Shown piece after piece: positions 1-64,000 of a stretch of 64,000 bases of DNA. This stretch comes from a virus. Location: IMG/VR virus record IMGVR_UViG_3300031952_000002, positions 62,001 to 126,000 of that record; one strand, 5' to 3'. The position numbers and the translations under genes were made by a program. Under the pieces are notes generated by a model. It ran no database searches and had not been told where the DNA came from. It saw only the letters and a program-made list of their open reading frames with translations. How positions within the stretch are numbered: the stretch's first letter is position 1; every line of letters starts with the position of its first letter.

Positions 1-2161
1 GATGCCTACTAAAATGGACTAGATCTAGCACCTTAAAATTATCTTCAGCTTTGGATATTTTGTCCCAAACACCCATTGCTGCGGGGGTTTGAAGCGAGGA
101 ACCTAAAACCTCTTTACCGGAAACTTTTTGGGCATGTTGATACATTGCAGTTGCCAGCCCTTTTCTTTGATGTTCAGGGAAAACATTAGTCATACCAGGC
201 ATAAGTTTATTTTCATGGAGTTCGTGAGGAACAATTATGGTATGGCCAACTATCTGACCTTGTGGACTTTTTGCATAAACGTGAAGTTCATCGTGCTCTT
301 CCTTGTCAGACAAATCTTCATCTTGATTTGCCTTCCATTCATGAAAAACATGATAACCTTCTTTTCGCCAATCACCATTTTGGCCTTTTTCTAAGTCTTC
401 AGCTTTAGATATAGCTTCAGACACCTTGCGATTGTGTTTTGTGTTTGACATCACAGCCAAAACAGCTTCAGTCAGGTTTTGGCCCATACCTGCCGTAAGG
501 TTAATAGAATACTTTGTTTCCAATTTGGTCATAAAGTCGTAAAGTTCAGATTTTTCGGTAGGCGGCAGTGTAAATATAAAATCGCTACCAGCAAACCCCA
601 GGAAATCTCCTGCGTGCTCTTCTATAAAAGACTCTATGTCTATTTTGATGTGTTGCAGCTTTTTGATTTTGTCGGTTAGCTCTTTTGTGCTGTTAGATTC
701 CAGGGAGTCAACTATGAAATCATATATGTCCTGGAAAGACAAACACACGGTAACCGGTTTGTATTTTTTGTCTTTTGGGTGACTTTTTTCTAGGGACTTA
801 AAAAGCTCTTCGCTTGGCTTAGGCCAGCCAAGGTTTACCATAGTTTCTATGGCTATTTGCCTTTGTTCGGATTTACCAAAAGGACGATTTTTTTGACCCC
901 ATAAAGCATAAGCATCCTCTGATTGTTGACCATCAGTACCTCTAATCTTCTTACCAGTTAACTTTTCTGCCATTACATATGCCGATGTTGCTAACCCTTT
1001 ACGTTGATGTGTATCTTCGGTATCACTATTAACAATACCCAGATGTTTTCCAGTATGATCGTGTTCGAAAATATAAAGCCCTGCCAACTTACCGCTTGGA
1101 TGATAGGCATGAATAATTACGCCATATTTATTAACTTTAGGGGTAAGTTTATAGCCTTCTTTTTGCCAATCACCATTTTGACCTTTTTCTAGGTCTTCGG
1201 ATTTGTTAACAATACCTTTACGCTTAGCCATTTCTCCAGCCCATTTGCTGACGTTTCTGTCTGGATCTCTAAGGCCCATCTGAACCGTGGTTTCATCTGC
1301 ACCAGGATGAGACAATAAAAGCTTTTTTATTCCCCACTTAGGATGGTTCATCATAAAGTTAAGTTCAGCAGGTTTATAGTTTTTATGTTTAGCCATATAA
1401 GGGGCTGCTGCAGCACCATGAGTATGAGGGGCACCAAAGTCACTGTTAACTATGTCGGTAGTTGGGAACTTGGTGTTGTCTCTAGGCACATTTTTGTGGG
1501 GGCTTACAATAAATTCGTCTTCGTGTCCGTGACCGGCTGGATCTGTGTCAGGGTGACCTAACTCATAGCTGAACCAAACGTTCTTTAAAGGAACGTGCTG
1601 GTGATGTTCATGTTGACCAAATTGTCCTTGAGTTTTGTCGGCTATGGAATACAAAGCATGGTCATCTCCCCTTTGGCTTGGGGTTATGTTCATGTTCCTA
1701 GCCAGACGCAAATGGGGGGTACCATTAAGTTGGTCTACGGCCTTAGGGGCATTTTGGGTAATAGTGTCATGCAAGCTACGCTGGTGAGCTAGTAGCTGCG
1801 GAACAATATGAGGGTTTTGGGCTAGACCGGCGCTAAGGCTATCTGTAGTTATGTGACCAATCTTTTTCGCGGCATTGCCTTGTTGGTGATGACTCAAAAA
1901 CGCCTGGTCCATCATTTTTTGTTGGTCTGGCTTAGATGCCGAATAAGCGTCAGCATTTTCAGATCTGTGGATAGCGTACTTTAGCAAAAGAGATGAAGGT
2001 GAATGGGGAGAATGCTTATAGCTAGAATACATCTCATTTAGTGTAGCATTTGGCTTAAAGTGCGGCGTAGGTGCGCTAATAGGCAAACTAGAATGGACCT
2101 GTAGCCCAATTTGCTTGTCTTGGCTGGTACTAGAAGACAATGCACTTGGGTGTTTAGTCAT
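1..2161 (-). CDS. Multidomain virion-region protein, GNAT-like / palm-like / GNAT-like (C-terminus beyond window)
   Basis: The frame is open from an ATG at 2161 to the left edge (720 codons, no stop), so the gene is 3'-truncated by the window. Residues 1-320 are His- and Gln-rich and mostly helical-looking. Residues about 336-410 and 601-705 look like two N-acetyltransferase (GNAT) cores; each has a Q-R-K-G-L-A-T acetyl-CoA loop (386-392 and 665-671) and each is introduced by a near-identical EDLEKGQNGDW(Q/R)KEGY segment. Between them, residues about 468-580 read as a GGDEF/mCpol-like palm: a first strand ending near D478, a hairpin with GSD (525-527) where GGD is usual, and a last strand plus helix running from TAGMG (556-560) to KHNRK. 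The start overlaps the stop of the upstream gene by 8 nt. Acetyl transfer or nucleotide cyclisation is inferred from motifs only. Substrates are unknown. Confidence 0.7.
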   Translation of the reverse strand, partial: MTKHPSALSSSTSQDKQIGLQVHSSLPISAPTPHFKPNATLNEMYSSYKHSPHSPSSLLLKYAIHRSENADAYSASKPDQQKMMDQAFLSHHQQGNAAKKIGHITTDSLSAGLAQNPHIVPQLLAHQRSLHDTITQNAPKAVDQLNGTPHLRLARNMNITPSQRGDDHALYSIADKTQGQFGQHEHHQHVPLKNVWFSYELGHPDTDPAGHGHEDEFIVSPHKNVPRDNTKFPTTDIVNSDFGAPHTHGAAAAPYMAKHKNYKPAELNFMMNHPKWGIKKLLLSHPGADETTVQMGLRDPDRNVSKWAGEMAKRKGIVNKSEDLEKGQNGDWQKEGYKLTPKVNKYGVIIHAYHPSGKLAGLYIFEHDHTGKHLGIVNSDTEDTHQRKGLATSAYVMAEKLTGKKIRGTDGQQSEDAYALWGQKNRPFGKSEQRQIAIETMVNLGWPKPSEELFKSLEKSHPKDKKYKPVTVCLSFQDIYDFIVDSLESNSTKELTDKIKKLQHIKIDIESFIEEHAGDFLGFAGSDFIFTLPPTEKSELYDFMTKLETKYSINLTAGMGQNLTEAVLAVMSNTKHNRKVSEAISKAEDLEKGQNGDWRKEGYHVFHEWKANQDEDLSDKEEHDELHVYAKSPQGQIVGHTIIVPHELHENKLMPGMTNVFPEHQRKGLATAMYQHAQKVSGKEVLGSSLQTPAAMGVWDKISKAEDNFKVLDLVHFSRH

Positions 2162-3221
2162 CGTTATCATCCCCTATAATAACATGATAAGGGTCTTCTA
2201 TTGGGCCGTCACCTAAAGTAGGGAAATCACTAGTAACTTGCCAAGATGGATTGTTTGGCTCGATAGGGTCAGTCAAACTAGTGCGTGGCTTATACCCAGC
2301 CCATCTACCTTTGTTATTGGGTCCATTAGGCCCATCTTCTATAAGAACTTGTCCTGTAATTACTTCCAGTTTAGGGGCAGCATGTTTAATCCAGGTGATT
2401 GGTACTACACCAGTCAAGGTTATATACCTAGAAAAAACAGTGTCGGCCTGGAAAGAATTATTTCTTTGAAGTGCGCTAGATGAAACTTTGGACAGCTCAA
2501 AAAGGCGACCTTCTAGGTAAGACTCTTTATATCGCATCAGGCAATACATCACAACCTGCCACATCCATATACAACATCCAGCATCGCCATTAGCATGACA
2601 AGCTATGGTGTAGCTTTCATTAATAAAAGAGATTTCTTGGTCTAGATTCCATACACCAAATTTGGTTCTGATGTGAGACCTGGAAAAGTTCTCCCTTAGA
2701 TCAGGAGCTATTCTAAATGAATTGTTTCCGGTAACTTCGTATATTACATAAGCTTTATTGGTTTTGTTGGCTACCAGAAATTGGCCTTCTCTGATATTAG
2801 CCATGCTAACCGTGCTAGGCACAATAACTATACCAGTTACAGTGTCATAAGACTCTACGCTAAATGTAGGGGTAAGGTTTCTGGCATTTGTGACAATACC
2901 AGTTGGGTCAAATGGATCTATAAGCCTTTGGTCGCCCAAAGAGGTGCGGTCCATAGCTTCACTGTTGTCATTATACGAAACAATAATACATGGCACCGGA
3001 ACCGTGTCGGCTATACGGTAAGCCAATAAAACAGGGATTTCATTATTTAAAAACCAGTTAGAAGCAGCTTCTACTTCTTTGTATCCATAGTCCTTAGAAG
3101 CAAGATAATCTTGAGCTAAGGTGCTAAATATGTCTTCAACTATCCACTTGTTTTTACGCAAATCCGCAATAGACGCTTCAAGCATCGTTTTTATCAAAAT
3201 ATCACTAGATAAAACACCCAT
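2154..3221 (-). CDS. Unrecognised virion-region protein
   Basis: This is a 355-residue protein I cannot assign. I chose the ATG at 3221 (MGVLSSDIL) because it overlaps the upstream stop as TAATG and has an AGGGG ribosome site about 9 nt before it; an in-frame start 48 nt further upstream would overlap the previous gene. The N-terminal third is helical, the middle is beta-rich, and a Cys/Trp-rich stretch (HANGDAGCCIWMW) lies near residue 225. The last 60 residues are Pro/Gly-rich and end in acidic DDNDD. It sits in a tightly coupled run of unrecognised genes downstream of the connector-like genes, so a neck, tail or virion role is likely but unproven. Confidence 0.65.
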   Translation of the reverse strand: MGVLSSDILIKTMLEASIADLRKNKWIVEDIFSTLAQDYLASKDYGYKEVEAASNWFLNNEIPVLLAYRIADTVPVPCIIVSYNDNSEAMDRTSLGDQRLIDPFDPTGIVTNARNLTPTFSVESYDTVTGIVIVPSTVSMANIREGQFLVANKTNKAYVIYEVTGNNSFRIAPDLRENFSRSHIRTKFGVWNLDQEISFINESYTIACHANGDAGCCIWMWQVVMYCLMRYKESYLEGRLFELSKVSSSALQRNNSFQADTVFSRYITLTGVVPITWIKHAAPKLEVITGQVLIEDGPNGPNNKGRWAGYKPRTSLTDPIEPNNPSWQVTSDFPTLGDGPIEDPYHVIIGDDNDD

Positions 3222-4072
3222 TATGCGCCCCTGAAATAGTCTTCTAAAGACTTTACTATTTTGTCCCATTCTTTAGTAGCATAATCGTATGCGGCAGGAA
3301 TACTGTGAAGAGGTTTAACTTCGGGGTACATCCACCTTCCCTCTGCCTCATGCTTGCTACTTACAACCCTAAATGTAACTACTTCTTTTTTGACCTTACC
3401 TCTTTTAGATGGTCTTTGGACCACAACTCCACCTGACAGATAGTGAGCACCTTCGTAGTTTGGTAGCCCTAGAGCTTCAGCTTCATCAGCTGTACGCCCT
3501 TTAGACCGGTATTGGTATATGTTGTCGCTAGCCGGGTCATTTAACTGAGGGATGTCTTTTAGCCTGTTAACTATGCCAATCATTGGCATTCCATCGGGGC
3601 CTTTTTCGATTTTACGCATACTGACGCCATTTGCCTTAAGGGAGGCATCTATAGCTTCTCTCATACCAGAAGGAGTGGTCAGAGCGTTTTTGTCATGGCT
3701 AAAAGGTATGACCTTGAATTTACTGCCATCTTTGGCAGTCTTAAGTCCCGGACCTGGTTTAAGCAGCCAGTCTTCTGTTGCCATACTCACGGCTGGCCTA
3801 CCGCTCTCGACCCACTTAGCTGATTCATCGATTTCTACTACCCACATATTCTTAGAAACTTGTATCCATCTGATATTGCTACCATCTTCACCTAAAAATG
3901 CTTCTAGTGGGTAACCTTTTAAGTGGTCCTGAGCATACTTGATAATAAAAGCGTGGGTGGAAATAGAAAGGGCCTCTACAGCCCCATTCAATTTCTTTGC
4001 TACCTCTTTTTCTACAACACCTAGCTTATCAGCTATTTCTTTGTAGTTAGCCCTTATGGTAAAGTCGGTCAC
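3221..4072 (-). CDS. Putative head-closure or tail-completion protein (gp10-like)
   Basis: The 283-residue product has a helical N-terminus followed by a W-V-E-S-G patch near residue 86. Its C-terminal half reads FRVVSSKHEAEGRWMYPEV and ends in a long helix. This order (early helix, W-x-E-x-G, then an F-R-V-V-S strand and W-x-x-P) resembles the HK97 gp10 / tail-completion group that joins the portal-connector to the tail, as far as can be judged by eye. It overlaps the upstream gene by 4 nt (ATGA-type coupling) and the downstream gene by a shared TAATG. The assignment is inference; the gene itself is certain. Confidence 0.55.
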   Translation of the reverse strand: MTDFTIRANYKEIADKLGVVEKEVAKKLNGAVEALSISTHAFIIKYAQDHLKGYPLEAFLGEDGSNIRWIQVSKNMWVVEIDESAKWVESGRPAVSMATEDWLLKPGPGLKTAKDGSKFKVIPFSHDKNALTTPSGMREAIDASLKANGVSMRKIEKGPDGMPMIGIVNRLKDIPQLNDPASDNIYQYRSKGRTADEAEALGLPNYEGAHYLSGGVVVQRPSKRGKVKKEVVTFRVVSSKHEAEGRWMYPEVKPLHSIPAAYDYATKEWDKIVKSLEDYFRGA

Positions 4073-5286
4073 TGCTGCTTAGCCTTTTGTTGTTGATTGT
4101 TGGCTTTTACCGATATATCAGTACCATCGGTAGCCTGAACTTGGCCTGAGGCCATTGAGCGCCATACTTCTTTACCGTTTACCAGAACTTTTTTGTAGTT
4201 GCCCTTGCGGGTTCCAACAGGGAAACGGATACCAGACATAGCCTGAGGACCAGAAGAACTGACGCCCTTTTTTTCTAGGTCTTGTTCAGATTTTTGAACT
4301 TGCTTGGCGCTGGTGATCAATTTCTGGATCATAGACATAGTTTGCTGGAAAGCTTTAGGGTCCTTGCTGGCCATAGCCATAATCTGAGGTATTTGCGCCT
4401 TAACGTCTTTAAGTTTGTCCATTAATTCTTGGTTGTGGTCGGCGGTAGCTTCTTTGGTAGCATCATCGACTTCTTGAGCTACTTCTTGTGCTGCCTGTTC
4501 TTGTTCCTGTCCGTCACCTTCGCCCTGTTGTTGTCCAGGTGCCTGTTGTTGTTGAGGCTGACCACTAAGTTGACCAAGCAAATCAGTAGTATTGGTATTA
4601 GCATGGGCATCTGGGTCTTCCTGGCCTTGCGGCTGTTGTTGTTGCTGGGCTTGTTGTTGTTGCATCATTTGCTGTTGTTGTTGAGCGGCTTGTTCGATTT
4701 CCCCGGCACCAAGCATTTCATTTATGGCTTGAATAAACTGGGCTTCAGCGCTAAAACTTTCTTTTAGAGACATACGCTTGGGCACTGGATTAGATTTTTG
4801 GTCTATAACTTTTTGGTAAGGCTTGTCATCTGGCTGTTCTGGGTCAAATAGGTTGGTAGGCAAACTGACGTTTTGATTTATGTTTGTTCTTGAATTGGAA
4901 GTTTTTGTAATTTTTTCTTGGTAAGTATCTGCCGGATTAAAAAGTTCAACTTTACCAGTTTTATAAGATTTCTTGGCAGCCATTGCCGCTTCTTGGAAAT
5001 CTAATCCAACACCAATAGCCAGTCCATCTCCAGCAGTTTCGGTAAAGTTTTCAATTAAATTAGGTAGTTCTGCCGCTACATCAATAGGTATTTCCATAGC
5101 TATAAAGTCTGGATTACAAAATGGCATAGATCCACCGTGGGATTCCACAGTAGATTTCATTTTGTCTATAAGTCCCTGTAATTCAAACTGATAATGGTTG
5201 GCTACGCTAAATCGGCCCTCTTTGGCCGAATTAATTAGTTTGTCTCTTACTGCATCCGCAAATATAACTGCCCATACCTTACTCAT
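4069..5286 (-). CDS. Virion-region protein with GGDEF/mCpol-like palm domain and Gln-rich linker
   Basis: This 405-residue protein has three parts. Residues 3-116 fit a minimal palm/cyclase fold: first strand VWAVIFAD with D11, a GGSMPFCNPDFIAMEIP hairpin (51-67) whose D60 falls where the GGD aspartate is expected, and LAIGVG (89-94) followed by the helix QEAAMAAKKSYKTGK. That is the same order as GGDEF, GTP cyclohydrolase III and mCpol proteins. Residues about 195-300 are strongly Gln-rich. The C-terminus is basic, with a G-I-R-F-P-V-G-T-R-K-G patch, and ends in Gln/Lys repeats. The gene starts 4 nt after the stop of the upstream gene. Both GGD glycines are replaced (N-P-D), so catalysis is doubtful. 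Function is unknown. Confidence 0.6.
   Translation of the reverse strand: MSKVWAVIFADAVRDKLINSAKEGRFSVANHYQFELQGLIDKMKSTVESHGGSMPFCNPDFIAMEIPIDVAAELPNLIENFTETAGDGLAIGVGLDFQEAAMAAKKSYKTGKVELFNPADTYQEKITKTSNSRTNINQNVSLPTNLFDPEQPDDKPYQKVIDQKSNPVPKRMSLKESFSAEAQFIQAINEMLGAGEIEQAAQQQQQMMQQQQAQQQQQPQGQEDPDAHANTNTTDLLGQLSGQPQQQQAPGQQQGEGDGQEQEQAAQEVAQEVDDATKEATADHNQELMDKLKDVKAQIPQIMAMASKDPKAFQQTMSMIQKLITSAKQVQKSEQDLEKKGVSSSGPQAMSGIRFPVGTRKGNYKKVLVNGKEVWRSMASGQVQATDGTDISVKANNQQQKAKQQ
4510..4700. repeat. CAA/CAG-type codon repeats encoding poly-glutamine tracts
   Basis: On the plus strand this stretch is full of ttg/ctg triplets, which read as CAA/CAG on the coding minus strand and encode runs of Gln interrupted by Met, Ala, Pro and Gly. 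It is an in-frame low-complexity linker within the gene at 4069-5286. Similar but shorter Gln tracts occur in the portal gene (about 26.47-26.58 kb) and the scaffold-like gene (about 15.98-16.07 kb). Confidence 0.75.
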
Positions 5287-5290
5287 ACGC

Positions 5291-6406
5291 TCACCTGTAT
5301 TTTGTATTCAGCTTGTTTTTTAAGGTTTCGACAAAAGCTTCAATGATTTCTGGATCTGCTTTTGAACTAAAACTTATTTTATATCCACCAGATGTTTTAC
5401 TCAACCTTAAAAACGCTTTATTTTTGTTTTCTTGGGAAGTTACATAAAAACAAGCACAAGGGGAATATTTTGGGCCAGACTCGGACTTAGTAAACTCAGG
5501 AGTTTTGCAATGAGGGCAAGGAGCGTATAAATCTGATTCGCTTATTGTGATTTCCGGCTCTTTTTTCTCTAGTTGAGCTTTAGTAAGATAGTTCCTGAAA
5601 TAAGTGGCTGGTGTAGATGTAGGTTTGGCAGGTTTAGTGGCTGCGATGTTGAGTTTGTGTTGGATCATGGCCGGATTTTGTGCGGTATCGGCTTTTGTTT
5701 GCCCTTTGGTTTGCTGGGTAACTTGTTTGGTCATTGCCGCTTTAGGGTCTCTAGATGGAGCTGTTGCTTTAAGTGGAGCTACCGGTCCGTTTGGGGCAGC
5801 GTGGCCACTTGGGGCACCAGTTTCGTGCATTCCAGCTTTTTCAATCTTTTCTTTAGAGTCTTCCACCGCTTTAGCGGTAAACTTTTCGTCCATTATTCGA
5901 TCAATAACTTTACCAAGAATTTTAGTAACTTCCACCATTGCATTAATGGCAGTGTCGGACTGTGGCATAACTGGCATATGAATATCTGAGGCAGACATCA
6001 AGGCCGCTGGCAATTCACTAGAACCAGCTTTTTTGCCGTCATAGTCTTCAGTCATGGACATCAAATGTCCGCCAAAGGCTGGCAAAGTTTGGTTTTCAAA
6101 GGAATGGACAATATGTCCACCTTTTATGAATTGGGCAGTATAGGCATCTAGGCCAGTTTTATTGACTTGGATCTTTAGGTCGTCTAGGCCAGGATAAGAT
6201 AAAACCTTTTCGTCACCTGGGTGCATAGGCTTAATGGAAGATACTAGCCAGGACAATATGGTTCTAGGGACAGCTAAAATAGGCAGATACATATCAATAG
6301 GAGACAAAAGAGATTTGCTGTCCCTACGATACATAGTCTTACTTAGCGTTTCAAAGCCGTCATCGCCAAGCAAGCTTTTTAGTAGTTTTTCTGCCTTAGT
6401 GTGCAT
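5291..6406 (-). CDS. Unrecognised virion-region protein with C-terminal zinc-finger-like motif
   Basis: The 371-residue protein has a helical N-terminal 100 residues and a central Ala/Pro/Lys/Thr-rich linker (about 190-270). Its C-terminal module contains CPHCKTPEF and later YSPCACF, a four-cysteine arrangement suited to one zinc ion, followed by a small beta-alpha region. The gene lies 4 nt upstream of the palm-domain gene and 3 nt downstream of 6410-6805, in the same minus-strand run. I recognise no family. A nucleic-acid or protein-binding role for the zinc module is only a guess. Confidence 0.65.
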   Translation of the reverse strand: MHTKAEKLLKSLLGDDGFETLSKTMYRRDSKSLLSPIDMYLPILAVPRTILSWLVSSIKPMHPGDEKVLSYPGLDDLKIQVNKTGLDAYTAQFIKGGHIVHSFENQTLPAFGGHLMSMTEDYDGKKAGSSELPAALMSASDIHMPVMPQSDTAINAMVEVTKILGKVIDRIMDEKFTAKAVEDSKEKIEKAGMHETGAPSGHAAPNGPVAPLKATAPSRDPKAAMTKQVTQQTKGQTKADTAQNPAMIQHKLNIAATKPAKPTSTPATYFRNYLTKAQLEKKEPEITISESDLYAPCPHCKTPEFTKSESGPKYSPCACFYVTSQENKNKAFLRLSKTSGGYKISFSSKADPEIIEAFVETLKNKLNTKYR

Positions 6407-6409
6407 TTA

Positions 6410-6805
6410 TTACCCAAGGTAAGAAGAGTCTGCCACGTCAAAAATAGCGGCACCAGAACCAGATACCTTGTAAGCATAAATTCCAGGAGGAACTATCAAA
6501 TAAGTATAGTCTAAGGGACGCAAAGGGTAGCCTGTTCCAAGAGCGGCCACAGCCGTACTTGTTCCATCATCAAAAGCCACATAAAGAGCGGTAGCCAATG
6601 AATTGAAAAAGCAAACCATTTGACCTGGAACTGCAGTTAAAGTGGTAAAACTAGTTGAAGCTAGCCCAACAGGAATCATTAACCCTTCAGAATTAATGGA
6701 TTTTGAGGCACCAGCTTCATCGTTATAGCGCATTTCAGTGTTGCTATAACCACCAGAAATCTTGTCTGTTAGTTTTTTTCTTTTTAAATCAGTAGTATAC
6801 GACAT
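6410..6805 (-). CDS. Small beta-rich putative structural protein
   Basis: This 131-residue protein has a charged N-terminus (MSYTTDLKRKKLTDK) and then a beta-rich body of alternating hydrophobic and small residues, with several Gly/Thr/Ala turns and the ending VADSSYLG. Composition and size fit a head decoration or tail-interface protein, but I see no diagnostic motif. It sits 27 nt downstream of the next upstream gene and is probably co-transcribed with it. Confidence 0.6.
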   Translation of the reverse strand: MSYTTDLKRKKLTDKISGGYSNTEMRYNDEAGASKSINSEGLMIPVGLASTSFTTLTAVPGQMVCFFNSLATALYVAFDDGTSTAVAALGTGYPLRPLDYTYLIVPPGIYAYKVSGSGAAIFDVADSSYLG

Positions 6806-6832
6806 TTAGATAAACTCCCTATAAGGGTAAGA

Positions 6833-7801
6833 TTACGTTTTTGGGCCTTTAGTGGGTGGAGCGCCGAAATTTCCTACAGTATTATTAGTAGCTTCCGGGT
6901 AAATACCGCTATATTGACGAGGAGCCAAATCGCTTCTTGGGTCATCCCCCTGAAGAGGTCTAGCTGGATCATTGCGGTTTTTATCCATAAAGATATTTTC
7001 CCTTAGTGCCAAAACCTCAAAAGGCATTCTTTCAAGCTTTCTTTCATAGGTTAAGGGATCGGTAACATTTGTAACTCTGATTTCATGTAAGATCTTATCA
7101 ACTATGAAAAAAGGAGTATACAAATAACGTACCGCATAAACAGTTTCTCTTCCTATTGTTGGATTATACCCAGGTCTTCTTTGGGTGGTCCATTTAAGCC
7201 AGCCCTCAGAAGTAATGACAAAATCTTTGTCTTGGGTATATTCTTCGCCATTAGCATCTACAAGGTCCACAACCTTTAGAGCAGGGAATTGCAAACGATC
7301 TATTCCAGTTGAACTGGCTTCCATGTATTGCATACAAGATACATACATTTCTATGTCAGCTAAATAGAATCTATCCCAAGCTTGCAAAATTACTGGCTCT
7401 AAACTATCTTCGTAATACCTTGTAACTGTTAAATAAACTGAAGCAAAAGACAGGTTTCCCATATCTTCAGCTTTTGTGTCTTTAGTATTATTATGGAACC
7501 AAGCATACACATGTCCGGAATTTTTGTAAATATATCCATCAGAGTTGCGCGGTCTAAGATTCATTACATCTCTATTGTCACCACGGCTGGCCATACCTCT
7601 TGGGTCTGGCAAAGCTCTTTGATGAACAAGCCTTACTCCGTGAGTTTTGATCAAAAAATCGAATTTGTCTGCATCAAAACTGACCTGAGATTTAGTTAGG
7701 TCAATAATGCTTTGAGGACCTTCAAGAGGCCTATCTACTCTTGGTCTTGGACCATTGTCTGTATGGTCGGTACGACCTTTAGGTGGCTTAGGTGGCTTCA
7801 T
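6833..7801 (-). CDS. Unrecognised virion structural-type protein
   Basis: The product is 322 residues. It has a Pro-rich basic N-terminus (MKPPKPPKGRTDH), a mixed alpha/beta core with many aromatic residues (YIYKNSGHVYAWFHN; VYAVRYLYTPFFIVDKIL), and a disordered Asn/Pro/Gly-rich tail. The tyrosine-rich beta core and its place among connector-like genes suggest a virion component. The start overlaps the upstream stop by 4 nt. I do not recognise the family. Confidence 0.6.
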   Translation of the reverse strand: MKPPKPPKGRTDHTDNGPRPRVDRPLEGPQSIIDLTKSQVSFDADKFDFLIKTHGVRLVHQRALPDPRGMASRGDNRDVMNLRPRNSDGYIYKNSGHVYAWFHNNTKDTKAEDMGNLSFASVYLTVTRYYEDSLEPVILQAWDRFYLADIEMYVSCMQYMEASSTGIDRLQFPALKVVDLVDANGEEYTQDKDFVITSEGWLKWTTQRRPGYNPTIGRETVYAVRYLYTPFFIVDKILHEIRVTNVTDPLTYERKLERMPFEVLALRENIFMDKNRNDPARPLQGDDPRSDLAPRQYSGIYPEATNNTVGNFGAPPTKGPKT

Positions 7802-8271
7802 CTGAAGTCCTTGTGACTAAGCAATACGTCAGGTAGAGAGTTAAGGGAAATATTACGTACAACCATTTTACTTTTGTCGGTATATGACAGTTTTTGCAAG
7901 TCTTCTTTTTTAGACAAACCAATGTCATCTGTTTCCGTGTTGAAAGTGACGTACAAGGGCGAGTCTGGGAAATCTGTTTGAATAGGGGTAGCAAAATATG
8001 CCAATAGCTTAGAATAAAGATCTATGTCAGATTTCATTAGATCTTCGCTTTTAACCATGTCTTCATTCCACTTGATCTTTGGCTCAGCTTTTTCAGCCAT
8101 CCACTTAGCTACGGCTTTGTGGGGAGCCATCGACAGGGTTTTAACCTCAGACTTAGACTTTTGAAAAAAGCAATGCAAACCGCCATGAGTCAAAATGTAC
8201 ATAATAGGGTCTTTGTCGAAAGTAGCCCCTACGATCTTTTTTTCTGACACTTGATCTAGATCAATTTTCAT
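7798..8271 (-). CDS. Unrecognised small protein in virion run
   Basis: This is a 157-residue, charged alpha/beta protein starting MKIDLDQVSEKK. It overlaps the genes on both sides by 4 nt (8268-8271 and 7798-7801), a sign of translational coupling within one operon. It contains a KSEDLMKS segment like the KxEDL stretches of other proteins here. No family is recognised. Confidence 0.6.
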   Translation of the reverse strand: MKIDLDQVSEKKIVGATFDKDPIMYILTHGGLHCFFQKSKSEVKTLSMAPHKAVAKWMAEKAEPKIKWNEDMVKSEDLMKSDIDLYSKLLAYFATPIQTDFPDSPLYVTFNTETDDIGLSKKEDLQKLSYTDKSKMVVRNISLNSLPDVLLSHKDFR

Positions 8272-8672
8272 AAAGTAAACATCCTTTTGATTCTATCAAG
8301 GAAAGTCGGCTTGTTGTGTTCTGGTTCGATTTCCTTGTCTTCAAAGGCATTGTCTCTAATAATATGCTCTTTTTGATCTTCTCTGGCCCGATACTCTAAC
8401 CACTTATAAAAATCAAAAGAAAAATCAATGCTTTTAGGTAGCTGCAATTGAGTTTTAATTAATGGTTTTTCTTTATTAAAATGGGCCGCCAAATAAGAAG
8501 TACTGTTAAAATACCTCAATAAGAAAACTTTTGCTTCATCAAGATCTTTTGCTTTGTCTAGCATAAGGCTTATGGATGGGTAACTTTCAACAATTGGTTC
8601 CATGTCAGACCAGTTGTTAACTTTAAACTGTTTTTCTTCATTGCTCATGGTGTTTTTAACTATTAATATCAC
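8268..8672 (-). CDS. Unrecognised small protein in virion run, likely GTG start
   Basis: The 134-residue frame opens with GTG at 8672 (MILIVKNTMSN), preceded by AAGGAA about 9 nt upstream. The first in-frame ATG at 8648 lacks a clear ribosome site, so I prefer the GTG. The body is helical with a basic C-terminus (FLDRIKRMFTL). The gene overlaps the end of the kinase-like gene by 17 nt. No family is recognised. Confidence 0.55.
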   Translation of the reverse strand: MILIVKNTMSNEEKQFKVNNWSDMEPIVESYPSISLMLDKAKDLDEAKVFLLRYFNSTSYLAAHFNKEKPLIKTQLQLPKSIDFSFDFYKWLEYRAREDQKEHIIRDNAFEDKEIEPEHNKPTFLDRIKRMFTL

Positions 8673-9978
8673 CTAAGAATTTCCTTACCTTGTGTGACAT
8701 AAATGGAGTTAAATGTTTGGCCCCATTTGGCATCTTGTCGTCATGGGCAAGTATATCACGGAGTTTAAGTTTGTCTAGGTGTTTATGGTAGTCAGTTTTT
8801 TTGCCGTTGTCTTGCATAAGAGCTTTAGTTATATGAAGTTTGGCTTGGATTCCATTGTCGTTATGTGGAAAATTACCTAATATTTCTAACAATTTATCTT
8901 TAGGTATATCATTAAACTGCTCTTTGCCTGTAGCTGAGCCAACAGCTTCAGATATATCCCATGGATTATGAGTTTTTCCATGCAAAGATTTAGCTACGTG
9001 ATTTAAAGCTTTGTCTGGGGTACCATCAAGATATAGAACATTACTTTTGTTTTTTGGTTGATCTGCGGAAATATCCGAAAAGAATGGTTCATGCCCAGCT
9101 AAAGTGTCATTTGCCCATTTAGTCATGGCATCGTGTCTGGATTTATAAGAAGATACTATGTGATTTTTCCAGTCATCATGTTTAATGCCGTTAGCTTCAT
9201 CAATCAAAGAGCCTTTAACTTTTGGAGCACTATTTAACCACCAAGATGCTAAATTTTTAGCATGTTGGTGGTCTCTATCGGCCTCTGGAGTAAAACGATA
9301 TAAAGCACTGTTACGCGTTAAGTCTTCCATTGAGTTAGTACCACGATCATAACCAAAAGCGAAAGAGTGATCAATAGCTAGTGGACTGTGATACCCTTTT
9401 TGGTCTGGAAGATTATTGGCCATTATATTGCCAGAATGTCTGTCAATATTACCTGTAAGGTAGTCCATTACATTAATTTTATTAGCAACAAGTGGATCTA
9501 TTTGATGTTTTTGATGGTTATATTCTTCAGTATTATCAGCAAACTTGTGGACCATTACCGGCATTTCACCAATAGAAGTGCTTAGAGTGTGGTGTTTTAC
9601 ATCTTCGATGTTGTGGTGTAGGCCAGCCGCTTCGTACATTCTTTTTGTGGCTGAGGTAGCAAATCCACCTAAACCGTTGTTTACTTTAGAGTTATAAGGC
9701 TTAACCATAAACGTACTGTTTGGCGTTTTGTATACCAGCTTGTCTTCATACCCTTCAGCCATATTTTTAGGCTTGTGGTGTTCGCTAGAAGACACGGCTT
9801 GATCAAAGTCCGCATGACCGCCAGCAGATTGGGTAGGTTTCAGATATGACGCAGATTCTTCATTGTGGGCCTTACTAGCAAAATCAGTCAATGAGGGCTG
9901 GTCTAGCTTTTTAGCCAGCAACTGTTCAGTAGGTAAGTACTCAGGTTGAGTCCTTAGTGTATACCACGCCTTTATCAT
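8656..9978 (-). CDS. HipA/phosphoinositide-kinase-like protein kinase fold, apparently intact
   Basis: This 440-residue protein carries the signature of the HipA / PI3-4K-like / FAM20-like kinase branch. MVKPY has K93 as candidate ATP-binding lysine, and a helix contains E116. The catalytic segment GNIDRHSGN (176-184) has D179 as candidate base and N184 as metal ligand, and LAIDHSFAFG (200-209) has metal-binding D203. The residues needed for phosphotransfer are therefore present. Family members phosphorylate proteins or lipids; the substrate here is unknown. It lies between connector-like and small virion genes, so it may be packaged in the particle or act late. The first 75 residues are poorly ordered and the C-terminal 200 residues are helical and His-rich. 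Confidence 0.6.
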   Translation of the reverse strand: MIKAWYTLRTQPEYLPTEQLLAKKLDQPSLTDFASKAHNEESASYLKPTQSAGGHADFDQAVSSSEHHKPKNMAEGYEDKLVYKTPNSTFMVKPYNSKVNNGLGGFATSATKRMYEAAGLHHNIEDVKHHTLSTSIGEMPVMVHKFADNTEEYNHQKHQIDPLVANKINVMDYLTGNIDRHSGNIMANNLPDQKGYHSPLAIDHSFAFGYDRGTNSMEDLTRNSALYRFTPEADRDHQHAKNLASWWLNSAPKVKGSLIDEANGIKHDDWKNHIVSSYKSRHDAMTKWANDTLAGHEPFFSDISADQPKNKSNVLYLDGTPDKALNHVAKSLHGKTHNPWDISEAVGSATGKEQFNDIPKDKLLEILGNFPHNDNGIQAKLHITKALMQDNGKKTDYHKHLDKLKLRDILAHDDKMPNGAKHLTPFMSHKVRKFLGDINS

Positions 9979-10874
9979 ACATGTCCGCTAAAGAATTTGC
10001 TGGAAGTTATCTGCTTGATTCTTTTGATATATTTTTGAGCTTGTTCGTCTGCATTTTTGCGCTTTTCTTGGAGCAAAGAAAACATGTTGTCGTTAACTGA
10101 TTGGCTAAGACCATCGATGCCTAAGGACTGAGTAGCGTACCGGAACTGCGGTATAAGATTATCCAAGACAAGCATGGTAGCCATGCACCCAACAGCTTCA
10201 TTGATAATAACCGGCACTTGGCCTTCGGCAGTACCAAAACCGCACACAACTTCAGTGTTCCAATAAGATGGAACCCAGCCGGACTGGCCGATGAACTGCA
10301 TAATGGTTGCCCCACCAGCCGGAGCCGATACGTCAGCTCCAATAGCCGAAAAGGCAGGGTTCAGGGGATTAACAATAAGGGTACCTCTAGAAGCATTAGC
10401 CATATCAATCCATTGATTAGGTATCTTATAGATCAAATTGGTAGCAGGGTACTGGGATGTTTCTTGGTCTGGATTGCTATTATATGCAGCAGCCCTAATA
10501 GACAAATCAATAACGGTCTGGATGGGTTTATTTGGTACTTCCAGTGTCATAAAAGAGAAGTATAAGTTAGGGTCAAAAGGCAAACGGTACCGGCGCACAA
10601 CCTGGAATATTTCTACCTGACACATCAATTCAAAGTCATTGGCAGCTCTCTGGATAAAGTCCTTAAGCATGGCATTAGTTATTTTTTGCTTAGTTACAGG
10701 TGAAGTAAGTGGAATACCCCACAAAAAACGATCCATAAGTACATCTGGGGTAATGAATGGCTCAACTCGGGTTAAGCCACTAGCACCCTCCAAGACTTTT
10801 TCTGGATATACGGAACTAATACCCTTTTTAGAGTTCGGAGCACCATAGTCATTAGTCCCTTTGATCTTGGCCAT
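9975..10874 (-). CDS. Putative head-tail connector/adaptor protein
   Basis: The 299-residue product has an N-terminal region ending in NAMLKDFIQRAANDFELM, an amphipathic helix of the sort seen in phage head-tail adaptor (gp6-like) proteins. Beta strands follow (VFQVVRRYRLPFDP-like and FMTLEVPNKPIQTV stretches), then a Gly/Ala-rich beta region and a charged helical C-terminus. Its place between the capsid/ClpP block and the later virion genes fits a connector. It overlaps the kinase-like gene by 4 nt. The assignment is by context and general pattern only. Confidence 0.5.
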   Translation of the reverse strand: MAKIKGTNDYGAPNSKKGISSVYPEKVLEGASGLTRVEPFITPDVLMDRFLWGIPLTSPVTKQKITNAMLKDFIQRAANDFELMCQVEIFQVVRRYRLPFDPNLYFSFMTLEVPNKPIQTVIDLSIRAAAYNSNPDQETSQYPATNLIYKIPNQWIDMANASRGTLIVNPLNPAFSAIGADVSAPAGGATIMQFIGQSGWVPSYWNTEVVCGFGTAEGQVPVIINEAVGCMATMLVLDNLIPQFRYATQSLGIDGLSQSVNDNMFSLLQEKRKNADEQAQKYIKRIKQITSSKFFSGHV

Positions 10875-10876
10875 AA

Positions 10877-11314
10877 TTACACCCTATAAGATTTTTGACC
10901 GCTAAGATGTATAGCCAGGTCTGTAGCTGTTTTAAAGAAAGTCATTTTAGTTTGAGTAGGGGTTAGGTTAGGTGGGGTAACCATGCTAATTTCATCTAGC
11001 TGCACCTCAAATCCGCCAAAGGAAATGCAGTCAGATGGGCCAACAGTTACTTTATAGATAGACTGGTCACCAGCAAAAGCTTGTACACCAACACGCTCAA
11101 AAGCATCGGCTTCATCTAAACTAGCAAAAAGAACAGTAACTGTGTTGCTGATATCGCCCTGGGGTATATAACGAATAAGCTCACCACTACAGTTTGTTTT
11201 GTAGAGTTGAAAATATAGATCCTGGGTGTTGGTCTTTTGGAAATGAAGTTCGTCTTCTACGCAATATTCATTAGGACCACAAACGTTGCTTAGGAACTTG
11301 AAATAATACATCAT
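10877..11314 (-). CDS. Unrecognised small structural-type protein
   Basis: This 145-residue, beta-rich protein (MMYYFKFLSNVCGPNEYCVEDE) has five cysteines spread along it and a helical C-terminus. It shares its first base with the stop of the upstream ClpP-like gene and is followed 2 nt later by the connector-like gene. It recalls the small cysteine-containing protein at 12679-13053, which flanks the ClpP-like pair on the other side. No family is recognised. Confidence 0.6.
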   Translation of the reverse strand: MMYYFKFLSNVCGPNEYCVEDELHFQKTNTQDLYFQLYKTNCSGELIRYIPQGDISNTVTVLFASLDEADAFERVGVQAFAGDQSIYKVTVGPSDCISFGGFEVQLDEISMVTPPNLTPTQTKMTFFKTATDLAIHLSGQKSYRV

Positions 11315-11910
11315 TACTTTGGCCCTTTTTGCATAGGACGATTAAACCCTAAAACAGTTGTGGAAGGTAAAAAACAAAACTCTGGCATACCAATATGGTC
11401 TACTAGACCGTATTTTTTAGCTTGCATAGGAGTCATAAAAAGATCTACGTTGCCTTGACCTTTTATTAATTCTTTCCATTCATCTGCACTAAGTTTGGTA
11501 TCTTCACCTAGCTGTTTAATCATCTTTTTATTAAGGTTATCTAGCATTTTAGCTGAATTTTGAAATTCAGCGTTTTTACCCCCTATTTCACTTAGGGAAA
11601 CTTCATGAACCATAAAATCTGATTCATGGGTAGCAAAACGATATCCAGCAGAACCGGAAGAGGCTAAAAGAGCACCGCAAGACATTGCTTTACCTACTAC
11701 AACAGTTGCTACAGGTTTAGAGGCTCTTTTAATAAGAGATCTCATTGCTTGGCAATTATGATATTGTCCGCCGTAACTATTTATAAATATAGTGATTTCA
11801 TTAGAGTCTGAAAAGAACTCTAAAGCATAAAAATGCTGGTAAAACTTTTCTACATCCTCATCTTCAAATTCATTTACCCAAATATAAGGCAGAACGTCTG
11901 GGGATGTCAT
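11314..11910 (-). CDS. ClpP-family serine protease (first of a tandem pair)
   Basis: This 198-residue protein is close to the usual ClpP length. It has the oxyanion-loop strand FINSYGGQ, the nucleophile loop GKAMSCGALL with S77, the strand FMVHEVS with H102, and D156 in VDLFMTPMQAKKYGLVD. The Ser-His-Asp triad is complete. Phage ClpP-like proteases often cleave scaffold or capsid precursors during head maturation, and this gene lies just past the capsid gene in the reading direction. It starts 8 nt after the second, divergent ClpP-like gene. The two proteins share the fold but are clearly different in sequence. Confidence 0.85.
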   Translation of the reverse strand: MTSPDVLPYIWVNEFEDEDVEKFYQHFYALEFFSDSNEITIFINSYGGQYHNCQAMRSLIKRASKPVATVVVGKAMSCGALLASSGSAGYRFATHESDFMVHEVSLSEIGGKNAEFQNSAKMLDNLNKKMIKQLGEDTKLSADEWKELIKGQGNVDLFMTPMQAKKYGLVDHIGMPEFCFLPSTTVLGFNRPMQKGPK

Positions 11911-11918
11911 AAAAACTC

Positions 11919-12713
11919 CTAGTCCAGTGATACTGGTTCACCTATGGTAATATTAGGGTCTGATTCGTCTTTTTGTGGGATTTTAACAATAATTTCGGTA
12001 TGTTGGTGCTCTTTAAGAGTTCTTTTTAAGAGACCTTCTACAGTTTTCTTTAGCTTAGCCTCAGAAGGGGATTGCTTAAGGTGCTCTTGACGTTTTTTCC
12101 TTAAATTGCCGCGCTTTACGGCTGGAACTAAGTCATCAGCTAAACCTAGATTCACTGCATCTTGGGCTGACATCCAGGCGTCTCTACCTGAACTAAGGAG
12201 TTGTTTATAGAATTTTTCATCCATGATAGAATTGTCAGCATAAAACTTACACATCTTGTCGTGTAACAGGTCGCCTTCAATCATATCAATCTTATTGTTG
12301 GTATATTTGTCTTGCATAAACGAGCTGTGTTCATGCAGCATTATTCTGGTGTTTGGATACAAATACCTTTCATCACACGCAACCATCAAAAGACTGGCAG
12401 CAGAACATATCCAGCCGCCGCCATAGAACTTGATTTGACAACTAGAGGCCAAGATAAAGTCAATAAGATAAAAGGCATCGGCGGTACTTCCACCGCTAGA
12501 GTTCATGTACAAAGAAATTGGGGCTTTGGGGCTATCATGGATCATCCTGTTCATGCCACGTATAGCTGTTTCCACAGTTTTGGAATTAAATGAAGTAAAG
12601 TCGTCTTCGTCAATATTGTCAGGGGAAATACCAAAATGAATAATACGATTTTTAGTGTCTATTCCATAGACTAGAAAGTCATCTATTGCTGTCTTTTCTT
12701 TCTGTGTCGCCAT
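11919..12713 (-). CDS. ClpP-family serine protease (second of a tandem pair)
   Basis: The 264-residue product has a ClpP core with the strand LYMNSSGGST, a nucleophile loop GGGWICSAASLL (S104), RIMLHEHSS (H127) and DAWMSAQDAVNLGLADD (D178). The triad is intact although the nucleophile loop is unusual (W-I-C-S). A 60-residue basic and coiled C-terminal extension (about 195-264) is beyond the normal ClpP end. Role in head maturation, or as a partner subunit of the neighbouring ClpP-like protein, is inferred from adjacency. It overlaps the upstream small gene by 35 nt. Confidence 0.85.
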   Translation of the reverse strand: MATQKEKTAIDDFLVYGIDTKNRIIHFGISPDNIDEDDFTSFNSKTVETAIRGMNRMIHDSPKAPISLYMNSSGGSTADAFYLIDFILASSCQIKFYGGGWICSAASLLMVACDERYLYPNTRIMLHEHSSFMQDKYTNNKIDMIEGDLLHDKMCKFYADNSIMDEKFYKQLLSSGRDAWMSAQDAVNLGLADDLVPAVKRGNLRKKRQEHLKQSPSEAKLKKTVEGLLKRTLKEHQHTEIIVKIPQKDESDPNITIGEPVSLD

Positions 12714-13053
12714 TAGAATAAACCTTTACCTTAACGGATGTTTCATCTAGCTTGTATGGACTAAGCAACCCGTAACTAAAACATTCTATCCGATTCATTC
12801 CAGTTAGGCAAGAATCTTTGTTCGTAATAGACTTAAGCGATTGATTATAATAGGTAAAGTATACCGGCTGGTCTGTGTCTATTTCAAGCTTAAAAGAAAC
12901 ATCCTTAGATATCCAACACTTAAGGTTTTGGTCAAACACCGAACATACACCTATAATCTTGTTTGACTGACATTCCTTTAGTGGGTATAGTGTATTCGAG
13001 TCGGCATAAGCCGATGGTAGATCTACATCAAAGAAAAAGGTAGCTACGTCCAT
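12679..13053 (-). CDS. Unrecognised small beta-rich protein
   Basis: I place the start at the ATG at 13053 (MDVATFFFDVD), which has an AGGT ribosome site about 7 nt upstream. A longer in-frame start at 13122 would run into the divergent gene's control region. The product is 124 residues, beta-rich, with several cysteines (LKECQS, GVCSVF, KCWIS, DSCLTG, ECFS). It is the first minus-strand gene after the plus-strand island and overlaps the ClpP-like gene by 35 nt. No family is recognised. Confidence 0.6.
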   Translation of the reverse strand: MDVATFFFDVDLPSAYADSNTLYPLKECQSNKIIGVCSVFDQNLKCWISKDVSFKLEIDTDQPVYFTYYNQSLKSITNKDSCLTGMNRIECFSYGLLSPYKLDETSVKVKVYSNGDTERKDSNR

Positions 13054-13113
13054 TTTACACCTAAAGTTTTTTGCCAAAGTGCCGATAAGGATCTTAACAC
13101 AGCGAGGTACACC

Positions 13114-13287
13114 ATGCAACACCTAAGCAAAAATGATCTTTACCTTTTAGCTAGAATTTTAAAAGCTTTTGAAGATATGGGAGCTAGCCCTGAGGATCTG
13201 GTCAAAGAAGCGGCAAATTTGGCCACAAAGCCAAATCTTATATATGACTGGGCTATTACCCTTGATTTGTGGTGGGAAGCTATATGA
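13114..13287 (+). CDS. Small helical protein upstream of dCMP deaminase
   Basis: This short gene encodes 57 residues (MQHLSKNDLYLLARILKAFE...). It has a GAGG ribosome site 7 nt before the ATG and ends in ATATGA, so its stop overlaps the ATG of the deaminase gene (ATGA coupling). The protein is helical and acidic in the middle (ASPEDLVKEAANLA). Coupling suggests it is made together with the deaminase. Its function is unknown. Confidence 0.7.
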   Translation: MQHLSKNDLYLLARILKAFEDMGASPEDLVKEAANLATKPNLIYDWAITLDLWWEAI

Positions 13288-13706
13288 GACCTGATTTCCA
13301 CAGTATTTATATGGACCTGGCTAAGTCTATAGCTAAAAGATCTACTTGCTGCCGTAAACAAGTAGGTTCGGTTATCACAACAACCGATCACCGTAAGGTG
13401 CTAGCTGTTGGCTATAATGGAAATGCAACAGGTTTGGCCAATGGATGCGATGATCCCGAAAAGTCCGGTAGCTGCGGATGCCTACATGCGGAAAACAACA
13501 GCGTTATTAACTGTGATGCCCCAAGAGGGACTGAAAAATACGTTTACGTAACTCTTTTGCCATGTAAGATGTGTGCTAAGACGTTGATTAACCTGGGCAA
13601 TATCAAAACCGTGTTTTATTGGGAAGACTACAGAGACAAAACTAGCTTAGATCTCTTTAAGCAAGTTGGAATAGAAGTGATAAAAATGGGGGACGCAAAT
13701 GAGTGA
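13284..13706 (+). CDS. Deoxycytidylate (dCMP) deaminase
   Basis: The 140-residue enzyme converts dCMP to dUMP, feeding thymidylate synthesis. Zinc-site motifs are clear: LHAENN (H68, catalytic E70) and LPCKMC (C94, C97), with the usual GxNGxA-type loop upstream (VGYNGNATG). I use the ATG at 13284, which overlaps the stop of the preceding small gene; a GTG 15 nt earlier is less likely. It is the middle gene of a three-gene plus-strand island in an otherwise minus-strand head cluster, and nucleotide metabolism genes are common phage accessory genes. Confidence 0.9.
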   Translation: MRPDFHSIYMDLAKSIAKRSTCCRKQVGSVITTTDHRKVLAVGYNGNATGLANGCDDPEKSGSCGCLHAENNSVINCDAPRGTEKYVYVTLLPCKMCAKTLINLGNIKTVFYWEDYRDKTSLDLFKQVGIEVIKMGDANE

Positions 13707-13875
13707 AGTAATTGAACTGAAAAAGAAAAAAGAAGAAAAAGCTGTGGAAGTTAAGCCTACCGAAGAGCTGTCTTTTGAGGAAGTAGTCAAAAGAAACAAA
13801 GAAAACGCTGAAAGAATGAAAAAAGATCGTGAAAAAGCCAACAAAGGTGTGATCCGCTCTTATCGCCTTAAGTAA
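13699..13875 (+). CDS. Small highly charged protein
   Basis: This 58-residue protein is rich in Lys and Glu (MSEVIELKKKKEEKA ... KANKGVIRSYRLK) and predicted to be a single charged helix. It overlaps the deaminase gene by 8 nt and ends the plus-strand island, 8 nt before a hairpin. No family is recognised; the basic C-terminus could contact nucleic acid. Confidence 0.6.
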   Translation: MSEVIELKKKKEEKAVEVKPTEELSFEEVVKRNKENAERMKKDREKANKGVIRSYRLK

Positions 13876-13903
13876 AAAGAAACGGCTACCACGAAGGTAG
13901 CCG
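13874..13903 (-). terminator. Hairpin terminator, minus strand
   Basis: CGGCTACC (13883-13890) pairs with GGTAGCCG (13896-13903) across a 5-nt loop. Read on the minus strand the stem is followed by TTTCTTTTT. It appears to be a second stop for leftward transcription from the capsid gene before it enters the oppositely oriented island. The plus-strand side has no U tract. Confidence 0.6.
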
Positions 13904-13928
13904 CCATAAAAGGAGCGTTGATACACCA

Positions 13929-13943
13929 AGGGGTTAAACCCCT
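13929..13943. other. Short palindrome between terminators
   Basis: AGGGG (13929-13933) and CCCCT (13939-13943) form a perfect 5-bp stem around TTAAA. There is no U tract on either side. It lies between the two minus-strand terminators and may add to their effect or be a processing site. Confidence 0.3.
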
Positions 13944-13963
13944 AATAAAGATTAGACTTTTGA

Positions 13964-13997
13964 CAATAAAAAAGGCCGGGGTTTTAACTCGGCCTTT
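13964..13997 (-). terminator. Rho-independent terminator after the major capsid gene
   Basis: AAAGGCCG (13971-13978) pairs with CGGCCTTT (13990-13997). On the minus strand the stem runs into TTTTTTATTG. It lies 20 nt past the capsid stop codon, as expected for a strong late terminator. Confidence 0.85.
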
Positions 13998-14016
13998 AGC
14001 TTATCTGCTGGGCAGA

Positions 14017-15426
14017 TTAGCTCAAGTTTTGGATCAAGACGTTTTTACGTGGCTCATAGCCAGCAAGTGTCAAGAAGCGGAAGTGAGCTTCTGGGACGCT
14101 CAAGTCAGCTACAGCCAGTTTCAAGCGGCTATATGGTGCAAGTTCACCCATACCCCAGGTGTCTTTCTGGACAAGGTGACCAGTAACGAAGCCTGGGATG
14201 CGGTTGCCCAAGTCAACAAACGCAGTCGAAGCTGGTGTGTCGATTTTGACGCGACCGATATACTTAGCGTCAGAACCATCGGTTTTGAAACCACGGTATA
14301 CGCTGAAGAACAAAGTGCCAGCGCCTGGGGAAGCGATAGTAAGGGTGATTTTTTGACCAGCAGTAGCAGCTTGGGTTACAGTAGAGCTACGTGGGGATTC
14401 GCCGCGCTCGTTAGAAGCGGTAACGAAGTAAACGTAGGTAGCAGCAGCCAAAGATCCGCCAGCAGCAGCAGCAGCCGTTGGAACAGCAGGAGCATTAGGG
14501 GAACCGATGGATGGACGCAGTGGAGCAGTTTTACCCGACAAGAATCGGCTGTCTTCCAGAGCGATCGTACCATTAGAAACCCACTGACGACGAAGGTCAG
14601 CACCGGAAGCGTCTTGAGCCGAACCGGCCAAGTGAATACGCTGGATAGAAGCACCGGCATTAGAGCCACCGTTCAAAGCAACAGCTTTGTTATAACCAGC
14701 AAGAACGATTGGGTCAACAAGCAGCAATTCTGCTTTACCCATGTTCATACGGCTACGAACAGCGGAATCTTCAATGATGCCTTGGCTGAGGGAACCGTTT
14801 TGGTTGAGGACAACCGACTGGTTCGAGCCGTAGGAATCAAACATTAAGTCTTGAGTGTTGAGCAAGTAGTCAGATTGCGTAACTTGGCACTCAACGCCAA
14901 GGATGTTTGGCAATTCTGGCATAGCAAGTGGGTTACAGTCAAACACACCAGCATTGCTGAAGTCGGCTTTTCCACGGAAAAGATCGAATTCGATGTCGCC
15001 AGCCAGTTTCATAGCTGCGTTTTCAGCTTCACGGTCGGAACCGCCTTTGCCGTCAAACGTGTCAACCATGTTAGCTGCAACAGTTACCCGACGAACGGTC
15101 GAGTAAAAGCACATTGGCACAGTTGCTCGGATGTAATCACCCGTGTCAACATCACCAATAGCGCCTTCGCGCATAGCCGTTCCACCGAAATGACCGTAGC
15201 TTAGCTGACGGTTAAATTGCATCAAAAGTGTTTTGACTTTTTTAGAGCCAAACATTTTTTGCAATTTAATGTGACTGTCATCGAAAGTCACGTTGTACAT
15301 AACCGAAGACAGATCTTCGATTTGAAGGGCCGAGCCTTGTACAAGCGTACTAGGAGCAGCATTGTACTGACCAGCCGTCAAGGTCTTGACGAGTGATTCT
15401 AGTTGTTGATTGAGATTGTCAAACAT
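14017..15426 (-). CDS. Major capsid protein with inserted Ig/FnIII-like domain
   Basis: This 469-residue protein has the features of an HK97-fold phage capsid protein. An N-terminal arm (residues 1-40) contains TLTAGQYNAAPSTL and QGSALQIEDL, followed by a globular shell domain with the closing AGYEPRKNVLIQNLS. Residues about 295-420 are a Gly/Ala/Thr-rich beta region (YVYFVTASNERGESP, FFSVYRGFKT, FVDLGNRIPG) that looks like an FnIII-like insertion displayed on the capsid. Codon use shifts to more GC-rich synonymous codons than the neighbours, as in a highly expressed gene. It is preceded by the scaffold-like gene and followed by a strong terminator. The arm is shared almost exactly with the prohead protease at 23790-25457. 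Confidence 0.85.
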   Translation of the reverse strand: MFDNLNQQLESLVKTLTAGQYNAAPSTLVQGSALQIEDLSSVMYNVTFDDSHIKLQKMFGSKKVKTLLMQFNRQLSYGHFGGTAMREGAIGDVDTGDYIRATVPMCFYSTVRRVTVAANMVDTFDGKGGSDREAENAAMKLAGDIEFDLFRGKADFSNAGVFDCNPLAMPELPNILGVECQVTQSDYLLNTQDLMFDSYGSNQSVVLNQNGSLSQGIIEDSAVRSRMNMGKAELLLVDPIVLAGYNKAVALNGGSNAGASIQRIHLAGSAQDASGADLRRQWVSNGTIALEDSRFLSGKTAPLRPSIGSPNAPAVPTAAAAAGGSLAAATYVYFVTASNERGESPRSSTVTQAATAGQKITLTIASPGAGTLFFSVYRGFKTDGSDAKYIGRVKIDTPASTAFVDLGNRIPGFVTGHLVQKDTWGMGELAPYSRLKLAVADLSVPEAHFRFLTLAGYEPRKNVLIQNLS

Positions 15427-16334
15427 TATTTTTTACTCCTAAGTATTTCGATTACTTTGTCTTTGCCTGCATAATTCAAAATGTAGTTATTAACGAGATC
15501 ACGTTCTGATTTGTTCAGTGTACCCGATCGGCACACGTCATTCAGACTAGCTTTCAAAGCTTCATCCGACATTTCAGCAAAGTTTGGCTGAGCTGCAGCT
15601 TGCGCGGCAGGAGCTTCGCTTTTTGAGATGTACTGGATTTCAGAAGTGATTGCTTTTCTTACTGGTTGGGCAAGAATTTTAACCGCTTGCAGAGCTTTAT
15701 CAAGGCCAGCTTTGAGTTCGTCATTGCTTTTCTTTAAGTCTGCAACTTCCTTGGCCAAACCATTGGTTTCTGATTTTTTCATAGCTGGTGAACTCATTTC
15801 ACCGCATTTGTCCATTTCTTCTTTAGCTATCCCAGCCTTAATTTGGCCGCCGTTTGCTTCAGGAGCTTTTTCGGCTTTGGAGTATTGCTGCTGGAGCAAT
15901 CCACGGATAACCATATAGTGGCGCTCTAGCTCTTCTGGAGCCATAGAGCTATACACTTGCTGAAGTTCTTCATCAGACAAATTCTGGTCTTGAGCAGGAT
16001 CTTGGCCTTCTTGACCTGGTTCCTGTTGTTCTTGACCTGGCTGTTCTTGTCCTTCTTGACCTTCAGCTCCTTCTGCCATTCCTTCACCAGCTTCTGGCGC
16101 TTCTTGTACTGAAGCTTGATCTTCAGCACCAGCAGCGGCTGGAGCTTGGGCTCCAGCATCAGCGGCGGGGGCGGCAGGTGCAGCTGGGGCCGGGGCAGCA
16201 GCAGCTTGGTCGGCTGGAGCTTCCTGGTCGTCGCCAAAACCCTTAGACAGATCTTCAGACTTTTTCATGGCTTCAGCAAAAGCTGAGTCAAGGTCTGCAA
16301 GAAGATCGTCCAGGCTCACCTGTACGTTTTTCAT
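15426..16334 (-). CDS. Scaffold-like / prohead core protein
   Basis: The 302-residue product is acidic and low-complexity. An N-terminal helix (VSLDDLLADLDSAFAEAMKKSEDL) leads into Ala/Pro-rich then Gln/Glu/Gly-rich tracts (about 35-125). A coiled-coil (VADLKKSNDELKAGLDKALQAVKIL, near 195-220) follows, and the C-terminal helical region is compact. This composition and the location immediately upstream of the capsid gene (sharing a single base) are typical of scaffold or prohead-core proteins that are removed by the head protease. Assignment is by context and composition. Confidence 0.65.
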   Translation of the reverse strand: MKNVQVSLDDLLADLDSAFAEAMKKSEDLSKGFGDDQEAPADQAAAAPAPAAPAAPAADAGAQAPAAAGAEDQASVQEAPEAGEGMAEGAEGQEGQEQPGQEQQEPGQEGQDPAQDQNLSDEELQQVYSSMAPEELERHYMVIRGLLQQQYSKAEKAPEANGGQIKAGIAKEEMDKCGEMSSPAMKKSETNGLAKEVADLKKSNDELKAGLDKALQAVKILAQPVRKAITSEIQYISKSEAPAAQAAAQPNFAEMSDEALKASLNDVCRSGTLNKSERDLVNNYILNYAGKDKVIEILRSKK

Positions 16335-16352
16335 GCTACGCGCTCCTTAAAC

Positions 16353-16820
16353 TTACATTTGTTGTGTAAGTGGGTTGATATAATCGCTTGGGATAGTAGC
16401 ATCAAGTGTAGGTGTCAAGGCCAACACAGCAGCAAAATCAGCAGCAGACTCAACGCCTGTAGCCGAATACATTTGAATTTTTGTTCCAAGTTGGCCGATA
16501 GCAGCCAAAACTTGGCCAGCCAAAGCAGCTTGAGCAGCGCTAGAAGTAGCAAAGGCTTCTTGGTAGAATTTGCAAACGTGTGGGGTGTACACAGTTTGTG
16601 GCATGCCTAAAGAATTGACAGTGCCTTGAGCTTCACTTTGAGCAAAGTCTGTTTCGATCAACAGCCACTCAAAAGCGCCAGTCGTGCCAAGCTGAAGAAC
16701 CGGGAAGCCTTTAGCATCCAAGGTAGCGCTAGCAACAGGAACGCCGGTCAATTTAAGACGAACAGCCAAGTCACGAGACATCGCTTTGGCTTTGTCTACT
16801 ACGTAAGTTTCAAGTGCCAT
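16353..16820 (-). CDS. Small head-associated protein, unrecognised
   Basis: I use the ATG at 16820 (MALETYVVDKAKAM), which has a GGAG ribosome site; a longer upstream frame starts inside the intergenic region. The 155-residue protein is rich in Ala, Thr, Gln and Leu, with no motif I can name. Its place directly before the scaffold and capsid genes suggests a head component such as a decoration or head-vertex protein. Confidence 0.6.
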   Translation of the reverse strand: MALETYVVDKAKAMSRDLAVRLKLTGVPVASATLDAKGFPVLQLGTTGAFEWLLIETDFAQSEAQGTVNSLGMPQTVYTPHVCKFYQEAFATSSAAQAALAGQVLAAIGQLGTKIQMYSATGVESAADFAAVLALTPTLDATIPSDYINPLTQQM

Positions 16821-16846
16821 TTTTTTACTCCGTAAAATGGTTATAT

Positions 16847-16916
16847 AGAAAAACGAATAAAAGCTTTCCATACGGCATAACGCCAATAGAAAGCTTAGGT
16901 TATTTTTTTTATTTTG
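16847..16916. terminator. Bidirectional terminator-like hairpin
   Basis: AAGCTTTC (16861-16868) pairs with GAAAGCTT (16889-16896), with an inner GGC/GCC pairing in the loop. T-rich tracts lie on both sides (TATTTTTTTTATTTT on plus, TTTATTCGTTTTT on minus). It separates the gene ending at 16950 from the scaffold/capsid genes, so the latter may have their own promoter within this 129-nt gap. Confidence 0.4.
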
Positions 16917-16949
16917 ATGAAAAAGCTATATAAGACTATGATTTTACTG

Positions 16950-17420
16950 TTAAAAAGACCATCTATATTGATCAATTACTAAGTCAGGTGATGTACTTAA
17001 TCCGGCTGCAAACACATGACTAGCTGGGTTATTTTGGCTTTTAGCTATTTTCATATCTACAGGACTGAGGCCACGTCTCTTGGCCCATGACAAAGCCGCC
17101 TTTTTTACGTCTTCAGGTACATCTGCTCCAAATTCCATTTTAACTACGCCATTTTTATGGGTAGTTACTCCCATCTCATTTTTAGCTAAAGGTGCGTTTT
17201 CTGTAAGTCTTTTTACTAAAAGATCTCTAAATTCTTGATATATTTCATGTTTTTTTGCTGGTTCTAAAGTATTGATTTTAGTTGACATTAAATGTTTCAT
17301 CCAGGCATGAAACTTTGATTTAAGCTTTGGGGGGAGGTTGGTTACTCCAGCGTGACCTTTTGATCCTGCTTTACCTGTCCAAGCTTTAACTAGTTCCATA
17401 CTCAAGCTATCTATATCCAT
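16950..17420 (-). CDS. Unrecognised protein downstream of the giant solenoid protein
   Basis: This 156-residue, basic, helical protein (WTGKAGSKGHAGVTNLPPKLK) ends in aromatic YRWSF. The gene begins 22 nt after the stop of the 1929-residue gene and is followed by a hairpin. Its central GVVKMEFGADVPEDVKKAALSW has the look of a small alpha/beta module. No family is recognised. Confidence 0.55.
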   Translation of the reverse strand: MDIDSLSMELVKAWTGKAGSKGHAGVTNLPPKLKSKFHAWMKHLMSTKINTLEPAKKHEIYQEFRDLLVKRLTENAPLAKNEMGVTTHKNGVVKMEFGADVPEDVKKAALSWAKRRGLSPVDMKIAKSQNNPASHVFAAGLSTSPDLVIDQYRWSF

Positions 17421-17442
17421 TAAGCACCTCTTAAGGGTAAGA

Positions 17443-20400
17443 TTAAGTAACTGGCTTTTTCCACATCATAAGACTGTTCTTACCAAACGGTCTTTTACTA
17501 ACTTTTTTGGCCGTACCGCTGTCAAAATTCTTTAGCTTATGGTAGTCGGTCTTAGTCCAGCCATTTTCTGGTGGATAGTGGATGTACATATGCTGCAGCC
17601 ATTGCGGGTAAGGCTTAGGGTCATTCATACCAGACATATAAGCTCTAACATCGTGTCCATGCATATACAAACCTTTGACACCGGCCTTTTTGGCTGTGTC
17701 ATTAACGGCTTGGTGCGCGGCATCTAACCACCCAGAAGTTAAGTCTTGGATTTTTTTAGCATATTTGCCAAACTCTTCTATTGAGTAACTTTTACCGTTT
17801 ATTACAATAGATTTATGGCCTTTTTTGGCTATATCATCCAGCTCTTTTCTTAGACCAGCCGAAAAGTCTGATTGAGTCTCTTCAATTAGCCAGTTTTCTG
17901 GATCTGATGTATCCACCCTAGCCCAACCTACTGTATAAGGACCAGTAGGGTGATCGCTGTATCTGCCAGATTCATTTATGTAGTCGTAAATGTTCTTTAG
18001 GTCTTTGTCTTCAATAATAGCTTTTTGGAGTTTTTCGTTAGCATTAACCTGAACTACTAAATTGTTTTGGTCAGAGTGTCTTTGGGCTCCATCCCATTTA
18101 GTGTAAGTAACTTTGTAATTGTCCTGGTTATTAACTATAGCTTTGTTGACTAGCTCTGGAGTCATTGTGTGCTTTGGTGATGCCAAAAAAGCGTCTTGTA
18201 TCTTTTTGTTGTTGGCTAACTTAGGAGCAGTCCGTTTAAAAGTGCCCCAATCCATACCTTCAGGTGGAATGATGGAACTAAGCTCCTGGAACAGGTGCCC
18301 CGTCTTAGATGCATTTACCGACGAAACAGTTGGTTGCCCTTTGATGTTTAGATTTTTTGTGTCAGGTATCCTTGGAGTAAGGTCGTTAAACATGTTGAGG
18401 CCATGAGGAACAACATTAAAAACTGGGCTCCACTCTTTTCCAACTTCAAAAACATGGTCATAGGTTGGATTGTTTCTCAGTCTGGTCCTTAAATAGTCAA
18501 ATTCTGTTTTTGTCAATTTAGGGTTTTGGATAAGTGTATGGGTGTCATAGCTACGGTCAAAAAGGTCAGCTATAGATTGTTTGGACAGCTTATCGGATAT
18601 TACTAAATCTTTTAAATTTACATCAGGGATATCGTAAAGGTTCTTATGGAAAAAAGCTTCCGATTCTGGTGAATCTTTTACAAATTTATAAGTTGACGGG
18701 TCAAGATCGCTTAGATGCTCTGCTTGAAACTGTGGGCTACCGCCACCAGCCTGAACTATATCATCAATAGCTTCCGGAAGCTGATCGATTTGTTTATCTG
18801 TTAAGTGAGGGGCTATTCCCTTCAAAGATCCAGTATAAAGATGTCCTACCGTTTTACTTCTTAGAGTTTTAGCCCATTGAACCCATTTGTCTATAGCTTC
18901 CGAGATATGACTTGGGTCCATTTTTCTGACTACATCGGAAACATGTGACATCATTTCATTAGCTTCTGATGCACTCATGTCTATGCCACTAATAACATCA
19001 GGTATGGGCATGTTGTCTGGATGAATCTTTTGGTGTCTTAGCAAAAACATACCGTTTGGTTCACTAGCCATCTTACGATGGATAGACGGACTAAACTCTG
19101 CATTTGATGCAAATTTTATATTAAAATCGGGATCATAGTGATTTTTTGTAGCTTCTAGAAGTTTATCGGTATTAGGACCTGTCAATTTCACATCATTGAG
19201 TTCTAGTTCTCTGTCAAAAATGTTTTCGTAAATTTCATCCGATATGCCGTCATTTCGGATATGATCGGCAATATGACCCAGAAGATCGTTAGATGTCTGA
19301 GCGTTTGTTTGGCTTTGTTTACCATTACCAGACTTTTGCAGATACTGGAAAAGGTAGTCCATGCTTTGGTCATACAAAAGTCTTTGTCTTTTATCTTTGT
19401 CGTTTACCATTTGGGAAACAACATGGTCCATAACTGTTCCCTGATTAGCTTTTTCATCTGAGGCGCTATTGATAAGTCTGGTTAAACTTCCTGCGTCAAG
19501 TTTGGAGTTAAGATGACTAGCTAGTTTGGTAGAATACTCTGGACCCATTTTGTCAGCATTTTGTTTAAGCAATGGATGAATATCGTCCCACTGCATTAGG
19601 TCTGCAGGCAAAATGTCTATGGTTTTGTCTACTAATTGGGCAAAACCGTCTTTACTTAGTTTAGAATAGCCAGAGTGGATTACACTAAGAGCCTGATTAG
19701 CGTTGTTTATATGAGGTATCAACTTAATGGCCAAAGAAGGGTTAATGTTTTTAGCTATAGGGCTGTTGTTATTAATTTCCTGAAAAATATCATTAAGTTG
19801 GCCAAATTGTTTTTCGTTAGCATTGGCAGCTTGGCTTGAACCTAGCAACTTAGATGCAGCAAAAGACTCCAATTCACTCTTATTGGGCAAACCTGTACCT
19901 TCCGAAGAACCTAAAAGGCGACTGGTTACATCCAGGGAAGTAGAATAAGACTTACCGGTAATTTCCCCAGGCTTGTTCATAATAGCTTCGGCGGTGTCTT
20001 CTGGGTTCATTTTGCCGCTAGTATGAAGCATAGACAAAGCTTTAGACCACTGGTCATCATCAGACATTACATTAAGAAATGACTTAAGCTGAACCGAGTT
20101 TGATTTTTTCTTTGTTTCAAGTATCTTAGGGATATCTTTGACAAATTTTGCTTGAGCTTCTGGCGAGGCAGTTCCATCTGGAGTGTGGCTAGCCATTTTG
20201 GCTGCTGTGCCATAGTCTCCTAGTTCTAGTGCTTTGTCGGTCATATGACTAAAAACCGGTCCTTTGGATGCTTCTGGCAATTTGTCTACTATATTAGCCA
20301 CTAAGCTGATTTTCTTAGGGTGTTTTGCTATAAATTGGTTAATAGCATCCATAGCAACAGCATGGTGCTTTTGTTCTGAATAGTTTCCTTCTACATCAGT

Positions 20401-23232
20401 AAAAGCCTCTTTGTTGCTTAAGGATTTGGCTACCAGTTTAGAGGCATCTAGTTCAGTTTTACCGGCACCAATAAGTTGACCTATTGTTTGGGAAATTTCT
20501 TGGTCACTGGCTCCCTTAAAGACATCGTTATTGCGTAAAATATCGTCAAGATATTCTGTTCCGGTGTCTTGTTTGTGGAACTTCATCAAAGAGTCTAAAT
20601 ACGGCTTTATGTGACCAAAAGGTTTATCGGATTTAAAAGATCTACGGAGTTCTGTTGCAAGCATGTCTTCGTTTTGATGAACATGCTTGGCTGTTTGTTG
20701 GTCATTTAAAATGCCATACTTGTGCATTTGCTGTATAATCGGATGACCTTCTGGTGCTGTGTCTATAAGATCTGACAACAAGTTTTGATGTTCTGGTTTC
20801 GGATCATATCTATTAAAAACAGCTGAATAAGCATCATGCCGATTTTGACCAGAACTGTCCAAAAAGTCATGTAAAAACTGCTTTTTTTCTTGATCAGGCA
20901 AGTTACTTTCATGCAAATTTGGAATCAAATTTCTAGTATATGCGCTAAGCTGTTGAGTTCCTGGCATAAATTCGTCTTTGTCGGCACCAGCCTTTTGGCT
21001 AAGCGACTTTAAATGTTCCCGGTATTGCGGGTCTTCCAATACGCCTGGAATTTCAGTCATCTTACTAGCAAGACGAGATGCACTTTGGGTGTCACCGTTT
21101 TGGATTTCTTGGGCCATAACTGAGTTAATATGGTGCATCAGTTGAGGAGTTGGCTTGTTGTCCTGGATCATGCCAGACTGTTCAAGGTTTTTAATAAGGT
21201 AGTATTCGTTAAGGTTGTGACCTTCGGTGTTGCTCAAAACCTTGGTAATCTCTTGGTCGTTAAGTTTGTGTGGGTATTCATTTTCATGGTATTGGTCTAT
21301 CCATGCGTCAGAATTTTGGCGAATTTTTTGGTGATGATCTTCGTTTAGGTAGTCAATATTGGCAATAGCAGACATGGGCAACCCATATCTTGGGCCATGC
21401 TTAATTGTTGTGTCTATGGCGTCATGTATGAGATCGTCTCTTTTTTGGCCACGGTCCATGTTGTCCATATGACTAACAAATGATCTATGAACGGTAGGAC
21501 TAGCTAAGGTTTGTCTCATAAAACCTTCACCCTTTTGTGCGTCAACTTTTTTAGCTATTTCAGCCCTAACGCTTGGAGGAAGATTATTGTTTTCCATCAT
21601 TGTGTGTAACAGTCTAGGCAATACAGAATAGTCGTCTTTTTGCAACGCCGCGTCTGTTAGGTCGTTGGCTACTTTTGGTGAATAATTACCAAATCTTATT
21701 ACTTTATGGCTTAAATCATAGTCATGTTCACCAAATTTAGTAACAATATCAGACATATTGTCCTTGATGCCCTTGTCAACTACTTCTTGGACTCCTGGAT
21801 AAGAGTTGATCATTTCTAAATCTGATAAGTTTCCGTCTTTTTTAATAGTTTCCAAGCTTTTGTGTAGCTTGTCACCAGATAAAAGGCCGCTTTTAATGGC
21901 GTGATTCAAAATGTTATATTTGTCATTTGAGGTGCCATGAGGCATAGACAGAGCTTTGTCTACTCCAGCTATAACAGTTTCTTTGTGGTCAGGATTTTCT
22001 GCTATTCTTTCACTTATATCATATAGATCAGGTTTGCCGGTTTTAATATGATCGGCTGCTACACTATCTGGCAAATGTTTGCTGTGAAAAGCTTGTAGGG
22101 CTATTTCTTGGTCATCTCCATCTAAAGCTTTTCTAAGATGATCTTGGTTGTCTGTAGTTCTAATTATCCTAGATCTAGTTTCTTTGTCGCCACGGTTAAA
22201 GGCGTGGTCAACAATATAAGAAGGTGATTCTTTATAATATTTTTTGAATGCATGCTTGTCCTGGATTTCTCTAGGTAACGTCTGGAAAAGCTGCTCTTTG
22301 TCTTGGTCAGATAGCTTAGGGTGTTCGGTGACGCTATTATAACCGTGCCGATAAAGCTCCGCCTCTTGGTCTTTTGTTAGATTTTCGTTTTCCTGGAAGT
22401 TTCTAATGGCTTTTTCGTCGCCGTTGCGTAAAAAACCCTTAAACATTTCGTCAGGTATTCTGGCGTGAGCCTGGGCTGCTGAAGAAATGTCTTGTCTGTC
22501 ACTTTTAAGTGATTTGGCTACATAGTTTGCTGGCAAGTTTGGGTGCGCAATTAACGAATTGAATCCCCTTGTTTCACCTTTGTCAATAGCTTTGTCGGCT
22601 ACGCTAGTTAAAATCTCTGGCGGCGAGTTTTGCTGTTCACCGAAAAATCTCATGGGGCTATAGTGGTGCTGTTCTACGAAATCTTTGTGATCTGCTAGCT
22701 CTTGGGCCGTGTGTTGAATTTTTGGTCCAAGGCTTTCATCTATTATGGTTGAGATGTGTTCAGGGTAAGAATATGCAGGTCCAGCTTCGCCAGCAGCTAA
22801 CCTTTGGGTAAAGGTGCGTAGCTCTGGTAGTGGCATATGTAGGGTATCAATTTGTGTGTTATTGTCTTCAGATTCTTGGTTTTTTTTCATAAAAGCTATA
22901 AGCTTGTCATGATCCAAGCCAGGGGTATCCGCAACTCTTTTAACGGTTCTTGTTACAACATCTTTAGGTTCTATTGCACCGCTATTATACTGATCCATAA
23001 AATGGTTAGAATGGTCAGCATCATGCAAGCCACTATTAAAAGCGTGAAAAAGTAAAGAAGGTTGAATTTCTTTATTTTCAGGCTTCCAGGCGGCAGTATA
23101 TAGTTTTTGGGTGTGGCTTTTGTCCCAATTGTCGGAACCAGAAACGGCTATTAAATGTGAGCTATTTTTTGTTTGAATATATTTGTCAATAATGTCGTGA
23201 ATCTTTTCGCTTTTTTCTGGTGTATCAGTCAT
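17443..23232 (-). CDS. Giant alpha-solenoid virion-region protein with C-terminal phage polyvalent-type domain
   Basis: At 1929 residues this is the largest gene in the window. Residues from about 1 to 1700 are built of many irregular helical repeats with recurring short motifs such as HPKLSDQDKEQL, NPKLTKTEFDYL and NPDHKETVI, resembling a HEAT- or TPR-like solenoid. The last 167 residues differ: GWARVD (1769-1774), then WLIEETQSD (1781-1789), followed by helices and an aromatic end. W-x-I/V-E-E-x-Q-S-D blocks of this kind are known to me from large phage and mobile-element polyvalent proteins of unknown activity. There is no signal peptide or membrane segment. Position between the prohead protease and capsid block suggests an internal, possibly injected, virion protein. 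The function is not known. Confidence 0.65.
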   Translation of the reverse strand: MTDTPEKSEKIHDIIDKYIQTKNSSHLIAVSGSDNWDKSHTQKLYTAAWKPENKEIQPSLLFHAFNSGLHDADHSNHFMDQYNSGAIEPKDVVTRTVKRVADTPGLDHDKLIAFMKKNQESEDNNTQIDTLHMPLPELRTFTQRLAAGEAGPAYSYPEHISTIIDESLGPKIQHTAQELADHKDFVEQHHYSPMRFFGEQQNSPPEILTSVADKAIDKGETRGFNSLIAHPNLPANYVAKSLKSDRQDISSAAQAHARIPDEMFKGFLRNGDEKAIRNFQENENLTKDQEAELYRHGYNSVTEHPKLSDQDKEQLFQTLPREIQDKHAFKKYYKESPSYIVDHAFNRGDKETRSRIIRTTDNQDHLRKALDGDDQEIALQAFHSKHLPDSVAADHIKTGKPDLYDISERIAENPDHKETVIAGVDKALSMPHGTSNDKYNILNHAIKSGLLSGDKLHKSLETIKKDGNLSDLEMINSYPGVQEVVDKGIKDNMSDIVTKFGEHDYDLSHKVIRFGNYSPKVANDLTDAALQKDDYSVLPRLLHTMMENNNLPPSVRAEIAKKVDAQKGEGFMRQTLASPTVHRSFVSHMDNMDRGQKRDDLIHDAIDTTIKHGPRYGLPMSAIANIDYLNEDHHQKIRQNSDAWIDQYHENEYPHKLNDQEITKVLSNTEGHNLNEYYLIKNLEQSGMIQDNKPTPQLMHHINSVMAQEIQNGDTQSASRLASKMTEIPGVLEDPQYREHLKSLSQKAGADKDEFMPGTQQLSAYTRNLIPNLHESNLPDQEKKQFLHDFLDSSGQNRHDAYSAVFNRYDPKPEHQNLLSDLIDTAPEGHPIIQQMHKYGILNDQQTAKHVHQNEDMLATELRRSFKSDKPFGHIKPYLDSLMKFHKQDTGTEYLDDILRNNDVFKGASDQEISQTIGQLIGAGKTELDASKLVAKSLSNKEAFTDVEGNYSEQKHHAVAMDAINQFIAKHPKKISLVANIVDKLPEASKGPVFSHMTDKALELGDYGTAAKMASHTPDGTASPEAQAKFVKDIPKILETKKKSNSVQLKSFLNVMSDDDQWSKALSMLHTSGKMNPEDTAEAIMNKPGEITGKSYSTSLDVTSRLLGSSEGTGLPNKSELESFAASKLLGSSQAANANEKQFGQLNDIFQEINNNSPIAKNINPSLAIKLIPHINNANQALSVIHSGYSKLSKDGFAQLVDKTIDILPADLMQWDDIHPLLKQNADKMGPEYSTKLASHLNSKLDAGSLTRLINSASDEKANQGTVMDHVVSQMVNDKDKRQRLLYDQSMDYLFQYLQKSGNGKQSQTNAQTSNDLLGHIADHIRNDGISDEIYENIFDRELELNDVKLTGPNTDKLLEATKNHYDPDFNIKFASNAEFSPSIHRKMASEPNGMFLLRHQKIHPDNMPIPDVISGIDMSASEANEMMSHVSDVVRKMDPSHISEAIDKWVQWAKTLRSKTVGHLYTGSLKGIAPHLTDKQIDQLPEAIDDIVQAGGGSPQFQAEHLSDLDPSTYKFVKDSPESEAFFHKNLYDIPDVNLKDLVISDKLSKQSIADLFDRSYDTHTLIQNPKLTKTEFDYLRTRLRNNPTYDHVFEVGKEWSPVFNVVPHGLNMFNDLTPRIPDTKNLNIKGQPTVSSVNASKTGHLFQELSSIIPPEGMDWGTFKRTAPKLANNKKIQDAFLASPKHTMTPELVNKAIVNNQDNYKVTYTKWDGAQRHSDQNNLVVQVNANEKLQKAIIEDKDLKNIYDYINESGRYSDHPTGPYTVGWARVDTSDPENWLIEETQSDFSAGLRKELDDIAKKGHKSIVINGKSYSIEEFGKYAKKIQDLTSGWLDAAHQAVNDTAKKAGVKGLYMHGHDVRAYMSGMNDPKPYPQWLQHMYIHYPPENGWTKTDYHKLKNFDSGTAKKVSKRPFGKNSLMMWKKPVT

Positions 23233-23827
23233 TTTTTGCCCCGTAAACCATGTCGTTAAGGAGTTTGCGCATTAGCTTTTGATTGTTCTGGTCCAGTTCG
23301 CTAAAGTAAGCTTTTTCGATATGTGGGTCATGTCCATGGGAATAGCTGCCAAGTTCGGTCTTAGACATTTTTTGACTAGCCAAAGAATAGTCATTAAACT
23401 GCTGCTGTCTGGCGTTTCCTACATGGTCTTCAACTGGTCTTGGTATACCCTGAAGCTCATTTGGCATGTCAAGGTTAGCTTTGGATGCCACCTTAAGCTT
23501 GCCGGTAGCCAACAACTCATGGACGCGCTTGAACTCATCTTGACTAAGCATTCGATTATTAAGGGCAGCGGTTAGTCCATCGGAGGTAATTTCAATTGTG
23601 TCGCCATTAGTTAAACTATAGGTATGAGATTTTACATTAGGGTTGCTAATGATCTCTAAGCTGTCACTTTCGTCAATAGCGTTGATGCCTGCCATTACAC
23701 CTTTGGCAAACATCTTTTGGATCTTACCGCCAGTTTTGTCGTAAGTAAAAAGTAAAGTTTTACCATCAGTGCGAATTTCGGCCAAAGCTTCATTCGTATG
23801 AGGAGATTTGATTATCAGAGCCTGCAT
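23225..23827 (-). CDS. Unrecognised protein upstream of the giant gene
   Basis: This 200-residue protein has a beta-rich N-terminal half (MQALIIKSPHTNEALAEIRTDGKTLLFTYDK) and a helical C-terminal half with NDYSLASQKMSKTE. It overlaps the protease gene by 38 nt upstream and the giant gene by 8 nt downstream, so the three are probably translated from one message. No family is recognised. Confidence 0.6.
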   Translation of the reverse strand: MQALIIKSPHTNEALAEIRTDGKTLLFTYDKTGGKIQKMFAKGVMAGINAIDESDSLEIISNPNVKSHTYSLTNGDTIEITSDGLTAALNNRMLSQDEFKRVHELLATGKLKVASKANLDMPNELQGIPRPVEDHVGNARQQQFNDYSLASQKMSKTELGSYSHGHDPHIEKAYFSELDQNNQKLMRKLLNDMVYGAKND

Positions 23828-25457
23828 TGTTTAACTCTTCAAAAAGCTGGTTGAAAGTCCTGCCGTGAGACTTTTGTTTGATATGGTCCAAATTTCTCTG
23901 AGCTTTAGCGGCGTTAGCTGGCGATGCGCCAGTATTATTAATAAGATACACGTAAAGCTGGGAAGGGTCAAGCTGGTCTAGCCATTCTTGGGTCTGGGGT
24001 ACTAGCATATCTTCCCCTAAACCGGAATTTTCCTGGTCGTCATAATAGTCTGAAGGATTTCCGTTAGAAAACTTGTACAAAGGCCCGTTATTGACGTGGG
24101 TAATTTGGCCACCATTTGCAGCCGTGTCTCCCCAGGTCCTAGATGGATGACCTAGACACAAATCAACTATAGCCATTTGTTGAAGTCGGCCAGTTTGCCT
24201 AGCTTGTTGCAAGGCATTTTGGTAGCCTTCGGTGCCCATTGGCTCATAGTCGTTACAAGAATTGATGCCCAAAACCGTGTTGTATAGACTTGGGTGGTCA
24301 CACCATGCCGTATTTGGAGTAATATCTGGTAACTTAAAGAAATTCTTAGCAATTTCATGGTACTTAGTGGCGTCTTTGAATTTGTCTGCCGCCTTTGGGT
24401 TGACCGACAGTTTGATCAACATTGTGCCATGAGTAGGGCTATTATACAAAAACTTGCTATTTTTGCTTTGCAGTCTTTTCAGTTTTCCAGGTACGTCCTT
24501 TTTCATGTCTATCATAGGTACAGCCTGCAGGGCTGCATGAGCCAGACTGTCCTGGCTAAATGATGCATTGCCATTAGACAAAGCCGACAAACTAGGTTCA
24601 GTTTTCTTTAGGTGGAGTTCTTGGGTGACGCCTTCAAAGTGATCCAAGTAGTCATCACTTACTTCAGGTAAAGCTGCTTTGAGGATTGGTCGAAGAGGTG
24701 ATTTTCCATCCCAACTGGCTACTATCTTAGCAAGTTTTTTGCGTCTTTCGGGTGACAACCCGGCAAGACTTTCTCTTTGCAAGGCTGAGCCTTGAGTCAA
24801 GGTAGATGGAGCTGCATTGTAGCTGCCAGCCGTAAGAGTTTTCTTAAGGGCCAACACCGCTTCTTTGATTGTTTCTAGTGGGGTAACGGTTTTAGCTATG
24901 TCTTCAAAGATAGCATCTTCGACTTCAATAGTTCTATAGGAAGGTTCGGTGTCCCATCCCATAGTTTTTTCTATGTCGTCGCCTTCGTAAATATCTGATA
25001 TTGCTGACTTATTGCACGGACGAGCGGTTAGTGCAAGTCTTCTACCAACAGATCTCTTTAACTCATATCCTTGTCTTTCTAATGTGGAACCTTCAATAGA
25101 AAACCCAACAACCATTGGAGTTTTTCTTTTTTGGCAATATCTAAACATTGCCGCACAGGCAACCGCACCTGGATGTTTTTCATCATCAAATAGTTCCGAT
25201 ATTACATACACAAAAGGAGTTTTGACCTTGTCCCAAAACATTTCCTGGCGCTTGTTATCACAGTCAGACTTTTTCATTATCTTTTTTGCAAAAATAATCT
25301 TGCCAACTATATCTTCTGGTGAGTCATTTTGGTGCTCCCAGTTCACCAAACCACGACCTTCAACTAAGTCAGAGATGTCATGCCCTTCAATATGGAGCAT
25401 TTCTCCTGAAGAATCAATATGTTGCGATGCAGCAATTCCATCGATTTTTAATCCCAA
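23790..25457 (-). CDS. Prohead protease fused to a kinase-like (probable pseudokinase) domain
   Basis: The 555-residue protein begins at a TTG codon (25457) with AGAGG 6 nt upstream. Residues 1-160 are a HK97/T4 gp21-type prohead serine protease: GLVNWEH with H42, and VVGFSIEGSTLERQGYELKR with S120, followed by RLALTARPCN. Residues 206-227 repeat the capsid N-terminal arm (YNAAPSTL...QGSALQ). Residues about 325-550 resemble the HipA/PI3K-like kinase fold, with K349 in TMLIKLS. The catalytic segment, however, reads GHPSRTWGD (436-444) and the metal segment reads THVNNGPL (N456), lacking both expected aspartates. Proteolysis of capsid and scaffold is the likely first role; the C-terminal domain is probably a pseudokinase. 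Typical prohead proteases are about 200 residues, so the fusion is unusual. Confidence 0.75.
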   Translation of the reverse strand: MGLKIDGIAASQHIDSSGEMLHIEGHDISDLVEGRGLVNWEHQNDSPEDIVGKIIFAKKIMKKSDCDNKRQEMFWDKVKTPFVYVISELFDDEKHPGAVACAAMFRYCQKRKTPMVVGFSIEGSTLERQGYELKRSVGRRLALTARPCNKSAISDIYEGDDIEKTMGWDTEPSYRTIEVEDAIFEDIAKTVTPLETIKEAVLALKKTLTAGSYNAAPSTLTQGSALQRESLAGLSPERRKKLAKIVASWDGKSPLRPILKAALPEVSDDYLDHFEGVTQELHLKKTEPSLSALSNGNASFSQDSLAHAALQAVPMIDMKKDVPGKLKRLQSKNSKFLYNSPTHGTMLIKLSVNPKAADKFKDATKYHEIAKNFFKLPDITPNTAWCDHPSLYNTVLGINSCNDYEPMGTEGYQNALQQARQTGRLQQMAIVDLCLGHPSRTWGDTAANGGQITHVNNGPLYKFSNGNPSDYYDDQENSGLGEDMLVPQTQEWLDQLDPSQLYVYLINNTGASPANAAKAQRNLDHIKQKSHGRTFNQLFEELNNAGSDNQISSYE

Positions 25458-25459
25458 AA

Positions 25460-26203
25460 TTAACCTCTTTGTTCGGAGTATTCATCATACCCAAAACCCT
25501 TGAAAGTTATAGTACCGCGAGCATTAAATCCATAGCCTGGCGGCAACATTGACAAAACGTGTCTACAGTGAGGGTGAGTGCAGCCAACAGTGGCTACCGG
25601 ATTACGCCAGTCTTTGTTGTAGCCATCTTTAAGTTCCGACAGTTTATATACTTTTGGCACATAAAGGTCATCGGTGTGCCACAGCTTTTTGCAATTTACG
25701 CACAACTTAGCGTCTACTACACCAAGTTTCATTACGGTTGGGTCATCTTCCCCAATAGAAGCTCCAAGCTGTTCAATACCGGCTCTTTCGGCGTAAGCTT
25801 GGACGTTCTTTATTTCTGTGTTAAGGACGGTGCTGACATACTTAGAAGCTTTGTCCATACCGTCTCTGACTAAGCCTTCAACCTGGTCTAATTCTATGCC
25901 TTGTTCTGCAGCCATAGTCAGATTGTTGATGGTCTTCAGGCGCTCTGCGTCCAGGTAGTTGGCGGTGATTTTTGCCATGCTTTTGATGCGCTTTACGTCT
26001 ACTTTGGCATCTGGACCGTACATCATGCCGATAGTATAGCGATAAATTCCTTCCATAGAATCAATCGGGTCTTGATCACGGATTATTTCAAAATAGATCG
26101 CTGGGCCACGGAAAAACCTTCCTAACAGTCTCGCCTTGAGTCTGTTAAAAAGGTCGTTTACGTGGGCTTCGATTGCCTTTTTTTGATTATCCGTCAACAT
26201 CAT
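25460..26203 (-). CDS. Minor head protein, SPP1 gp7 / Mu F-like
   Basis: The 247-residue product is helical for 150 residues and then has CVNCKKLWHTDD and GCTHPHCRHVLSMLPPGYGF, a Cys/His cluster seen in the phage Mu gpF / SPP1 gp7 head-morphogenesis group. These minor capsid proteins sit next to the portal and help genome ejection or head assembly. It follows the portal gene with a 17-nt overlap; I use the ATG at 26203, though a GTG 12 nt upstream is possible. Confidence 0.7.
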   Translation of the reverse strand: MMLTDNQKKAIEAHVNDLFNRLKARLLGRFFRGPAIYFEIIRDQDPIDSMEGIYRYTIGMMYGPDAKVDVKRIKSMAKITANYLDAERLKTINNLTMAAEQGIELDQVEGLVRDGMDKASKYVSTVLNTEIKNVQAYAERAGIEQLGASIGEDDPTVMKLGVVDAKLCVNCKKLWHTDDLYVPKVYKLSELKDGYNKDWRNPVATVGCTHPHCRHVLSMLPPGYGFNARGTITFKGFGYDEYSEQRG

Positions 26204-28289
26204 GGTCGTGGTCACAATCTTCGTGGTCTTCGTTTTTAGCTAAGGTGCCGTTTTGGATATCTGCTACAATCTTTCGTACAGCTTTTTCCGAATCTTTACG
26301 CCACGCTAGAAGATTTTTGTCCACAATTTGATTGTGTCTAGCTAGAAGCATTTTGCTGATAGCTGTATGGTTGGTTTCCACAGACTTGTTAAGTTCAAAA
26401 AAGGTAGCGGCCAGTTCGCTTTTTTGAGCTGGTTGACCAGTATCCTGGTCACCAGAGGCTTCCTGACCACTATCCTGTCCATCTTGGCCAGGTTGCGGCT
26501 GTTGCTGAGGCTGTTGCATCTGCATAGCCATTTGTTGGTTTTGCATGGCCATTTGGGATTTCTGGATAGCTAATTGCATCTGTTGGAAATAGAAAGGATC
26601 TCTGATGTAGTCGTATCTTGGATCTTGGGCTGCCCCTTCAATGCCAAAAAATGCTTCCATCATAAAACCGACTGTAAGGTATGGAGCAACACTGGTTTGC
26701 CATTGCTGGTTCATGATAAATTGACCGCCAAGCTCTTTACCGAGAACTGGCTTTTCTACAGTCTTAAGGATATCATCCATGGTCATATGGACGTTCATAT
26801 CCTGGCTAAGACGAGTAGATTCTTTTTCTGGATCGTCTTGTTCCAAACCAGCTAAAATAAGCTGGAACTCTTTACTGAACTCTTCATCAAACTTAGGCAA
26901 AATGTGTGTGTTTAGTAAGTCCTGGATATCATACATCAAAGGACGTAAACCTACGTCACGAGCGGCGATAAGTTTGTATTCATTGCTGGTTTCTGACAAA
27001 GTCTGAGAGTTAGAGCCACGGCTAAGGTGGGCATAACCTGGCAATTCTTCTGGTGACATTTGGAATGCACCAAGAACTATTCGAGCCGTGTCGTCAGACA
27101 AAAACTGGAACTCTTTGTCTCTACCAGCAGAATCTGTGGTCTGGAAAATAATGTCGTCTTCGCTGCCGATACCAAAAACTGGCATACGGTAACTGTTTTT
27201 GACCGAGTTAATACTGGCATGGAACTGGTTACGGATCTTTTGGATCGTGCCTTCGTCTATGTCATCAGACTTAAAGACCAACATACCCCTAGCAGCTCGA
27301 CCGTTTTCAAAGAACAGTTTATTCTGGAGGGAAATGCTGATATGGGTAATAACGGCGTTAAGGGCCTGGTCGATAGGGGTTAAAGGGTAGCCGTTGTATT
27401 CAATATTGGTTGTTGGAAATATGTTGTACACAACCAATTCTTTTTCGGTGAACACTTGAACTGGGGTACCATTGATAACCTGGACCCATTTGTATTCATC
27501 TTTTTCATATTTGGAAATATCGAACTTTTTGTCATCAAGTTTTTCCAACATACGCATAGCAGCAATACGCTGTTCTTGGTCATGGCTAGCGCTTGGGATA
27601 ATACGGTAGATAGTACCAGCATCTACTGCCCTAAATGCCACGCAAACGTTTTCACCACGGTCGGTGTCATTAGCGTAAATAAATTCGGTAGCTGACCGAC
27701 CAAAAAGGAGGGCATCCCTGGTGGTCATCTTAAGGAACTGAGACAAGTTTGGATGCCAGTCTTCTATGACTCTGTTTGACCCACAGTTCCACATCACTTC
27801 TTTGATTTTTTCGATGCGTTTTTGAATTTCTTTTTGCTGGTCTGGAGTTTCATGTGGTTCTGGATGCATTTGCTGGAATTCAAAGCCAACGCTAAAGCGG
27901 CTAGTTCTAGGACGACCAAAAGACGCCAGAGTATTAGATCTAGCTTGCAAAATTTGGTTAACCAGGTCATCACCTTGAGGACCAGCAATACGCTTAAGGA
28001 TAGGATCTGGGGTTAGGTTGGTTTTTTGGCGGTAAGTAGATACAGTTCCAAGGTTGGCATCCCTTGGGTCAAGAGTAAAAGCTAGGCGAATGTCATGTTC
28101 CCTGGCTTTTTCACTCTTACGCAAAGAATCTAGAATCAACTTAAGGCTTCCACCTTTGTCGTCTTGAGGTTCTTTTTCGTCAGCTTCCATAGCTTTAGCT
28201 ATTTTGTAGCTATTAGCATCCAAGGCAAACACCTGGGTTTGATCTTCCTTAGCTTTTTTAGATTTATTCAGGAAGTCCGAGCTATCCAT
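26187..28289 (-). CDS. Portal protein
   Basis: The 700-residue product matches a phage portal protein. The N-terminal region is charged. The core has the pattern of wing and stem regions (FPTTNIEYNGYPLTPIDQALNAVITHI; GMLVFKSDDIDEGTIQKIRNQFH), followed by SPEELPGYAHLSRGSNSQTLSET. The long C-terminus is Gln/Met-rich (about 565-610) and ends in an acidic His/Asp tail. It forms the dodecameric DNA channel at one head vertex. Position between terminase and prohead protease is the standard head-gene order. Confidence 0.85.
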   Translation of the reverse strand: MDSSDFLNKSKKAKEDQTQVFALDANSYKIAKAMEADEKEPQDDKGGSLKLILDSLRKSEKAREHDIRLAFTLDPRDANLGTVSTYRQKTNLTPDPILKRIAGPQGDDLVNQILQARSNTLASFGRPRTSRFSVGFEFQQMHPEPHETPDQQKEIQKRIEKIKEVMWNCGSNRVIEDWHPNLSQFLKMTTRDALLFGRSATEFIYANDTDRGENVCVAFRAVDAGTIYRIIPSASHDQEQRIAAMRMLEKLDDKKFDISKYEKDEYKWVQVINGTPVQVFTEKELVVYNIFPTTNIEYNGYPLTPIDQALNAVITHISISLQNKLFFENGRAARGMLVFKSDDIDEGTIQKIRNQFHASINSVKNSYRMPVFGIGSEDDIIFQTTDSAGRDKEFQFLSDDTARIVLGAFQMSPEELPGYAHLSRGSNSQTLSETSNEYKLIAARDVGLRPLMYDIQDLLNTHILPKFDEEFSKEFQLILAGLEQDDPEKESTRLSQDMNVHMTMDDILKTVEKPVLGKELGGQFIMNQQWQTSVAPYLTVGFMMEAFFGIEGAAQDPRYDYIRDPFYFQQMQLAIQKSQMAMQNQQMAMQMQQPQQQPQPGQDGQDSGQEASGDQDTGQPAQKSELAATFFELNKSVETNHTAISKMLLARHNQIVDKNLLAWRKDSEKAVRKIVADIQNGTLAKNEDHEDCDHDHDVDG

Positions 28290-28292
28290 ATT

Positions 28293-29276
28293 TTACTCTG
28301 CTACAAAATATTTGATTGTCGCTACGCTAACTGACAAATTTACTATAACTAGTGAATAAACCAAGCCAACTTTTGACATAAAACCAATTAAATCTGGTTT
28401 TCCTGATGCAATTGGGTCAACCGTGTTTCTGTTGCTGGTTTCGCCGTTTAACTTAACAGCAACCATCTGATTTGACTCCAGGTAAATGAAATTCTTAGCA
28501 CCACTATAGATCATAATGGTATCTAAAACATAAGTCAACCCAGTTTCAGTAGGGATAGGAGCAGTAGATATATAGTATACAGTATACGGTGTACTATCTA
28601 CTATGTTATACGAACCAATAGAGGCGGCACTTAGTGTGCCATAAATAGCTATAGTATTGCCAGCCTGGACGCCGTCTTGTACGTAAAACTGAACCTGGCC
28701 ACTAGGGATAGGTCCAACTATCGTTTCTGACACGCCATTACAAGGATTACCTTGTCCGCGATTAACTTGAACCGTTTTTGCTGTGTTATTTACCGCTAAA
28801 ACGATCCAAATACCTGAATTGATTGCATTAAATGAAAACGGACCAGTTTCAAAGGTACCAGTACCGGCAATTCTCATCACATCGCCAACCTGAACAGCGC
28901 TAAGGTCGGCACCAGGGAATGTAAAAACGGCTATGGCATTGTTGTTCATTTGAACAGTAGCCGAGGATATTCCAGTGGCTACATGGGCAGTTTTAAAGCT
29001 ACCTGGTCCAGAAGTAATAGACAAAGCATAAGTAGATGTTTTTACTTGACTATTAGACAACACCGAAGATCCGGTTAACCCTGTGGAAATCAAAGAGTTA
29101 ACTATGGAGTATTGTTGTCCTGGAGCTATGGTTATGGTGTTGTGGGCTGGATTTTCAATAGCTAAAGCCGATAAACGCCTGGTCCAGTCATAGTCCTTGT
29201 ATTGAGGATTGTCTGTATTTCCAGAAGGATCTGAATAGGCTAAAAGCTGATTTGTAATGTTAAGTATTGAAGTCAT
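28293..29276 (-). CDS. Beta-rich structural protein between terminase and portal
   Basis: This 327-residue protein is dominated by Ser/Thr/Gly/Val-rich beta strands (STGLTGSSVLSNSQVKTSTYAL; VQFYVQDGVQAGNTIAIYG). There is no enzymatic motif. It has a GGAG ribosome site. Its composition fits a fibre, spike or head-decoration protein; it is unusual to see such a gene between the large terminase and the portal. No family is recognised. Confidence 0.6.
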   Translation of the reverse strand: MTSILNITNQLLAYSDPSGNTDNPQYKDYDWTRRLSALAIENPAHNTITIAPGQQYSIVNSLISTGLTGSSVLSNSQVKTSTYALSITSGPGSFKTAHVATGISSATVQMNNNAIAVFTFPGADLSAVQVGDVMRIAGTGTFETGPFSFNAINSGIWIVLAVNNTAKTVQVNRGQGNPCNGVSETIVGPIPSGQVQFYVQDGVQAGNTIAIYGTLSAASIGSYNIVDSTPYTVYYISTAPIPTETGLTYVLDTIMIYSGAKNFIYLESNQMVAVKLNGETSNRNTVDPIASGKPDLIGFMSKVGLVYSLVIVNLSVSVATIKYFVAE

Positions 29277-29320
29277 TGACTTTTTTCTCCATTAGGCTCA
29301 TAAAAGATTAGGGGACGGAC

Positions 29321-31213
29321 TTAGTCGTTTGAAAAGTCCCAAAAAACTGAACCAGTTGCGGACTTTCCTTTACCTTTTGAGTCTACTTCATTAGATGCTA
29401 TCTCGAAGATCTCATTAAAATAGTTCCTTTGGCCAGGACCGGGCTGAAACTGAGGTAAAGATGATCTGGTTTTCAGGATGTCTTGTTCTCTTTCGCGTAG
29501 ATCTGGGGCAACTAAGCCACCTTTAGTGGCAAAAAGGTTCTGACCCATATAACGCAAACTATCGAGGGCATCGGCATGATTTTCATCATCCGGTTCGGCA
29601 GTTATATTGCCTGCTGCATCGGTTCTAAAGTGATGGCTATGGAAACCTTTAATAATGTGCCTGTTTTCTTCAGTAAGAAGAACCTTTAACCTACGACGAC
29701 CGGAAGCATCAATTATTTGTCCCCTAATTGAAGATATGCCACCAGATACATCTTTTTTAAACTCTTTGCATGGCATTCCAGCTTTTTTAAATGATTTAAT
29801 GAACATAGGCTGGGCAGTGTCCATAAACCATTTTCTTGGCATATATTTGTCACGTATATATTCGGAATATTTCATCATTTCCGGGAACTCTAAACCAGCC
29901 ATAACAAAACACTCTACAATCCAAAAGTCCCCACTAGGAAGTATAGCCCCAACTATTAGGGCAAAGTTATGCCTAAAGCCCCAGTCACCGCCTACATAAA
30001 ATTGTATACCAAGTTCAGACATTTTAAGGATAAGTTCTGGTAGAGTTACGTCTGGTTTTTCATCGCCCATAAGCTGATAATAAGCGTTACTAACCGTTAT
30101 AGTATTTTCTCCTTCAGTTTGATCAAAGCGAGGATATACAAGACCTGTACTGCTCGGTTTCCAGCAAAGTAACTGAGCCTCAGCCATATCGGGTTCAATT
30201 TTAGAAAACTGGTTAATAGTAAAATCTATTGGCTTCCACAGTCCACCTCTATCGTTTTCTGGTCTATTGGCTAGGCGAGTTTTACACACAGGTAAAAGTT
30301 TACAGTCAACGCACCCGACATAAGCCTCTATTGCTTCATATCCGTCTCTTTTTTCTTCTGGTAGAGACAAGTGTTCTTCTGGGGATATTTGCAAAAGAGG
30401 CAGGTTTTTTGCTATATACCTTTTAACGGTACCTTGATCTTTTTTGTTGCGCTTTGGTGAGCAGTGCTCAGTTACATCTAATATGTTCCAGTGTCTTATT
30501 GGGTGACCATTTTCCTGGGCTCTTTCTATTTCTTTTTGCATCAAACCGAAAGCAAATTTACGAGTAGAGGTGTAAAGAGTAATTGGGAATTTACCATTTT
30601 GTACCCCAGGAATCATCTTAGCCTCTTCAAAAGCCTGAGGATACTGGACAACATCTACCTCATCGCATGCAAAAAAAAGTGTATGGTTACTGTTACTTCC
30701 CTGAAGCGTGGCGACAATAACTTGAACGTAAACTTCATCTCCGTTGGCATTTTTAATAGAAATGTTGCGCACGTTTTTGGATGTAACTGCTCCACCGTGA
30801 TGCTCTAGGTATGGTTCTATTTTACGTACAAAAGAGTTGATATATTGAATAGCTTTAGCGGACTGAGAAGTAATTGCTGCCATGTGAGCCACGGTAGCAT
30901 TCAAATGGACCATTAAAATAACTTCAAGTGCCGAACATCCCAAGGTTTTGTATGCGTCTCTGGCGCTGTATACAACATATACAGGCTTTTCATTTCCTTC
31001 GTTATTTCTCATTGCAGTATAAACTTCAAACATCCATTCAACTGGAGATGTATTGCTATCTGGGTCTACCGTACCCATAGGGAAATCTATGTCAAAAAAA
31101 TTACACATCCAATCGCGCATTTGTTGTGGCGTTTCAAAAGGCTTTAGAAATGTTTCGGCTAAAGCTAACTGAATAGCTGTCATGGGTTTGGCAGTGTCAG
31201 GTTTTTTAGCCAT
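29321..31213 (-). CDS. Terminase large subunit
   Basis: The 630-residue packaging motor has an ATPase and a nuclease half. The Walker A region reads VVYSARDAYKTLG (K89, T90), where R-x-x-G-K-T is common, so a tyrosine replaces the usual glycine before the lysine. Walker B is TLFFACDEVDVV. The nuclease domain shows FYVGGDWGFRHNFA and, near the C-terminus, DDENHADALDSLRYM, the acidic metal-binding residues of the RNase-H-like fold. A Cys cluster (CVDCKLLPVC) lies between the domains. It overlaps the small terminase gene by 8 nt. Confidence 0.9.
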   Translation of the reverse strand: MAKKPDTAKPMTAIQLALAETFLKPFETPQQMRDWMCNFFDIDFPMGTVDPDSNTSPVEWMFEVYTAMRNNEGNEKPVYVVYSARDAYKTLGCSALEVILMVHLNATVAHMAAITSQSAKAIQYINSFVRKIEPYLEHHGGAVTSKNVRNISIKNANGDEVYVQVIVATLQGSNSNHTLFFACDEVDVVQYPQAFEEAKMIPGVQNGKFPITLYTSTRKFAFGLMQKEIERAQENGHPIRHWNILDVTEHCSPKRNKKDQGTVKRYIAKNLPLLQISPEEHLSLPEEKRDGYEAIEAYVGCVDCKLLPVCKTRLANRPENDRGGLWKPIDFTINQFSKIEPDMAEAQLLCWKPSSTGLVYPRFDQTEGENTITVSNAYYQLMGDEKPDVTLPELILKMSELGIQFYVGGDWGFRHNFALIVGAILPSGDFWIVECFVMAGLEFPEMMKYSEYIRDKYMPRKWFMDTAQPMFIKSFKKAGMPCKEFKKDVSGGISSIRGQIIDASGRRRLKVLLTEENRHIIKGFHSHHFRTDAAGNITAEPDDENHADALDSLRYMGQNLFATKGGLVAPDLREREQDILKTRSSLPQFQPGPGQRNYFNEIFEIASNEVDSKGKGKSATGSVFWDFSND

Positions 31214-31901
31214 TTTCCCCTCTAGCTTTTTTACGTTTTTCTTCTGCCATGATGTTCAGAATTTGCTGGGTAGCGTCAGTTTGAACCTCTACCTTACCTG
31301 CTTCAAGGGTTATTGGGTTGGCAGATTTGCCCTGTAGAGCTTCTCTTTCGTCTTTGATGGTAAAGGTGCGGTCCTGGCCGCTAAGCTTTTGCAGAGACTC
31401 TATAACCTTTGCCAGATCGCTGATACTGTTGATCGACAAAGCATCTTTAAGGTAAGATTCGTCTCCGGTTTGGATATACTTTTTCAGCCTGTCGCCATGT
31501 TTTTTGTTGGCGGCAGCTATCATGTCGGTATAAATACTGGTGGCCTCTATGGCGGCTTTAGTGATTTTGTTAATGACCCTTTGGTTCATAGTAACCATAG
31601 CATCATGGTACATTTGGTCCCAGCTATAACGTAGTCTAGCCAGGTAAATGCAACCTTTTGGAAAAGAAGGATTTAACCTGTGGATCTCATTGACATCATA
31701 CCCATTTAAGTAAAGGTCAAAAAACTTTTGGGCAGTGACCAAAGCTAATGGCGCACCACCCTTTAAAATATAGTCGCTAAGTTCCTGGAACTCTTCAGAA
31801 GTCAGATAGATCTTAGCTCGATCAATAATTAGCTGACCATCACTCAGTTTCTGTTTGATCTGGGTTTCTAACTGGATCTGGTTTGTCAATTCTACTGTCA
31901 T
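31206..31901 (-). CDS. Putative terminase small subunit
   Basis: This 231-residue helical protein lies immediately upstream of the large terminase with an 8-nt overlap. A helix-turn-helix-like stretch (AQKFFDLYLNGYDVNEIHRLNPSF, residues about 57-80) and a coiled oligomerisation region in the middle fit DNA-recognising small terminases. The overlap with the upstream gene (about 62 nt) is unusually long, but no later ATG gives a sensible start. The assignment rests on context plus general pattern. Confidence 0.65.
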   Translation of the reverse strand: MTVELTNQIQLETQIKQKLSDGQLIIDRAKIYLTSEEFQELSDYILKGGAPLALVTAQKFFDLYLNGYDVNEIHRLNPSFPKGCIYLARLRYSWDQMYHDAMVTMNQRVINKITKAAIEATSIYTDMIAAANKKHGDRLKKYIQTGDESYLKDALSINSISDLAKVIESLQKLSGQDRTFTIKDEREALQGKSANPITLEAGKVEVQTDATQQILNIMAEEKRKKARGENG

Positions 31902-32199
31902 AAATCTTCTTGTCGTTTAGTATATACACACATTCAGAGTCATTCCAAAGTATGTATTGTGTCCAATCAGATATAAGATTAAGTAATTCCTGGGTTTTCT
32001 TGGATTTACGGTACTTGCCAGTAGATTTGGCATTAAAGGTAACTACGTGAGTATTGGGCTCTATTTTGATCTCAACTGCATTTACATTTGGCAATAAAAC
32101 CCCATAACACTGGAGCTGATACACTTGGAACTCATGGACAGAGCCGAAGCGCTCGGTCATACCCTTTAGCCAATACAACTGGTCTTTTGGTGACTTCAC
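31840..32199 (-). CDS. Unrecognised small protein upstream of terminase
   Basis: The 119-residue product (MKSPKDQLYWLKGMTERFG...) has a central basic patch (KSTGKYRKSKKTQEL) and an acidic, Pro-rich C-terminus. It starts 4 nt inside the SbcD-like gene's end and its last 62 nt overlap the small terminase start. No family is recognised. Confidence 0.55.
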   Translation of the reverse strand: MKSPKDQLYWLKGMTERFGSVHEFQVYQLQCYGVLLPNVNAVEIKIEPNTHVVTFNAKSTGKYRKSKKTQELLNLISDWTQYILWNDSECVYILNDKKIYDSRIDKPDPVRNPDQTETE

Positions 32200-33182
32200 C
32201 CTACTACCCCTGGCAACAGGTCTTTAAACATGGAATTCAAAGCAACCACCTCTTTTTTCCCAAGGTCCTTGGAGGTAACATAGTCTATGAAATAAGAATT
32301 AAATGCAACAGGTATACCGTTTGATTCGGTAACTTCGGTCTGGATTACGTCATTTTGGATTGTAGTTCTAACCTTAGCAGATGTCCAGCTCTTTTTAAGG
32401 CAGTCCGATACGAACTTTTTGTTTCCAGTGATGTCGATATATACCCGGTCTGGTGACAAAGACTTCAAAGCTTTTTGGGCTTCTGCTAGCTCTTGATCAT
32501 TTGAAACCTTGATCAAAACCATAAGCTCCGACACACTTGCAGGAGTTGGTATAAACTCAAAAGAACCGTTATCAAAGATATGTATACCTTTGATTTCATT
32601 GGCATCAGACCTGGTTAGTGCGCGAGGTGTACCTGGGTAGAAGATATTGCCAAACTCTTGTTTCATATGAATATGACCGGAGATCACTTTAAGGTGTGAC
32701 GGCAATAAAGCTGGGTCTACTCCATGAGGAGCATAAAAACCGTTTTCAAACTGGCATCCATTAAACTCTTGGTGACAAAACAGGTACTTGGTGTCTGGCA
32801 AAACGATGTCATTTACGATCCTTACAAAATCATCAGAGTTACGCACAAAAGGCACATAAAGGGTGTCGCCATATAGACTTGGCTTGTTGAAAACTACGGT
32901 ACCCAAGAAGGAGGGGAAATCGTGAGTACCGTCTGGTGACATGTCATGATTGCCAACCAATATTTCTATTTGCACACCTCTGTTTTTGGCTGACTCGATT
33001 GATTTATGCCAGAAGTTGAGCACTTCAATATTACACACACCAAAATCGTTAAAAATATCACCAAGCACCAAAACAAATCTTTCATTAAGTTCTGCAACAT
33101 CTAGTATCCACTCCCAGAGCCGCTGAGACTCTTCTATATTGGTCTTTTTGACGTGCATGTCACCTACAATAACCTTAGCCAT
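32196..33182 (-). CDS. SbcD/Mre11-like (T4 gp47-like) nuclease subunit
   Basis: This 328-residue protein carries the calcineurin-like phosphoesterase signature of SbcD/Mre11 nucleases: GDMHVK, LGDIFND, VGNHDM, LFCHQEF and ISGHIHMKQ in the right order. With the SbcC-like ATPase it would process DNA ends during recombination-dependent replication. Unlike in many phages, it is about 14 kb from its ATPase partner at 47008-48696. It overlaps its upstream neighbour by 8 nt. Confidence 0.9.
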   Translation of the reverse strand: MAKVIVGDMHVKKTNIEESQRLWEWILDVAELNERFVLVLGDIFNDFGVCNIEVLNFWHKSIESAKNRGVQIEILVGNHDMSPDGTHDFPSFLGTVVFNKPSLYGDTLYVPFVRNSDDFVRIVNDIVLPDTKYLFCHQEFNGCQFENGFYAPHGVDPALLPSHLKVISGHIHMKQEFGNIFYPGTPRALTRSDANEIKGIHIFDNGSFEFIPTPASVSELMVLIKVSNDQELAEAQKALKSLSPDRVYIDITGNKKFVSDCLKKSWTSAKVRTTIQNDVIQTEVTESNGIPVAFNSYFIDYVTSKDLGKKEVVALNSMFKDLLPGVVG

Positions 33183-33465
33183 CGACTTCTACCCCTACAA
33201 TGTAGTCCATTGGAGCTAACACAAACTCTAGGTCACCGATATGCCAGATTTCTTTGTTCCAAGGACTAAAGCCTGCATCGGGTCTAAGGTAGACCGTGGT
33301 ACCCTTTTTCATACCGCCAACACCGTCAATCAGAACAACGGACTTAGATAGTTCTCTCTTTTGTTTGGTAATAGCTAGGCCACCCTTAAGCATTGTATCA
33401 ACTTGAGTGGCAACTATTGGCTTAATTGGCAAAAACTTGGTATCATGAAGGTACATTAAAGACAT
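33175..33465 (-). CDS. GroES-like co-chaperonin candidate
   Basis: The 96-residue protein has the size and strand order of GroES/T4 gp31: IKPIVATQV, then a loop with KGGLAITK (28-34, compare GGIVLT of GroES), VVLIDGVGG, GTTVYLRPDAGFS and LEFVLAPMDYIVGVEV at the end (compare the closing D-I-L-A-I-V of GroES). I choose the ATG at 33465, with GGAG 6 nt upstream, over the earlier ATG inside the helicase gene. If correct, it would cap the phage GroEL at 49240-51000 or the host GroEL. Recognition is by pattern only, so moderate confidence. Confidence 0.5.
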   Translation of the reverse strand: MSLMYLHDTKFLPIKPIVATQVDTMLKGGLAITKQKRELSKSVVLIDGVGGMKKGTTVYLRPDAGFSPWNKEIWHIGDLEFVLAPMDYIVGVEVDG

Positions 33466-35014
33466 GTTCGGCTCCATTTTCTATTGTTTCTATTTCGTCT
33501 GGGATCATTGCATCATGTATTGCACCAATCTTAAGTGCGCTATAAATAAGGGTATCTTCTTTAGGTGACCCTTCATCGTAAGTAGTAGAGTTGTTTAAGA
33601 CTGAATGCGTTGTTGACATTGCATAATTGGTTTTAGATACAAAAACCTTAGCTGTAGCGGAAGATCTTGATTTTGCTATTAAAAAACGAACTATTTGAGC
33701 GTTTTTATCTTTACCGCTGGCATTTAAGGTTATGATATTAGAGGCTCTTTGTACGATATTATAGGCATCAGCTACGTCAGCCTGGTCGATCATGGAAGAA
33801 CCCTCTTTAAGATTCTTGGCCTTTTGGAAACCTCCACGGTTGGCCTGCAGAGGGGTTATGACGTGGAACTGTTCCTCAATAGCCATAGTAACAAACTGGT
33901 CATAAATGAAGGTCTTAACCGCATGATCTGCCAGATCTTTTCCAGTATTACGGCTAGACAATTTACCGGGATAGTCATCTATAACTAGATCATACCCTTT
34001 ATTATTTGAACTATTGCCCCTCATAAAGGCATTCTTTTCTTTAATCATATCGATAACATCTTCAACAAACATAGATCCAGCCTTAACCCATGGAACATAA
34101 GTTAAGTGATCATTAATGAACTTAGCGTAAGCATTAGCTCTTTCTGCTTTTAGCATTTCTGGGTCCATCAGTTGTTGTCTTGTCATTTGAAAATAACACT
34201 GATAGATCTTGTCTGCAATATCTCTAGCGTTTTGTTCATGAGTAACCAATAAACACTTTTTACCAGAAATCATATTGGCAACCAATATACTAATAACAGC
34301 CGTAGTTTTACCACCGTTGGATGGGGCAATTATCATTGTGGTGTCACCTCTAGCAAGAGACCCTTTGCTATAGTGTTTTTGATGTCTAGCTACAAACTTA
34401 TTGGTAGGCAATACGGCATTGATTTTAGATCCAGGAAGTAAAAGTTCATCTAAATCTGGATGACCAAGAGTTAAACAGTCACTCATTTCCGTATTGAAAC
34501 CTTCGTAAAACTTTTCTGGATTAGAAAAGTCGAAACTTTCATTGTGTAAAAATGAACACTCTTTAACTTTAGCTATGGCCCTATCTACCCAGTCTATGGT
34601 ATCCAAGCTTTTCTTTGTGTTGTACATGTGAGCAGCTTCGGCCAGATAATTCCTAAACATAACCATCTTAAGCCAGCCAGTTGCGCTTTTACTAACATAG
34701 TCTCTACTTTGATTATTAGAACTGGCAATACAGTGATCTATTTTTGTATGAAGTGTTGTATAGGTAGTAAAATGAGTGCTATATACATAACCCTTTAACT
34801 CTTCAGGTGTAGGAGAAATCTTAAACTCAGTGTGATATTTTTGAACACAGGCAAATAAAACAGACAAATTGGCATCAGTAAAGTAACCGGGCTTTAACAA
34901 AGATATCGACTTTGAAGCAAACCATCCAGCTTGAAGCATATGACCAATCATAGCTTCTTGAAAGCTATTATCAAATTTGTCCATAGTTATCGGTACTGAA
35001 AGTTCGCTAGTCAT
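33443..35014 (-). CDS. DnaB-type replicative helicase
   Basis: This 523-residue protein has an N-terminal helical domain (residues 1-170) and a RecA-like core with Walker A APSNGGKTT (230-238), a Walker B-like DLVIDDYPGK and a QANRGG sensor region, then the strand FLIAKSRSS. This matches the DnaB/T4 gp41 hexameric helicase that unwinds the fork ahead of the polymerase. It follows the primase gene by 1 nt, a natural primosome pairing. Confidence 0.88.
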   Translation of the reverse strand: MTSELSVPITMDKFDNSFQEAMIGHMLQAGWFASKSISLLKPGYFTDANLSVLFACVQKYHTEFKISPTPEELKGYVYSTHFTTYTTLHTKIDHCIASSNNQSRDYVSKSATGWLKMVMFRNYLAEAAHMYNTKKSLDTIDWVDRAIAKVKECSFLHNESFDFSNPEKFYEGFNTEMSDCLTLGHPDLDELLLPGSKINAVLPTNKFVARHQKHYSKGSLARGDTTMIIAPSNGGKTTAVISILVANMISGKKCLLVTHEQNARDIADKIYQCYFQMTRQQLMDPEMLKAERANAYAKFINDHLTYVPWVKAGSMFVEDVIDMIKEKNAFMRGNSSNNKGYDLVIDDYPGKLSSRNTGKDLADHAVKTFIYDQFVTMAIEEQFHVITPLQANRGGFQKAKNLKEGSSMIDQADVADAYNIVQRASNIITLNASGKDKNAQIVRFLIAKSRSSATAKVFVSKTNYAMSTTHSVLNNSTTYDEGSPKEDTLIYSALKIGAIHDAMIPDEIETIENGAEHVFNVPS

Positions 35015-35015
35015 A

Positions 35016-36029
35016 CTATCCTTTGAGATGAAAAATTAGTTCCATACCGCTATACAGCTTAGCTTCTTTCATAGCAACAACACATTCATCTTCGGTGCAC
35101 TCTCCAAAATCGGCCTTTTTTGACATACCGTGACATCTGTTCTTTGCCGACTCCGGTACCTCCATAAGATACACTTTTTTCCCAGCAGAATACAAGCTTC
35201 GAGCTAAAGAATCTGTTTCTTGATAGGCATCATCATCTAGTCCCAAGAAAACTGACGATGCACTGGTGTCTATTAAAAGCTTTATTTGCTTTTCTGATAA
35301 GGTTTTGCCCATTGTTGCCACGTAATGATGACATTTATTAAACTTTAAAGCATCAAATGGCCCCTCAGCAACAACAAAAAAGGGGGAATCTTTGATAGTG
35401 TCGTAAAACATCACCAATGAGTCTCTACGAAACCCTATATTATTTCTCATTCGGTCTTTTTGGTCTACTTTGTCAATAGCTCTTCCTTGCCAGCCATAAC
35501 AAACTTCATCTATAAAGATTGGCATAATAAGCCTGCGAGTAATCATATTGAACATAAAACCGTGATTTATGGCCAAATCCAAAGAAACGTTTCTGGACGC
35601 TAAATATAAAACTGCATCTTCAGCTATTGGATGATCCAGGCTGAACAGTCCAGCTTCAGGCCATTCTATTGATTCTATGTAGTTTTCTGGGACAACGGTA
35701 GTGTCATCTTCATCTATAAAGTGCAAAATCAGAGGGTTATCTAGTGATACCTCTTTATTGCCATATACCACAGACCGAGCTTCAGCCAGTGGAATGTTTG
35801 CTGTCAAGGCTATCCAATCTGGCATCCATCTGCGACCATAGGTACAGCTTCCGTGGAAACACACAGAAGATCCATTAGCTTTAAGGACAAAGAATTTGTC
35901 TGATCTGCCGCACAAAGGGCATCTGGTAAGGAGGGAGCGCCGGTTTTCACCAGCAAGCTCCCCGTAAGTAGAAAGGAGGGATCGTATGAACTCCTCAGAT
36001 AAATCCGAGGCTTTTTGCGTCTTTTTCAT
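35016..36029 (-). CDS. DnaG-type primase
   Basis: The 337-residue protein has an N-terminal zinc-binding module (C37-P-L-C40, then V-C-F-H-G-S-C, 56-62) followed by a Toprim core with FFVVAEGPFDALKF (catalytic glutamate) and VFLGLDDDAYQETD (paired aspartates). It makes RNA primers for the lagging strand. It is short compared with bacterial DnaG and lacks an obvious helicase-binding C-terminal domain. It overlaps the recombinase gene by 35 nt. Confidence 0.88.
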   Translation of the reverse strand: MKKTQKASDLSEEFIRSLLSTYGELAGENRRSLLTRCPLCGRSDKFFVLKANGSSVCFHGSCTYGRRWMPDWIALTANIPLAEARSVVYGNKEVSLDNPLILHFIDEDDTTVVPENYIESIEWPEAGLFSLDHPIAEDAVLYLASRNVSLDLAINHGFMFNMITRRLIMPIFIDEVCYGWQGRAIDKVDQKDRMRNNIGFRRDSLVMFYDTIKDSPFFVVAEGPFDALKFNKCHHYVATMGKTLSEKQIKLLIDTSASSVFLGLDDDAYQETDSLARSLYSAGKKVYLMEVPESAKNRCHGMSKKADFGECTEDECVVAMKEAKLYSGMELIFHLKG

Positions 36030-37083
36030 AGATCTTGTCCAAAATCTGATTTTGTAGTTGCTGGTTGTCTCTGATTGCTATAAGGCAATTCTTAGATCCA
36101 TGCCATTTTTGGTCACCAAACTGGTACCAACTCTGGTTTGGCTTTTCAATAACTCCAAAGTTAGTTCCAAGGATAAAGATCTCTTCATACTGGTTAATGA
36201 TACCTTTTTGGTAATCTAAGGTAAACTCAGCTACCCGACCATCTGGACCCATAGAGTTACCATCAACAGTGAATCGGATACGGTGGCCTGTTTTAGTGCC
36301 ATGATCCAAAAAGTCCTGTAGTTCTGGGTTACTAAGGGACTCTTCAAGCAGGGTGTTTGAACCTGCTTTACCTACAACCCGCTGAACCTTACAAAAGTAT
36401 TCAGCAAAGTGTTTAAGAGCAAACGCACCTGCCATTTTTTCTGTTTTACCGCGTTTCTGTTCTCCCATGTCCAGCTCGGCTCTGGCATGAGTAGTAAGGA
36501 ACAAAGAGATACGGCGGCGGCGACAACCTGCCTGGATACGCTTAAGACCGTCTTGCAAAGTGGCTGCAAGGTCACCAATAAGGTGCTGGTTAACAGTGTC
36601 TGCGTTTGCCAATTTACGACCAACAATATTGGTAACTGAATCAATGATAATCATTTTCAGTTTCAAACCTTGGTCAACTGCTGGCCACAGTTCTTTTTCA
36701 ATACGGTCAAAAATCAATTCAGGCTCATTTACGTCAAAAGTGATATGACGCTCTGGATCAATCCCAAACATTACACTAGCATCATCGCTTTGCTGAAGTT
36801 CGCCGCGTAATTCCGTATTAAAGGTAACTGTATAAGCTTCCGTGTCAGCTTTGTGGCATTCACCAATAAATGTATTGCACAAAATTGATTTACCGGACTT
36901 TGGAGGTCCCCACAAGATCATTGAATAACCCAAAGGAAGTCCGTAACCTTTGTTTGCCAAAGCAATGTTAATGCTGGGGGAGTTTGTCCTAAGAACATTT
37001 GTAAAGGGATCGTAAGTTCTGTCAACTGTTCCCATAAGTTTACGTAACTTGTTGAAAACCTTACTAGTATCAACTTCTGCCAT
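35995..37083 (-). CDS. RecA/UvsX-like recombinase
   Basis: The 362-residue ATPase has Walker A GPPKSGKS (59-66), a Walker B strand LKMIIIDSVTNI and a downstream loop region with FALKHFAEYF. This fits strand-exchange proteins of the RecA/UvsX group, which load onto single strands covered by the gp32-like protein. It has a strong GGAG ribosome site and lies between the recombination-associated gene 37093-37692 and the primase. Confidence 0.85.
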   Translation of the reverse strand: MAEVDTSKVFNKLRKLMGTVDRTYDPFTNVLRTNSPSINIALANKGYGLPLGYSMILWGPPKSGKSILCNTFIGECHKADTEAYTVTFNTELRGELQQSDDASVMFGIDPERHITFDVNEPELIFDRIEKELWPAVDQGLKLKMIIIDSVTNIVGRKLANADTVNQHLIGDLAATLQDGLKRIQAGCRRRRISLFLTTHARAELDMGEQKRGKTEKMAGAFALKHFAEYFCKVQRVVGKAGSNTLLEESLSNPELQDFLDHGTKTGHRIRFTVDGNSMGPDGRVAEFTLDYQKGIINQYEEIFILGTNFGVIEKPNQSWYQFGDQKWHGSKNCLIAIRDNQQLQNQILDKIYEKDAKSLGFI

Positions 37084-37092
37084 AAAAACTCC

Positions 37093-37692
37093 TTAAAATT
37101 TGCTTGTACCTACGGCTATTGTTCCAATAACCGTGACTGATGGTTTTACATAAAACTCATCCTTAAAGACATTTTCTTCAACATTGCCGCTGTTGTGACT
37201 GCGGTTGTTGTTGACCTTCATAAGGTCTTCCAGGTTAGACCTGCAGTCCCAGTATGCCCGTTCAAGTGTTTTGTTCTTAGCTTCCAAGAAAGATGTAAGA
37301 GCATCTAAGTGATTAGCTATGGTTTGCCAATGCCTATAGTCTGGATCTCTAGCGATATAAGACTCTCGTATATCAGCATTGTCTTTCATGCCAGTTTCTT
37401 TAAGAATATCCCTAAAGTAGACCGGGTATTTATCCAATAAAGCTTCAGCTTTAGCAAACTCAAGTTGTTGCTTGGCTTGCAGGTGCTCATATCGTACTAG
37501 AGAAAGGTACCGACCAAGATCGGCCATTCCAGCAGCAAACACAGATTTAAGGTCAGCTACGACACCGATGTTCAGCATCTTAACTTCCTGAAGTCTTGAC
37601 TCTGCCTGGTCAACCTTTGTCATATCTAGACGCAACCTTGGTTGATTTGGCGTACCTCTTGGGGCTTCAATGACTTCCTGTGTAATATCCAT
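37093..37692 (-). CDS. Helical protein between ssDNA-binding protein and recombinase
   Basis: This 199-residue protein is almost entirely helical through residues 25-165 with heptad-like spacing (QAESRLQEVKML; LEAKNKTLERAYWDCRSNLEDL) and ends in a short beta tail. Its position between gp32-like and UvsX-like genes would suit a recombination mediator such as UvsY, but I see no specific motif. Treat as unknown. Confidence 0.6.
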   Translation of the reverse strand: MDITQEVIEAPRGTPNQPRLRLDMTKVDQAESRLQEVKMLNIGVVADLKSVFAAGMADLGRYLSLVRYEHLQAKQQLEFAKAEALLDKYPVYFRDILKETGMKDNADIRESYIARDPDYRHWQTIANHLDALTSFLEAKNKTLERAYWDCRSNLEDLMKVNNNRSHNSGNVEENVFKDEFYVKPSVTVIGTIAVGTSKF

Positions 37693-37695
37693 TAC

Positions 37696-38718
37696 TTATC
37701 CTTCCATCAACTTAGTAAAGAAATCGTCAGACATAGAGCTTGCCGTTGGCTGTGCTGCCACTGGAGCAATAGAAGGACTTGATACCCAAGGAGGAGTTTC
37801 GGCTGGAGCTGGTGCCGTATAGGCTGGCTTAACTACTACATCGTTAGATGTTACGACGATAGGACTAACAGCAATAACGTTTGTTCCACCAACTGTTGTT
37901 TCAACGGTAGATGTAACCTTAGTTGACCGGGAAAAGATCTTGTCACATAAAAGCTTCAAATCAGAAGGATTGTTGGCCTTGATACCAGAAACCAAAGCCT
38001 GAGCTTCATTAAAGGTAATGTCGCTGTACAAGGTAGCTAAGTCCTTACCGCCGCCAGCCGCAACCTTGCTCAAAAGTTCTGGTGTAAGGGTATGGTTAAC
38101 GTAACGTGCAGTAAACGTTCCATCTGGGTTCTGGGTTACAGCCTGGTAGAACTCCACAGAATAAGAGGTATTGCGGTCACCCTTAAACGCCTGCGTTTTC
38201 TTGAAGTTAAGGAACAGACCATTTGTTCCGGTGGCGTCTACGCCGTTTTTGTTATAAAATTCAGTCAAAAGGCTTCTAATAGATTCAAAAAGCTTAAAGC
38301 CGACAGGTAACAATCCAGGAACGTTACCTTGGTTTACTGCGTTCATGTAAACCTTTTTGTTGGCCTGGAAAGGCTTAATTTGAGCCTCTTCAAAGGCCAT
38401 CAACTGCTCTTTAGATAAAGAACCTTTAACAGATTCAAGCTTAGCTTTTGCTACCGTTTCTGCTGTGCAAAATGGACATTCTTGCAAAATATTTTTGTCA
38501 CGATCTTTTTTGAGCATACATTGGAAATGGTATGGTCTTTTGTCGATCCAGATGGTATGAGTGGCGTAGTATTGGTTCCATTTGCCGGTACTAGCATAGC
38601 TAAACAAAGGGGGCAAAATACGATAAACGTTATCTTTGCCTGCTTCAATCTTAAAGTATTCAGACTTAACAAAACTACCGCTATCAAAACTAGATACACC
38701 AACTTTCATCTGTTCCAT
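37696..38718 (-). CDS. gp32-like single-stranded DNA-binding protein
   Basis: The 340-residue protein has an N-terminal basic arm and an OB-type region with a candidate zinc site (H-x-x-C followed by ECPFC at about 70-95), as in T4 gp32. The Pro/Ala-rich linker near 290-325 leads to an acidic tail SDDFFTKLMEG, typical of SSB proteins that recruit replication partners. It protects single strands at the fork. A GGAG site precedes the ATG. Confidence 0.78.
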   Translation of the reverse strand: MEQMKVGVSSFDSGSFVKSEYFKIEAGKDNVYRILPPLFSYASTGKWNQYYATHTIWIDKRPYHFQCMLKKDRDKNILQECPFCTAETVAKAKLESVKGSLSKEQLMAFEEAQIKPFQANKKVYMNAVNQGNVPGLLPVGFKLFESIRSLLTEFYNKNGVDATGTNGLFLNFKKTQAFKGDRNTSYSVEFYQAVTQNPDGTFTARYVNHTLTPELLSKVAAGGGKDLATLYSDITFNEAQALVSGIKANNPSDLKLLCDKIFSRSTKVTSTVETTVGGTNVIAVSPIVVTSNDVVVKPAYTAPAPAETPPWVSSPSIAPVAAQPTASSMSDDFFTKLMEG

Positions 38719-38721
38719 AAA

Positions 38722-39444
38722 TCACTCCTCAATGTTGCTTTCTGTTGTAGCCTTGTTTTTGATCTTTGTCAACGTTTCTGATACAAACTCTTTTGTGATC
38801 TTCTTTTTACCAATATTAATTGGTCTTGGGTTAGGAAAAAGATTTTCATTTAGACCTAGATCACTGTCAAAATTATAGATAATAACAGGCAGACGGTTGC
38901 CATCAAATTCAACGCTAAGAGCATAGCGGCTAGCTTCGTTTCTAATAGCAATGGTATAAAGTTCATTACCATAAGCCTTAGTAAATTGTTCCCTCATAGC
39001 CTCTTTTAGAGGATGGCCATACCAATCAGCACTAAGTTGAAGCATATAAGGCAGGCGCTGAATGCCATATAACCGCCTAATAGCATAAATATCGTCAATA
39101 GAAGCGTTGTATGCTGAAGGTGAATACACATCACCAATACGACGATCAATCACGTTTTTGGTTGTTGCATCAGGTAGGGAATAGTAATTGATACTAAATA
39201 CCCCAAATTCATTAGACGCCAATTCAGCAAACTCTTGCGCGTTTTCGCCAATCAGTGGAATAGCAAACACGTTTTTGGCGATTTCATCTGTGTATTCTTT
39301 TTCAAGGACTGGCAAAAGGTTCTGGGCACTTCTGATTTGACCCTCCATGCCAGCTCTAATAGACAAAGGGAAAGACAGCAGTTCTTGCTGTGACAATTCC
39401 CTGGTTTCTTTGATTTTCTTCAATAATTCTCTAGTGCTAGACAT
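38722..39444 (-). CDS. Unrecognised protein between DNA polymerase and SSB
   Basis: This is a 240-residue alpha/beta protein. I use the ATG at 39444 (MSSTREL), which has a GAGGTG ribosome site; an earlier start lies within the polymerase gene. Visible features are an N-terminal helix, the segment FGVFSINYYSLPDATTKNVIDRRIGDV, and the basic stretch GKKKITKEFVSETLTKIKNK at the end. Its place suggests a replication accessory role. No family is recognised. Confidence 0.6.
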   Translation of the reverse strand: MSSTRELLKKIKETRELSQQELLSFPLSIRAGMEGQIRSAQNLLPVLEKEYTDEIAKNVFAIPLIGENAQEFAELASNEFGVFSINYYSLPDATTKNVIDRRIGDVYSPSAYNASIDDIYAIRRLYGIQRLPYMLQLSADWYGHPLKEAMREQFTKAYGNELYTIAIRNEASRYALSVEFDGNRLPVIIYNFDSDLGLNENLFPNPRPINIGKKKITKEFVSETLTKIKNKATTESNIEE

Positions 39445-39452
39445 ATTACACC

Positions 39453-42400
39453 TCACTGTACATCTGGTTTTTCCGCATCTTCCGGTCGGTAAGTATGCTC
39501 TACCGAAGATACATTAAGCTTCCCTTTGCGTAAAGTAAATTCAACTACAACTACCATTTTCTTAAAGCCGGTTGGAGCCACGTTTTCTCCCCATGGCGGC
39601 CAGTAGATCAACTCCATAAGAGATCCATTGATGTCGGCTACCAGCCTTGTGAACTGCTTGGTGTTATTTTGGTACTTTTTATAAGTTTCTTCTGTGATAT
39701 AGGCCAGGGCCCATATCTTTTCTTCGGCGTCTTTGTATTTGTGGGCATTAGACATAAGCTTTTCTATTTGAGGTCCGTCAACAAAAGTCATGGTTTTTTT
39801 ATATTTATGACCATCACTTTCATACTCTTTGGTCCACACCCATAGGTCATTGGATAGATGTTTACCACCTCTAGGCGGCAATATTAAAGTTCTAAGGTCT
39901 TCAAAGTAAGTATGGATAACTGCCTTTTTGGCCAAATATTTGCCAAGTGGTCTATATTCTGAATAAGAGCTGTCTTCTGGCTTTCGTTTTTCTTTCTTTA
40001 CTTCAGCTTTTGTTTTTTCAAAAAGCTTGATTTTGTGTTCAATTTCCATGTCTGACTCTGGCATCAAACTGTCCAAAACGCCAGATACAATCAACTTATG
40101 AGCAATACCGGAATGTACTGCTGACTTTTCAGCTTTTTGGCCTTTAATTTTTTCCTTAAAATGGCATTCAATAAAATGTCTAAAGTCTTTATATGGCTTA
40201 TTGGCTACCAGTTGATGGTAGGCCGCAGGTCCAACTCCAATGATCATTCCCAGTGGAGCTATAAGCTTGTTGTCCTTGATTACAAAATCCTCTTCGCTCA
40301 GGTTAATGTCTGGTAATGTCACGTATTTTTTGACATCTTTCCAGAATTTACTGATAATATCGTCCTTGGTACTATGGGACAGTACACTAGCCCACCATTC
40401 AATAGGGAAATGGCACTTGAGCCACATGCAAGCATAGGCTACCTGGGCATAAGAGGTAGAATGGGACTTGTTAAAGCTATAGTTTGAGCTAGCTTTGATC
40501 TGCTGGACTAGTAGATCTACCTGGTGGTCAGACCAGCCCCTTTTCTTACAGCCGTTGTGCAAATCTTTAAGACATTCAACCATCAAAACAGGGTCTTTTT
40601 TACCAATAGCTCTTCGGGCTTTTTCGGTTTCTCCGTCACTGTATCCAACCAAAAGCTTAAAAGCTGAAAGAGTTTGCTCCTGATACAGAGCAATACCAAA
40701 AGAGTTACCTGTAATCTGTTCCATGTCTGGGTGGATATACCGGACTCTTTCCCCTTGGGCTCGAGCACAATAAACCTCAGCTAGAGTTCTGCCGTCATCA
40801 TCCAAGGCGTCCAAGGTACCTGGACGACCAAGAGCCGTGATGTTACTTAACTCTGGTATCGACATCGGCTTGGTCTTTTTGAGCAAAGGCACGACCGTAG
40901 CAGAGTCAAACTGGAACACGCTTACCGTATTTCCTCTGCCAAACTCCTCAAACACCTTTGGGTTATAAGGTAAGTCCCAAGGATTATAGGTTTTGTTGTG
41001 CCTTTTTTTGATAAGGTTAAGACATTCTTCGATATCGTACAAGGTTTTTACACCAAGAAAGTCAAACTTAAGCAAACCTCTTTCTTCAACCCATTTTGGG
41101 TTAAATCCAGTGACAAGACTTTCACCTTTACCGACCCGGATCAAAGGAACGTATTCCTGTATTGGCTTGTCAGCTATCACCACACCACAAGGATGCTGGG
41201 ACTTTTGCCTTTGGACTCCAAGCATCTGGACCACTGTATCCCAAATGTTCTTGTTGGCTAGGTTTTCAGAGTAAGATTTTAATTCTTCATATTCATTGAT
41301 AATACCTACACCCTTTTTGCCGCCAAAGACAAATTCATATTCATTTGATCCTTGAGGGGAAGTGGGCAGCTTTTTACACATATCTTCGGTAGATTTTCTG
41401 ACTTCACCTAAAAGAGACCTTTCGGCATCCTTTATAGAAGACTTGATCTTAAGCATCACATCGATACTGATTGGAGCAAAATTGTCCCCATATTTTTTCC
41501 TAAGATAGTCCAAAACTTCATCTTTCCTGCCAAAGTCCATGTCAACATCCGGCAAGACATTTTCATTGATACGGCCCAGAGTAAGGAAACGTGGCAGGGA
41601 CAGCCCATAAAGTATCGGGTCAGTAGCAGACACACCAAGGACGTAAAGCATCAAGCTGCCGCCAGCAGAGCCCCTAGTGGTCATCAAAATGCCAGCTTCT
41701 CGGCAAAAGTTGGCTATATCCTCTACCGTAAAGAAATAAGGCATTAGGTTCAGTTTACCGTTATTGGTAAATAGATCGATTTCTTCCTTTAGTCTAGCTA
41801 CATATATAGGATTGTCCCATTTCATTCTGCCGTGACGGTCGATAGCCAGCTTGAGCTTTTTCATCCAGTCTGGGTCCAATGGAGGTAAAACCCACCGGTC
41901 TTTGTTGGTCTTAAGCTTGAAGCTGTCAAACTTGCTAGCCCAATAATAGCTGTTGTCTACCCACTCTTCGATATCTCTGTCAGATACATCTAAGGTGTGC
42001 TTTAGGCATTTAGCTGCTTCTTGTGTTGTAAGTATATGATATGAGTTAGAAAACTTCCATTGCTCTAGGCCATTACCAAGTTTAGACTCTTGGACCAGTT
42101 GCTGTTCTGGGTAAGCAAAATGGCTATCCAGGCTAATCAAAACTTTGTCGCCGTTTTGCTTAGCTAGGTCAAGCACAAACTGATTGGCCTTTTTTTGTAA
42201 GTCACCGTCCGGGAACCAAGGTGTACATTCGTTTGGCTTGAAATAGCCTTCAGTAAGCTTTTGCTTAGTGGCTTTGTCGTAAGTAGGTTTCACCCAATCT
42301 TTAACGATTTCATGGGGGAATACTTCAACAAAAAAGTCGTCTTTACCTACTAAGTCTCTTAATAAATAATATGACTTGGTAGCTCTTTCTGGGTAAACTT

Positions 42401-42923
42401 TGCCAGTTACCCTGTCTACCAGTAGGTACTTCTGGACTACCCCCACAAGACAGCTAGAGCACACCGTAATGTGACCAGCAGCTCCAGCTACCTCTTCTAG
42501 GGTGGCAATAGGCTTGGTTTCTCCCCACAACACCACAGCCCTTTGTTCCATTTTGGGAGTTAAGTTGGAAAAGTATTCAAAAGCCCATTCATCTTTGAAA
42601 TGAACGGTCAAATGCACATACATTTCACGCAACTTTTTGCGTATTTTAGGGGTATCTCCTGATGCCTGTATGTATTCTTGGGTGATTTCATCTATAAACG
42701 GTGGCTGCATATACAGCTCTATCCCAAGGATAGGCTTGATACCTGCCTTCTTAGAAGCTGAATAAAGGTGCATAAGGCTGTTCATGTTGCCATGATCAGT
42801 AAGGGCAAGGTAAGGGCAATCGAGTTCTTTAGTTCTTTTAATGAGGCTGTCTACACTAGCCGCACCGTCCAGCGATGAGTCTGAATGCTGGTGATTGTTG
42901 ACGAGTTGCCTAAATTGAGTCAT
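39453..42923 (-). CDS. DNA polymerase III alpha subunit (DnaE-type)
   Basis: The 1156-residue protein is a bacterial-type C-family polymerase. It starts at the ATG at 42923 behind GGAGG. The PHP domain is at the N-terminus (NNHQHSDSSLDGA, then LTDHGNMN). The catalytic aspartates are in LPDVDMDFG, followed by LLKFDFLGVKTL and FNKSHSTSYAQVAY. A C-terminal region of about 200 residues may hold OB-fold material. Phages using DnaE rather than a B-family enzyme are a minority. There is no separate clamp or clamp loader in the window, so it may use the host's. Confidence 0.93.
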   Translation of the reverse strand: MTQFRQLVNNHQHSDSSLDGAASVDSLIKRTKELDCPYLALTDHGNMNSLMHLYSASKKAGIKPILGIELYMQPPFIDEITQEYIQASGDTPKIRKKLREMYVHLTVHFKDEWAFEYFSNLTPKMEQRAVVLWGETKPIATLEEVAGAAGHITVCSSCLVGVVQKYLLVDRVTGKVYPERATKSYYLLRDLVGKDDFFVEVFPHEIVKDWVKPTYDKATKQKLTEGYFKPNECTPWFPDGDLQKKANQFVLDLAKQNGDKVLISLDSHFAYPEQQLVQESKLGNGLEQWKFSNSYHILTTQEAAKCLKHTLDVSDRDIEEWVDNSYYWASKFDSFKLKTNKDRWVLPPLDPDWMKKLKLAIDRHGRMKWDNPIYVARLKEEIDLFTNNGKLNLMPYFFTVEDIANFCREAGILMTTRGSAGGSLMLYVLGVSATDPILYGLSLPRFLTLGRINENVLPDVDMDFGRKDEVLDYLRKKYGDNFAPISIDVMLKIKSSIKDAERSLLGEVRKSTEDMCKKLPTSPQGSNEYEFVFGGKKGVGIINEYEELKSYSENLANKNIWDTVVQMLGVQRQKSQHPCGVVIADKPIQEYVPLIRVGKGESLVTGFNPKWVEERGLLKFDFLGVKTLYDIEECLNLIKKRHNKTYNPWDLPYNPKVFEEFGRGNTVSVFQFDSATVVPLLKKTKPMSIPELSNITALGRPGTLDALDDDGRTLAEVYCARAQGERVRYIHPDMEQITGNSFGIALYQEQTLSAFKLLVGYSDGETEKARRAIGKKDPVLMVECLKDLHNGCKKRGWSDHQVDLLVQQIKASSNYSFNKSHSTSYAQVAYACMWLKCHFPIEWWASVLSHSTKDDIISKFWKDVKKYVTLPDINLSEEDFVIKDNKLIAPLGMIIGVGPAAYHQLVANKPYKDFRHFIECHFKEKIKGQKAEKSAVHSGIAHKLIVSGVLDSLMPESDMEIEHKIKLFEKTKAEVKKEKRKPEDSSYSEYRPLGKYLAKKAVIHTYFEDLRTLILPPRGGKHLSNDLWVWTKEYESDGHKYKKTMTFVDGPQIEKLMSNAHKYKDAEEKIWALAYITEETYKKYQNNTKQFTRLVADINGSLMELIYWPPWGENVAPTGFKKMVVVVEFTLRKGKLNVSSVEHTYRPEDAEKPDVQ

Positions 42924-42939
42924 AGTTACCTCCACGGAC

Positions 42940-42967
42940 AATATACCACCAAAACGAAAAAAGGCAA
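42940..42967 (-). promoter_or_regulatory. Candidate promoter for the DNA polymerase gene
   Basis: On the minus strand TTGCCT (42967-42962) is separated by 16 nt from TATATT (42945-42940), 17 nt before the polymerase ATG. The -35 part overlaps the preceding terminator's stem, and a sigma-70-like match of this quality can arise by chance. Confidence 0.35.
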
Positions 42968-42980
42968 GCCGAAGCTTGCC
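42948..42980 (-). terminator. Rho-independent terminator
   Basis: GGCAAGC (42963-42969) and GCTTGCC (42974-42980) form a perfect 7-bp stem with a four-base loop reading TTCG on the minus strand. It is followed on that strand by TTTTTTCGTTTT. It ends the transcript of the gene at 43004 and marks a unit boundary before the polymerase. Confidence 0.85.
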
Positions 42981-43003
42981 CGTTAACTATAACCGAAATA
43001 GAC

Positions 43004-43198
43004 TTAAAGTAGGTCACCAAACATATCTTTGATGTTTTCTAGTGCCTTTTCCATGTCTTCTTTGTTCAATTTCAGATAGTGCATGATTTTTGTATCACTT
43101 ACGCCATTTTCGTTAGCCTTTAGAGCCCTACGAATGCTGTTACCATACTCTTCGGCATAAATGAAATCATGGTCGTTTTGAAGCTTTTCGTAACTCAT
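43004..43198 (-). CDS. Small unrecognised protein
   Basis: This 64-residue charged helical protein (MSYEKLQNDHDFIYAEEYG) overlaps the upstream gene by 32 nt and is followed by a strong terminator. The pattern ALKANENGVSDTKIMHYLKLNKEDMEKALE could be a small winged-helix-like bundle, but this is not certain. Confidence 0.55.
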   Translation of the reverse strand: MSYEKLQNDHDFIYAEEYGNSIRRALKANENGVSDTKIMHYLKLNKEDMEKALENIKDMFGDLL

Positions 43199-43529
43199 TT
43201 GAAAACTCTATAATGACGGTTTTTGCTTTTTCTCTGGATTTTTCTAGCTCTTCGATATTCTTATACAAGTCTAAGATAACAGTAGTCAGCATGTCAACAT
43301 ACATTTGCATGTCAGCCTTCTTTTCTTTATAAAAGAACAAATCAGCCTTCATTTCTTGGTATTCATTCATGCTAACAGTTATGCCAGGCTTACGAATAGT
43401 TTCAAAAGCCTCTTCTATCTCTCTAATTTTTGTTTGGTAGGTATAAAAACGGAGTAAAGAGTGTGCCTTGTCGTTTTCAGTACGATTGAGTTCGTACTGT
43501 TTTTCGGCAATTTGTATTTCTATTTTAAT
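43167..43529 (-). CDS. Helical coiled-coil protein, start uncertain (possible ATT)
   Basis: The frame is open to 43736, but that would overlap the zinc protein by 211 nt. The likely start is an ATT at 43529 that overlaps the upstream stop as ATTAA, with CAGGG some 11 nt upstream. That gives 120 residues (IKIEIQIAEKQYELNRTEN...), mostly coiled coil (IREIEEAFETIRK; LYKNIEELEKSREKAKT). ATT is a rare start in bacteria, so the exact start is uncertain. Function is unknown. Confidence 0.5.
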   Translation of the reverse strand: MKIEIQIAEKQYELNRTENDKAHSLLRFYTYQTKIREIEEAFETIRKPGITVSMNEYQEMKADLFFYKEKKADMQMYVDMLTTVILDLYKNIEELEKSREKAKTVIIEFSNELRKASKRP

Positions 43530-43893
43530 CTGATGTTTGTTGCCCTGAGGCGTCCAAATATTCACGGCACTTAGGTTTATCCTTGTGGCCACAGTTTTTG
43601 CAAATTTTATACACTTTAAGAATGTTTCCCTGTGGCAAGACCATTTCAGTGTGTTCCGACTCTTCACATTTTGGACAATACCATTTCTTTTCTTTTTTAA
43701 TTTTCTTAGGTTTGTCCGGTTCATCATATATGGCATACAGCAATCTTTCTTCGTCTTGTCTGATAAGCTTACTGAGCCTGGAGTTTTCTTTTTCTAAACT
43801 TGATACTTTCTTTTGAAGCTGTCTAACCAGTCCCCTATAATATTCTAGGTCGTTTTTGTCACTTTTTTCCGCAGCTCGATGAGTTTTGGCCAT
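43525..43893 (-). CDS. Coiled-coil zinc-ribbon protein
   Basis: The 122-residue product has an N-terminal coiled coil (YYRGLVRQLQKKVSSLEKENSRLSKLI, about 18-45) and a C-terminal zinc ribbon (WYCPKCEES ... KICKNCGHK). This combination suits a small nucleic-acid-binding protein that dimerises. It lies at the end of the run led by the metallophosphoesterase, 12 nt after it. No specific family is recognised. Confidence 0.65.
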   Translation of the reverse strand: MAKTHRAAEKSDKNDLEYYRGLVRQLQKKVSSLEKENSRLSKLIRQDEERLLYAIYDEPDKPKKIKKEKKWYCPKCEESEHTEMVLPQGNILKVYKICKNCGHKDKPKCREYLDASGQQTSD

Positions 43894-43905
43894 GAAAACC
43901 CCTAA

Positions 43906-44628
43906 TCAGGGTACTAACCCCGTCCAAGAACCTTTTTCATTTAACATCATTGGGAACAGTTTTGGAGCACCGTTAACAATACCTCCGGTACCTATAATAG
44001 GTCTTTGGAGGTTAAGCTTGTCGTAAGCAAAAGCCAAAGCTTTAGGGTTAATCAGGCAACCAACCTGCATTGACCACAAAAGATCGTCTGGGTTACTAAT
44101 ATAATCAATCTTAAACTCTGTGTGAAAGTGGCCTTGTACGCAAGATACTCCACGTTGTTTTACCAGAGTGATGCCATTTTTGCAGATACCATGACACACG
44201 TAGATCTTTTCGCCTTTTGGGCCTACAAGCATTAAGTCGTCTACAAAAGACCATCCCTTGCCAACGCCGTAAAGGTCATTGTAGGGACGCAAAAAAGCTC
44301 TAGGTAGTCCACCAGCCAAAATCTTTCTAAGTGGTAAATCACCATGGTTAGAGCCAATAATGATCATCTTAGGGAATAGTTTTTCCAGTTCAGCGGCTTG
44401 GATCTGCAATTGCTGGAGTTCATGTCCAGCACCATATAGATCTGGATCGGAATCATGGAAAGAAACGTTATGAAAATCTCCTAGATCTCCCATAGATATA
44501 ATGAGATCAAACTGGTACTTTTTCTTTAGGGCTTTCATAAAGGACATGAAATCTGGATGTCCATAAGGTAAATGGACATCTGAAATAAATAAAATACGTA
44601 GCTTGCGCCAATCTATTTTGAGTTTCAT
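43906..44628 (-). CDS. Calcineurin-like metallophosphoesterase
   Basis: This 240-residue protein has the two-metal phosphoesterase motifs ISDVHLP, MGDLGDF, GSNHGD (N-H pair), VCHGI and VQGHFHTE in order. It is distinct from the SbcD-like protein and lacks its capping region. Substrates of this family range from DNA ends to nucleotides, so the specific role is open. It may serve as a nuclease or phosphatase during replication. Confidence 0.82.
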   Translation of the reverse strand: MKLKIDWRKLRILFISDVHLPYGHPDFMSFMKALKKKYQFDLIISMGDLGDFHNVSFHDSDPDLYGAGHELQQLQIQAAELEKLFPKMIIIGSNHGDLPLRKILAGGLPRAFLRPYNDLYGVGKGWSFVDDLMLVGPKGEKIYVCHGICKNGITLVKQRGVSCVQGHFHTEFKIDYISNPDDLLWSMQVGCLINPKALAFAYDKLNLQRPIIGTGGIVNGAPKLFPMMLNEKGSWTGLVP

Positions 44629-44639
44629 GCCCCGCTCCC

Positions 44640-45116
44640 TTATACTGGCTTCAGAGGTTCATATACAGCTAGAATTTCAATTTCTGTGTCTGCTGATATA
44701 TCGATGTTTTGGCCAACTGCTTGACCTTTAATCAAAGAGACGATTTCTGCGTCAGAATCTGGATTACTCATATATAACAAAAAATTGCTCATAAGAGTTT
44801 CACCAGATTTAGTATATTTTAGAACCACTAGACTAGTATCGGTAATGGTATCAGCAGGACCAATCATTTTAGCTTCAAGCATAGAGGCTACTCGGTCGGC
44901 ATCTTTGGCATCGCCAGCGGCCCTGACTTTCGCCATAACGCTACTATTAAAATTAGGGATAGATTCCCTTAAAGTTTCAGACATTGCAGCCATAGCTTCA
45001 GCCTGAGAAACAACAGCGTAATCTAGTGCAACTATACGGTCTTTTATCATATAGAAAAGTTGACCAATCTCATTGATTTTCTTTTCCATTTCATTAAGGC
45101 GATCTAAACTAGACAT
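44640..45116 (-). CDS. Helical protein, unrecognised
   Basis: The 158-residue protein starts at the ATG at 45116 behind AGGAGG (7-nt spacing). Its first 60 residues are a coiled-coil (LDRLNEMEKKINEIGQLFYMIKDRI), and the C-terminal half is beta-rich with TEIEILAVYEPL. Its leader contains a 20-nt sequence also found upstream of the gene at 46284-46577. No family is recognised. Confidence 0.6.
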   Translation of the reverse strand: MSSLDRLNEMEKKINEIGQLFYMIKDRIVALDYAVVSQAEAMAAMSETLRESIPNFNSSVMAKVRAAGDAKDADRVASMLEAKMIGPADTITDTSLVVLKYTKSGETLMSNFLLYMSNPDSDAEIVSLIKGQAVGQNIDISADTEIEILAVYEPLKPV

Positions 45117-45119
45117 ATT

Positions 45120-45139
45120 CAACCTCCTAATTTAATTGA
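45120..45139 (-). repeat. Repeated 20-nt leader, copy 1
   Basis: TCAATTAAATTAGGAGGTTG on the minus strand directly precedes the gene starting at 45116 and holds its ribosome site. An identical copy is at 46580-46599, suggesting a duplicated or selected translation leader. Confidence 0.6.
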
Positions 45140-45700
45140 TTATTTAGTTAACTGCTGCAATAAAAGACTTCCAGCTCCACCTAACCCTTGAGATTTGCTA
45201 AGATTATTGCCAGCTTCTTGTGCATTCATCTCATTCATCATCGATTGACTTGGAAATTTTTTTCTTTCTGGGTTACTAACAAAACCTTGACCAACAGGTT
45301 TAACTTCTATTTCTACTTCATGTTGTTCATCTTGTATAGGCTTTTCTGTTTGTTTGACATTTTTCTTTATAAGAGGTTTAGAGGGGGACTTAGGCTTCAT
45401 CATTTGTTGTTGACCTGCTCCAGTTAATAAAACCTTGTCTGCTAAAGCTGTTAAAGCTTCTATTTGTTCTTCGGTCCAAGGAAGCTCAGCTGACTCACGT
45501 CTAATAACCAAAGCTTCGCTTGGGCTTCTCATGCCTAATAAGCTTTCCAATCTAGCTTCAGCAAAAGCTCTGATTTCCTCAGTAACAAGTTCAACAACTT
45601 CATCATCTGAAGCCCCTTGCTCAAAAAGATCTTGGCTAAGCAAAACCTGATATAGCTTTGCTTGTTCCACTCTTAAAAAAGCTTCAGATCTGATAGTCAT
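45140..45700 (-). CDS. Unrecognised acidic/charged protein
   Basis: This 186-residue protein has a helical acidic N-terminus (LFEQGASDDEVVELVTEEIRAFAEARLESLL) and a lysine-rich disordered middle (KPKSPSKPLIKKNVKQTEKP). It ends in a Gly/Leu/Gln tail and overlaps the RuvC-like gene by 4 nt. No family is recognised. Confidence 0.55.
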   Translation of the reverse strand: MTIRSEAFLRVEQAKLYQVLLSQDLFEQGASDDEVVELVTEEIRAFAEARLESLLGMRSPSEALVIRRESAELPWTEEQIEALTALADKVLLTGAGQQQMMKPKSPSKPLIKKNVKQTEKPIQDEQHEVEIEVKPVGQGFVSNPERKKFPSQSMMNEMNAQEAGNNLSKSQGLGGAGSLLLQQLTK

Positions 45701-46287
45701 AAAAGATCCTTCATAATGTCATCTAACTGAGAAATTTTAAATCTGCCTGGTAACCATATCTTTGAAGCATACCAAGCTAGACAGATCGCATCTGCAATGT
45801 CATTGTCTTTCAATTTAAGAGATAAGTCAAACTCTTCATTTATCATAGCTACAGCAAGATGCTTTGGGGTTATTTTACCTCTAGCAACCTTTTGTTTAAC
45901 TGATTTATTGTGCTTACGTTGATCTTTATCTAAACGAATGTGGAGTTTGTTTCGCCATTCGCTGGTGTCAACGTAAACTATCTTGTTTTGATAGTGCATG
46001 CGAAGTTTAGACAAAACTGAATAATGTATCCACTCAAGTCCTCTTTGGGTGGTACGCTGTTTACCCTTGTTAGTCTGCTCTATGATAATAAAGTCAGGCT
46101 GGAGAGTCATAACCAAGGTGTACATATAGTCACCAACAGCGTTGGCCCTATCCATCTGATTATAATCGTATAGTGGATGGGTGCCAGGTGGTTCTGGGGC
46201 CACTAAAAGACCATAATCTACCAAGGATGAGCCTTCAAATAAGGCCCATCCAGTTTTATATGACAAATCCAAGCCAAGGAGTTTCAC
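45697..46287 (-). CDS. RuvC-like Holliday junction resolvase
   Basis: The 196-residue protein has the RNase-H-like acidic set: D7 in LLGLDLSYKTG, a glutamate in FIIIEQTNKG, and DNDIADAICLAWYA near the C-terminus. These are the metal ligands of RuvC-type resolvases. It would cut branched DNA before packaging, complementing the recombination genes around it. Between the strands lies a basic patch (LDKDQRKHNKSVKQKVARGK) likely to bind DNA. Confidence 0.82.
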   Translation of the reverse strand: MKLLGLDLSYKTGWALFEGSSLVDYGLLVAPEPPGTHPLYDYNQMDRANAVGDYMYTLVMTLQPDFIIIEQTNKGKQRTTQRGLEWIHYSVLSKLRMHYQNKIVYVDTSEWRNKLHIRLDKDQRKHNKSVKQKVARGKITPKHLAVAMINEEFDLSLKLKDNDIADAICLAWYASKIWLPGRFKISQLDDIMKDLL

Positions 46288-46577
46288 AGTTTTCCTTGGT
46301 CCTTGAGGATACGAACCAGCATAGTCTTTTTCAGCTTAATAGCTTTAAGTGGCTCTGTGTAAGTAAGCTTGGCCGTCTTAACTTGCTCTTCCAAAGATTT
46401 CAGGTCTTCGTCATCGGCCCGAGCCTCTTCGATTTCTTCCTGGTGACCCATAAGGCTAGCTAACTTGTCTTTGAGTTGTTCTGGATTTAAACCAACAACT
46501 TCATCTAAAAAATGTTCATCTAGGTCTCTGATTTTATCCTCAAGCGACTTAGTTTTCTTACCTTTACCTCTACCCAT
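46284..46577 (-). CDS. Small helical protein, unrecognised
   Basis: This 97-residue, highly charged protein (MGRGKGKKTKSLEDKIRDLDEHF...) is nearly all helical with acidic and basic heptads. It has an AGGAGG ribosome site in the repeated 20-nt leader and overlaps the RuvC-like gene by 4 nt, so it may be its accessory. No family is recognised. Confidence 0.6.
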   Translation of the reverse strand: MGRGKGKKTKSLEDKIRDLDEHFLDEVVGLNPEQLKDKLASLMGHQEEIEEARADDEDLKSLEEQVKTAKLTYTEPLKAIKLKKTMLVRILKDQGKL

Positions 46578-46579
46578 AC

Positions 46580-46599
46580 CAACCTCCTAATTTAATTGA
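46580..46599 (-). repeat. Repeated 20-nt leader, copy 2
   Basis: This is identical to 45120-45139. It includes the last codons and stop of the upstream gene and the AGGAGG site of the gene starting at 46577. Confidence 0.6.
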
Positions 46600-47036
46600 A
46601 CAAAAGTGTTTTTTGTCCATGTTTCAACGTCAAGTATATCTTTTTTATATTCTATCGACAACACTATTCTATGATTTTTATTACTAGTTAAAACTAAATC
46701 ATTCTTAAGTACCGAATAAACCTCATTAAAGGGAGCCGCTAAAACTATAAGACTAGATAAATTATTAAGAACTGCCATAGTTTTGCGCCAGGACTCAGCC
46801 TCTGATTTAACAAAAAAAACTCTAGACATATCTTTGTCTATTACATCCAATGGATTAAAAAAAAGCTTTGGCGGTTTTACATTATTAACGATAACATAAA
46901 CTTGTAATTTTTGATCTGGATCACTAATAATAGCTTCAACTATAGATCTTGCATCATGAGGTACTGGAATATTAAAAATGAAAGGACGTTCAGCCCAAGG
47001 AGTAAATTCATCCAATCCAGCTTTTTTGTCCGTCAT
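46587..47036 (-). CDS. Unrecognised protein downstream of SbcC
   Basis: The 149-residue alpha/beta protein (MTDKKAGLDEFTPWAERPF) has alternating strands and helices (KLQVYVIVNNVKPPKLFF; SSLIVLAAPFNEVYSVL) and contains no clear catalytic motif. It overlaps the SbcC-like gene by 29 nt. No family is recognised. Confidence 0.55.
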   Translation of the reverse strand: MTDKKAGLDEFTPWAERPFIFNIPVPHDARSIVEAIISDPDQKLQVYVIVNNVKPPKLFFNPLDVIDKDMSRVFFVKSEAESWRKTMAVLNNLSSLIVLAAPFNEVYSVLKNDLVLTSNKNHRIVLSIEYKKDILDVETWTKNTFVQLN

Positions 47037-48696
47037 ATTGCACCTTTATAACATTGTCGCACATTTCCTTGATTTCTGTAGCGTGGTCAATAAGGATCAC
47101 TAGTCCTTTATTTTCCTTGCGCATGGTTTCAATGATAGCAGCTTTTGTGGAAGCGTCAAGTCCATCCATAGATTCATCTAGAACTAGCCACCCAAGATTG
47201 ATTCCAGACCTTGATCTAATAGTTTCAGCTAGTGCCAAATCAACCGCCAGTTCAACCGCAGCCTGTTGTCCGCCAGATAAACTCTTCTTTTTGATTGCCT
47301 GGTTTTGCTTCCAGATAACCGTGTTAATCTTTTTGTTTACTTTGCCGCTCTTAGTAACCGATTCACTGGAAAACTCTAAGCTTAACGTGTTGATATTGGG
47401 AATATTTTCCATAAAGCGATTAGCTCTAAGTTGGATCTCTCTCAAAACTTCATCAAAAATTACACCCAAGAACCCTTGGCGACCAAGTATCTGGAGTCCA
47501 TGAGACAGTAAATGCTCTTTCAAGGCAAGTTCCTGGTCTTCTTGTTCTATTTGCTGTTTTCTGTGTATAGACATTTCAGCTTGGTCTATTTGATTTTTCA
47601 GTTGAGTGGACAGCTGACTCAGGCTGCCGATCATTGCTTGAGTTTGTTGTCCTGGAGACTGCAAATCGGCAATTTTTTGTCGCAATAAGTTTTGATTTTG
47701 TCTCAATTGGTTTATATGGACAGGATCTTTGTACGGTTCCGCTGCGGTGATCACTGACTGGTTTGCCTGGTAAAGGTTCTTTATATGAGCCAAATGAAGC
47801 TCTCTTTGTTTGATAGCTTCTTGGTTCTGGTCCCAGTGTTGGCTACATGTTGGACATTTATGGCCTTTAAGTTCAGTCAATTCCTTAAAGATTATCTCAA
47901 CCTTTGGTTTTATTTGACTATTTTCATAAGAGGCCTGAGAAGCTTTTCTGGTTATTGTGTTGAGCTTGTCTATTTCAGTTTCATATTGGTTGATTTCCTG
48001 ATTAAGCTTTGAGATTTCAATGCCGGTCGTACTGTCGCCAATTTTTGACCTGTATTCCAAAATCTGGGATTGAGTCTGAGTCAATTTATGTTTGGTTTCT
48101 GTGATGTCTATTGATGGAATAGAATTAAGCTGTTTTAGTAACATTGAGTTTGATGCCAATTCAATTTGAACGCTAGACAGCTGACCAGACAAAGTGTCGG
48201 CAGCCTTTTCAAATTGATCCAGACCTAAAAGACCCGTAAGCAGAACTTTTTGTTCTGAATCGGTGAGGTCTATAAACTTGTTAGAGGTTCTTTGGGGACG
48301 ATAGGTAAGCAGCTGCATAACCTCAGGGCTAACTCCCAAGATAGCCTGCAAGCGCTGTTCTGCATCTTTGGCCATAGTTTCTATGGCTACCCCATTTTGA
48401 ATTAGATGCAGTTTAGGAGAGCGAACTATGTCTATGAAATCACTGTCTTTTTGTATCTTAAGTCTCACATAAATACTGCTAGAATTCCATCCCTTAAGTT
48501 CTGTTGCTGGCAAATCACAAAAACCAAAAGCAAAGGCTATAGCCTCAGGGATGGAGCTTTTGCCGATACCGCTAGTGGTGTCTTCGTTTGTGTGTTCACC
48601 TGCTATAAGAGTGATACCGCTTTGTTCAAAAGAGATAAGCTGACGATCCTGGAAAGACCGAAATCCCTCTATCTCAATTTCAATCAGCTTTATCAT
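47008..48696 (-). CDS. SbcC/Rad50-like (T4 gp46-like) ATPase
   Basis: This 562-residue SMC-type ATPase has an N-terminal half with IEGFRSF and the Walker A SGIGKSS (in an enlarged loop). A long coiled coil is interrupted by a zinc hook CPTCSQHW (about 280-290). The C-terminal half carries the signature LSGGQQAAVELAVDLAL and Walker B LGWLVLDESMDGLD. The arms are short compared with bacterial SbcC. It would pair with the SbcD-like nuclease at 32196-33182. Confidence 0.9.
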   Translation of the reverse strand: MIKLIEIEIEGFRSFQDRQLISFEQSGITLIAGEHTNEDTTSGIGKSSIPEAIAFAFGFCDLPATELKGWNSSSIYVRLKIQKDSDFIDIVRSPKLHLIQNGVAIETMAKDAEQRLQAILGVSPEVMQLLTYRPQRTSNKFIDLTDSEQKVLLTGLLGLDQFEKAADTLSGQLSSVQIELASNSMLLKQLNSIPSIDITETKHKLTQTQSQILEYRSKIGDSTTGIEISKLNQEINQYETEIDKLNTITRKASQASYENSQIKPKVEIIFKELTELKGHKCPTCSQHWDQNQEAIKQRELHLAHIKNLYQANQSVITAAEPYKDPVHINQLRQNQNLLRQKIADLQSPGQQTQAMIGSLSQLSTQLKNQIDQAEMSIHRKQQIEQEDQELALKEHLLSHGLQILGRQGFLGVIFDEVLREIQLRANRFMENIPNINTLSLEFSSESVTKSGKVNKKINTVIWKQNQAIKKKSLSGGQQAAVELAVDLALAETIRSRSGINLGWLVLDESMDGLDASTKAAIIETMRKENKGLVILIDHATEIKEMCDNVIKVQYDGQKSWIG

Positions 48697-48937
48697 TGTT
48701 CATCCTTCTTTTGTGACTTTCACTACGCTCTTCCATAATTTGATCAATGTTTTCAAGGCGTTCTACGGCCCTAACCATAGCTCCATTGTCTTTTATTTCA
48801 ACATTTTGAGTGGTACCGGCCTTTAAAACAGGGAAACATTTACCGCCACATACCGGGCAAATGATAAACCGTTCCCTTTTTTGTTGGGACTGTCGATGAA
48901 TACCATGTATATCGCAATTATATGTAAACCAGGCCAT
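48680..48937 (-). CDS. Small zinc-ribbon protein
   Basis: The 85-residue protein has two Cys pairs: CDIHGIH near the start and ICPVCGGKC, fitting one zinc ion, then a charged helix (NIDQIMEERSESHKRRMNN). Such FmdB-type ribbons are common in phages with unknown role. It overlaps the SbcC-like gene by 17 nt, so both are likely made together. Confidence 0.7.
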   Translation of the reverse strand: MAWFTYNCDIHGIHRQSQQKRERFIICPVCGGKCFPVLKAGTTQNVEIKDNGAMVRAVERLENIDQIMEERSESHKRRMNNDKAD

Positions 48938-48982
48938 ATCTACCTCTTGCCGTCTTATCGGATAAAACTTAAAAAAACTTTA

Positions 48983-49015
48983 ACATAAAATTAAAAACCC
49001 GGCTAGTGCCGGGTT
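48983..49015 (-). terminator. Rho-independent terminator after the chaperonin operon
   Basis: AACCCGGC (48996-49003) pairs with GCCGGGTT (49008-49015), and on the minus strand the stem is followed by TTTTTAATTTT. It lies 4 nt beyond the stop of the gene at 49019 and separates the chaperonin unit from the SbcC unit. Confidence 0.85.
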
Positions 49016-49018
49016 ATC

Positions 49019-49243
49019 TTAAAAGAACTTGCTTACTTCATTGGCGCTGAGATGTTTATATATCACATCTCTAGCTGCCTCATATCCTTCCATATATTCT
49101 TCAGATTTCTTTTCATCGTACTTAACAACAGATCTCATTTCTTGCAGAGCATCCCAGACAGCGGATATGATTTCATTAACCGCCATTGTTCTTTCAATTT
49201 GCTCTTTGTCTTCAAAACCATCGAATTCTAAAGTTACTTTCAT
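49019..49243 (-). CDS. Small acidic protein after the chaperonin
   Basis: The 74-residue protein (MKVTLEFDGFEDKEQIERTM...) is acidic and helical after a first beta strand. Its ATG overlaps the chaperonin stop as ATGA, implying coupled translation with GroEL-like protein. No family is recognised. Confidence 0.65.
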   Translation of the reverse strand: MKVTLEFDGFEDKEQIERTMAVNEIISAVWDALQEMRSVVKYDEKKSEEYMEGYEAARDVIYKHLSANEVSKFF

Positions 49244-51000
49244 TTGTCATCTCCTATTGCATTGTTAAATCCACGCGCAAAAGATCTTTCCTGTTCATCA
49301 GCTTCATGGTCACGGTTAAAGGAAACTATCCCACCAAGCGTACCAAGAAGGCTTGAAATGCTAATGCTATTTTCAATAGCTTGGGTGACCGCACTAGATG
49401 AGTCGAGAAGTAATAAGGGACTAACAAAGGCTTCTTTATAAATGTCGTAAGGCTGATTACCACTTTTGATTTTAGCAATGATTTCATTCTCTTCCTCTGT
49501 TGTATGGCCAAAGTTATCAAATAATTTACGAACAGGTCGCATAAAAGCCGCTGCAAGCACACTAGCAGCATGGCAATCAGCAAAATTAGTAGACTCAAGA
49601 GCTATGTTTGTAAGATCGTCAGCCAATTTAACTAGGACGTAACCCCCTCCAGGGCAAGCCCCATCCTTAATAGCGCCCCTGATAGCCATCCAGGCATCGT
49701 CAGCCCGGTCACGGCGCTCCCTAGTTTCACCAACACTAGGACCGCAGATATACATCCTGGCAATACCAGAAGTAAGTTTGCCAATCCTTACATTTAGGTC
49801 GTTTTGCTCATATTGAGATTCAGGAGACTTTAGAAGTTCCTTAAGCTGATCTACCCGGTACTCCAAAAGCAATGGATCTTCTTTGGAAATGATACTTGTG
49901 CGGTATCGATTCATTTCCACAGCGGTTACCAGGTTATCCCTTACTATAGCATTTATGTCCATACCAGACAATGGCTTGTCCATTACATTAAAAACCGGGG
50001 CTCCAGTATAAGCCTGGAGATCAAGAAGGAATTGGGTCTTCCAACCCGGAATGGGACTTTCAGGGGTCATTAAGGGTAAAATTTTGGGAGTATTAGGGTG
50101 GTTCCAATTCGCGTGCATGTCGGCCAGGAACACATCCGAAAACCCATGGGCAATTAAAAGCACATTCTTATGGGGAGTCTTGGCGGTTTCAAAATGTTCC
50201 GCCAATTTAGACAAAGCGTCCCAAACCAACATAACATCATTAATTACACCATCATACAACACAACAACCGGGTTTTCTAGTCCAATTATAGTGCCGGTTT
50301 TGTCATTAATAAACCCACTGGAGAACTTTTTTAAGGTTTCTTCGTAGCCACGGTCAATGGTGTAGCCATTGATGCGCTCAATTTTGATCTCAGTGGGGCC
50401 AGTAGTCTCTACAATAGTCAAGTTGCCCTCTTCACCTACCAAATCAAAAGACTCGACAATCTTAGTGGCCAGATCTTCGTCAGCATTAGCGGACAACTTG
50501 GCTACCTGAAAAAGAAAGGTTTCGTAATCTTCTAAGTCCACCTGGATGGTATATTTGTCTTTTACCAGCTGCTTGATGACCGGCACTAGCTTTTGCATGG
50601 ACCGAACTAACAGTTGGGGAGACAATTTAGGGTTGGACTGGACCACGTCATGGGTAAGTTTGCAGATAGCAGCAGACAAAATAGTGCAACTAGTGGTGCC
50701 ATCACCTGCCTCAATAGCAGTCCTTAAAGCGCCAGCTCGAGAAGACTCCAAGATAAGCTGTTTAACTGGATCGTGGTATCCAAGATGCTTAATAACGGTA
50801 ACGCCATCTTTGGTAATAATTGGATCATAGTTGATTTGAGGGTTCTCAATCAAAACCTGGCGACCACCCGGTCCAAGAGTAGCTCCAACTATCTCAGCAA
50901 TGTTGTTTAGAGTCTCAACCACCACTTTGGCCAAATCCTTCCGATTAGAAATGATCTGCTTGGAAGCTGACTTGGGTTTTGCTGTATGGAAAATGCTCAA
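49240..51000 (-). CDS. GroEL-like chaperonin (Hsp60)
   Basis: The 586-residue protein shows GroEL landmarks: ATLGPGGRQVLI, TKDGVTVIKHL, EAGDGTTSCTI (ATP-site aspartate) and GETRERRDRADDAW followed by GACPGGGYVLV, with the second catalytic aspartate in RADDAW. It lacks the usual C-terminal Gly-Gly-Met tail and has an altered apical region. I place the start at a TTG (51000) that overlaps the stop of the upstream small gene as TTGA and has GGAG upstream; longer starts are less likely. It would fold capsid or other phage proteins. A GroES-like candidate is encoded at 33175-33465. Confidence 0.9.
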   Translation of the reverse strand: MSIFHTAKPKSASKQIISNRKDLAKVVVETLNNIAEIVGATLGPGGRQVLIENPQINYDPIITKDGVTVIKHLGYHDPVKQLILESSRAGALRTAIEAGDGTTSCTILSAAICKLTHDVVQSNPKLSPQLLVRSMQKLVPVIKQLVKDKYTIQVDLEDYETFLFQVAKLSANADEDLATKIVESFDLVGEEGNLTIVETTGPTEIKIERINGYTIDRGYEETLKKFSSGFINDKTGTIIGLENPVVVLYDGVINDVMLVWDALSKLAEHFETAKTPHKNVLLIAHGFSDVFLADMHANWNHPNTPKILPLMTPESPIPGWKTQFLLDLQAYTGAPVFNVMDKPLSGMDINAIVRDNLVTAVEMNRYRTSIISKEDPLLLEYRVDQLKELLKSPESQYEQNDLNVRIGKLTSGIARMYICGPSVGETRERRDRADDAWMAIRGAIKDGACPGGGYVLVKLADDLTNIALESTNFADCHAASVLAAAFMRPVRKLFDNFGHTTEEENEIIAKIKSGNQPYDIYKEAFVSPLLLLDSSSAVTQAIENSISISSLLGTLGGIVSFNRDHEADEQERSFARGFNNAIGDDK

Positions 51001-51167
51001 TTTGTTTCTCCGCCATCTTGACTTGGCTTTTCCCAAGGTTTTATTTGATCGTCTCTTATCTGTTTCATAAAGTCAAGAAATTCTTTGTGCTGGTCCAAAG
51101 TTTCCTCAACCGTCATTTCTGGTTCAGGTGGCGGCGGAACTGGAATCTCGTTTTCTTCGTCGTTCAT
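50997..51167 (-). CDS. Small acidic/Pro-rich protein upstream of the chaperonin
   Basis: This short gene codes for 56 residues (MNDEENEIPVPPPPEPEMTVEETL...). Its TGA overlaps the TTG start of the chaperonin, so it likely couples or titrates chaperonin translation. It overlaps the winged-helix gene end by 44 nt. The Pro/Glu-rich N-terminus and helical middle match no known family. Confidence 0.6.
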   Translation of the reverse strand: MNDEENEIPVPPPPEPEMTVEETLDQHKEFLDFMKQIRDDQIKPWEKPSQDGGETN

Positions 51168-52026
51168 CTATTTTCTTACCTATCTCGGTGTTTTTCTTAG
51201 ATCTTTGTTTTCTTTGTTGTATTTCTTTCCAGGTAGATGGAGCCCCAAAACGCTTGTCATTCATATAGAAAGCATAACCCATATTGAATGTTTTCCCAAC
51301 AACTCTTGTTACATACAAGGTAACTTCAGGGTCCTCGCTATAACCCAAACCCTCTTCGTAATAGTTCATCCACCAATTCCGCTGTTCACGGTCTAGATAA
51401 CCTTTTGACATCAAGTAGTCTTCATGGTGCCAAATGCTATATTCTTTTTTGTATAAGTCGGGTATAGGCTTAAGACCATTAGCTTTTATGTTTGCTTTGA
51501 GTTCTTTTCGGTTTTTAGCTAAACGAATGTCTTTGTGGTCATGTTTCCAAACATTCTTGGTAATCCGAAAGAAGTATTTAGCCCAAATACGTTTACATCG
51601 GATTACCCTGTTGTCATAAACCTTACCTTTGTTATGGTAACTTTTTGACAACACAGAGATATATTTCAGTTTGGTAAGTTTAACCAGGTATCTACTAAGT
51701 GCGGCGGTAGAATAACCCGTAACTTCGCAAATTGTTTTGTTATACCAGCGAAGATCTCCGTAAAAAGCTTCTGACCTTGATTCAAGTAGATGAAGGAGTC
51801 GTCTTTCTTTATCCGAAAGACATTTGGTATTAGGAAATTTAGTAATGATTTCATCAAATTCCAGTTGTTTTAAATAGAACTTTTGTTCAGCCTTAAGTTT
51901 CCTTAAAACCCTTTCAGGGGTTGGACCAGGAATAGATGCAATACGTTCTTTCCATTCAATAAATTCTGGAGCAAGATTTTGCTCAGATAAATCAGAAATC
52001 CCTATTTCCACTTCAGTGGTCGTCAT
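51124..52026 (-). CDS. Winged-helix DNA-binding protein
   Basis: The 300-residue protein is read from the ATG at 52026 (MTTTEVEIG); an upstream frame extends into the repeat-rich intergenic region but lacks a good site. Residues about 70-130 (LSDKERRLLHLLESRSEAFYGDL, then NKTICEVTGYSTAALSRYLVKLTKLKYISVL) form a convincing winged helix-turn-helix. The rest is basic, with a Lys/Arg-rich C-terminus. Facing the divergent region with inverted repeats, it could be an origin-binding or regulatory protein. The exact function is unknown. Confidence 0.65.
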   Translation of the reverse strand: MTTTEVEIGISDLSEQNLAPEFIEWKERIASIPGPTPERVLRKLKAEQKFYLKQLEFDEIITKFPNTKCLSDKERRLLHLLESRSEAFYGDLRWYNKTICEVTGYSTAALSRYLVKLTKLKYISVLSKSYHNKGKVYDNRVIRCKRIWAKYFFRITKNVWKHDHKDIRLAKNRKELKANIKANGLKPIPDLYKKEYSIWHHEDYLMSKGYLDREQRNWWMNYYEEGLGYSEDPEVTLYVTRVVGKTFNMGYAFYMNDKRFGAPSTWKEIQQRKQRSKKNTEIGKKIDERRRKRDSSSAAT

Positions 52027-52246
52027 GTATAATGCCCTTACAAACATTCCTGTAACGACATTGAACCAAAAAATCTGAAATGTCAATACGAGATAGGTGA
52101 TAAACAACAACTACCTTACTTCGTAATGATAATTCTTCTTAATAAATTATGATTACGTAGTAATTGAGATTCTGTTTATCACGTAGTTGGAACTTGACCA
52201 GAACCCAGTTAATGGATAAGGTGGTAGTCACCCTTAGGAGGTATGT
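52027..52246. promoter_or_regulatory. Divergent control region with nested inverted repeats (operator or origin candidate)
   Basis: This 220-nt gap separates the leftward and rightward gene sets. GTGATAAACA (52097-52106) has its exact inverse TGTTTATCAC (52173-52182). Inside these, ACTTCGTAATGATAATT (52118-52134) and AATTATGATTACGTAGT (52145-52161) are inverted copies matching at 15 of 17 positions around an AT-rich centre. CAACTAC and GTAGTTG elements follow both arms. A perfect TTGACA (52086-52081 on minus) lies upstream of the winged-helix gene, but its -10 is poor. A strong AGGAGG (near 52236-52241) serves the plus-strand helicase gene. Confidence 0.65.
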
Positions 52247-53710
52247 ATGACTGAAATGACATATCGAGACCAAACCACCATTTATCTCCCTGTAGATGAT
52301 TCCAACCTTACTAAGGTTAAAACTTTTTTGTCTTACAAAGACGAATCAATAGCTTACCTGATAAAGCAAACCCAAAAAAATGGTTACAAATGGAGACAAG
52401 ATCCACAAAAAACCGCACTTAAGATCACGGAATTAAAGGAACAACTTACTAAATCTCTTTTGTATATGGACGACAAAGGTTACTACACACTTAAGGGATT
52501 GGTCTGTGATCTAGAAAAGCAATTTAATTGGGCAAAACCTTCTTTTACAAAATCTGATTTCAAACGCATCCCACTTAAGCACAAACCATTTGATATGCGT
52601 CCATACCAAAAAGATGCATTAAATGCGTTACTTAAGTATGAACATGCCAGTATTGAAATTCCGACAGGCGGCGGTAAGAGCCTGATTATATTAAATTTAT
52701 TGATTAATCAACCTGTAAAAACTTTGATCATGGCTCCTTTGTCTGAAGTAGCTGACCAGCTCTACAAACAACTTTTGCAAACTTTTGGTCCCCAGTATGT
52801 CGGTAAGTACTCGTCTACATCAAAAAGCAAGACTAAGCTCTTTACCGTAGCCACCACTCAGGCTCTTACCCGTATCGACCAAGACCATCCTGCTTGGGAT
52901 TTGTTGTCTGATGCTGAACAAATTATATTTGACGAAAGTCATTCTTGTCCCGCCGCCACTTTCCAATCTATCTGCCTTGAGGGTGTGGGTGCCAAAGCTA
53001 CGTACCGATATTTTGTATCAGCTACTCAAATGAGGTCTGATGGTAAGGACTTGCTCCTGGGTGGCATAATAGGCCCTACAGTCTATCGGACATTTATGCA
53101 AGACTTAGTCAGCCAAGGCTACTTAAAATCGATTCAAGCGGCCTTTTTGCGCGTTCCAGGGGTATCTAGTGCTAGTAGCGAACCTAAGGAAGAAACTAGA
53201 CGCAACTTGTACGAGAACCCACACGTCTACAAAATGGTTTCGGACATGGTAAGCAAGATCTATGCCCAAACTGACTTACAGGTCTTGATCCTCATAGAGG
53301 AGTATAGTCAATTCGTCCTATTAAAAAATTACTTGACAAATCCTTTCGAGTTTGCTCATGGCACAATCAGCAGTGATGCCAAAAATACGGTGCCACAGGA
53401 ATACTGGAAGTGTGACTTGGCAGCAATAGTGGAAAAATTTAATCGACTTCAAACAAGAGTACTTATTGGCACATCAGCTGTGTCAACAGGTGTTGACATT
53501 CAACCTACCGGTGTGATATTCTACATTCAAGGCGGCAAGAGTGAGATTAAAGTTAAGCAAAGTATTGGTAGAGGTACACGTCCAGTTGGTCCTAAAGTGT
53601 TGAAAGTGTTTGATTTTATTGTATCTGGTAGCCCCACCTTAGAACGTCATGCAGCCTATCGAAAAGAAATCTATGAGTCCATCACGGAGATTCCCGTAAA
53701 GGTTTATTAA
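52247..53710 (+). CDS. UvsW-like superfamily 2 helicase
   Basis: The 487-residue enzyme has helicase motifs in order: Q-like region MRPYQKDAL, Walker A IPTGGGKS (138-145), DESH (229-232), a V-S-A-T motif III, and the motif VI KQSIGRGTRPVG. T4 UvsW, the closest model, unwinds branched and R-loop DNA during the switch from origin- to recombination-dependent replication. It leads the plus-strand unit and has a perfect AGGAGG site. It overlaps the sigma-like gene by one base (TAATG). Confidence 0.85.
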   Translation: MTEMTYRDQTTIYLPVDDSNLTKVKTFLSYKDESIAYLIKQTQKNGYKWRQDPQKTALKITELKEQLTKSLLYMDDKGYYTLKGLVCDLEKQFNWAKPSFTKSDFKRIPLKHKPFDMRPYQKDALNALLKYEHASIEIPTGGGKSLIILNLLINQPVKTLIMAPLSEVADQLYKQLLQTFGPQYVGKYSSTSKSKTKLFTVATTQALTRIDQDHPAWDLLSDAEQIIFDESHSCPAATFQSICLEGVGAKATYRYFVSATQMRSDGKDLLLGGIIGPTVYRTFMQDLVSQGYLKSIQAAFLRVPGVSSASSEPKEETRRNLYENPHVYKMVSDMVSKIYAQTDLQVLILIEEYSQFVLLKNYLTNPFEFAHGTISSDAKNTVPQEYWKCDLAAIVEKFNRLQTRVLIGTSAVSTGVDIQPTGVIFYIQGGKSEIKVKQSIGRGTRPVGPKVLKVFDFIVSGSPTLERHAAYRKEIYESITEIPVKVY

Positions 53711-54705
53711 TGAGTGAACATTTCAAAGATTTCGTAGCTTTTTGTAATAAAGAAGCTAAACGAATAGCTAAGGCTGATCCGAGGGACCAGGAAAAGCTAT
53801 TAACTGATCTGTTCGTACTAGAAGATGAGTTTCGCAGAATAATTGCTACCAAGAAATGGGAAAACATCATATACCCAGCTTTTGTTGACTATATAGTTAA
53901 TACAAAAGGAAACGTTCTAGCCGCTAGAGTGTATTTTCGGGAAAGACAAAGCACTTTTAGTGCTGAAATGAGTAAACTTTTTAAAAATAACCAGCTTTAT
54001 ACTGTACTTGGCAACTACAAAATCAATTATGAGTTTATTAACTGGGTATGTAAAAACTTCCCTTATTCAAAAGACAAGCCTAAGTACAAGAAATTACACG
54101 AAATTAAAGATGAAGTAGTTAAGATCAGGCAGATTTTGTCGATGAAAGATGTTTTTCTGGCTCTAAACCGCGCCAGACTCTTTTGGAACAAGTCCACTAA
54201 TTGCAAACTGGACTACATGGACATCGTCCAGGATGCCTGCGAAGGCTACCTTAATGCAGTGGACAAGTTTACCCCTCCCTATACGACTACCTTTAGGGCT
54301 GTGGCTATTGGCCGGATGCTCCTTAAGATGCTTACCGACAACAATGCCCCAATGGTTCGACTACCACCTACTGACCAAAGGGTTTTATATCGAATCAATA
54401 ATGCCAAGTATAGAGAAGGTCTTAGTTCAAATGAAGAGGTATTGGAGTTTGTTAAAGAAAGTTTTCCTAACGTATCTATGGACAGACTTTTAGCTATCGA
54501 GGCTTCTACTGAGATCTTTTACCCATTTGGTGGGGTAGGGGATGATGGAAAAGGTAAATGGAATGATGATAGCGAATTTGGTAACCCTGAAGAAAGACTT
54601 ATTGAAGCTGACCTTAAGTATCGGGTATCTTTGGTTTTTTCTACATTAACACCTTTTCAACAAAAACTTATTAAATTAAAATTTGGAGACAAAAAATGGA
54701 GTTAA
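53710..54705 (+). CDS. Sigma-70-like factor, region 4.2 absent
   Basis: The 331-residue protein has a clear sigma region 2 (about 150-225): ALNRARLFWNKS, YMDIVQDACEGYLNAVDKF, TTTFRAVAIGRML and APMVRLPPTDQR. The C-terminus reads LTPFQQKLIKLKFG (313-326), the start of region 4, and then stops, so the -35-reading helix-turn-helix (4.2) is missing. T4 gp55 is likewise a short sigma that relies on the clamp, so this may be a late-gene sigma. The 150-residue N-terminus has no recognised domain. It overlaps the next gene by 10 nt. Confidence 0.65.
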   Translation: MSEHFKDFVAFCNKEAKRIAKADPRDQEKLLTDLFVLEDEFRRIIATKKWENIIYPAFVDYIVNTKGNVLAARVYFRERQSTFSAEMSKLFKNNQLYTVLGNYKINYEFINWVCKNFPYSKDKPKYKKLHEIKDEVVKIRQILSMKDVFLALNRARLFWNKSTNCKLDYMDIVQDACEGYLNAVDKFTPPYTTTFRAVAIGRMLLKMLTDNNAPMVRLPPTDQRVLYRINNAKYREGLSSNEEVLEFVKESFPNVSMDRLLAIEASTEIFYPFGGVGDDGKGKWNDDSEFGNPEERLIEADLKYRVSLVFSTLTPFQQKLIKLKFGDKKWS

Positions 54706-55229
54706 ATTATAAATATGTATTGGGTGCTTGCGTTGTTGCTTTGGGGTGTGGTTATCTTGCTGGATATAGTAATCGTAAAACTGTTACGACTGTGCAGGAA
54801 AAAATTGTCGAAAAGGTTGTCACGGTCGAAATGGATACATCAGTTAAGGCTAAGGAAACTAGCAAAGCTGAAAAGTCTACAAAAACCAAAGAGACAATTA
54901 AACAAAAAGACGGTACGGTTATTACACGCGAAACGGATAGTAAAGAGACTTTAGATATTTCTAAAGAAATTGACCTGAGAGTTAAAGAAAAGCTTGCTCA
55001 AATTGAAAAAGAACAAAACAAAAATAAAACTGTTGTTGTCACCACACCTAAAAGAGTGCATATTAGTGTTCAGGCTGGTCTTGAGTCAGATGGTCTTGGT
55101 TTTGATAATTTGACCAAAAAAGCGATATATGGCGCTCAACTGGAATACAATTTGTTTAGCGCTATTTATATAGGCGGCTGGGGTAATAGTAAAAAAGATT
55201 TTGGCGTTAGCGTGGGGATTGATCTATGA
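54696..55229 (+). CDS. Membrane-anchored coiled-coil protein
   Basis: The 177-residue protein has one N-terminal hydrophobic segment (KYVLGACVVALGCGYLAGY), a Thr/Lys/Glu-rich coiled-coil middle (about 30-115) and a beta-rich C-terminal domain (VHISVQAGLESD ... GAQLEYNLFSAIYIGGWG ... FGVSVGIDL). Topology resembles a spanin-type or other envelope-associated phage protein, but no specific family is recognised. It overlaps the sigma-like gene by 10 nt and the kinase gene by 4 nt. Confidence 0.6.
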   Translation: MELNYKYVLGACVVALGCGYLAGYSNRKTVTTVQEKIVEKVVTVEMDTSVKAKETSKAEKSTKTKETIKQKDGTVITRETDSKETLDISKEIDLRVKEKLAQIEKEQNKNKTVVVTTPKRVHISVQAGLESDGLGFDNLTKKAIYGAQLEYNLFSAIYIGGWGNSKKDFGVSVGIDL

Positions 55230-55909
55230 AGGTTCTTGGGCTCAGTGGGTGGCGAAGATCAGGCAAGGATACTGCTGGCGACTTTTTACGCCAACATGGG
55301 TTTATGCGGGTGGCTTACGCCGATGCATTAAAAGCCAATGTAGCCAAGTTTTACGGTTTGTCGGATGCTCACCTGACCGACCAGAAACTTAAAGAAGAGC
55401 CTCTTCTGGAATACCCTGCTTATGTGGGTGACAAAGGTTCGCTTGGTATTGTGTCTGCTTTTATGAAAGAGCTGTGTACTGCATCAGGCAATAAGCTTGG
55501 TCAATACGACATTATGCTTTATACCGATGGCTGTGCTTATCACTCTGTTGATGGCGAAAAGCTTTATTGGACTCCAAGAGCTTTAATGATCATGGAAGGA
55601 ACTTCCAAAAGAGCGGTGCATAAAGACTACTGGGTTATGCAAGCTATTAATAAGATTGACCAAATGTCGGAAAGCTTTAAGAACTTTTACATTAGTGATG
55701 TGCGCTATAAGTCTGAAGCTGAATCTATGAAAAAAGAATACGGCAGCGATTTTGTATCTGTTCGGATTAATCGATATGATGATTGTCCATCAACTGACGC
55801 ATCTGAAAGAGATATGGATGATTATGTTTTTGACTACGTGATCGACAACAAAGGAACCTTAGCTGAGTTTGAAGCCAAGGTTAGCTCTTTGGTTTTAGAG
55901 GTGTTCTAA
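55226..55909 (+). CDS. Deoxynucleoside monophosphate kinase (T4 gp1-like)
   Basis: This 227-residue protein has an N-terminal P-loop GWRRSGKDT (8-16) and overall resemblance to phage dNMP kinases, which convert dNMPs to dNDPs. DVRYKSEAESMKKEYG provides the basic lid and FDYVIDNKGTL comes near the C-terminus, as in T4 gp1. It completes the nucleotide-supply chain with the dCMP deaminase. It overlaps the membrane-protein gene by 4 nt and shares a base with the next gene. Confidence 0.82.
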   Translation: MKVLGLSGWRRSGKDTAGDFLRQHGFMRVAYADALKANVAKFYGLSDAHLTDQKLKEEPLLEYPAYVGDKGSLGIVSAFMKELCTASGNKLGQYDIMLYTDGCAYHSVDGEKLYWTPRALMIMEGTSKRAVHKDYWVMQAINKIDQMSESFKNFYISDVRYKSEAESMKKEYGSDFVSVRINRYDDCPSTDASERDMDDYVFDYVIDNKGTLAEFEAKVSSLVLEVF

Positions 55910-56166
55910 TGGAAGTTAAACATGTAATGGCTTTGGCCGCTGAAATTGGAGATACTTTTCAAAAGCTGGAAGAGGCTAGGCGAAATCTTGTTGGCTTAAG
56001 CGGTGCGGTAGTAAATAAAAACCCCGAAATGGTGGAATTTTATTACCAACGTTTCGAGGTCACTCAAAAAGACTATGATAAAACTTGTAAAAACTTCTTA
56101 CACCAGATCCAGCGTTTGGCTGTGGCCAATAAGCATACCACTCAAGACAAAGATATTGGCCGCTAA
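55909..56166 (+). CDS. Small helical protein ending the plus-strand unit
   Basis: The 85-residue protein is helical (MALAAEIGDTFQKLEEARRNL...). Its stop (TAA, 56164-56166) directly abuts the stop of the minus-strand endolysin gene at 56167, so there is no intergenic terminator. No family is recognised. Confidence 0.6.
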   Translation: MEVKHVMALAAEIGDTFQKLEEARRNLVGLSGAVVNKNPEMVEFYYQRFEVTQKDYDKTCKNFLHQIQRLAVANKHTTQDKDIGR

Positions 56167-56553
56167 TCACCTAGCTCTGAAAATTCTGCTCATACCTTTA
56201 GTCCATCCTGGATAAGGTACGCACTGAACATGACACCAGCCAATAGTTTGAGTCGGCTCTTCGATCCAGACATCAAAATGGTCCAACCTTGATGCTATCC
56301 ACTTAGCAAAATCGCCTTTACCATCAGCTACGTCAGCTGCAAATCCAAACATATGTTTACTTGCCTTAGCTCCACCTACTGCTGCGTTGTGAATAGGGCA
56401 CCTAAAGGCATTTGTAAGACCAATAGGTTTGCCGTAAGCTTCACGGATTTGGTTAAGTTTATCAACCAGTTGTTGGGTAGGTAGCTTTTGGCAATTGCCG
56501 CAAGCTGTACCGTGACATTGGAGTTCGCTGTCTTTGAAGTATTTACTGTTCAT
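56167..56553 (-). CDS. Endolysin-type peptidase M15
   Basis: The 128-residue peptidase has the M15 zinc-site motifs SKHMFGFAAD (H67, D74) and WCHVQ (H108), as in D-Ala-D-Ala carboxypeptidases and phage endolysins. It likely cuts peptidoglycan peptides at lysis. An extra Cys cluster near the start (CHGTACGNC) is compatible with metal binding or disulfides. There is no signal peptide; a holin would be needed. Its ATG follows, by one base, the stop of the tail-collar frame. Confidence 0.85.
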   Translation of the reverse strand: MNSKYFKDSELQCHGTACGNCQKLPTQQLVDKLNQIREAYGKPIGLTNAFRCPIHNAAVGGAKASKHMFGFAADVADGKGDFAKWIASRLDHFDVWIEEPTQTIGWCHVQCVPYPGWTKGMSRIFRAR

Positions 56554-56554
56554 A

Positions 56555-57313
56555 TTAAGTCTTTATAATAAAGTTGACGCCCTTGTTGTGCGGCCTGGTT
56601 TCAGAGTCACCAGTGTTAAGGGTAACGTTGGCTGTAGTTGTACCGCTAGCTAATGCAACGTTGGTAACTCCTAAAGTTTGACCGGTAGCTGTACCCGAAA
56701 CGGAAGATGCAGTATTTGATCCTGAAACAGACCCTCCGGCAGTTAGTACACTAGCTGTACCATCTACAATCCCTACTTGTCCCGGTCCTGCTGAACCTGT
56801 TACGACATAACCAGCATTATTTATCCCTAACCTAGCACCTACGTTGTAAGTAGGATTACTAAAAGTACCTTGAGCTCATGCTTGTGCAACAGCTGTACCA
56901 GTTACAGTAGAACTAGCATGAGTATGACCTATATCTGTGGTGCCGGTAACAACACTTGCTGCATTAGTAACGGTCATACCATTTTTAGCAGTAGTGTGCG
57001 TTTGCCATCCACCTAAAGTAACTGCCGAACCTACGTAAGGAGTACCTACACCTCTAAGAACGGAAGCTCTATAGTCAGGCACCCTAAAATTACCAGCTAA
57101 TGGAGCGGAATATGCTCCATTAGTAGTTGGATTCATTTGAGTATCGTAAGTGGTTGAGATTACTGCAAACAATGAAGAATATGTAGTTTGGCTTACTGGT
57201 GATCCATCACACAAAAGCCATCCAGCTGGAGCTGTAGCTCCAGCAAAAGGTAGAACCGCTCCACTTGGCATAAAACCGGCAGAACTTGTTAAATCTGCTA
57301 AAGAAATTGGCAT
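56555..57313 (-). pseudogene. Tail-collar fibre protein interrupted by an in-frame TGA
   Basis: The first 145 codons (57313-56879) encode a phage tail-collar domain: GAVLPFAGATAPAGWLLCDGS and NFRVPDYRASVLRGVG. A TGA at 56878-56876 then stops translation. The same frame stays open for 106 more sense codons to a TAA at 56557-56555 and ends ETRPHNKGVNFIIKT, the usual end of collar proteins. The two parts together have normal length, and the frame ends one base before the endolysin ATG. This could be a recent nonsense mutation, a sequencing error or leaky readthrough. TGA is an ordinary stop in other genes here (for example 13706 and 49240), so recoding of all TGA codons is unlikely. Confidence 0.75.
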
Positions 57314-57322
57314 AATTTGTCC

Positions 57323-59005
57323 TTAGGTGTAGACTTTCCAGCCAGTAGTGGAATCAATATATACTAATATAAGTTGAGAATTGTTTACGTTACCAGTTAA
57401 ATCTGTGGCAAGTCCATTTATGTTGGACCCGTTGCGTAAAACGGTTAAGTTGTTGGTTGCCCAAGTACCTTTAGCATCAAAAACCCGGACATTTTGTCCT
57501 GCACTAGGGCTGGCAGGTAAGGTAATTGAAAAAGCTGCACTAGTAGTGTTGGCCATTAAAAAGTCGCCAGCAATAGCTGTATATGCACTTGTTTTTATTG
57601 GATACACTTGACTAAAAGATCCAGTTACAGTAAGATCTCCTTGAATAGTCAAACTGCCGGTCAATTGGTTATTGAGTGGCCAATAAGCGTCTCTGGTAGC
57701 CCATCGGCTGTTGGTAGAGTCCCACAAAACTTCTACCCATGTGCCAGGCAAATTAAGGATCAAGCTGGTGTCAAGTGACCCGGCATAATAGATGTTATTT
57801 GCCCCTCCATTTAACGTTACACTGTTTGGATTGCCCCAGGTTTGGGCCATATCGGTGAAACGAATAATGGTTCCAGGAAGTGATGCTACCGGTAAGGTAA
57901 CTGTTACGGCTCCGCCTGATGTTGACACCAAGTAAGAAGTATTGGACAAAGCGCTAAAACTGGCTGTCCTTACTGCCAGCGCCATTCCTCCGCCAATAGC
58001 CGATTCAACTCCACCAGACGTTTGTTTGTAAACATTGCCATCAGTTTTGGTATATACCCGAGTAACTCCACTAGATGGAGCTGATGGAGTAGATGCCTGA
58101 TTAGTTAAGTCAATATACTGAGTTACAGACAAAACGGTAACAGTTGGAAAATAGGCATCATCTGTTGCCCAGTAAGACCCAGACCATATAAACTCAACCC
58201 AAGTACCCTTTACGTCAAGTATTAAACTTGTATTGGTTACTCCATTGACATTTATAAGTTCTCCGCCAGTTGAAGTAACCGTAACAGGAAAGTTACCCCA
58301 ATTACCGGTAGCATCACTAACCATAACACGAGCATTGGTGGCACCAGCTGGTAGTGTTATTGTTTGACTAGCAGAAGTAATGTTTGTTAGGTATTGGGTA
58401 CCAGACACAGCTGTGGTGCTGCCGGTAATCAGTGAAGTAATATATCCACTACCGCCAGATCCGCCGCCGCTACCAACGTATTGGTAAATGGACGATCCGG
58501 TAACCGTTTGAATGGTTCCGCTGATATTTTGTAAAACCACAAAACCGACAGGAATGGTGCTAGTTGGAACGGTTGGTGTACCTGCTGCGGCAATAGATGC
58601 GCCTTGTGTGCCTGCCGTTAAAACAATACTACTGGCACTATTGATAGCAATACCAACTTTAATAAAATTACCGGAAGATACTGTAATTACTAAGTTAGAT
58701 CCAACGCTTGGAACTGCGTTACCGCCTGAAGCGGTTGGGAAAGTGACAGTTCCGCCAGCAAAAGTTGGGATAACCCCACTTAAAGGGGATACAGTAGAGC
58801 TAGCACCTATGGTTGCATTAACTACCGTAGTTGCACCTATGTTGACCACCTGGTCAGCAGGGCTACTGGGAGTCATAACAAAAGGAGGTGTAGCCAAGCT
58901 GTTTAAGGAGCTTAGTATTGTATCCAACCCACTGTTGGCAGCTGCCGTAATTCTAGTGAGTATGGCGTTATTTTTTACTTGACGAGCAGATACGCGAACA
59001 GCCAT
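57323..59005 (-). CDS. Repetitive tail-fibre protein
   Basis: The 560-residue protein is a Ser/Thr/Gly/Val-rich beta protein. A module of about 75-90 residues is repeated three times in the C-terminal two-thirds. Its common pattern is TLP, a stretch with V-R-V or I-R-F, D-A/M-x-x-x-W, then a strand and a closing W-x-x-x-D-A-Y or W-K-V-Y. A Gly/Ser linker (GSGGGSGGSGY) separates it from the N-terminal half. These modules probably line a host-recognition fibre. It lies directly upstream of the collar frame. Confidence 0.75.
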   Translation of the reverse strand: MAVRVSARQVKNNAILTRITAAANSGLDTILSSLNSLATPPFVMTPSSPADQVVNIGATTVVNATIGASSTVSPLSGVIPTFAGGTVTFPTASGGNAVPSVGSNLVITVSSGNFIKVGIAINSASSIVLTAGTQGASIAAAGTPTVPTSTIPVGFVVLQNISGTIQTVTGSSIYQYVGSGGGSGGSGYITSLITGSTTAVSGTQYLTNITSASQTITLPAGATNARVMVSDATGNWGNFPVTVTSTGGELINVNGVTNTSLILDVKGTWVEFIWSGSYWATDDAYFPTVTVLSVTQYIDLTNQASTPSAPSSGVTRVYTKTDGNVYKQTSGGVESAIGGGMALAVRTASFSALSNTSYLVSTSGGAVTVTLPVASLPGTIIRFTDMAQTWGNPNSVTLNGGANNIYYAGSLDTSLILNLPGTWVEVLWDSTNSRWATRDAYWPLNNQLTGSLTIQGDLTVTGSFSQVYPIKTSAYTAIAGDFLMANTTSAAFSITLPASPSAGQNVRVFDAKGTWATNNLTVLRNGSNINGLATDLTGNVNNSQLILVYIDSTTGWKVYT

Positions 59006-59008
59006 AAA

Positions 59009-59305
59009 TTAAACCTCTTTACGGAATCTAATTAAATCTGGTTCCGCACCAGCGACTAAGTCAAAAGTCATAGAAATCTGCGTTCTAGTTCCAGACCCAA
59101 CATAGTTATAGTCATAAATAACGGTCATTTTTGCGCCGTTAAAGTACACTTCTAGGTCAATCCCAGTGTAGGTACCACCATTCGGTAAAGTAATAGGGGT
59201 ACCTGCAGTAATGGTGCTAGGGGTAACATATGTTGCATCATAAATAGTAGAGGCAAGGTCTACCATTCTAGGTACACCGTTTACTAATTTAAGAGCAGAA
59301 GCCAT
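59009..59305 (-). CDS. Small tail protein, unrecognised
   Basis: This 98-residue beta-rich protein (MASALKLVNGVPRMVDLAS...) contains GGTYTGIDLEVYFNGAKM and then YNYVGSGTRTQISMTFD. It is of the kind often found between long fibre genes and may cap or join fibre subunits. The gene starts 17 nt after the preceding gene's stop and is followed 3 nt later by the next fibre gene. Confidence 0.6.
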   Translation of the reverse strand: MASALKLVNGVPRMVDLASTIYDATYVTPSTITAGTPITLPNGGTYTGIDLEVYFNGAKMTVIYDYNYVGSGTRTQISMTFDLVAGAEPDLIRFRKEV

Positions 59306-59322
59306 ATGTTACCCCTATTAAA

Positions 59323-61887
59323 TTAAGCGTTGACGCCGTTAATTTGCATGTTGCCGACCCACATTGTGGTGGTAGTAGCAACCACGCCAACTCGGTACAC
59401 AGCAGCCAAGGCAGCCGTAGGAGCTGTAGTACTAAATGCACCTGCCGATGTCAAATAAACTGGCTTACCAATGTCACCGGCAGAAAAGGCTGTGTCAGAA
59501 GATCCAAGAGTATGAGTACCAGTAGTTAAAACTTGAATTGCTCCAGCAGCAGACACTGCTGAGGCGTTCATTGTTACTCCATAAGCGTAAAATTTGTCTG
59601 AGCTAGTTGTGTCTTGATCTGCTTTATAAGCTCTACCAGCAGTTTCACCGCTTATGGCGTAACGCACAAAGAAAGAGGTATTAGCAGCTAAAGCTTCTCC
59701 TGCAACAGTTGACTGGCTAACATTAGAGCCAGATGCCCAAGAAAGGACACCAGAACCGTCTGTAGTAAGTGTCTGACCTGGGTTGCCGTCATCCAAAGGA
59801 AGAGTCAGGGTGTAGTTGGCTGCAAGTGCGGATGGAACTTTGAGGTTAACACGGAAAGTGAAGGTACTTTCATACAGTGATAAGGCAGGCCCGGAAGAGT
59901 TGGAGTTGTATAAAAGTAATGCACCATGGGTTGCTGAAGCGCCATTGAGTGTACTTATCGAAGAACCTACAACAAATGAAGAAATATAGTTACTAACGCT
60001 CAGCGGCGACGCTGTTGTAGATTCCAGGAGGACTTTGAGACCAATGTCTGAATTACTAACACTTGAACCGTAAATGTCGAGCCCAATTCCCGAGTCCCTG
60101 GTGTTGTCGACATAGATAGCAGCATCACCAGTGTTCGCAGAGGGGCTTACCTGAAGACCTTTTTGCGCTGTAACCGATAAGAATTCCGTACCAGCAATGA
60201 CGACAGCGCCGTCTGTGGCGTTAGTGGTGATCGTTGCACCGCCGCCGTTCACATCGTTGTCGTAGGCATTTTGGAGTGTAGTATAAGAAGAAACGTTAGT
60301 CCAAGTACCATCAGCACGAAGGAAGTTAGTAGTTCCACCGCCAGAAGCAGGAGCTAAACCTTTAAGAGATGTTGTAAACTGGTTAAGTAGTGCAGTTGCT
60401 TGAGTTCCGGTTAAGTCTTCAGGAGATCCGGTTCCGGCTGTGGCGCGACCCTTAAAGGTAGCTGTGGCAACGTTTGCCAACATTGAATTAGTAACAACAC
60501 CGCTTGCAATAGTGGTAGCAAAAGAGCCAGTACCAGAACCTGTAACATTACCGGTCAATGTAATGGTTTGATCGCCAGTGTTGGTGCCGGACAGGTTAGA
60601 ACCAGTAACAGTGCCAGAGGCACTAATAGTAGCGGCGCTAAGTGTGCCTGTAATGGTTGGGCTAGCACTAAAGACCACATTACCGGTACCAGTAGTACCT
60701 GAAACCGTTGTTCCTTGGATAGCTGCAACAGTAGTAGCTTTAGATTCGGACTGGGTAGCCGCAGAGGCAGTTACGTCACCGGTCAACTGGTTGATAGCAT
60801 TAACTGTTACTATGCCAGTTTGGCCGTTAACTGAAGCAACAGCATTCGAGTTAACCGATTTTTGCCACACAGATCCACTATAAACAACCCAGTCACCAGC
60901 AGCGAAGGTGATGTTACCGGCACCAAAGTTAACAGTGCCTGCGTCACTTGCAACATAAACGTCACCGGCATTACCTGTTCCGTTGGCTAGTGTAGGTGTG
61001 TTGGTGGATGCTGCCCAGGTACCCAGGTATTCCATAACCGAGTTAGGCAACTGGCTAACAGGGATTTTTCCGCCGCCGTCCAAGGTAGCGATACCGTTGT
61101 TAGCGCCTAGTTGGTCAAAACGAAGAGCATCACCGTTAGCGGAAGGAGCGCCGAGGCCAGTGACCTTGTTACCACCCATGGCAAGGTTGCCAGACATAGT
61201 GTCGCCAGCTTTAGCGACCTTGCTATCAATCTGGTCTTGAGCGTTGGATGTCAAAGAGTTGATAAATTGGAATTCCGTGCTCGTAACCGATCCATCAGCA
61301 ATTTTAGTTGCATCGATAGATCCAGCGAGCATTGCGCTGGTAATCCCGCTAGCCTTGACTCTTAGGGTGTCGGCATTGATTTCAATGGAAGAGTTGTCAA
61401 CATTAACAGCAAGATCAAGAGTTTCGTCCCCACCTGGATTAGTAACCGACTTAGACAATCCTGCACCAGCAGTAATTGTGTTGTTAAGGTAGTCTGCATT
61501 TGTATCAGCCGCCGTTACCTTAACTTTACCGTTACCTGTACTTAAAGCTGAATCGATACCAGCCAAAGCTCCCTTAATGGTAGTGGTAGTAGGAGTAAAG
61601 TTTGTATATGTGTTGTCATCGCCAATCAGATCGGAACCGGTAACACCAGTAACTGAACTGAGTTCTGTTTCGGTAAAATAGCGGCCATCGTGTGTGTGAG
61701 AATTAGTGCCAGTTGCAAAATCTGAACCGTTTTGCAAAGCAATCAGATTTGTAACAATAGTTTTGGTTAATTCAACTGGAGTTGAAGTACCAACTTTCAA
61801 ACTACCTACAATCAAGGTGTTTTGCGAAATGTCTACGTTTCGCTGAACCCCTAAAACCAAGCGACCAATTAACGACACATCTACCAT
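59323..61887 (-). CDS. Long tail-fibre protein
   Basis: The 854-residue protein has an N-terminal attachment-like region and DALRFDQLGANNGIATLDGGGKIP followed by the pattern typical of collar-linked fibres (MEYLGTWAASTNTPTL ... GDVYVASDAGTVNFG). Then come many short Thr/Gly/Ser repeats (LTGDVTASAATQ; SLSGTNTGDQ-like) forming a beta-helical shaft. The C-terminal region includes SYTTLQNAYDNDVNGG and ends in AVYRVGVVATTTTMWVGNM. It likely recognises the host surface. Confidence 0.8.
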   Translation of the reverse strand: MVDVSLIGRLVLGVQRNVDISQNTLIVGSLKVGTSTPVELTKTIVTNLIALQNGSDFATGTNSHTHDGRYFTETELSSVTGVTGSDLIGDDNTYTNFTPTTTTIKGALAGIDSALSTGNGKVKVTAADTNADYLNNTITAGAGLSKSVTNPGGDETLDLAVNVDNSSIEINADTLRVKASGITSAMLAGSIDATKIADGSVTSTEFQFINSLTSNAQDQIDSKVAKAGDTMSGNLAMGGNKVTGLGAPSANGDALRFDQLGANNGIATLDGGGKIPVSQLPNSVMEYLGTWAASTNTPTLANGTGNAGDVYVASDAGTVNFGAGNITFAAGDWVVYSGSVWQKSVNSNAVASVNGQTGIVTVNAINQLTGDVTASAATQSESKATTVAAIQGTTVSGTTGTGNVVFSASPTITGTLSAATISASGTVTGSNLSGTNTGDQTITLTGNVTGSGTGSFATTIASGVVTNSMLANVATATFKGRATAGTGSPEDLTGTQATALLNQFTTSLKGLAPASGGGTTNFLRADGTWTNVSSYTTLQNAYDNDVNGGGATITTNATDGAVVIAGTEFLSVTAQKGLQVSPSANTGDAAIYVDNTRDSGIGLDIYGSSVSNSDIGLKVLLESTTASPLSVSNYISSFVVGSSISTLNGASATHGALLLYNSNSSGPALSLYESTFTFRVNLKVPSALAANYTLTLPLDDGNPGQTLTTDGSGVLSWASGSNVSQSTVAGEALAANTSFFVRYAISGETAGRAYKADQDTTSSDKFYAYGVTMNASAVSAAGAIQVLTTGTHTLGSSDTAFSAGDIGKPVYLTSAGAFSTTAPTAALAAVYRVGVVATTTTMWVGNMQINGVNA

Positions 61888-61921
61888 GATACCTTCTTAT
61901 TCTTTTATGTTAAGTAAAGTT

Positions 61922-62137
61922 TTAGTCTTTACCTGTTAGATTGATTTGATCTATTTGACCTACGGTTGCCTCAATGTTGATGTGCATACCATAGATATTG
62001 AGTAACTTATTGGCTTCTAGTGTAGCTTTATTAACCGCACTTAAAATTTCATTGACTTTGTCGCTGATTTGTGTTGACAAACTATCAATGTCTTCAGACC
62101 TCAAAGAATTAACGTCAACTTTTCTAACGCGCTCCAT
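61922..62137 (-). CDS. Small helical protein between fibre genes
   Basis: The 71-residue protein is helical and acidic (SLRSEDIDSLSTQISDKVNEILSAVNKATLEANKLLN), possibly a trimeric coiled coil, ending in a beta tail (INIEATVGQIDQINLTGKD). It may trimerise or cap a fibre. No family is recognised. Confidence 0.55.
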   Translation of the reverse strand: MERVRKVDVNSLRSEDIDSLSTQISDKVNEILSAVNKATLEANKLLNIYGMHINIEATVGQIDQINLTGKD

Positions 62138-62146
62138 AAATACTCC

Positions 62147-64000
62147 TTATAGCTGTCCAACCAATTGAATAGTCAGGACAATATCTTTGTTTACGGGATT
62201 GGTATTATTTGCCGCTACAGATCCAAGTCTTATTACATAGTTACCAGCAACAAAACCACCAGACCCAATTTCAGGTACGGTGTTTGTCAAAGATCCGTCA
62301 ATAGCTACCCACAATCGATCACCTAGGGCAGCGCTGGTAGTAACGTTTTCTAGTCGGCCACCCAAAAGGACATATCCACTAGAACTGTTGTTAATGGCTG
62401 TCAGGGTAATTCCAATCACTTTTTCCGAATCAGCTTGGATTGTTGGATTGGTTTTTTTGATATACCCAGAAGAATCGATACATACGCAAGACAAAGCGGA
62501 AATAGTAGAACCAGATTGATTGGTAAAAGCAGACTTTACCATTGCAGAAGCTGGCGAATAAGCTAAAGATGTTATGACGTTAATCGGATCAGACCCATCT
62601 CCTTTAGTATAGATTAGGTCTTTTGTTGTTAAGTCTGTGTAAATACCGGCTTTATTGGATGGTAGTGGATTAGTTGAAACGGGTGTTAATTGAAGACCCG
62701 TAGGATCAATTACCCCAGTAACCTCAAGATCGCCCTGAATACTCATCAGTTTGCCACTGGCACCAGTAATTGTTACTGGCACACCGGTAGATATATTGAT
62801 AGTATTGCCAGCCAAATAAGCTGACTGCAGGGTGCTTCCACCTCCACCTCCACTAAAATAAGCCTCTCCAGATAGATCAATTCTAAAAACAACTTCATCT
62901 GTTATAAGTAGATCTTGCTGGATTTGTATTTGATTGCTTTGGGCAGATGGAGCGCCAACTTCATAATAGTCAACACCTAAAACTTGTTGAACTCCGTTAA
63001 GAAAAACTAAAAGTTCGCCACTGCCAACAATATAGGTACGGCCAGATCCAGCATTTCTTGAATCATTTGGTAGAGTAATTAATGAGCCGCTTGATATTGG
63101 ACCCGTAACTTGATTGCTATTGGCTGGAGCACCAGAAACAACAAGTTTAGCTTCATAATAGATATTCTGATTGATTGTGTCCAGGTGAGGAAAAAGAACA
63201 ACTTTATTTGTGGCAGTGGCAAAACCAACAACAAACACAACCTGGCCAGTTGTTGTTGGGGCAGTGCTAGTCACACCGCCAAAAACTGTAGGAGACAAAT
63301 AAACTCTAGCTCCAAGGGTAAGGCTACCGCTAGACACGGTAGCTTCACCAGCAACTTGCACTAGACCAGTGGCTCCATTGGCAATATCGGCCACTACAAC
63401 ACCCAAAACGGACCCGCAGTTTGCTATTGCGTCAGCTTTTGGCAGACTAAGGTATCCGGCTGTGGAAATGTTGCCACCAACAACTGTACCGGCAACTACG
63501 GTTGATCCGGTGTTGTTAAAAAGACTAAGAATAACACTACCGGTAGAACTGCCTGGACCACCAAATTTACGTATCAAGTCAATTACAGCAACCGCACCCT
63601 GACGCTTAACCCGAACAGCTCCAATTGGAATAGATGGGAGCATGGTTGGATATATAGCGCTGGTATTTACAGCATTACTGGAACCGATACTAACATTAAT
63701 TGCAACTGTGGTAGATCCATCTGCCTGAGTGGTGTCTGTAGCTAAAGAGAAAATATACCAAGCATATTCTAGGGTTGTGGGAATAGCAGTAGTAATACCA
63801 AGCATACCGGCACTGGTGGCACCAGTAATTGTACCGGCAGTAAAGTCAATAGTAGCGCCAGCAAATGTTACAACTTTACCCATCAAGGTAAAGGTAAGAG
63901 TTTCGCCTTGAAATACGTAGTCACTGCTTTGAACAGCTACTGTTGAAGTGCTAGTACTAACTAACTCTAACTGTTCCCAATAAGGGTTAGAGACTTCGTC
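62147..64000 (-). CDS. Tail-fibre protein, N-terminus beyond the window
   Basis: The frame is open to the right edge (64000 is the first base of a codon), so the N-terminus is missing; apparent starts near 63886 are internal. About 618 residues are visible. They are beta-rich with Gly/Ser/Thr runs. They include LNGVQQVLGVDYYEVGAPS, a strand motif of fibre proteins, then GGSTLQSAYLAGNTINIS and GDLEVTGVIDPTGLQLTPVS, which precede a beta-sandwich-like C-terminus. It is likely a long host-recognition or structural fibre. Confidence 0.75.
   Translation of the reverse strand, partial: DEVSNPYWEQLELVSTSTSTVAVQSSDYVFQGETLTFTLMGKVVTFAGATIDFTAGTITGATSAGMLGITTAIPTTLEYAWYIFSLATDTTQADGSTTVAINVSIGSSNAVNTSAIYPTMLPSIPIGAVRVKRQGAVAVIDLIRKFGGPGSSTGSVILSLFNNTGSTVVAGTVVGGNISTAGYLSLPKADAIANCGSVLGVVVADIANGATGLVQVAGEATVSSGSLTLGARVYLSPTVFGGVTSTAPTTTGQVVFVVGFATATNKVVLFPHLDTINQNIYYEAKLVVSGAPANSNQVTGPISSGSLITLPNDSRNAGSGRTYIVGSGELLVFLNGVQQVLGVDYYEVGAPSAQSNQIQIQQDLLITDEVVFRIDLSGEAYFSGGGGGSTLQSAYLAGNTINISTGVPVTITGASGKLMSIQGDLEVTGVIDPTGLQLTPVSTNPLPSNKAGIYTDLTTKDLIYTKGDGSDPINVITSLAYSPASAMVKSAFTNQSGSTISALSCVCIDSSGYIKKTNPTIQADSEKVIGITLTAINNSSSGYVLLGGRLENVTTSAALGDRLWVAIDGSLTNTVPEIGSGGFVAGNYVIRLGSVAANNTNPVNKDIVLTIQLVGQL

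Follow-up and report, generated by a model that had tools for sequence, protein, structure and literature searches.

The phage protein P0001 carries a minimal CRISPR polymerase (mCpol) palm between two GNAT modules, and this palm has serine in place of both catalytic aspartates. The window analysed here is a 64,000-nucleotide stretch, bases 62001–126000 of a virus record of 136,843 bases (G000), and the P0001 gene lies at its left edge. The original prediction of a palm set between two GNAT-like domains is confirmed as an observation, and its interpretation is supported with the refinements given below.

P0001 is a genuine open reading frame (ORF) that extends 491 bases past the window edge; the gene occupies 61510–64161 or 61510–64170 of the record on the minus strand (Table 1). 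Translation from the ATG at window position 2170 gives 886 aa, and from that at 2161 it gives 883 aa. The latter is the likelier start, because it is preceded by AGGGGA, a better Shine-Dalgarno sequence, and falls within the end of the neck gene upstream. Residues are counted here from ATG 2170 and thus equal those of the original prediction, which started at ATG 2161, plus three. Once the full gene beyond the window was obtained, the GNAT-palm-GNAT nesting held, and the strings that the prediction had described are present: VTVCLSFQD at 473, GSD at 528, KHNRK at 578, and EDLEKGQNGDW at 325 and 591. The complete protein consists of an N-terminal ART-like region, GNAT1, the palm, GNAT2 and a C-terminal ‘LVHxS..DP’ domain; domains were modelled separately. 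Its gene stands in one run with the head and neck genes, and the phage is large and related to Mx1. P0001 combines several effector domains in a single polypeptide whose gene lies among structural genes, and thus has the architecture of a polyvalent protein.

Table 1. Positions in the window of P0001, its domains and junction motifs, and neighbouring genes
Feature	Window position	Strand	Remark
P0001 putative effector polyprotein gene, window part	1..2161	(-)	complete gene G000:C1 61510-64161
Start of C-terminal LVHFSR..LDPS domain, aa 704-866	2..61	(-)	mostly beyond window
K-A-E after GNAT2, aa 707-709	44..52	(-)	
GNAT2 module, aa 588-705	56..409	(-)	PF00583 1.8e-6
K-A-E before GNAT2, aa 589-591	398..406	(-)	
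Degenerate mCpol palm, aa 468-585	416..769	(-)	S478 and S529 at OptS D6 and D57
GNAT1 module, aa 314-440	851..1231	(-)	acetyl-CoA loop HQRKGLA
K-S-E after GNAT1, aa 433-435	866..874	(-)	
K-S-E before GNAT1, aa 323-325	1196..1204	(-)	
N-terminal ART-like region, aa 44-272	1355..2041	(-)	homologue of part fused to intact mCpol in G028
Connector-like neck protein	2154..3269	(-)	syntenic marker
Neck protein, called gp10-like	3221..4072	(-)	syntenic marker
Second palm protein P0002, 405 aa	4069..5286	(-)	neck-position mCpol orthologue, then Q-rich linker and helical segment
Zn-ribbon-like neck protein	5291..6406	(-)	syntenic marker upstream of second palm
Major capsid protein (MCP)	14017..15426	(-)	55% identical to Myxococcus phage Mx1
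Scaffold-position protein	15426..16334	(-)	K[SA]E-rich, 5 copies vs 0.69 expected
Mx1 putative prohead protease homologue	23790..25457	(-)	43.5% over 308 aa

Profile searches and structural comparison identify the P0001 palm as specifically mCpol-like. Residues 481–575 match Pfam mCpol with an E of 2.1e-4, and mCpol is the only palm family that Pfam and NCBIfam report for this domain. The PF18182 score is 22.1 bits in a whole-protein hmmscan and 26.5 bits in a six-frame search (curated cut-off 26.4), and the NCBIfam match (NF033576) scores under its cut-off. A six-frame mCpol search of the whole record found two places only, the P0001 palm and the 405-aa protein P0002. We also built a phage mCpol profile from 26 intact or near-intact phage mCpols, leaving out both window palm proteins. 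Its sole matches among 144 ORFs were P0001 (25.0 bits) and P0002 (22.0 bits); the next best score, 6.3 bits, came from a shuffled ORF (best of 2000 shuffles). An AlphaFold2 model of residues 455–595 (pLDDT 87) forms a single palm domain with the OptS topology, and its best matches among solved structures are those of Panoptes OptS (Foldseek E 1.7e-6). The model superposes on OptS 9pd0 over 117 residues with a VIA Z of 16.6 and an rmsd of 1.9 Å, as against Z values of 14.8 for GTP cyclohydrolase III and ∼13 for other cyclases. Likewise, a profile of aligned phage palms retrieves OptS at E 4e-20. The original description, a palm of the GGDEF/mCpol order, therefore held and is narrowed to mCpol, with GGDEF identity weaker in both Pfam and the structural comparison; assignment of residues 468–580 to an unrelated fold, which would have refuted it, did not occur, since profile searches gave mCpol instead. 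The only direct relative of this palm among viral contigs lies on one near-identical contig.

The catalytic residues of OptS are Asp6 and Asp57 (PMC12657218). Asp57 is strictly conserved and required for product formation, which a D57A substitution abolishes (PMC12657230). P0001 encodes serine at both positions (S478 for D6 and S529 for D57) and so does not have the two aspartates expected of an active enzyme. Three registers agree on this placement: a MAFFT alignment with OptS, the gapless Pfam alignment (481–575 to 8–102), and the VIA superposition (model 18 to chain 0). More has changed than the first description, GSD in place of GGD, implies: Ser529 occupies the position of the catalytic aspartate, with D530 immediately after it, and Ser478 replaces the aspartate of beta-1. 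The ATP-selectivity positions are lost too, with I and Q at OptS S30 and N34, and the domain sits on a very long tree branch (8.95). Because both catalytic aspartates are replaced, the palm is probably a pseudo-enzyme. It probably descends from an mCpol cyclic-dinucleotide synthetase and is probably not itself an active cyclase, a non-catalytic role being inferred. The acidic D530 beside the lost D57 position could possibly, in principle, substitute for it.

Both flanking segments are read as GNATs, with support that differs between the two. GNAT2 passes Pfam (PF00583, 28.7 bits against a cut-off of 20.7), whereas the GNAT1 segment alone has no Pfam match and is supported by homology and a weak fold match. 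GNAT1 aligns with GNAT2 at a score of 174 (shuffles 31 ± 6) and is 46% identical to a phage GNAT above the Pfam cut-off; the homologous L111 and L127 exceed that cut-off, and Foldseek matches its model to chains of the GNAT fold at an E of only ∼1e-2. The second outcome that would have refuted the prediction, flanks that do not match GNAT, was not observed, the match of GNAT1 being the weaker one. The acetyl-CoA loop (Q/R-x-x-G-x-G/A), proposed as a check, is retained in both cores as HQRKGLA, at 388 and 667, and its R, G and A are invariant in the GNAT alignment. GNAT modules of the P0001 type, which start G-D-W-Q/K-K-E-G-Y, are partnered in relatives with prohead protease, HipA-like kinase, NUDIX and LVHYS-domain proteins. 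Since the module recurs with many partners, the near-identical boxes mark module starts. What had been taken for a tandem GNAT duplication is thereby refined to two copies of a mobile GNAT module, and the EDLEKGQNGDW box combines the start of the module with a K[SA]E junction. Only the window phage and one near-identical contig showed the exact GNAT-mCpol-GNAT order; the proposed search of other phages for it returned GNAT-GNAT-mCpol, mCpol-GNAT-GNAT and mCpol-ART instead.

The ART assignment of the P0001 N-terminus rests on motif resemblance only (HLRLAR, SYS/LYS and EDEFIV). This region is ∼31–34% identical to L113. A Pfam scan of the N-terminus and its homologue gave no match, and both ART assignments are no more than possible, at the level of motifs. 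The C-terminal LVHFSR..LDPS domain is also found in other phage multi-domain proteins, and a search of solved structures with its profile returned nothing credible. An AP endonuclease match at residues 755–845 was rejected, as the profile of this domain does not support it.

The prediction had also pointed to another palm-domain protein in the same gene run, and this claim held: P0002 is a second degenerate mCpol. Its residues 11–114 match Pfam mCpol more weakly than does P0001; it has phenylalanine at D6 and keeps D57. P0002 occupies the conserved neck mCpol position in an order that is fixed in ∼30 related loci: virion protein, Zn-ribbon-like protein, mCpol, gp10-like protein and connector (some loci are truncated at one end). 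The neighbours of the window palm genes are structural genes (no dedicated OptE or S-2TM-beta search was made). A recent tandem duplication of P0002 into P0001 is not supported; the two lie apart in the tree, although both branches are too long for confidence. The tree, built from 110-residue domains with very long branches, leaves the origin of the P0001 palm unresolved.

Several other genes of the record were also noted. A 440-aa head-run protein (window 8656–9978) has weak PI3/PI4-kinase and HipA-like matches and is possibly another packaged effector, and a 1929-aa head-run protein (17443–23232) contains many short repeat-like helical segments and no Pfam family. Three ORFs of the record appear ClpP/S14-peptidase-like by eye: window 11314–11910 and 11919–12713, which are adjacent in the head run, and L153 15976–16839. 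The N-terminus of the MCP and the protease-like protein (Table 1) share a near-identical segment, TAGxYNAAPSTLxQGSALQxE. Mx1 and the protease fusions of relatives have this segment too; it is perhaps a common cleavage or targeting tag.

Portal, terminase and MCP searches place the window phage close to Myxococcus phage Mx1. We gathered ∼70 viral contigs from relatives using MCP and sheath profiles; these are metagenomic, many are fragmentary, and their hosts are unidentified. An mCpol match occurs in 37 of the 50 records searched, 33 of them above the Pfam cut-off (best 73.6 bits). We aligned 39 phage mCpol domains, excluding one GGDEF match and keeping two near-duplicates; 28 encode aspartate at both catalytic positions (DxD..GGDE). 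On the basis of this conserved motif alone, the neck-position mCpol of most sister phages is predicted to be an active cyclase. The neck copy is degenerate in the window phage, Mx1 (WNM70340, D6 and D57 both lost), G004 and others, yet its synteny is kept. Unlike its neck copy, a second mCpol of G004 is intact: P0005 is a 480-aa GNAT-GNAT-mCpol protein with DGDNIG and GGDD motifs (70.1 bits to PF18182). G045 encodes nearly the same mCpol with another N-terminus (X-mCpol), G022 (L090) places mCpol before two GNATs, and G028 joins an intact mCpol to a homologue of the P0001 N-terminus (L092/L113, mCpol-ART-like). A pattern search with a closer mCpol subset returned one MAG contig besides 14 viral contigs. 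In a contig binned with a deltaproteobacterial MAG, mCpol again occupies the neck position, and that MAG harbours two phages of the group. No Panoptes or mCpol was found in 57 other genomes of that MAG’s phylum, the only host-candidate phylum (58 genomes only).

Other enzyme-like domains were seen in these relatives. G031 has a GGDEF domain within a 1473-aa open frame (L146). In G004, the gene beside the GNAT-GNAT-mCpol gene (L136:3289–4353) has a weak Pfam S-adenosylmethionine lyase match (PF23780, E 1.3e-4), and a neck-region protein (L135:12985–15582) has an N-terminal NUDIX domain (E 1.1e-16) and then further KSE-bounded domains.

The K[SA]E motif marks the boundaries of the GNAT modules. 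P0001 contains five copies (shuffle p 0.001), four of which lie at GNAT edges (323, 433, 589 and 707). The fifth (540) is inside a palm helix, so that some sites either mark no junction or are left uncut. The MCP also has a copy in its interior, another point against the cleavage reading given below. Head/neck ORFs of the record contain 22 copies where 7.8 are expected; reordered versions of the motif are no commoner than expected (2, 8 and 7), and tail ORFs contain 3 against 5.1. Scaffold-position ORFs of 34 relatives hold 185 copies against 32.4 expected, again with reordered motifs at or below expectation. Prohead proteases usually act on scaffolds. The prohead protease of SPN3US cuts after A-X-E in packaged proteins, e.g. 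gp245 (PMC10052503). We infer that K[SA]E is the prohead protease cleavage signal of this phage group, but have not shown it; there are no proteomics.

On balance, and with moderate confidence, we favor the view that P0001 is a polyvalent effector polyprotein that is packaged, is cut up by a protease and includes an mCpol pseudo-enzyme. P0001 would be made alongside the head and neck proteins and would probably be packaged into the procapsid. The prohead protease would then cut it at K[SA]E into the ART-like region, GNAT1, the mCpol-like palm, GNAT2 and the C-terminal domain, and the freed pieces would be injected along with the DNA. Both GNATs, with their loop kept, would most likely acetylate host proteins, and the palm, with no cyclase chemistry, would most likely serve for dimerisation or nucleotide binding. 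The domain identities, catalytic residue loss, synteny, modular recombination and motif enrichment are shown; packaging, cleavage, injection, acetylation targets and the non-catalytic role are inferred.

A bolder reading remains possible. Large phages may package and inject mCpol synthetases, active in most, together with GNAT/ART-like effectors, and thereby either feed host nucleotide-signalling immunity or blunt it, e.g. by holding a Panoptes-type effector inactive as other signals run down. The degenerate copies of the window phage would bind without synthesis or be repurposed. That the phages counter Panoptes-type immunity is an appealing idea without direct evidence: the sole host-candidate phylum yielded no bacterial mCpol in the 57 further genomes.

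Two further alternatives seem unlikely. In the first, the palm binds its ligand without catalysis, as a cyclic-nucleotide or NTP sponge against CBASS, type III CRISPR or Panoptes-type signalling. The model preserves the OptS substrate-site fold, the domain is kept in an effector context with its catalytic residues gone, and phage sponges such as Acb2 are known (PMC12657218). However, the ATP-selectivity positions are not kept, the branch length suggests a relaxed site, and the host-candidate phylum yielded no Panoptes or mCpol in the 57 other genomes. In the second, the palm fold of this phage subclade now serves only assembly or dimerisation and is unconnected with signalling. Degenerate neck mCpols (window phage, Mx1, G004 and others) are indeed still syntenic, and the neck mCpol precedes a conserved helical segment. 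Against this, P0001 is multi-domain and accessory, not one of the core neck proteins, and most relatives keep DxD..GGDE, implying selection for catalysis. That the palm is still an active cyclase, with D530 (adjoining the hairpin position) and D481 (near the beta-1 position) replacing the lost aspartates, is very unlikely, as OptS D57A gives no product (PMC12657230) and both catalytic positions are serine in alignment and structural register.

The favored polyprotein reading bears on several known systems. mCpol, described in 2025, is the half that makes the signal in the Panoptes anti-phage system of bacteria and archaea (PMC12657218, PMC12657230). Known only from anti-phage defences, it is here syntenic across a phage group, with mostly intact catalytic residues, and is shuffled into GNAT/ART-like effectors. 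Whether phages make OptS-type signals, and to what end, thus becomes testable, and, to judge by the K[SA]E pattern, prohead proteases may release single effectors from a packaged polyprotein. We found no description of phage-borne mCpol in the open literature searched, though absence there is not proof of novelty. Phage mCpols go unmentioned in the relevant passages of both Panoptes papers (PMC12657218, PMC12657230). Comparison of P0005, P0001, P0002 and a typical neck mCpol protein with PHROG gave no family match as mCpol.

Phage GGDEF cyclases belong to the same superfamily as the P0001 palm and likewise occur in the head gene run. The Mx1 example, WNM70324 (L007:13174–13905), is annotated as a nucleotide cyclase; it differs in its canonical NGGDEF site (RNGGDEF) and its sequence, and is a separate gene between the prohead protease and MCP. 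T4 internal proteins and SPN3US ejection proteins are packaged and cut after a Glu motif, with multiple motif copies in propeptides (PMC10052503); in P0001, where cleavage is inferred, the motif would separate several effector domains. Injected polyvalent proteins with GNAT, ART and GGDEF domains were described in 2017 (Iyer, Burroughs and Aravind, PMC5512222). P0001 resembles them in being large, multi-domain and near structural genes, with GNAT and ART-like parts; it differs in its mCpol, which is absent from that paper’s text, and in modules bounded by the K[SA]E that recurs in the scaffold-position protein. P0001 likely belongs to this kind, with mCpol as a new domain, its packaging and injection being inferred. 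Finally, Panoptes OptS shares its fold with the P0001 palm and its intact catalytic motif with the sister phages. The P0001 palm, by contrast, is encoded among head and neck genes, is fused to GNAT/ART-like modules and has serine for both aspartates.

Follow-up and report, generated by a model that had tools for sequence, protein, structure and literature searches.

The window analysed here, a 64,000-nucleotide stretch comprising positions 62001-126000 of a 136,843-base virus contig, contains a gene for a 405-residue protein whose N-terminal part is a degenerate mCpol palm domain. Homology, fold, and synteny make it the local representative, a degenerate one, of an mCpol-domain family that is spread among phages and occupies a fixed neck/tail-completion slot in contractile-tailed relatives of Myxococcus phage Mx1. 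Subscription literature aside, mCpol has so far been described only as a rare immune enzyme of bacteria and archaea, which use it in the anti-phage system Panoptes (PMC12657218, PMC12657230). The phage palms, possibly delivered with the virion, most likely manipulate or bind host cyclic-nucleotide signals. The features of the window that enter the argument are as follows.

4069..5286, minus strand: 405-aa palm gene with an ATG start; N-terminal mCpol-like palm, Q-rich linker, and conserved C-terminal helical hairpin plus tail
4936..5286, minus strand: degenerate mCpol palm domain, residues 1 to about 117 (Pfam PF18182 on residues 11-114; AF2 models and Foldseek)
5260..5262, minus strand: codon for F9, in alignments the site of catalytic Asp6 of OptS
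5254..5256, minus strand: codon for D11, aligned with OptS Asp8
5107..5109, minus strand: codon for D60, aligned with catalytic Asp57 of OptS; the GGDE of orthologues is NPDF here
4492..4701, minus strand: Q-rich low-complexity linker, about residues 196-265, from reading the sequence; 34% Q over residues 197-290
4108..4434, minus strand: conserved C-terminal region, residues 285-393, a helical hairpin and a PVGT...W.S...G.V..DG tail
5291..6406, minus strand: conserved upstream neighbour, 371 aa, with a C-terminal Cys-rich ribbon (by eye); same position in nearly all relatives
3221..4072, minus strand: conserved downstream neighbour, 283 aa, phrog_16819, the SPO1 gp7.1 family
2154..3269, minus strand: next conserved neighbour, 371 aa, phrog_1000, the SPO1 gp7.2 family
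6833..7801, minus strand: phrog_1004 virion structural protein family (SPO1 gp6.4 family), the upper border of the slot
2..2170, minus strand: beginning of an 886-aa ORF that runs on past the window's edge (61510-64170 of the record); it bears a GNAT domain and a further, likewise degenerate mCpol palm
446..730, minus strand: mCpol domain of the 886-aa protein, the second in this genome; it exceeded the cut-off with 26.5 bits in the own-genome search and scored 22.1 bits, E 2.1e-4, in another search
116..361, minus strand: residues 604-685 of the 886-aa protein, a GNAT acetyltransferase domain (Pfam PF00583, E 1.8e-6)

The open reading frame named in a preliminary description of this DNA is present at the first of these positions, on the minus strand; the plus strand across the same interval is not open and has many stops. 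The residues quoted there were likewise found in the DNA, namely the hairpin GGSMPFCNPDFIAMEIP (residues 51-67), D11, D60, and IGVG followed by EA-x2-A. The gene starts 4 bases past its upstream neighbour, and its stop overlaps the start of the downstream one.

Residues 1 to about 117 are an mCpol palm domain by both profile and fold. The Pfam mCpol model PF18182 matched the 405-aa protein at E 0.0045 and 17.8 bits, aligning residues 11-114 with profile positions 7-110 of 114; this score is below the curated cut-off of 26.4 bits, and such a match would not stand alone. A search of the phage's own genome gave the palm gene an E of 1.1e-4. When the ORFs of the phage were searched with a profile of other phage palms, built without the window palm and its five nearest relatives, the 405-aa protein came up at E 3.5e-11. 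Against that profile none of 5000 shuffles of the domain scored as high as the real one, the best reaching E 0.024. AlphaFold2 modelled the domain with a pLDDT of 69.7 from the single sequence and of 89.7 (pTM 0.80) from an alignment of 34 relatives, its elements running beta-alpha-alpha-beta-beta-alpha-beta-alpha. For both models the top six fold matches in the PDB were Panoptes OptS/mCpol (probability 1.00, TM-score 0.63-0.75), at E 2.4e-6 to 1.1e-5 for the alignment-based one, and these outranked every GGDEF, adenylyl cyclase, and Cas10 entry. In BFVD, a single viral model came below E 1e-3, the uncharacterised protein A0A6J5L1I5.

The preliminary description had seen in these residues a layout common to GGDEF, GTP cyclohydrolase III, and mCpol. 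Profile and fold uphold the last of the three. PF00990 (GGDEF) was silent on the window protein at E <= 1 in the Pfam search, and GTP cyclohydrolase III had neither a model in the protein's Pfam list nor an entry among the best 50 fold matches. Degeneration from a GGDEF (c-di-GMP) or GTP cyclohydrolase III domain is scarcely credible as the origin of this one. All of them belong to the wider palm superfamily, GGDEF entries come next in the fold search, and other proteins of the lineage have true GGDEF domains, but the size of the domain and the near full-length coverage of PF18182 fit mCpol, and OptS comes first by fold.

The catalytic residues of OptS are D6 and D57 (PMC12657218). Alignment with OptS places F9 of the window copy at D6, D11 at D8, and D60 at D57, so that the first catalytic Asp is missing and the second is present. 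The earlier reading that the glycines of GGD had become N-P while D60 was kept agrees with this alignment; the first strand does contain D11, as had been said, but its catalytic position is residue 9. Because D6 is replaced by F9 and GGD by N-P-D, the window copy is probably catalytically dead. It is best called a degenerate mCpol homologue, one without two mCpol features, the curated score and D6, and the degenerate minimal palm that had been proposed is supported in this form by sequence profile, fold, and synteny. We consider it very unlikely that the window copy is still an active cyclase working through D11 and D60 with the first metal ligand shifted. In favour are D11 itself and the fact that several degenerate copies have retained Asp at OptS position 8; against this, D11 aligns with D8 and not D6, N-P replaces the GG turn, and the nearest relatives of the window copy have E, N, A, F, or S at position 6 and varied residues at 57.

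Mx1 (169.6 kb) was indicated as a relative by terminase, at 32% identity, and by portal, at 46%. The major capsid proteins of this phage, of the window phage, and of the relative G004 were aligned, and with the alignment 71 IMG/VR loci were retrieved; 70 had 50-69% identity, and the remaining one had 27%. The lineage related to Mx1 is a large one, its genomes being mostly of 125-180 kb. Among 50 related records PF18182 had matches in 40, over the curated cut-off in 34 and at best with 73.6 bits; a further batch of 22 added 10 over the cut-off, including a Deltaproteobacteria MAG with two. With a family profile, the palm was found in 31 of the 33 records over 100 kb, the exceptions being G029 and the distant G058, and an orthologue palm matches the solved OptS by sequence at E 5e-9.

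No PHROGs family covers the palm protein, not even its intact members, and PADLOC on the orthologues reported only CARF_HEPN_mCpol or Cas10, at the palm residues. Tblastn against 50,697 phage records found nothing with the window palm, nothing with OptS or the G038 palm, and only Mx1 with the G004 palm. Protein scans of viral contigs with window palms gave one near-identical contig, and a scan of genome contigs with the portal gave none. The rows of a 14-row palm alignment differed too much to serve in a pattern scan; a 4-row alignment led to a phage contig binned in a Deltaproteobacteria MAG. This MAG (G079, isolate bog_1112, GTDB) has two different phage-type mCpol genes, on contigs C54 and C461. 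For the C461 copy (L184/L200) at least, the contig is that of a phage and the conserved neighbours are present, which hints at the host range.

Nearly all regions examined have the same order of genes: the adaptor gene (phrog_1004), a small gene, a gene of the 371-aa type, the palm gene, phrog_16819, and phrog_1000. The window, Mx1, and G004 agree in it, and the Mx1 orthologue, WNM70340.1, annotated as a hypothetical protein in a genome announcement that left most genes unassigned (PMC10720576), is a degenerate palm in this slot. The flanking equivalents of SPO1 gp6.4 and gp7.1 bear out the preliminary placement of the gene in a virion region. SPO1 itself has no palm gene at this place, since gp7.1 (phrog_16819) and gp7.2 (phrog_1000) come immediately after gp6.4 (phrog_1004); the palm gene and two neighbours are therefore an addition to a module common to SPO1-type phages. 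From gene order, the protein is possibly located in the virion.

Several other genes of these phages deserve mention. True GGDEF domains (PF00990) were found in 11 of 50 relatives (G036, G037, G040, G042, G047, G048, G049, G051, G052, G055, and G057) and in Mx1, where the protein WNM70324.1 (L017 17173-17904) is annotated as a nucleotide cyclase. At least in Mx1 and G047, the GGDEF gene lies between the portal and major capsid genes; that of G047 is the C-terminal part of a 1437-aa protein whose N terminus matches a prohead-protease-like protein. The prohead-protease-like protein of the window (23790-25457, minus strand) has a peptide, LTAGSYNAAPSTLTQGSAL, nearly identical to the N terminus of the major capsid protein and common to relatives, which is perhaps a cleavage or targeting signal. 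Among the structural genes, 8656-9978 (minus strand) gave weak PI3/PI4-kinase and HipA-like kinase matches and may be a further effector. The phage also encodes a GroEL-type chaperonin of 598 aa (49240-51036, minus strand; PF00118, E 1.9e-33).

Most orthologues of the window palm are not degenerate. Both catalytic Asp residues are kept in 37 of 57 phage palms, a set that includes a few near-copy rows, usually as D-G-D and GGDE, and the remaining 20 do not keep both. The position of OptS Ser30 is Ser in most intact phage palms and Q in the window copy. The degenerate copies form one group with the window, G009, G010, G011 (neck slot), G012, G013, G014, and G054 and a second with Mx1, G052, G041, G046, G043, and G050; further cases are G037, G077, G025, G033, and G053. 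On a capsid-protein tree, a quick one with several open forks, about six or seven changes of catalytic state are needed; G011 was scored active there through a GNAT-linked palm while its neck-slot palm is degenerate, so that change is no loss in the slot. By this tree, the catalytic residues have been lost several times separately. The two degenerate pairs compared have dN/dS ratios of about 0.06 (G014/G054) and 0.08 (G043/G050), values of purifying selection, and in these pairs the inactive domain has thus been kept under selection.

Such constraint could mean that the protein is purely structural, the palm fold having been taken over by a neck protein, to which nucleotide chemistry is irrelevant, as an aid to folding or oligomerisation, with the window, Mx1, and other copies showing its real role. 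The gene is a core gene among the head-tail joining genes, and about 20 copies lack catalytic residues although both pairs tested are constrained. Yet 37 members keep D-x-D and G-G-D together, which is unexpected of a structural relic, two relatives keep the rest of the protein without the palm, and GNAT enzymes are fused to the palm in several members; we regard this explanation as a distinct possibility, though a secondary one. An inactive palm such as that of the window or Mx1 might alternatively act as a sponge or decoy, in line with the decoy or regulator considered in the preliminary description; by binding ATP or cyclic nucleotides of the host it would dampen signalling by CBASS, Panoptes, or type III systems. 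Its fold is kept, as are some site residues (D60 and, past the last strand, the G-x-G), there is constraint on the degenerate copies tested, and phage sponges of such signals, Acb2 and Tad1, are known (PMC12657218). The GG turn and metal site are gone, however, Mx1 and others also lack D57, and Q stands where OptS has its base-reading Ser30, and we therefore think a sponge unlikely.

Past the palm, the protein has a long disordered stretch, Q-rich in the window and rich in Cys knuckles in G004, and then the conserved helical hairpin, often followed by a tail of the form PVGS..DGK.KV....W.SVRAG.V...G.P.SSRNPG. In G029 and G061 the hairpin and tail are kept in the slot and the palm is absent. 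The palm protein also bears GNAT domains in G036, G040, and G049. G011 has, besides its neck-slot palm, a GNAT-mCpol protein whose site is intact (70.1 bits, D/GGDD), and the 886-aa protein of the window, judged by domain content, appears to be the degenerate counterpart of that protein. G011 is a near relative of the window phage, and an S-AdoMet-lyase-like gene (L145:2950-4014) lies directly upstream of its intact GNAT-mCpol gene. In G053 the palm is the central part of a 705-aa protein (L222:775-2892), whose additional N-terminal region has no Pfam match; a reading of that region by eye as a lytic transglycosylase was dropped, Pfam having found nothing.

With a palm that is detachable, has lost catalysis repeatedly, and is associated with GNAT enzymes, the picture resembles a conflict module on a protein of the late or structural region, similar to what has been put forward for polyvalent proteins with GGDEF domains (PMC5512222). 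We favour, with a probability of roughly one in two, the explanation that the palm is a detachable effector module in a protein of the late/virion program and acts on host nucleotide signalling. Intact members would be dimeric cyclases like OptS that make a small cyclic nucleotide, probably of adenine; in OptS a preference for adenine comes from S30, and most intact palms have Ser there. The conserved hairpin and tail would anchor the protein in the late/virion program, and the palm would be carried along as an effector, delivered early or made during infection, with host signalling such as CBASS, Panoptes, or type III CRISPR as its target. The window palm would synthesise nothing and may have been kept for binding a nucleotide or partner or for oligomerisation. 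Several points tell against this explanation: near-universal conservation across the lineage is equally expected of a structural part, the 405-aa protein has a single recognisable domain, a search of the phages for a Cap15-type receptor, whose control was silent too, gave no match, and the association of sponges with intact palms described below is not significant.

A more specific version is doubtful though conceivable. The lineage-wide core OptS-like mCpol would, in its intact members, make a cyclic dinucleotide of the kind that holds Panoptes-type effectors closed (or a competing decoy), letting the phage deploy sponges without triggering the guard, and in members on guard-free hosts catalysis would be lost and the fold retained for some other purpose. 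Supplying this nucleotide would be of advantage to a phage that depletes cyclic nucleotides. Small genes with the Acb2/Tad1 hairpin occur in the relatives G023, G024, G030, and G047, each with a catalytically intact mCpol, and Tad2 had no match over the cut-off. The association of sponges with intact palms (4 of 32 genomes) was dropped as support, since it is not significant (Fisher p 0.27) and the genomes are related.

The phage palms resemble Panoptes OptS (PF18182; PDB 9PD0, 9MNR, 9NWN) in being minimal palms of about 115 residues with the same order of strands and helices, and intact orthologues have the same pair of catalytic Asp residues and, in most, S30. They differ in that their genes lie in a structural cluster and encode a longer protein, and the window copy lacks D6 and the GG turn. 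Panoptes pairs mCpol with a receptor-effector (S-2TMbeta, or 2TM-CARF/SAVED); no S-2TMbeta/OptE partner was found for the phage palms, Cap15_CD_rec (PF18153) having no match in 32 records in a search whose control was silent too, and the conserved neighbours belong to structural-gene families. The GGDEF/diguanylate-cyclase-like proteins of Bacillus phages G and SP-15 and Bordetella phage CN1 in BFVD are also phage-encoded nucleotide-cyclase palms, but of the GGDEF type and with weaker fold matches. Phage polyvalent proteins, some with GGDEF, GNAT, or ART domains and suggested to be injected with the DNA (PMC5512222, Iyer et al. 2017), are similar in joining effector domains to phage proteins among structural genes and in their GNAT companions. 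They are dissimilar in that mCpol goes unmentioned in the main text of that work and the palm slot is conserved across a whole lineage. Several disparate effector domains, a mark of polyvalent proteins, are found in the 886-aa protein (GNAT and palm) and in the G036, G040, and G049 orthologues, and Pfam recognises one domain in the 405-aa protein. The Mx1 protein WNM70340.1 is a close parallel to the window gene described here, a syntenic orthologue with a degenerate palm and the same helical hairpin and tail; unlike the window copy it has lost both catalytic Asp residues, and Mx1 has a separate, intact-looking GGDEF protein. Given that nearly all members of an uncharacterised phage lineage have an mCpol gene, in most cases with the active site intact, phages with intact palms may make or bind alarm-type nucleotides, and one may ask whether phages synthesise decoy signals themselves. 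The question is directly testable, since Mx1 grows under laboratory conditions and an assay of OptE toxicity has already been published.
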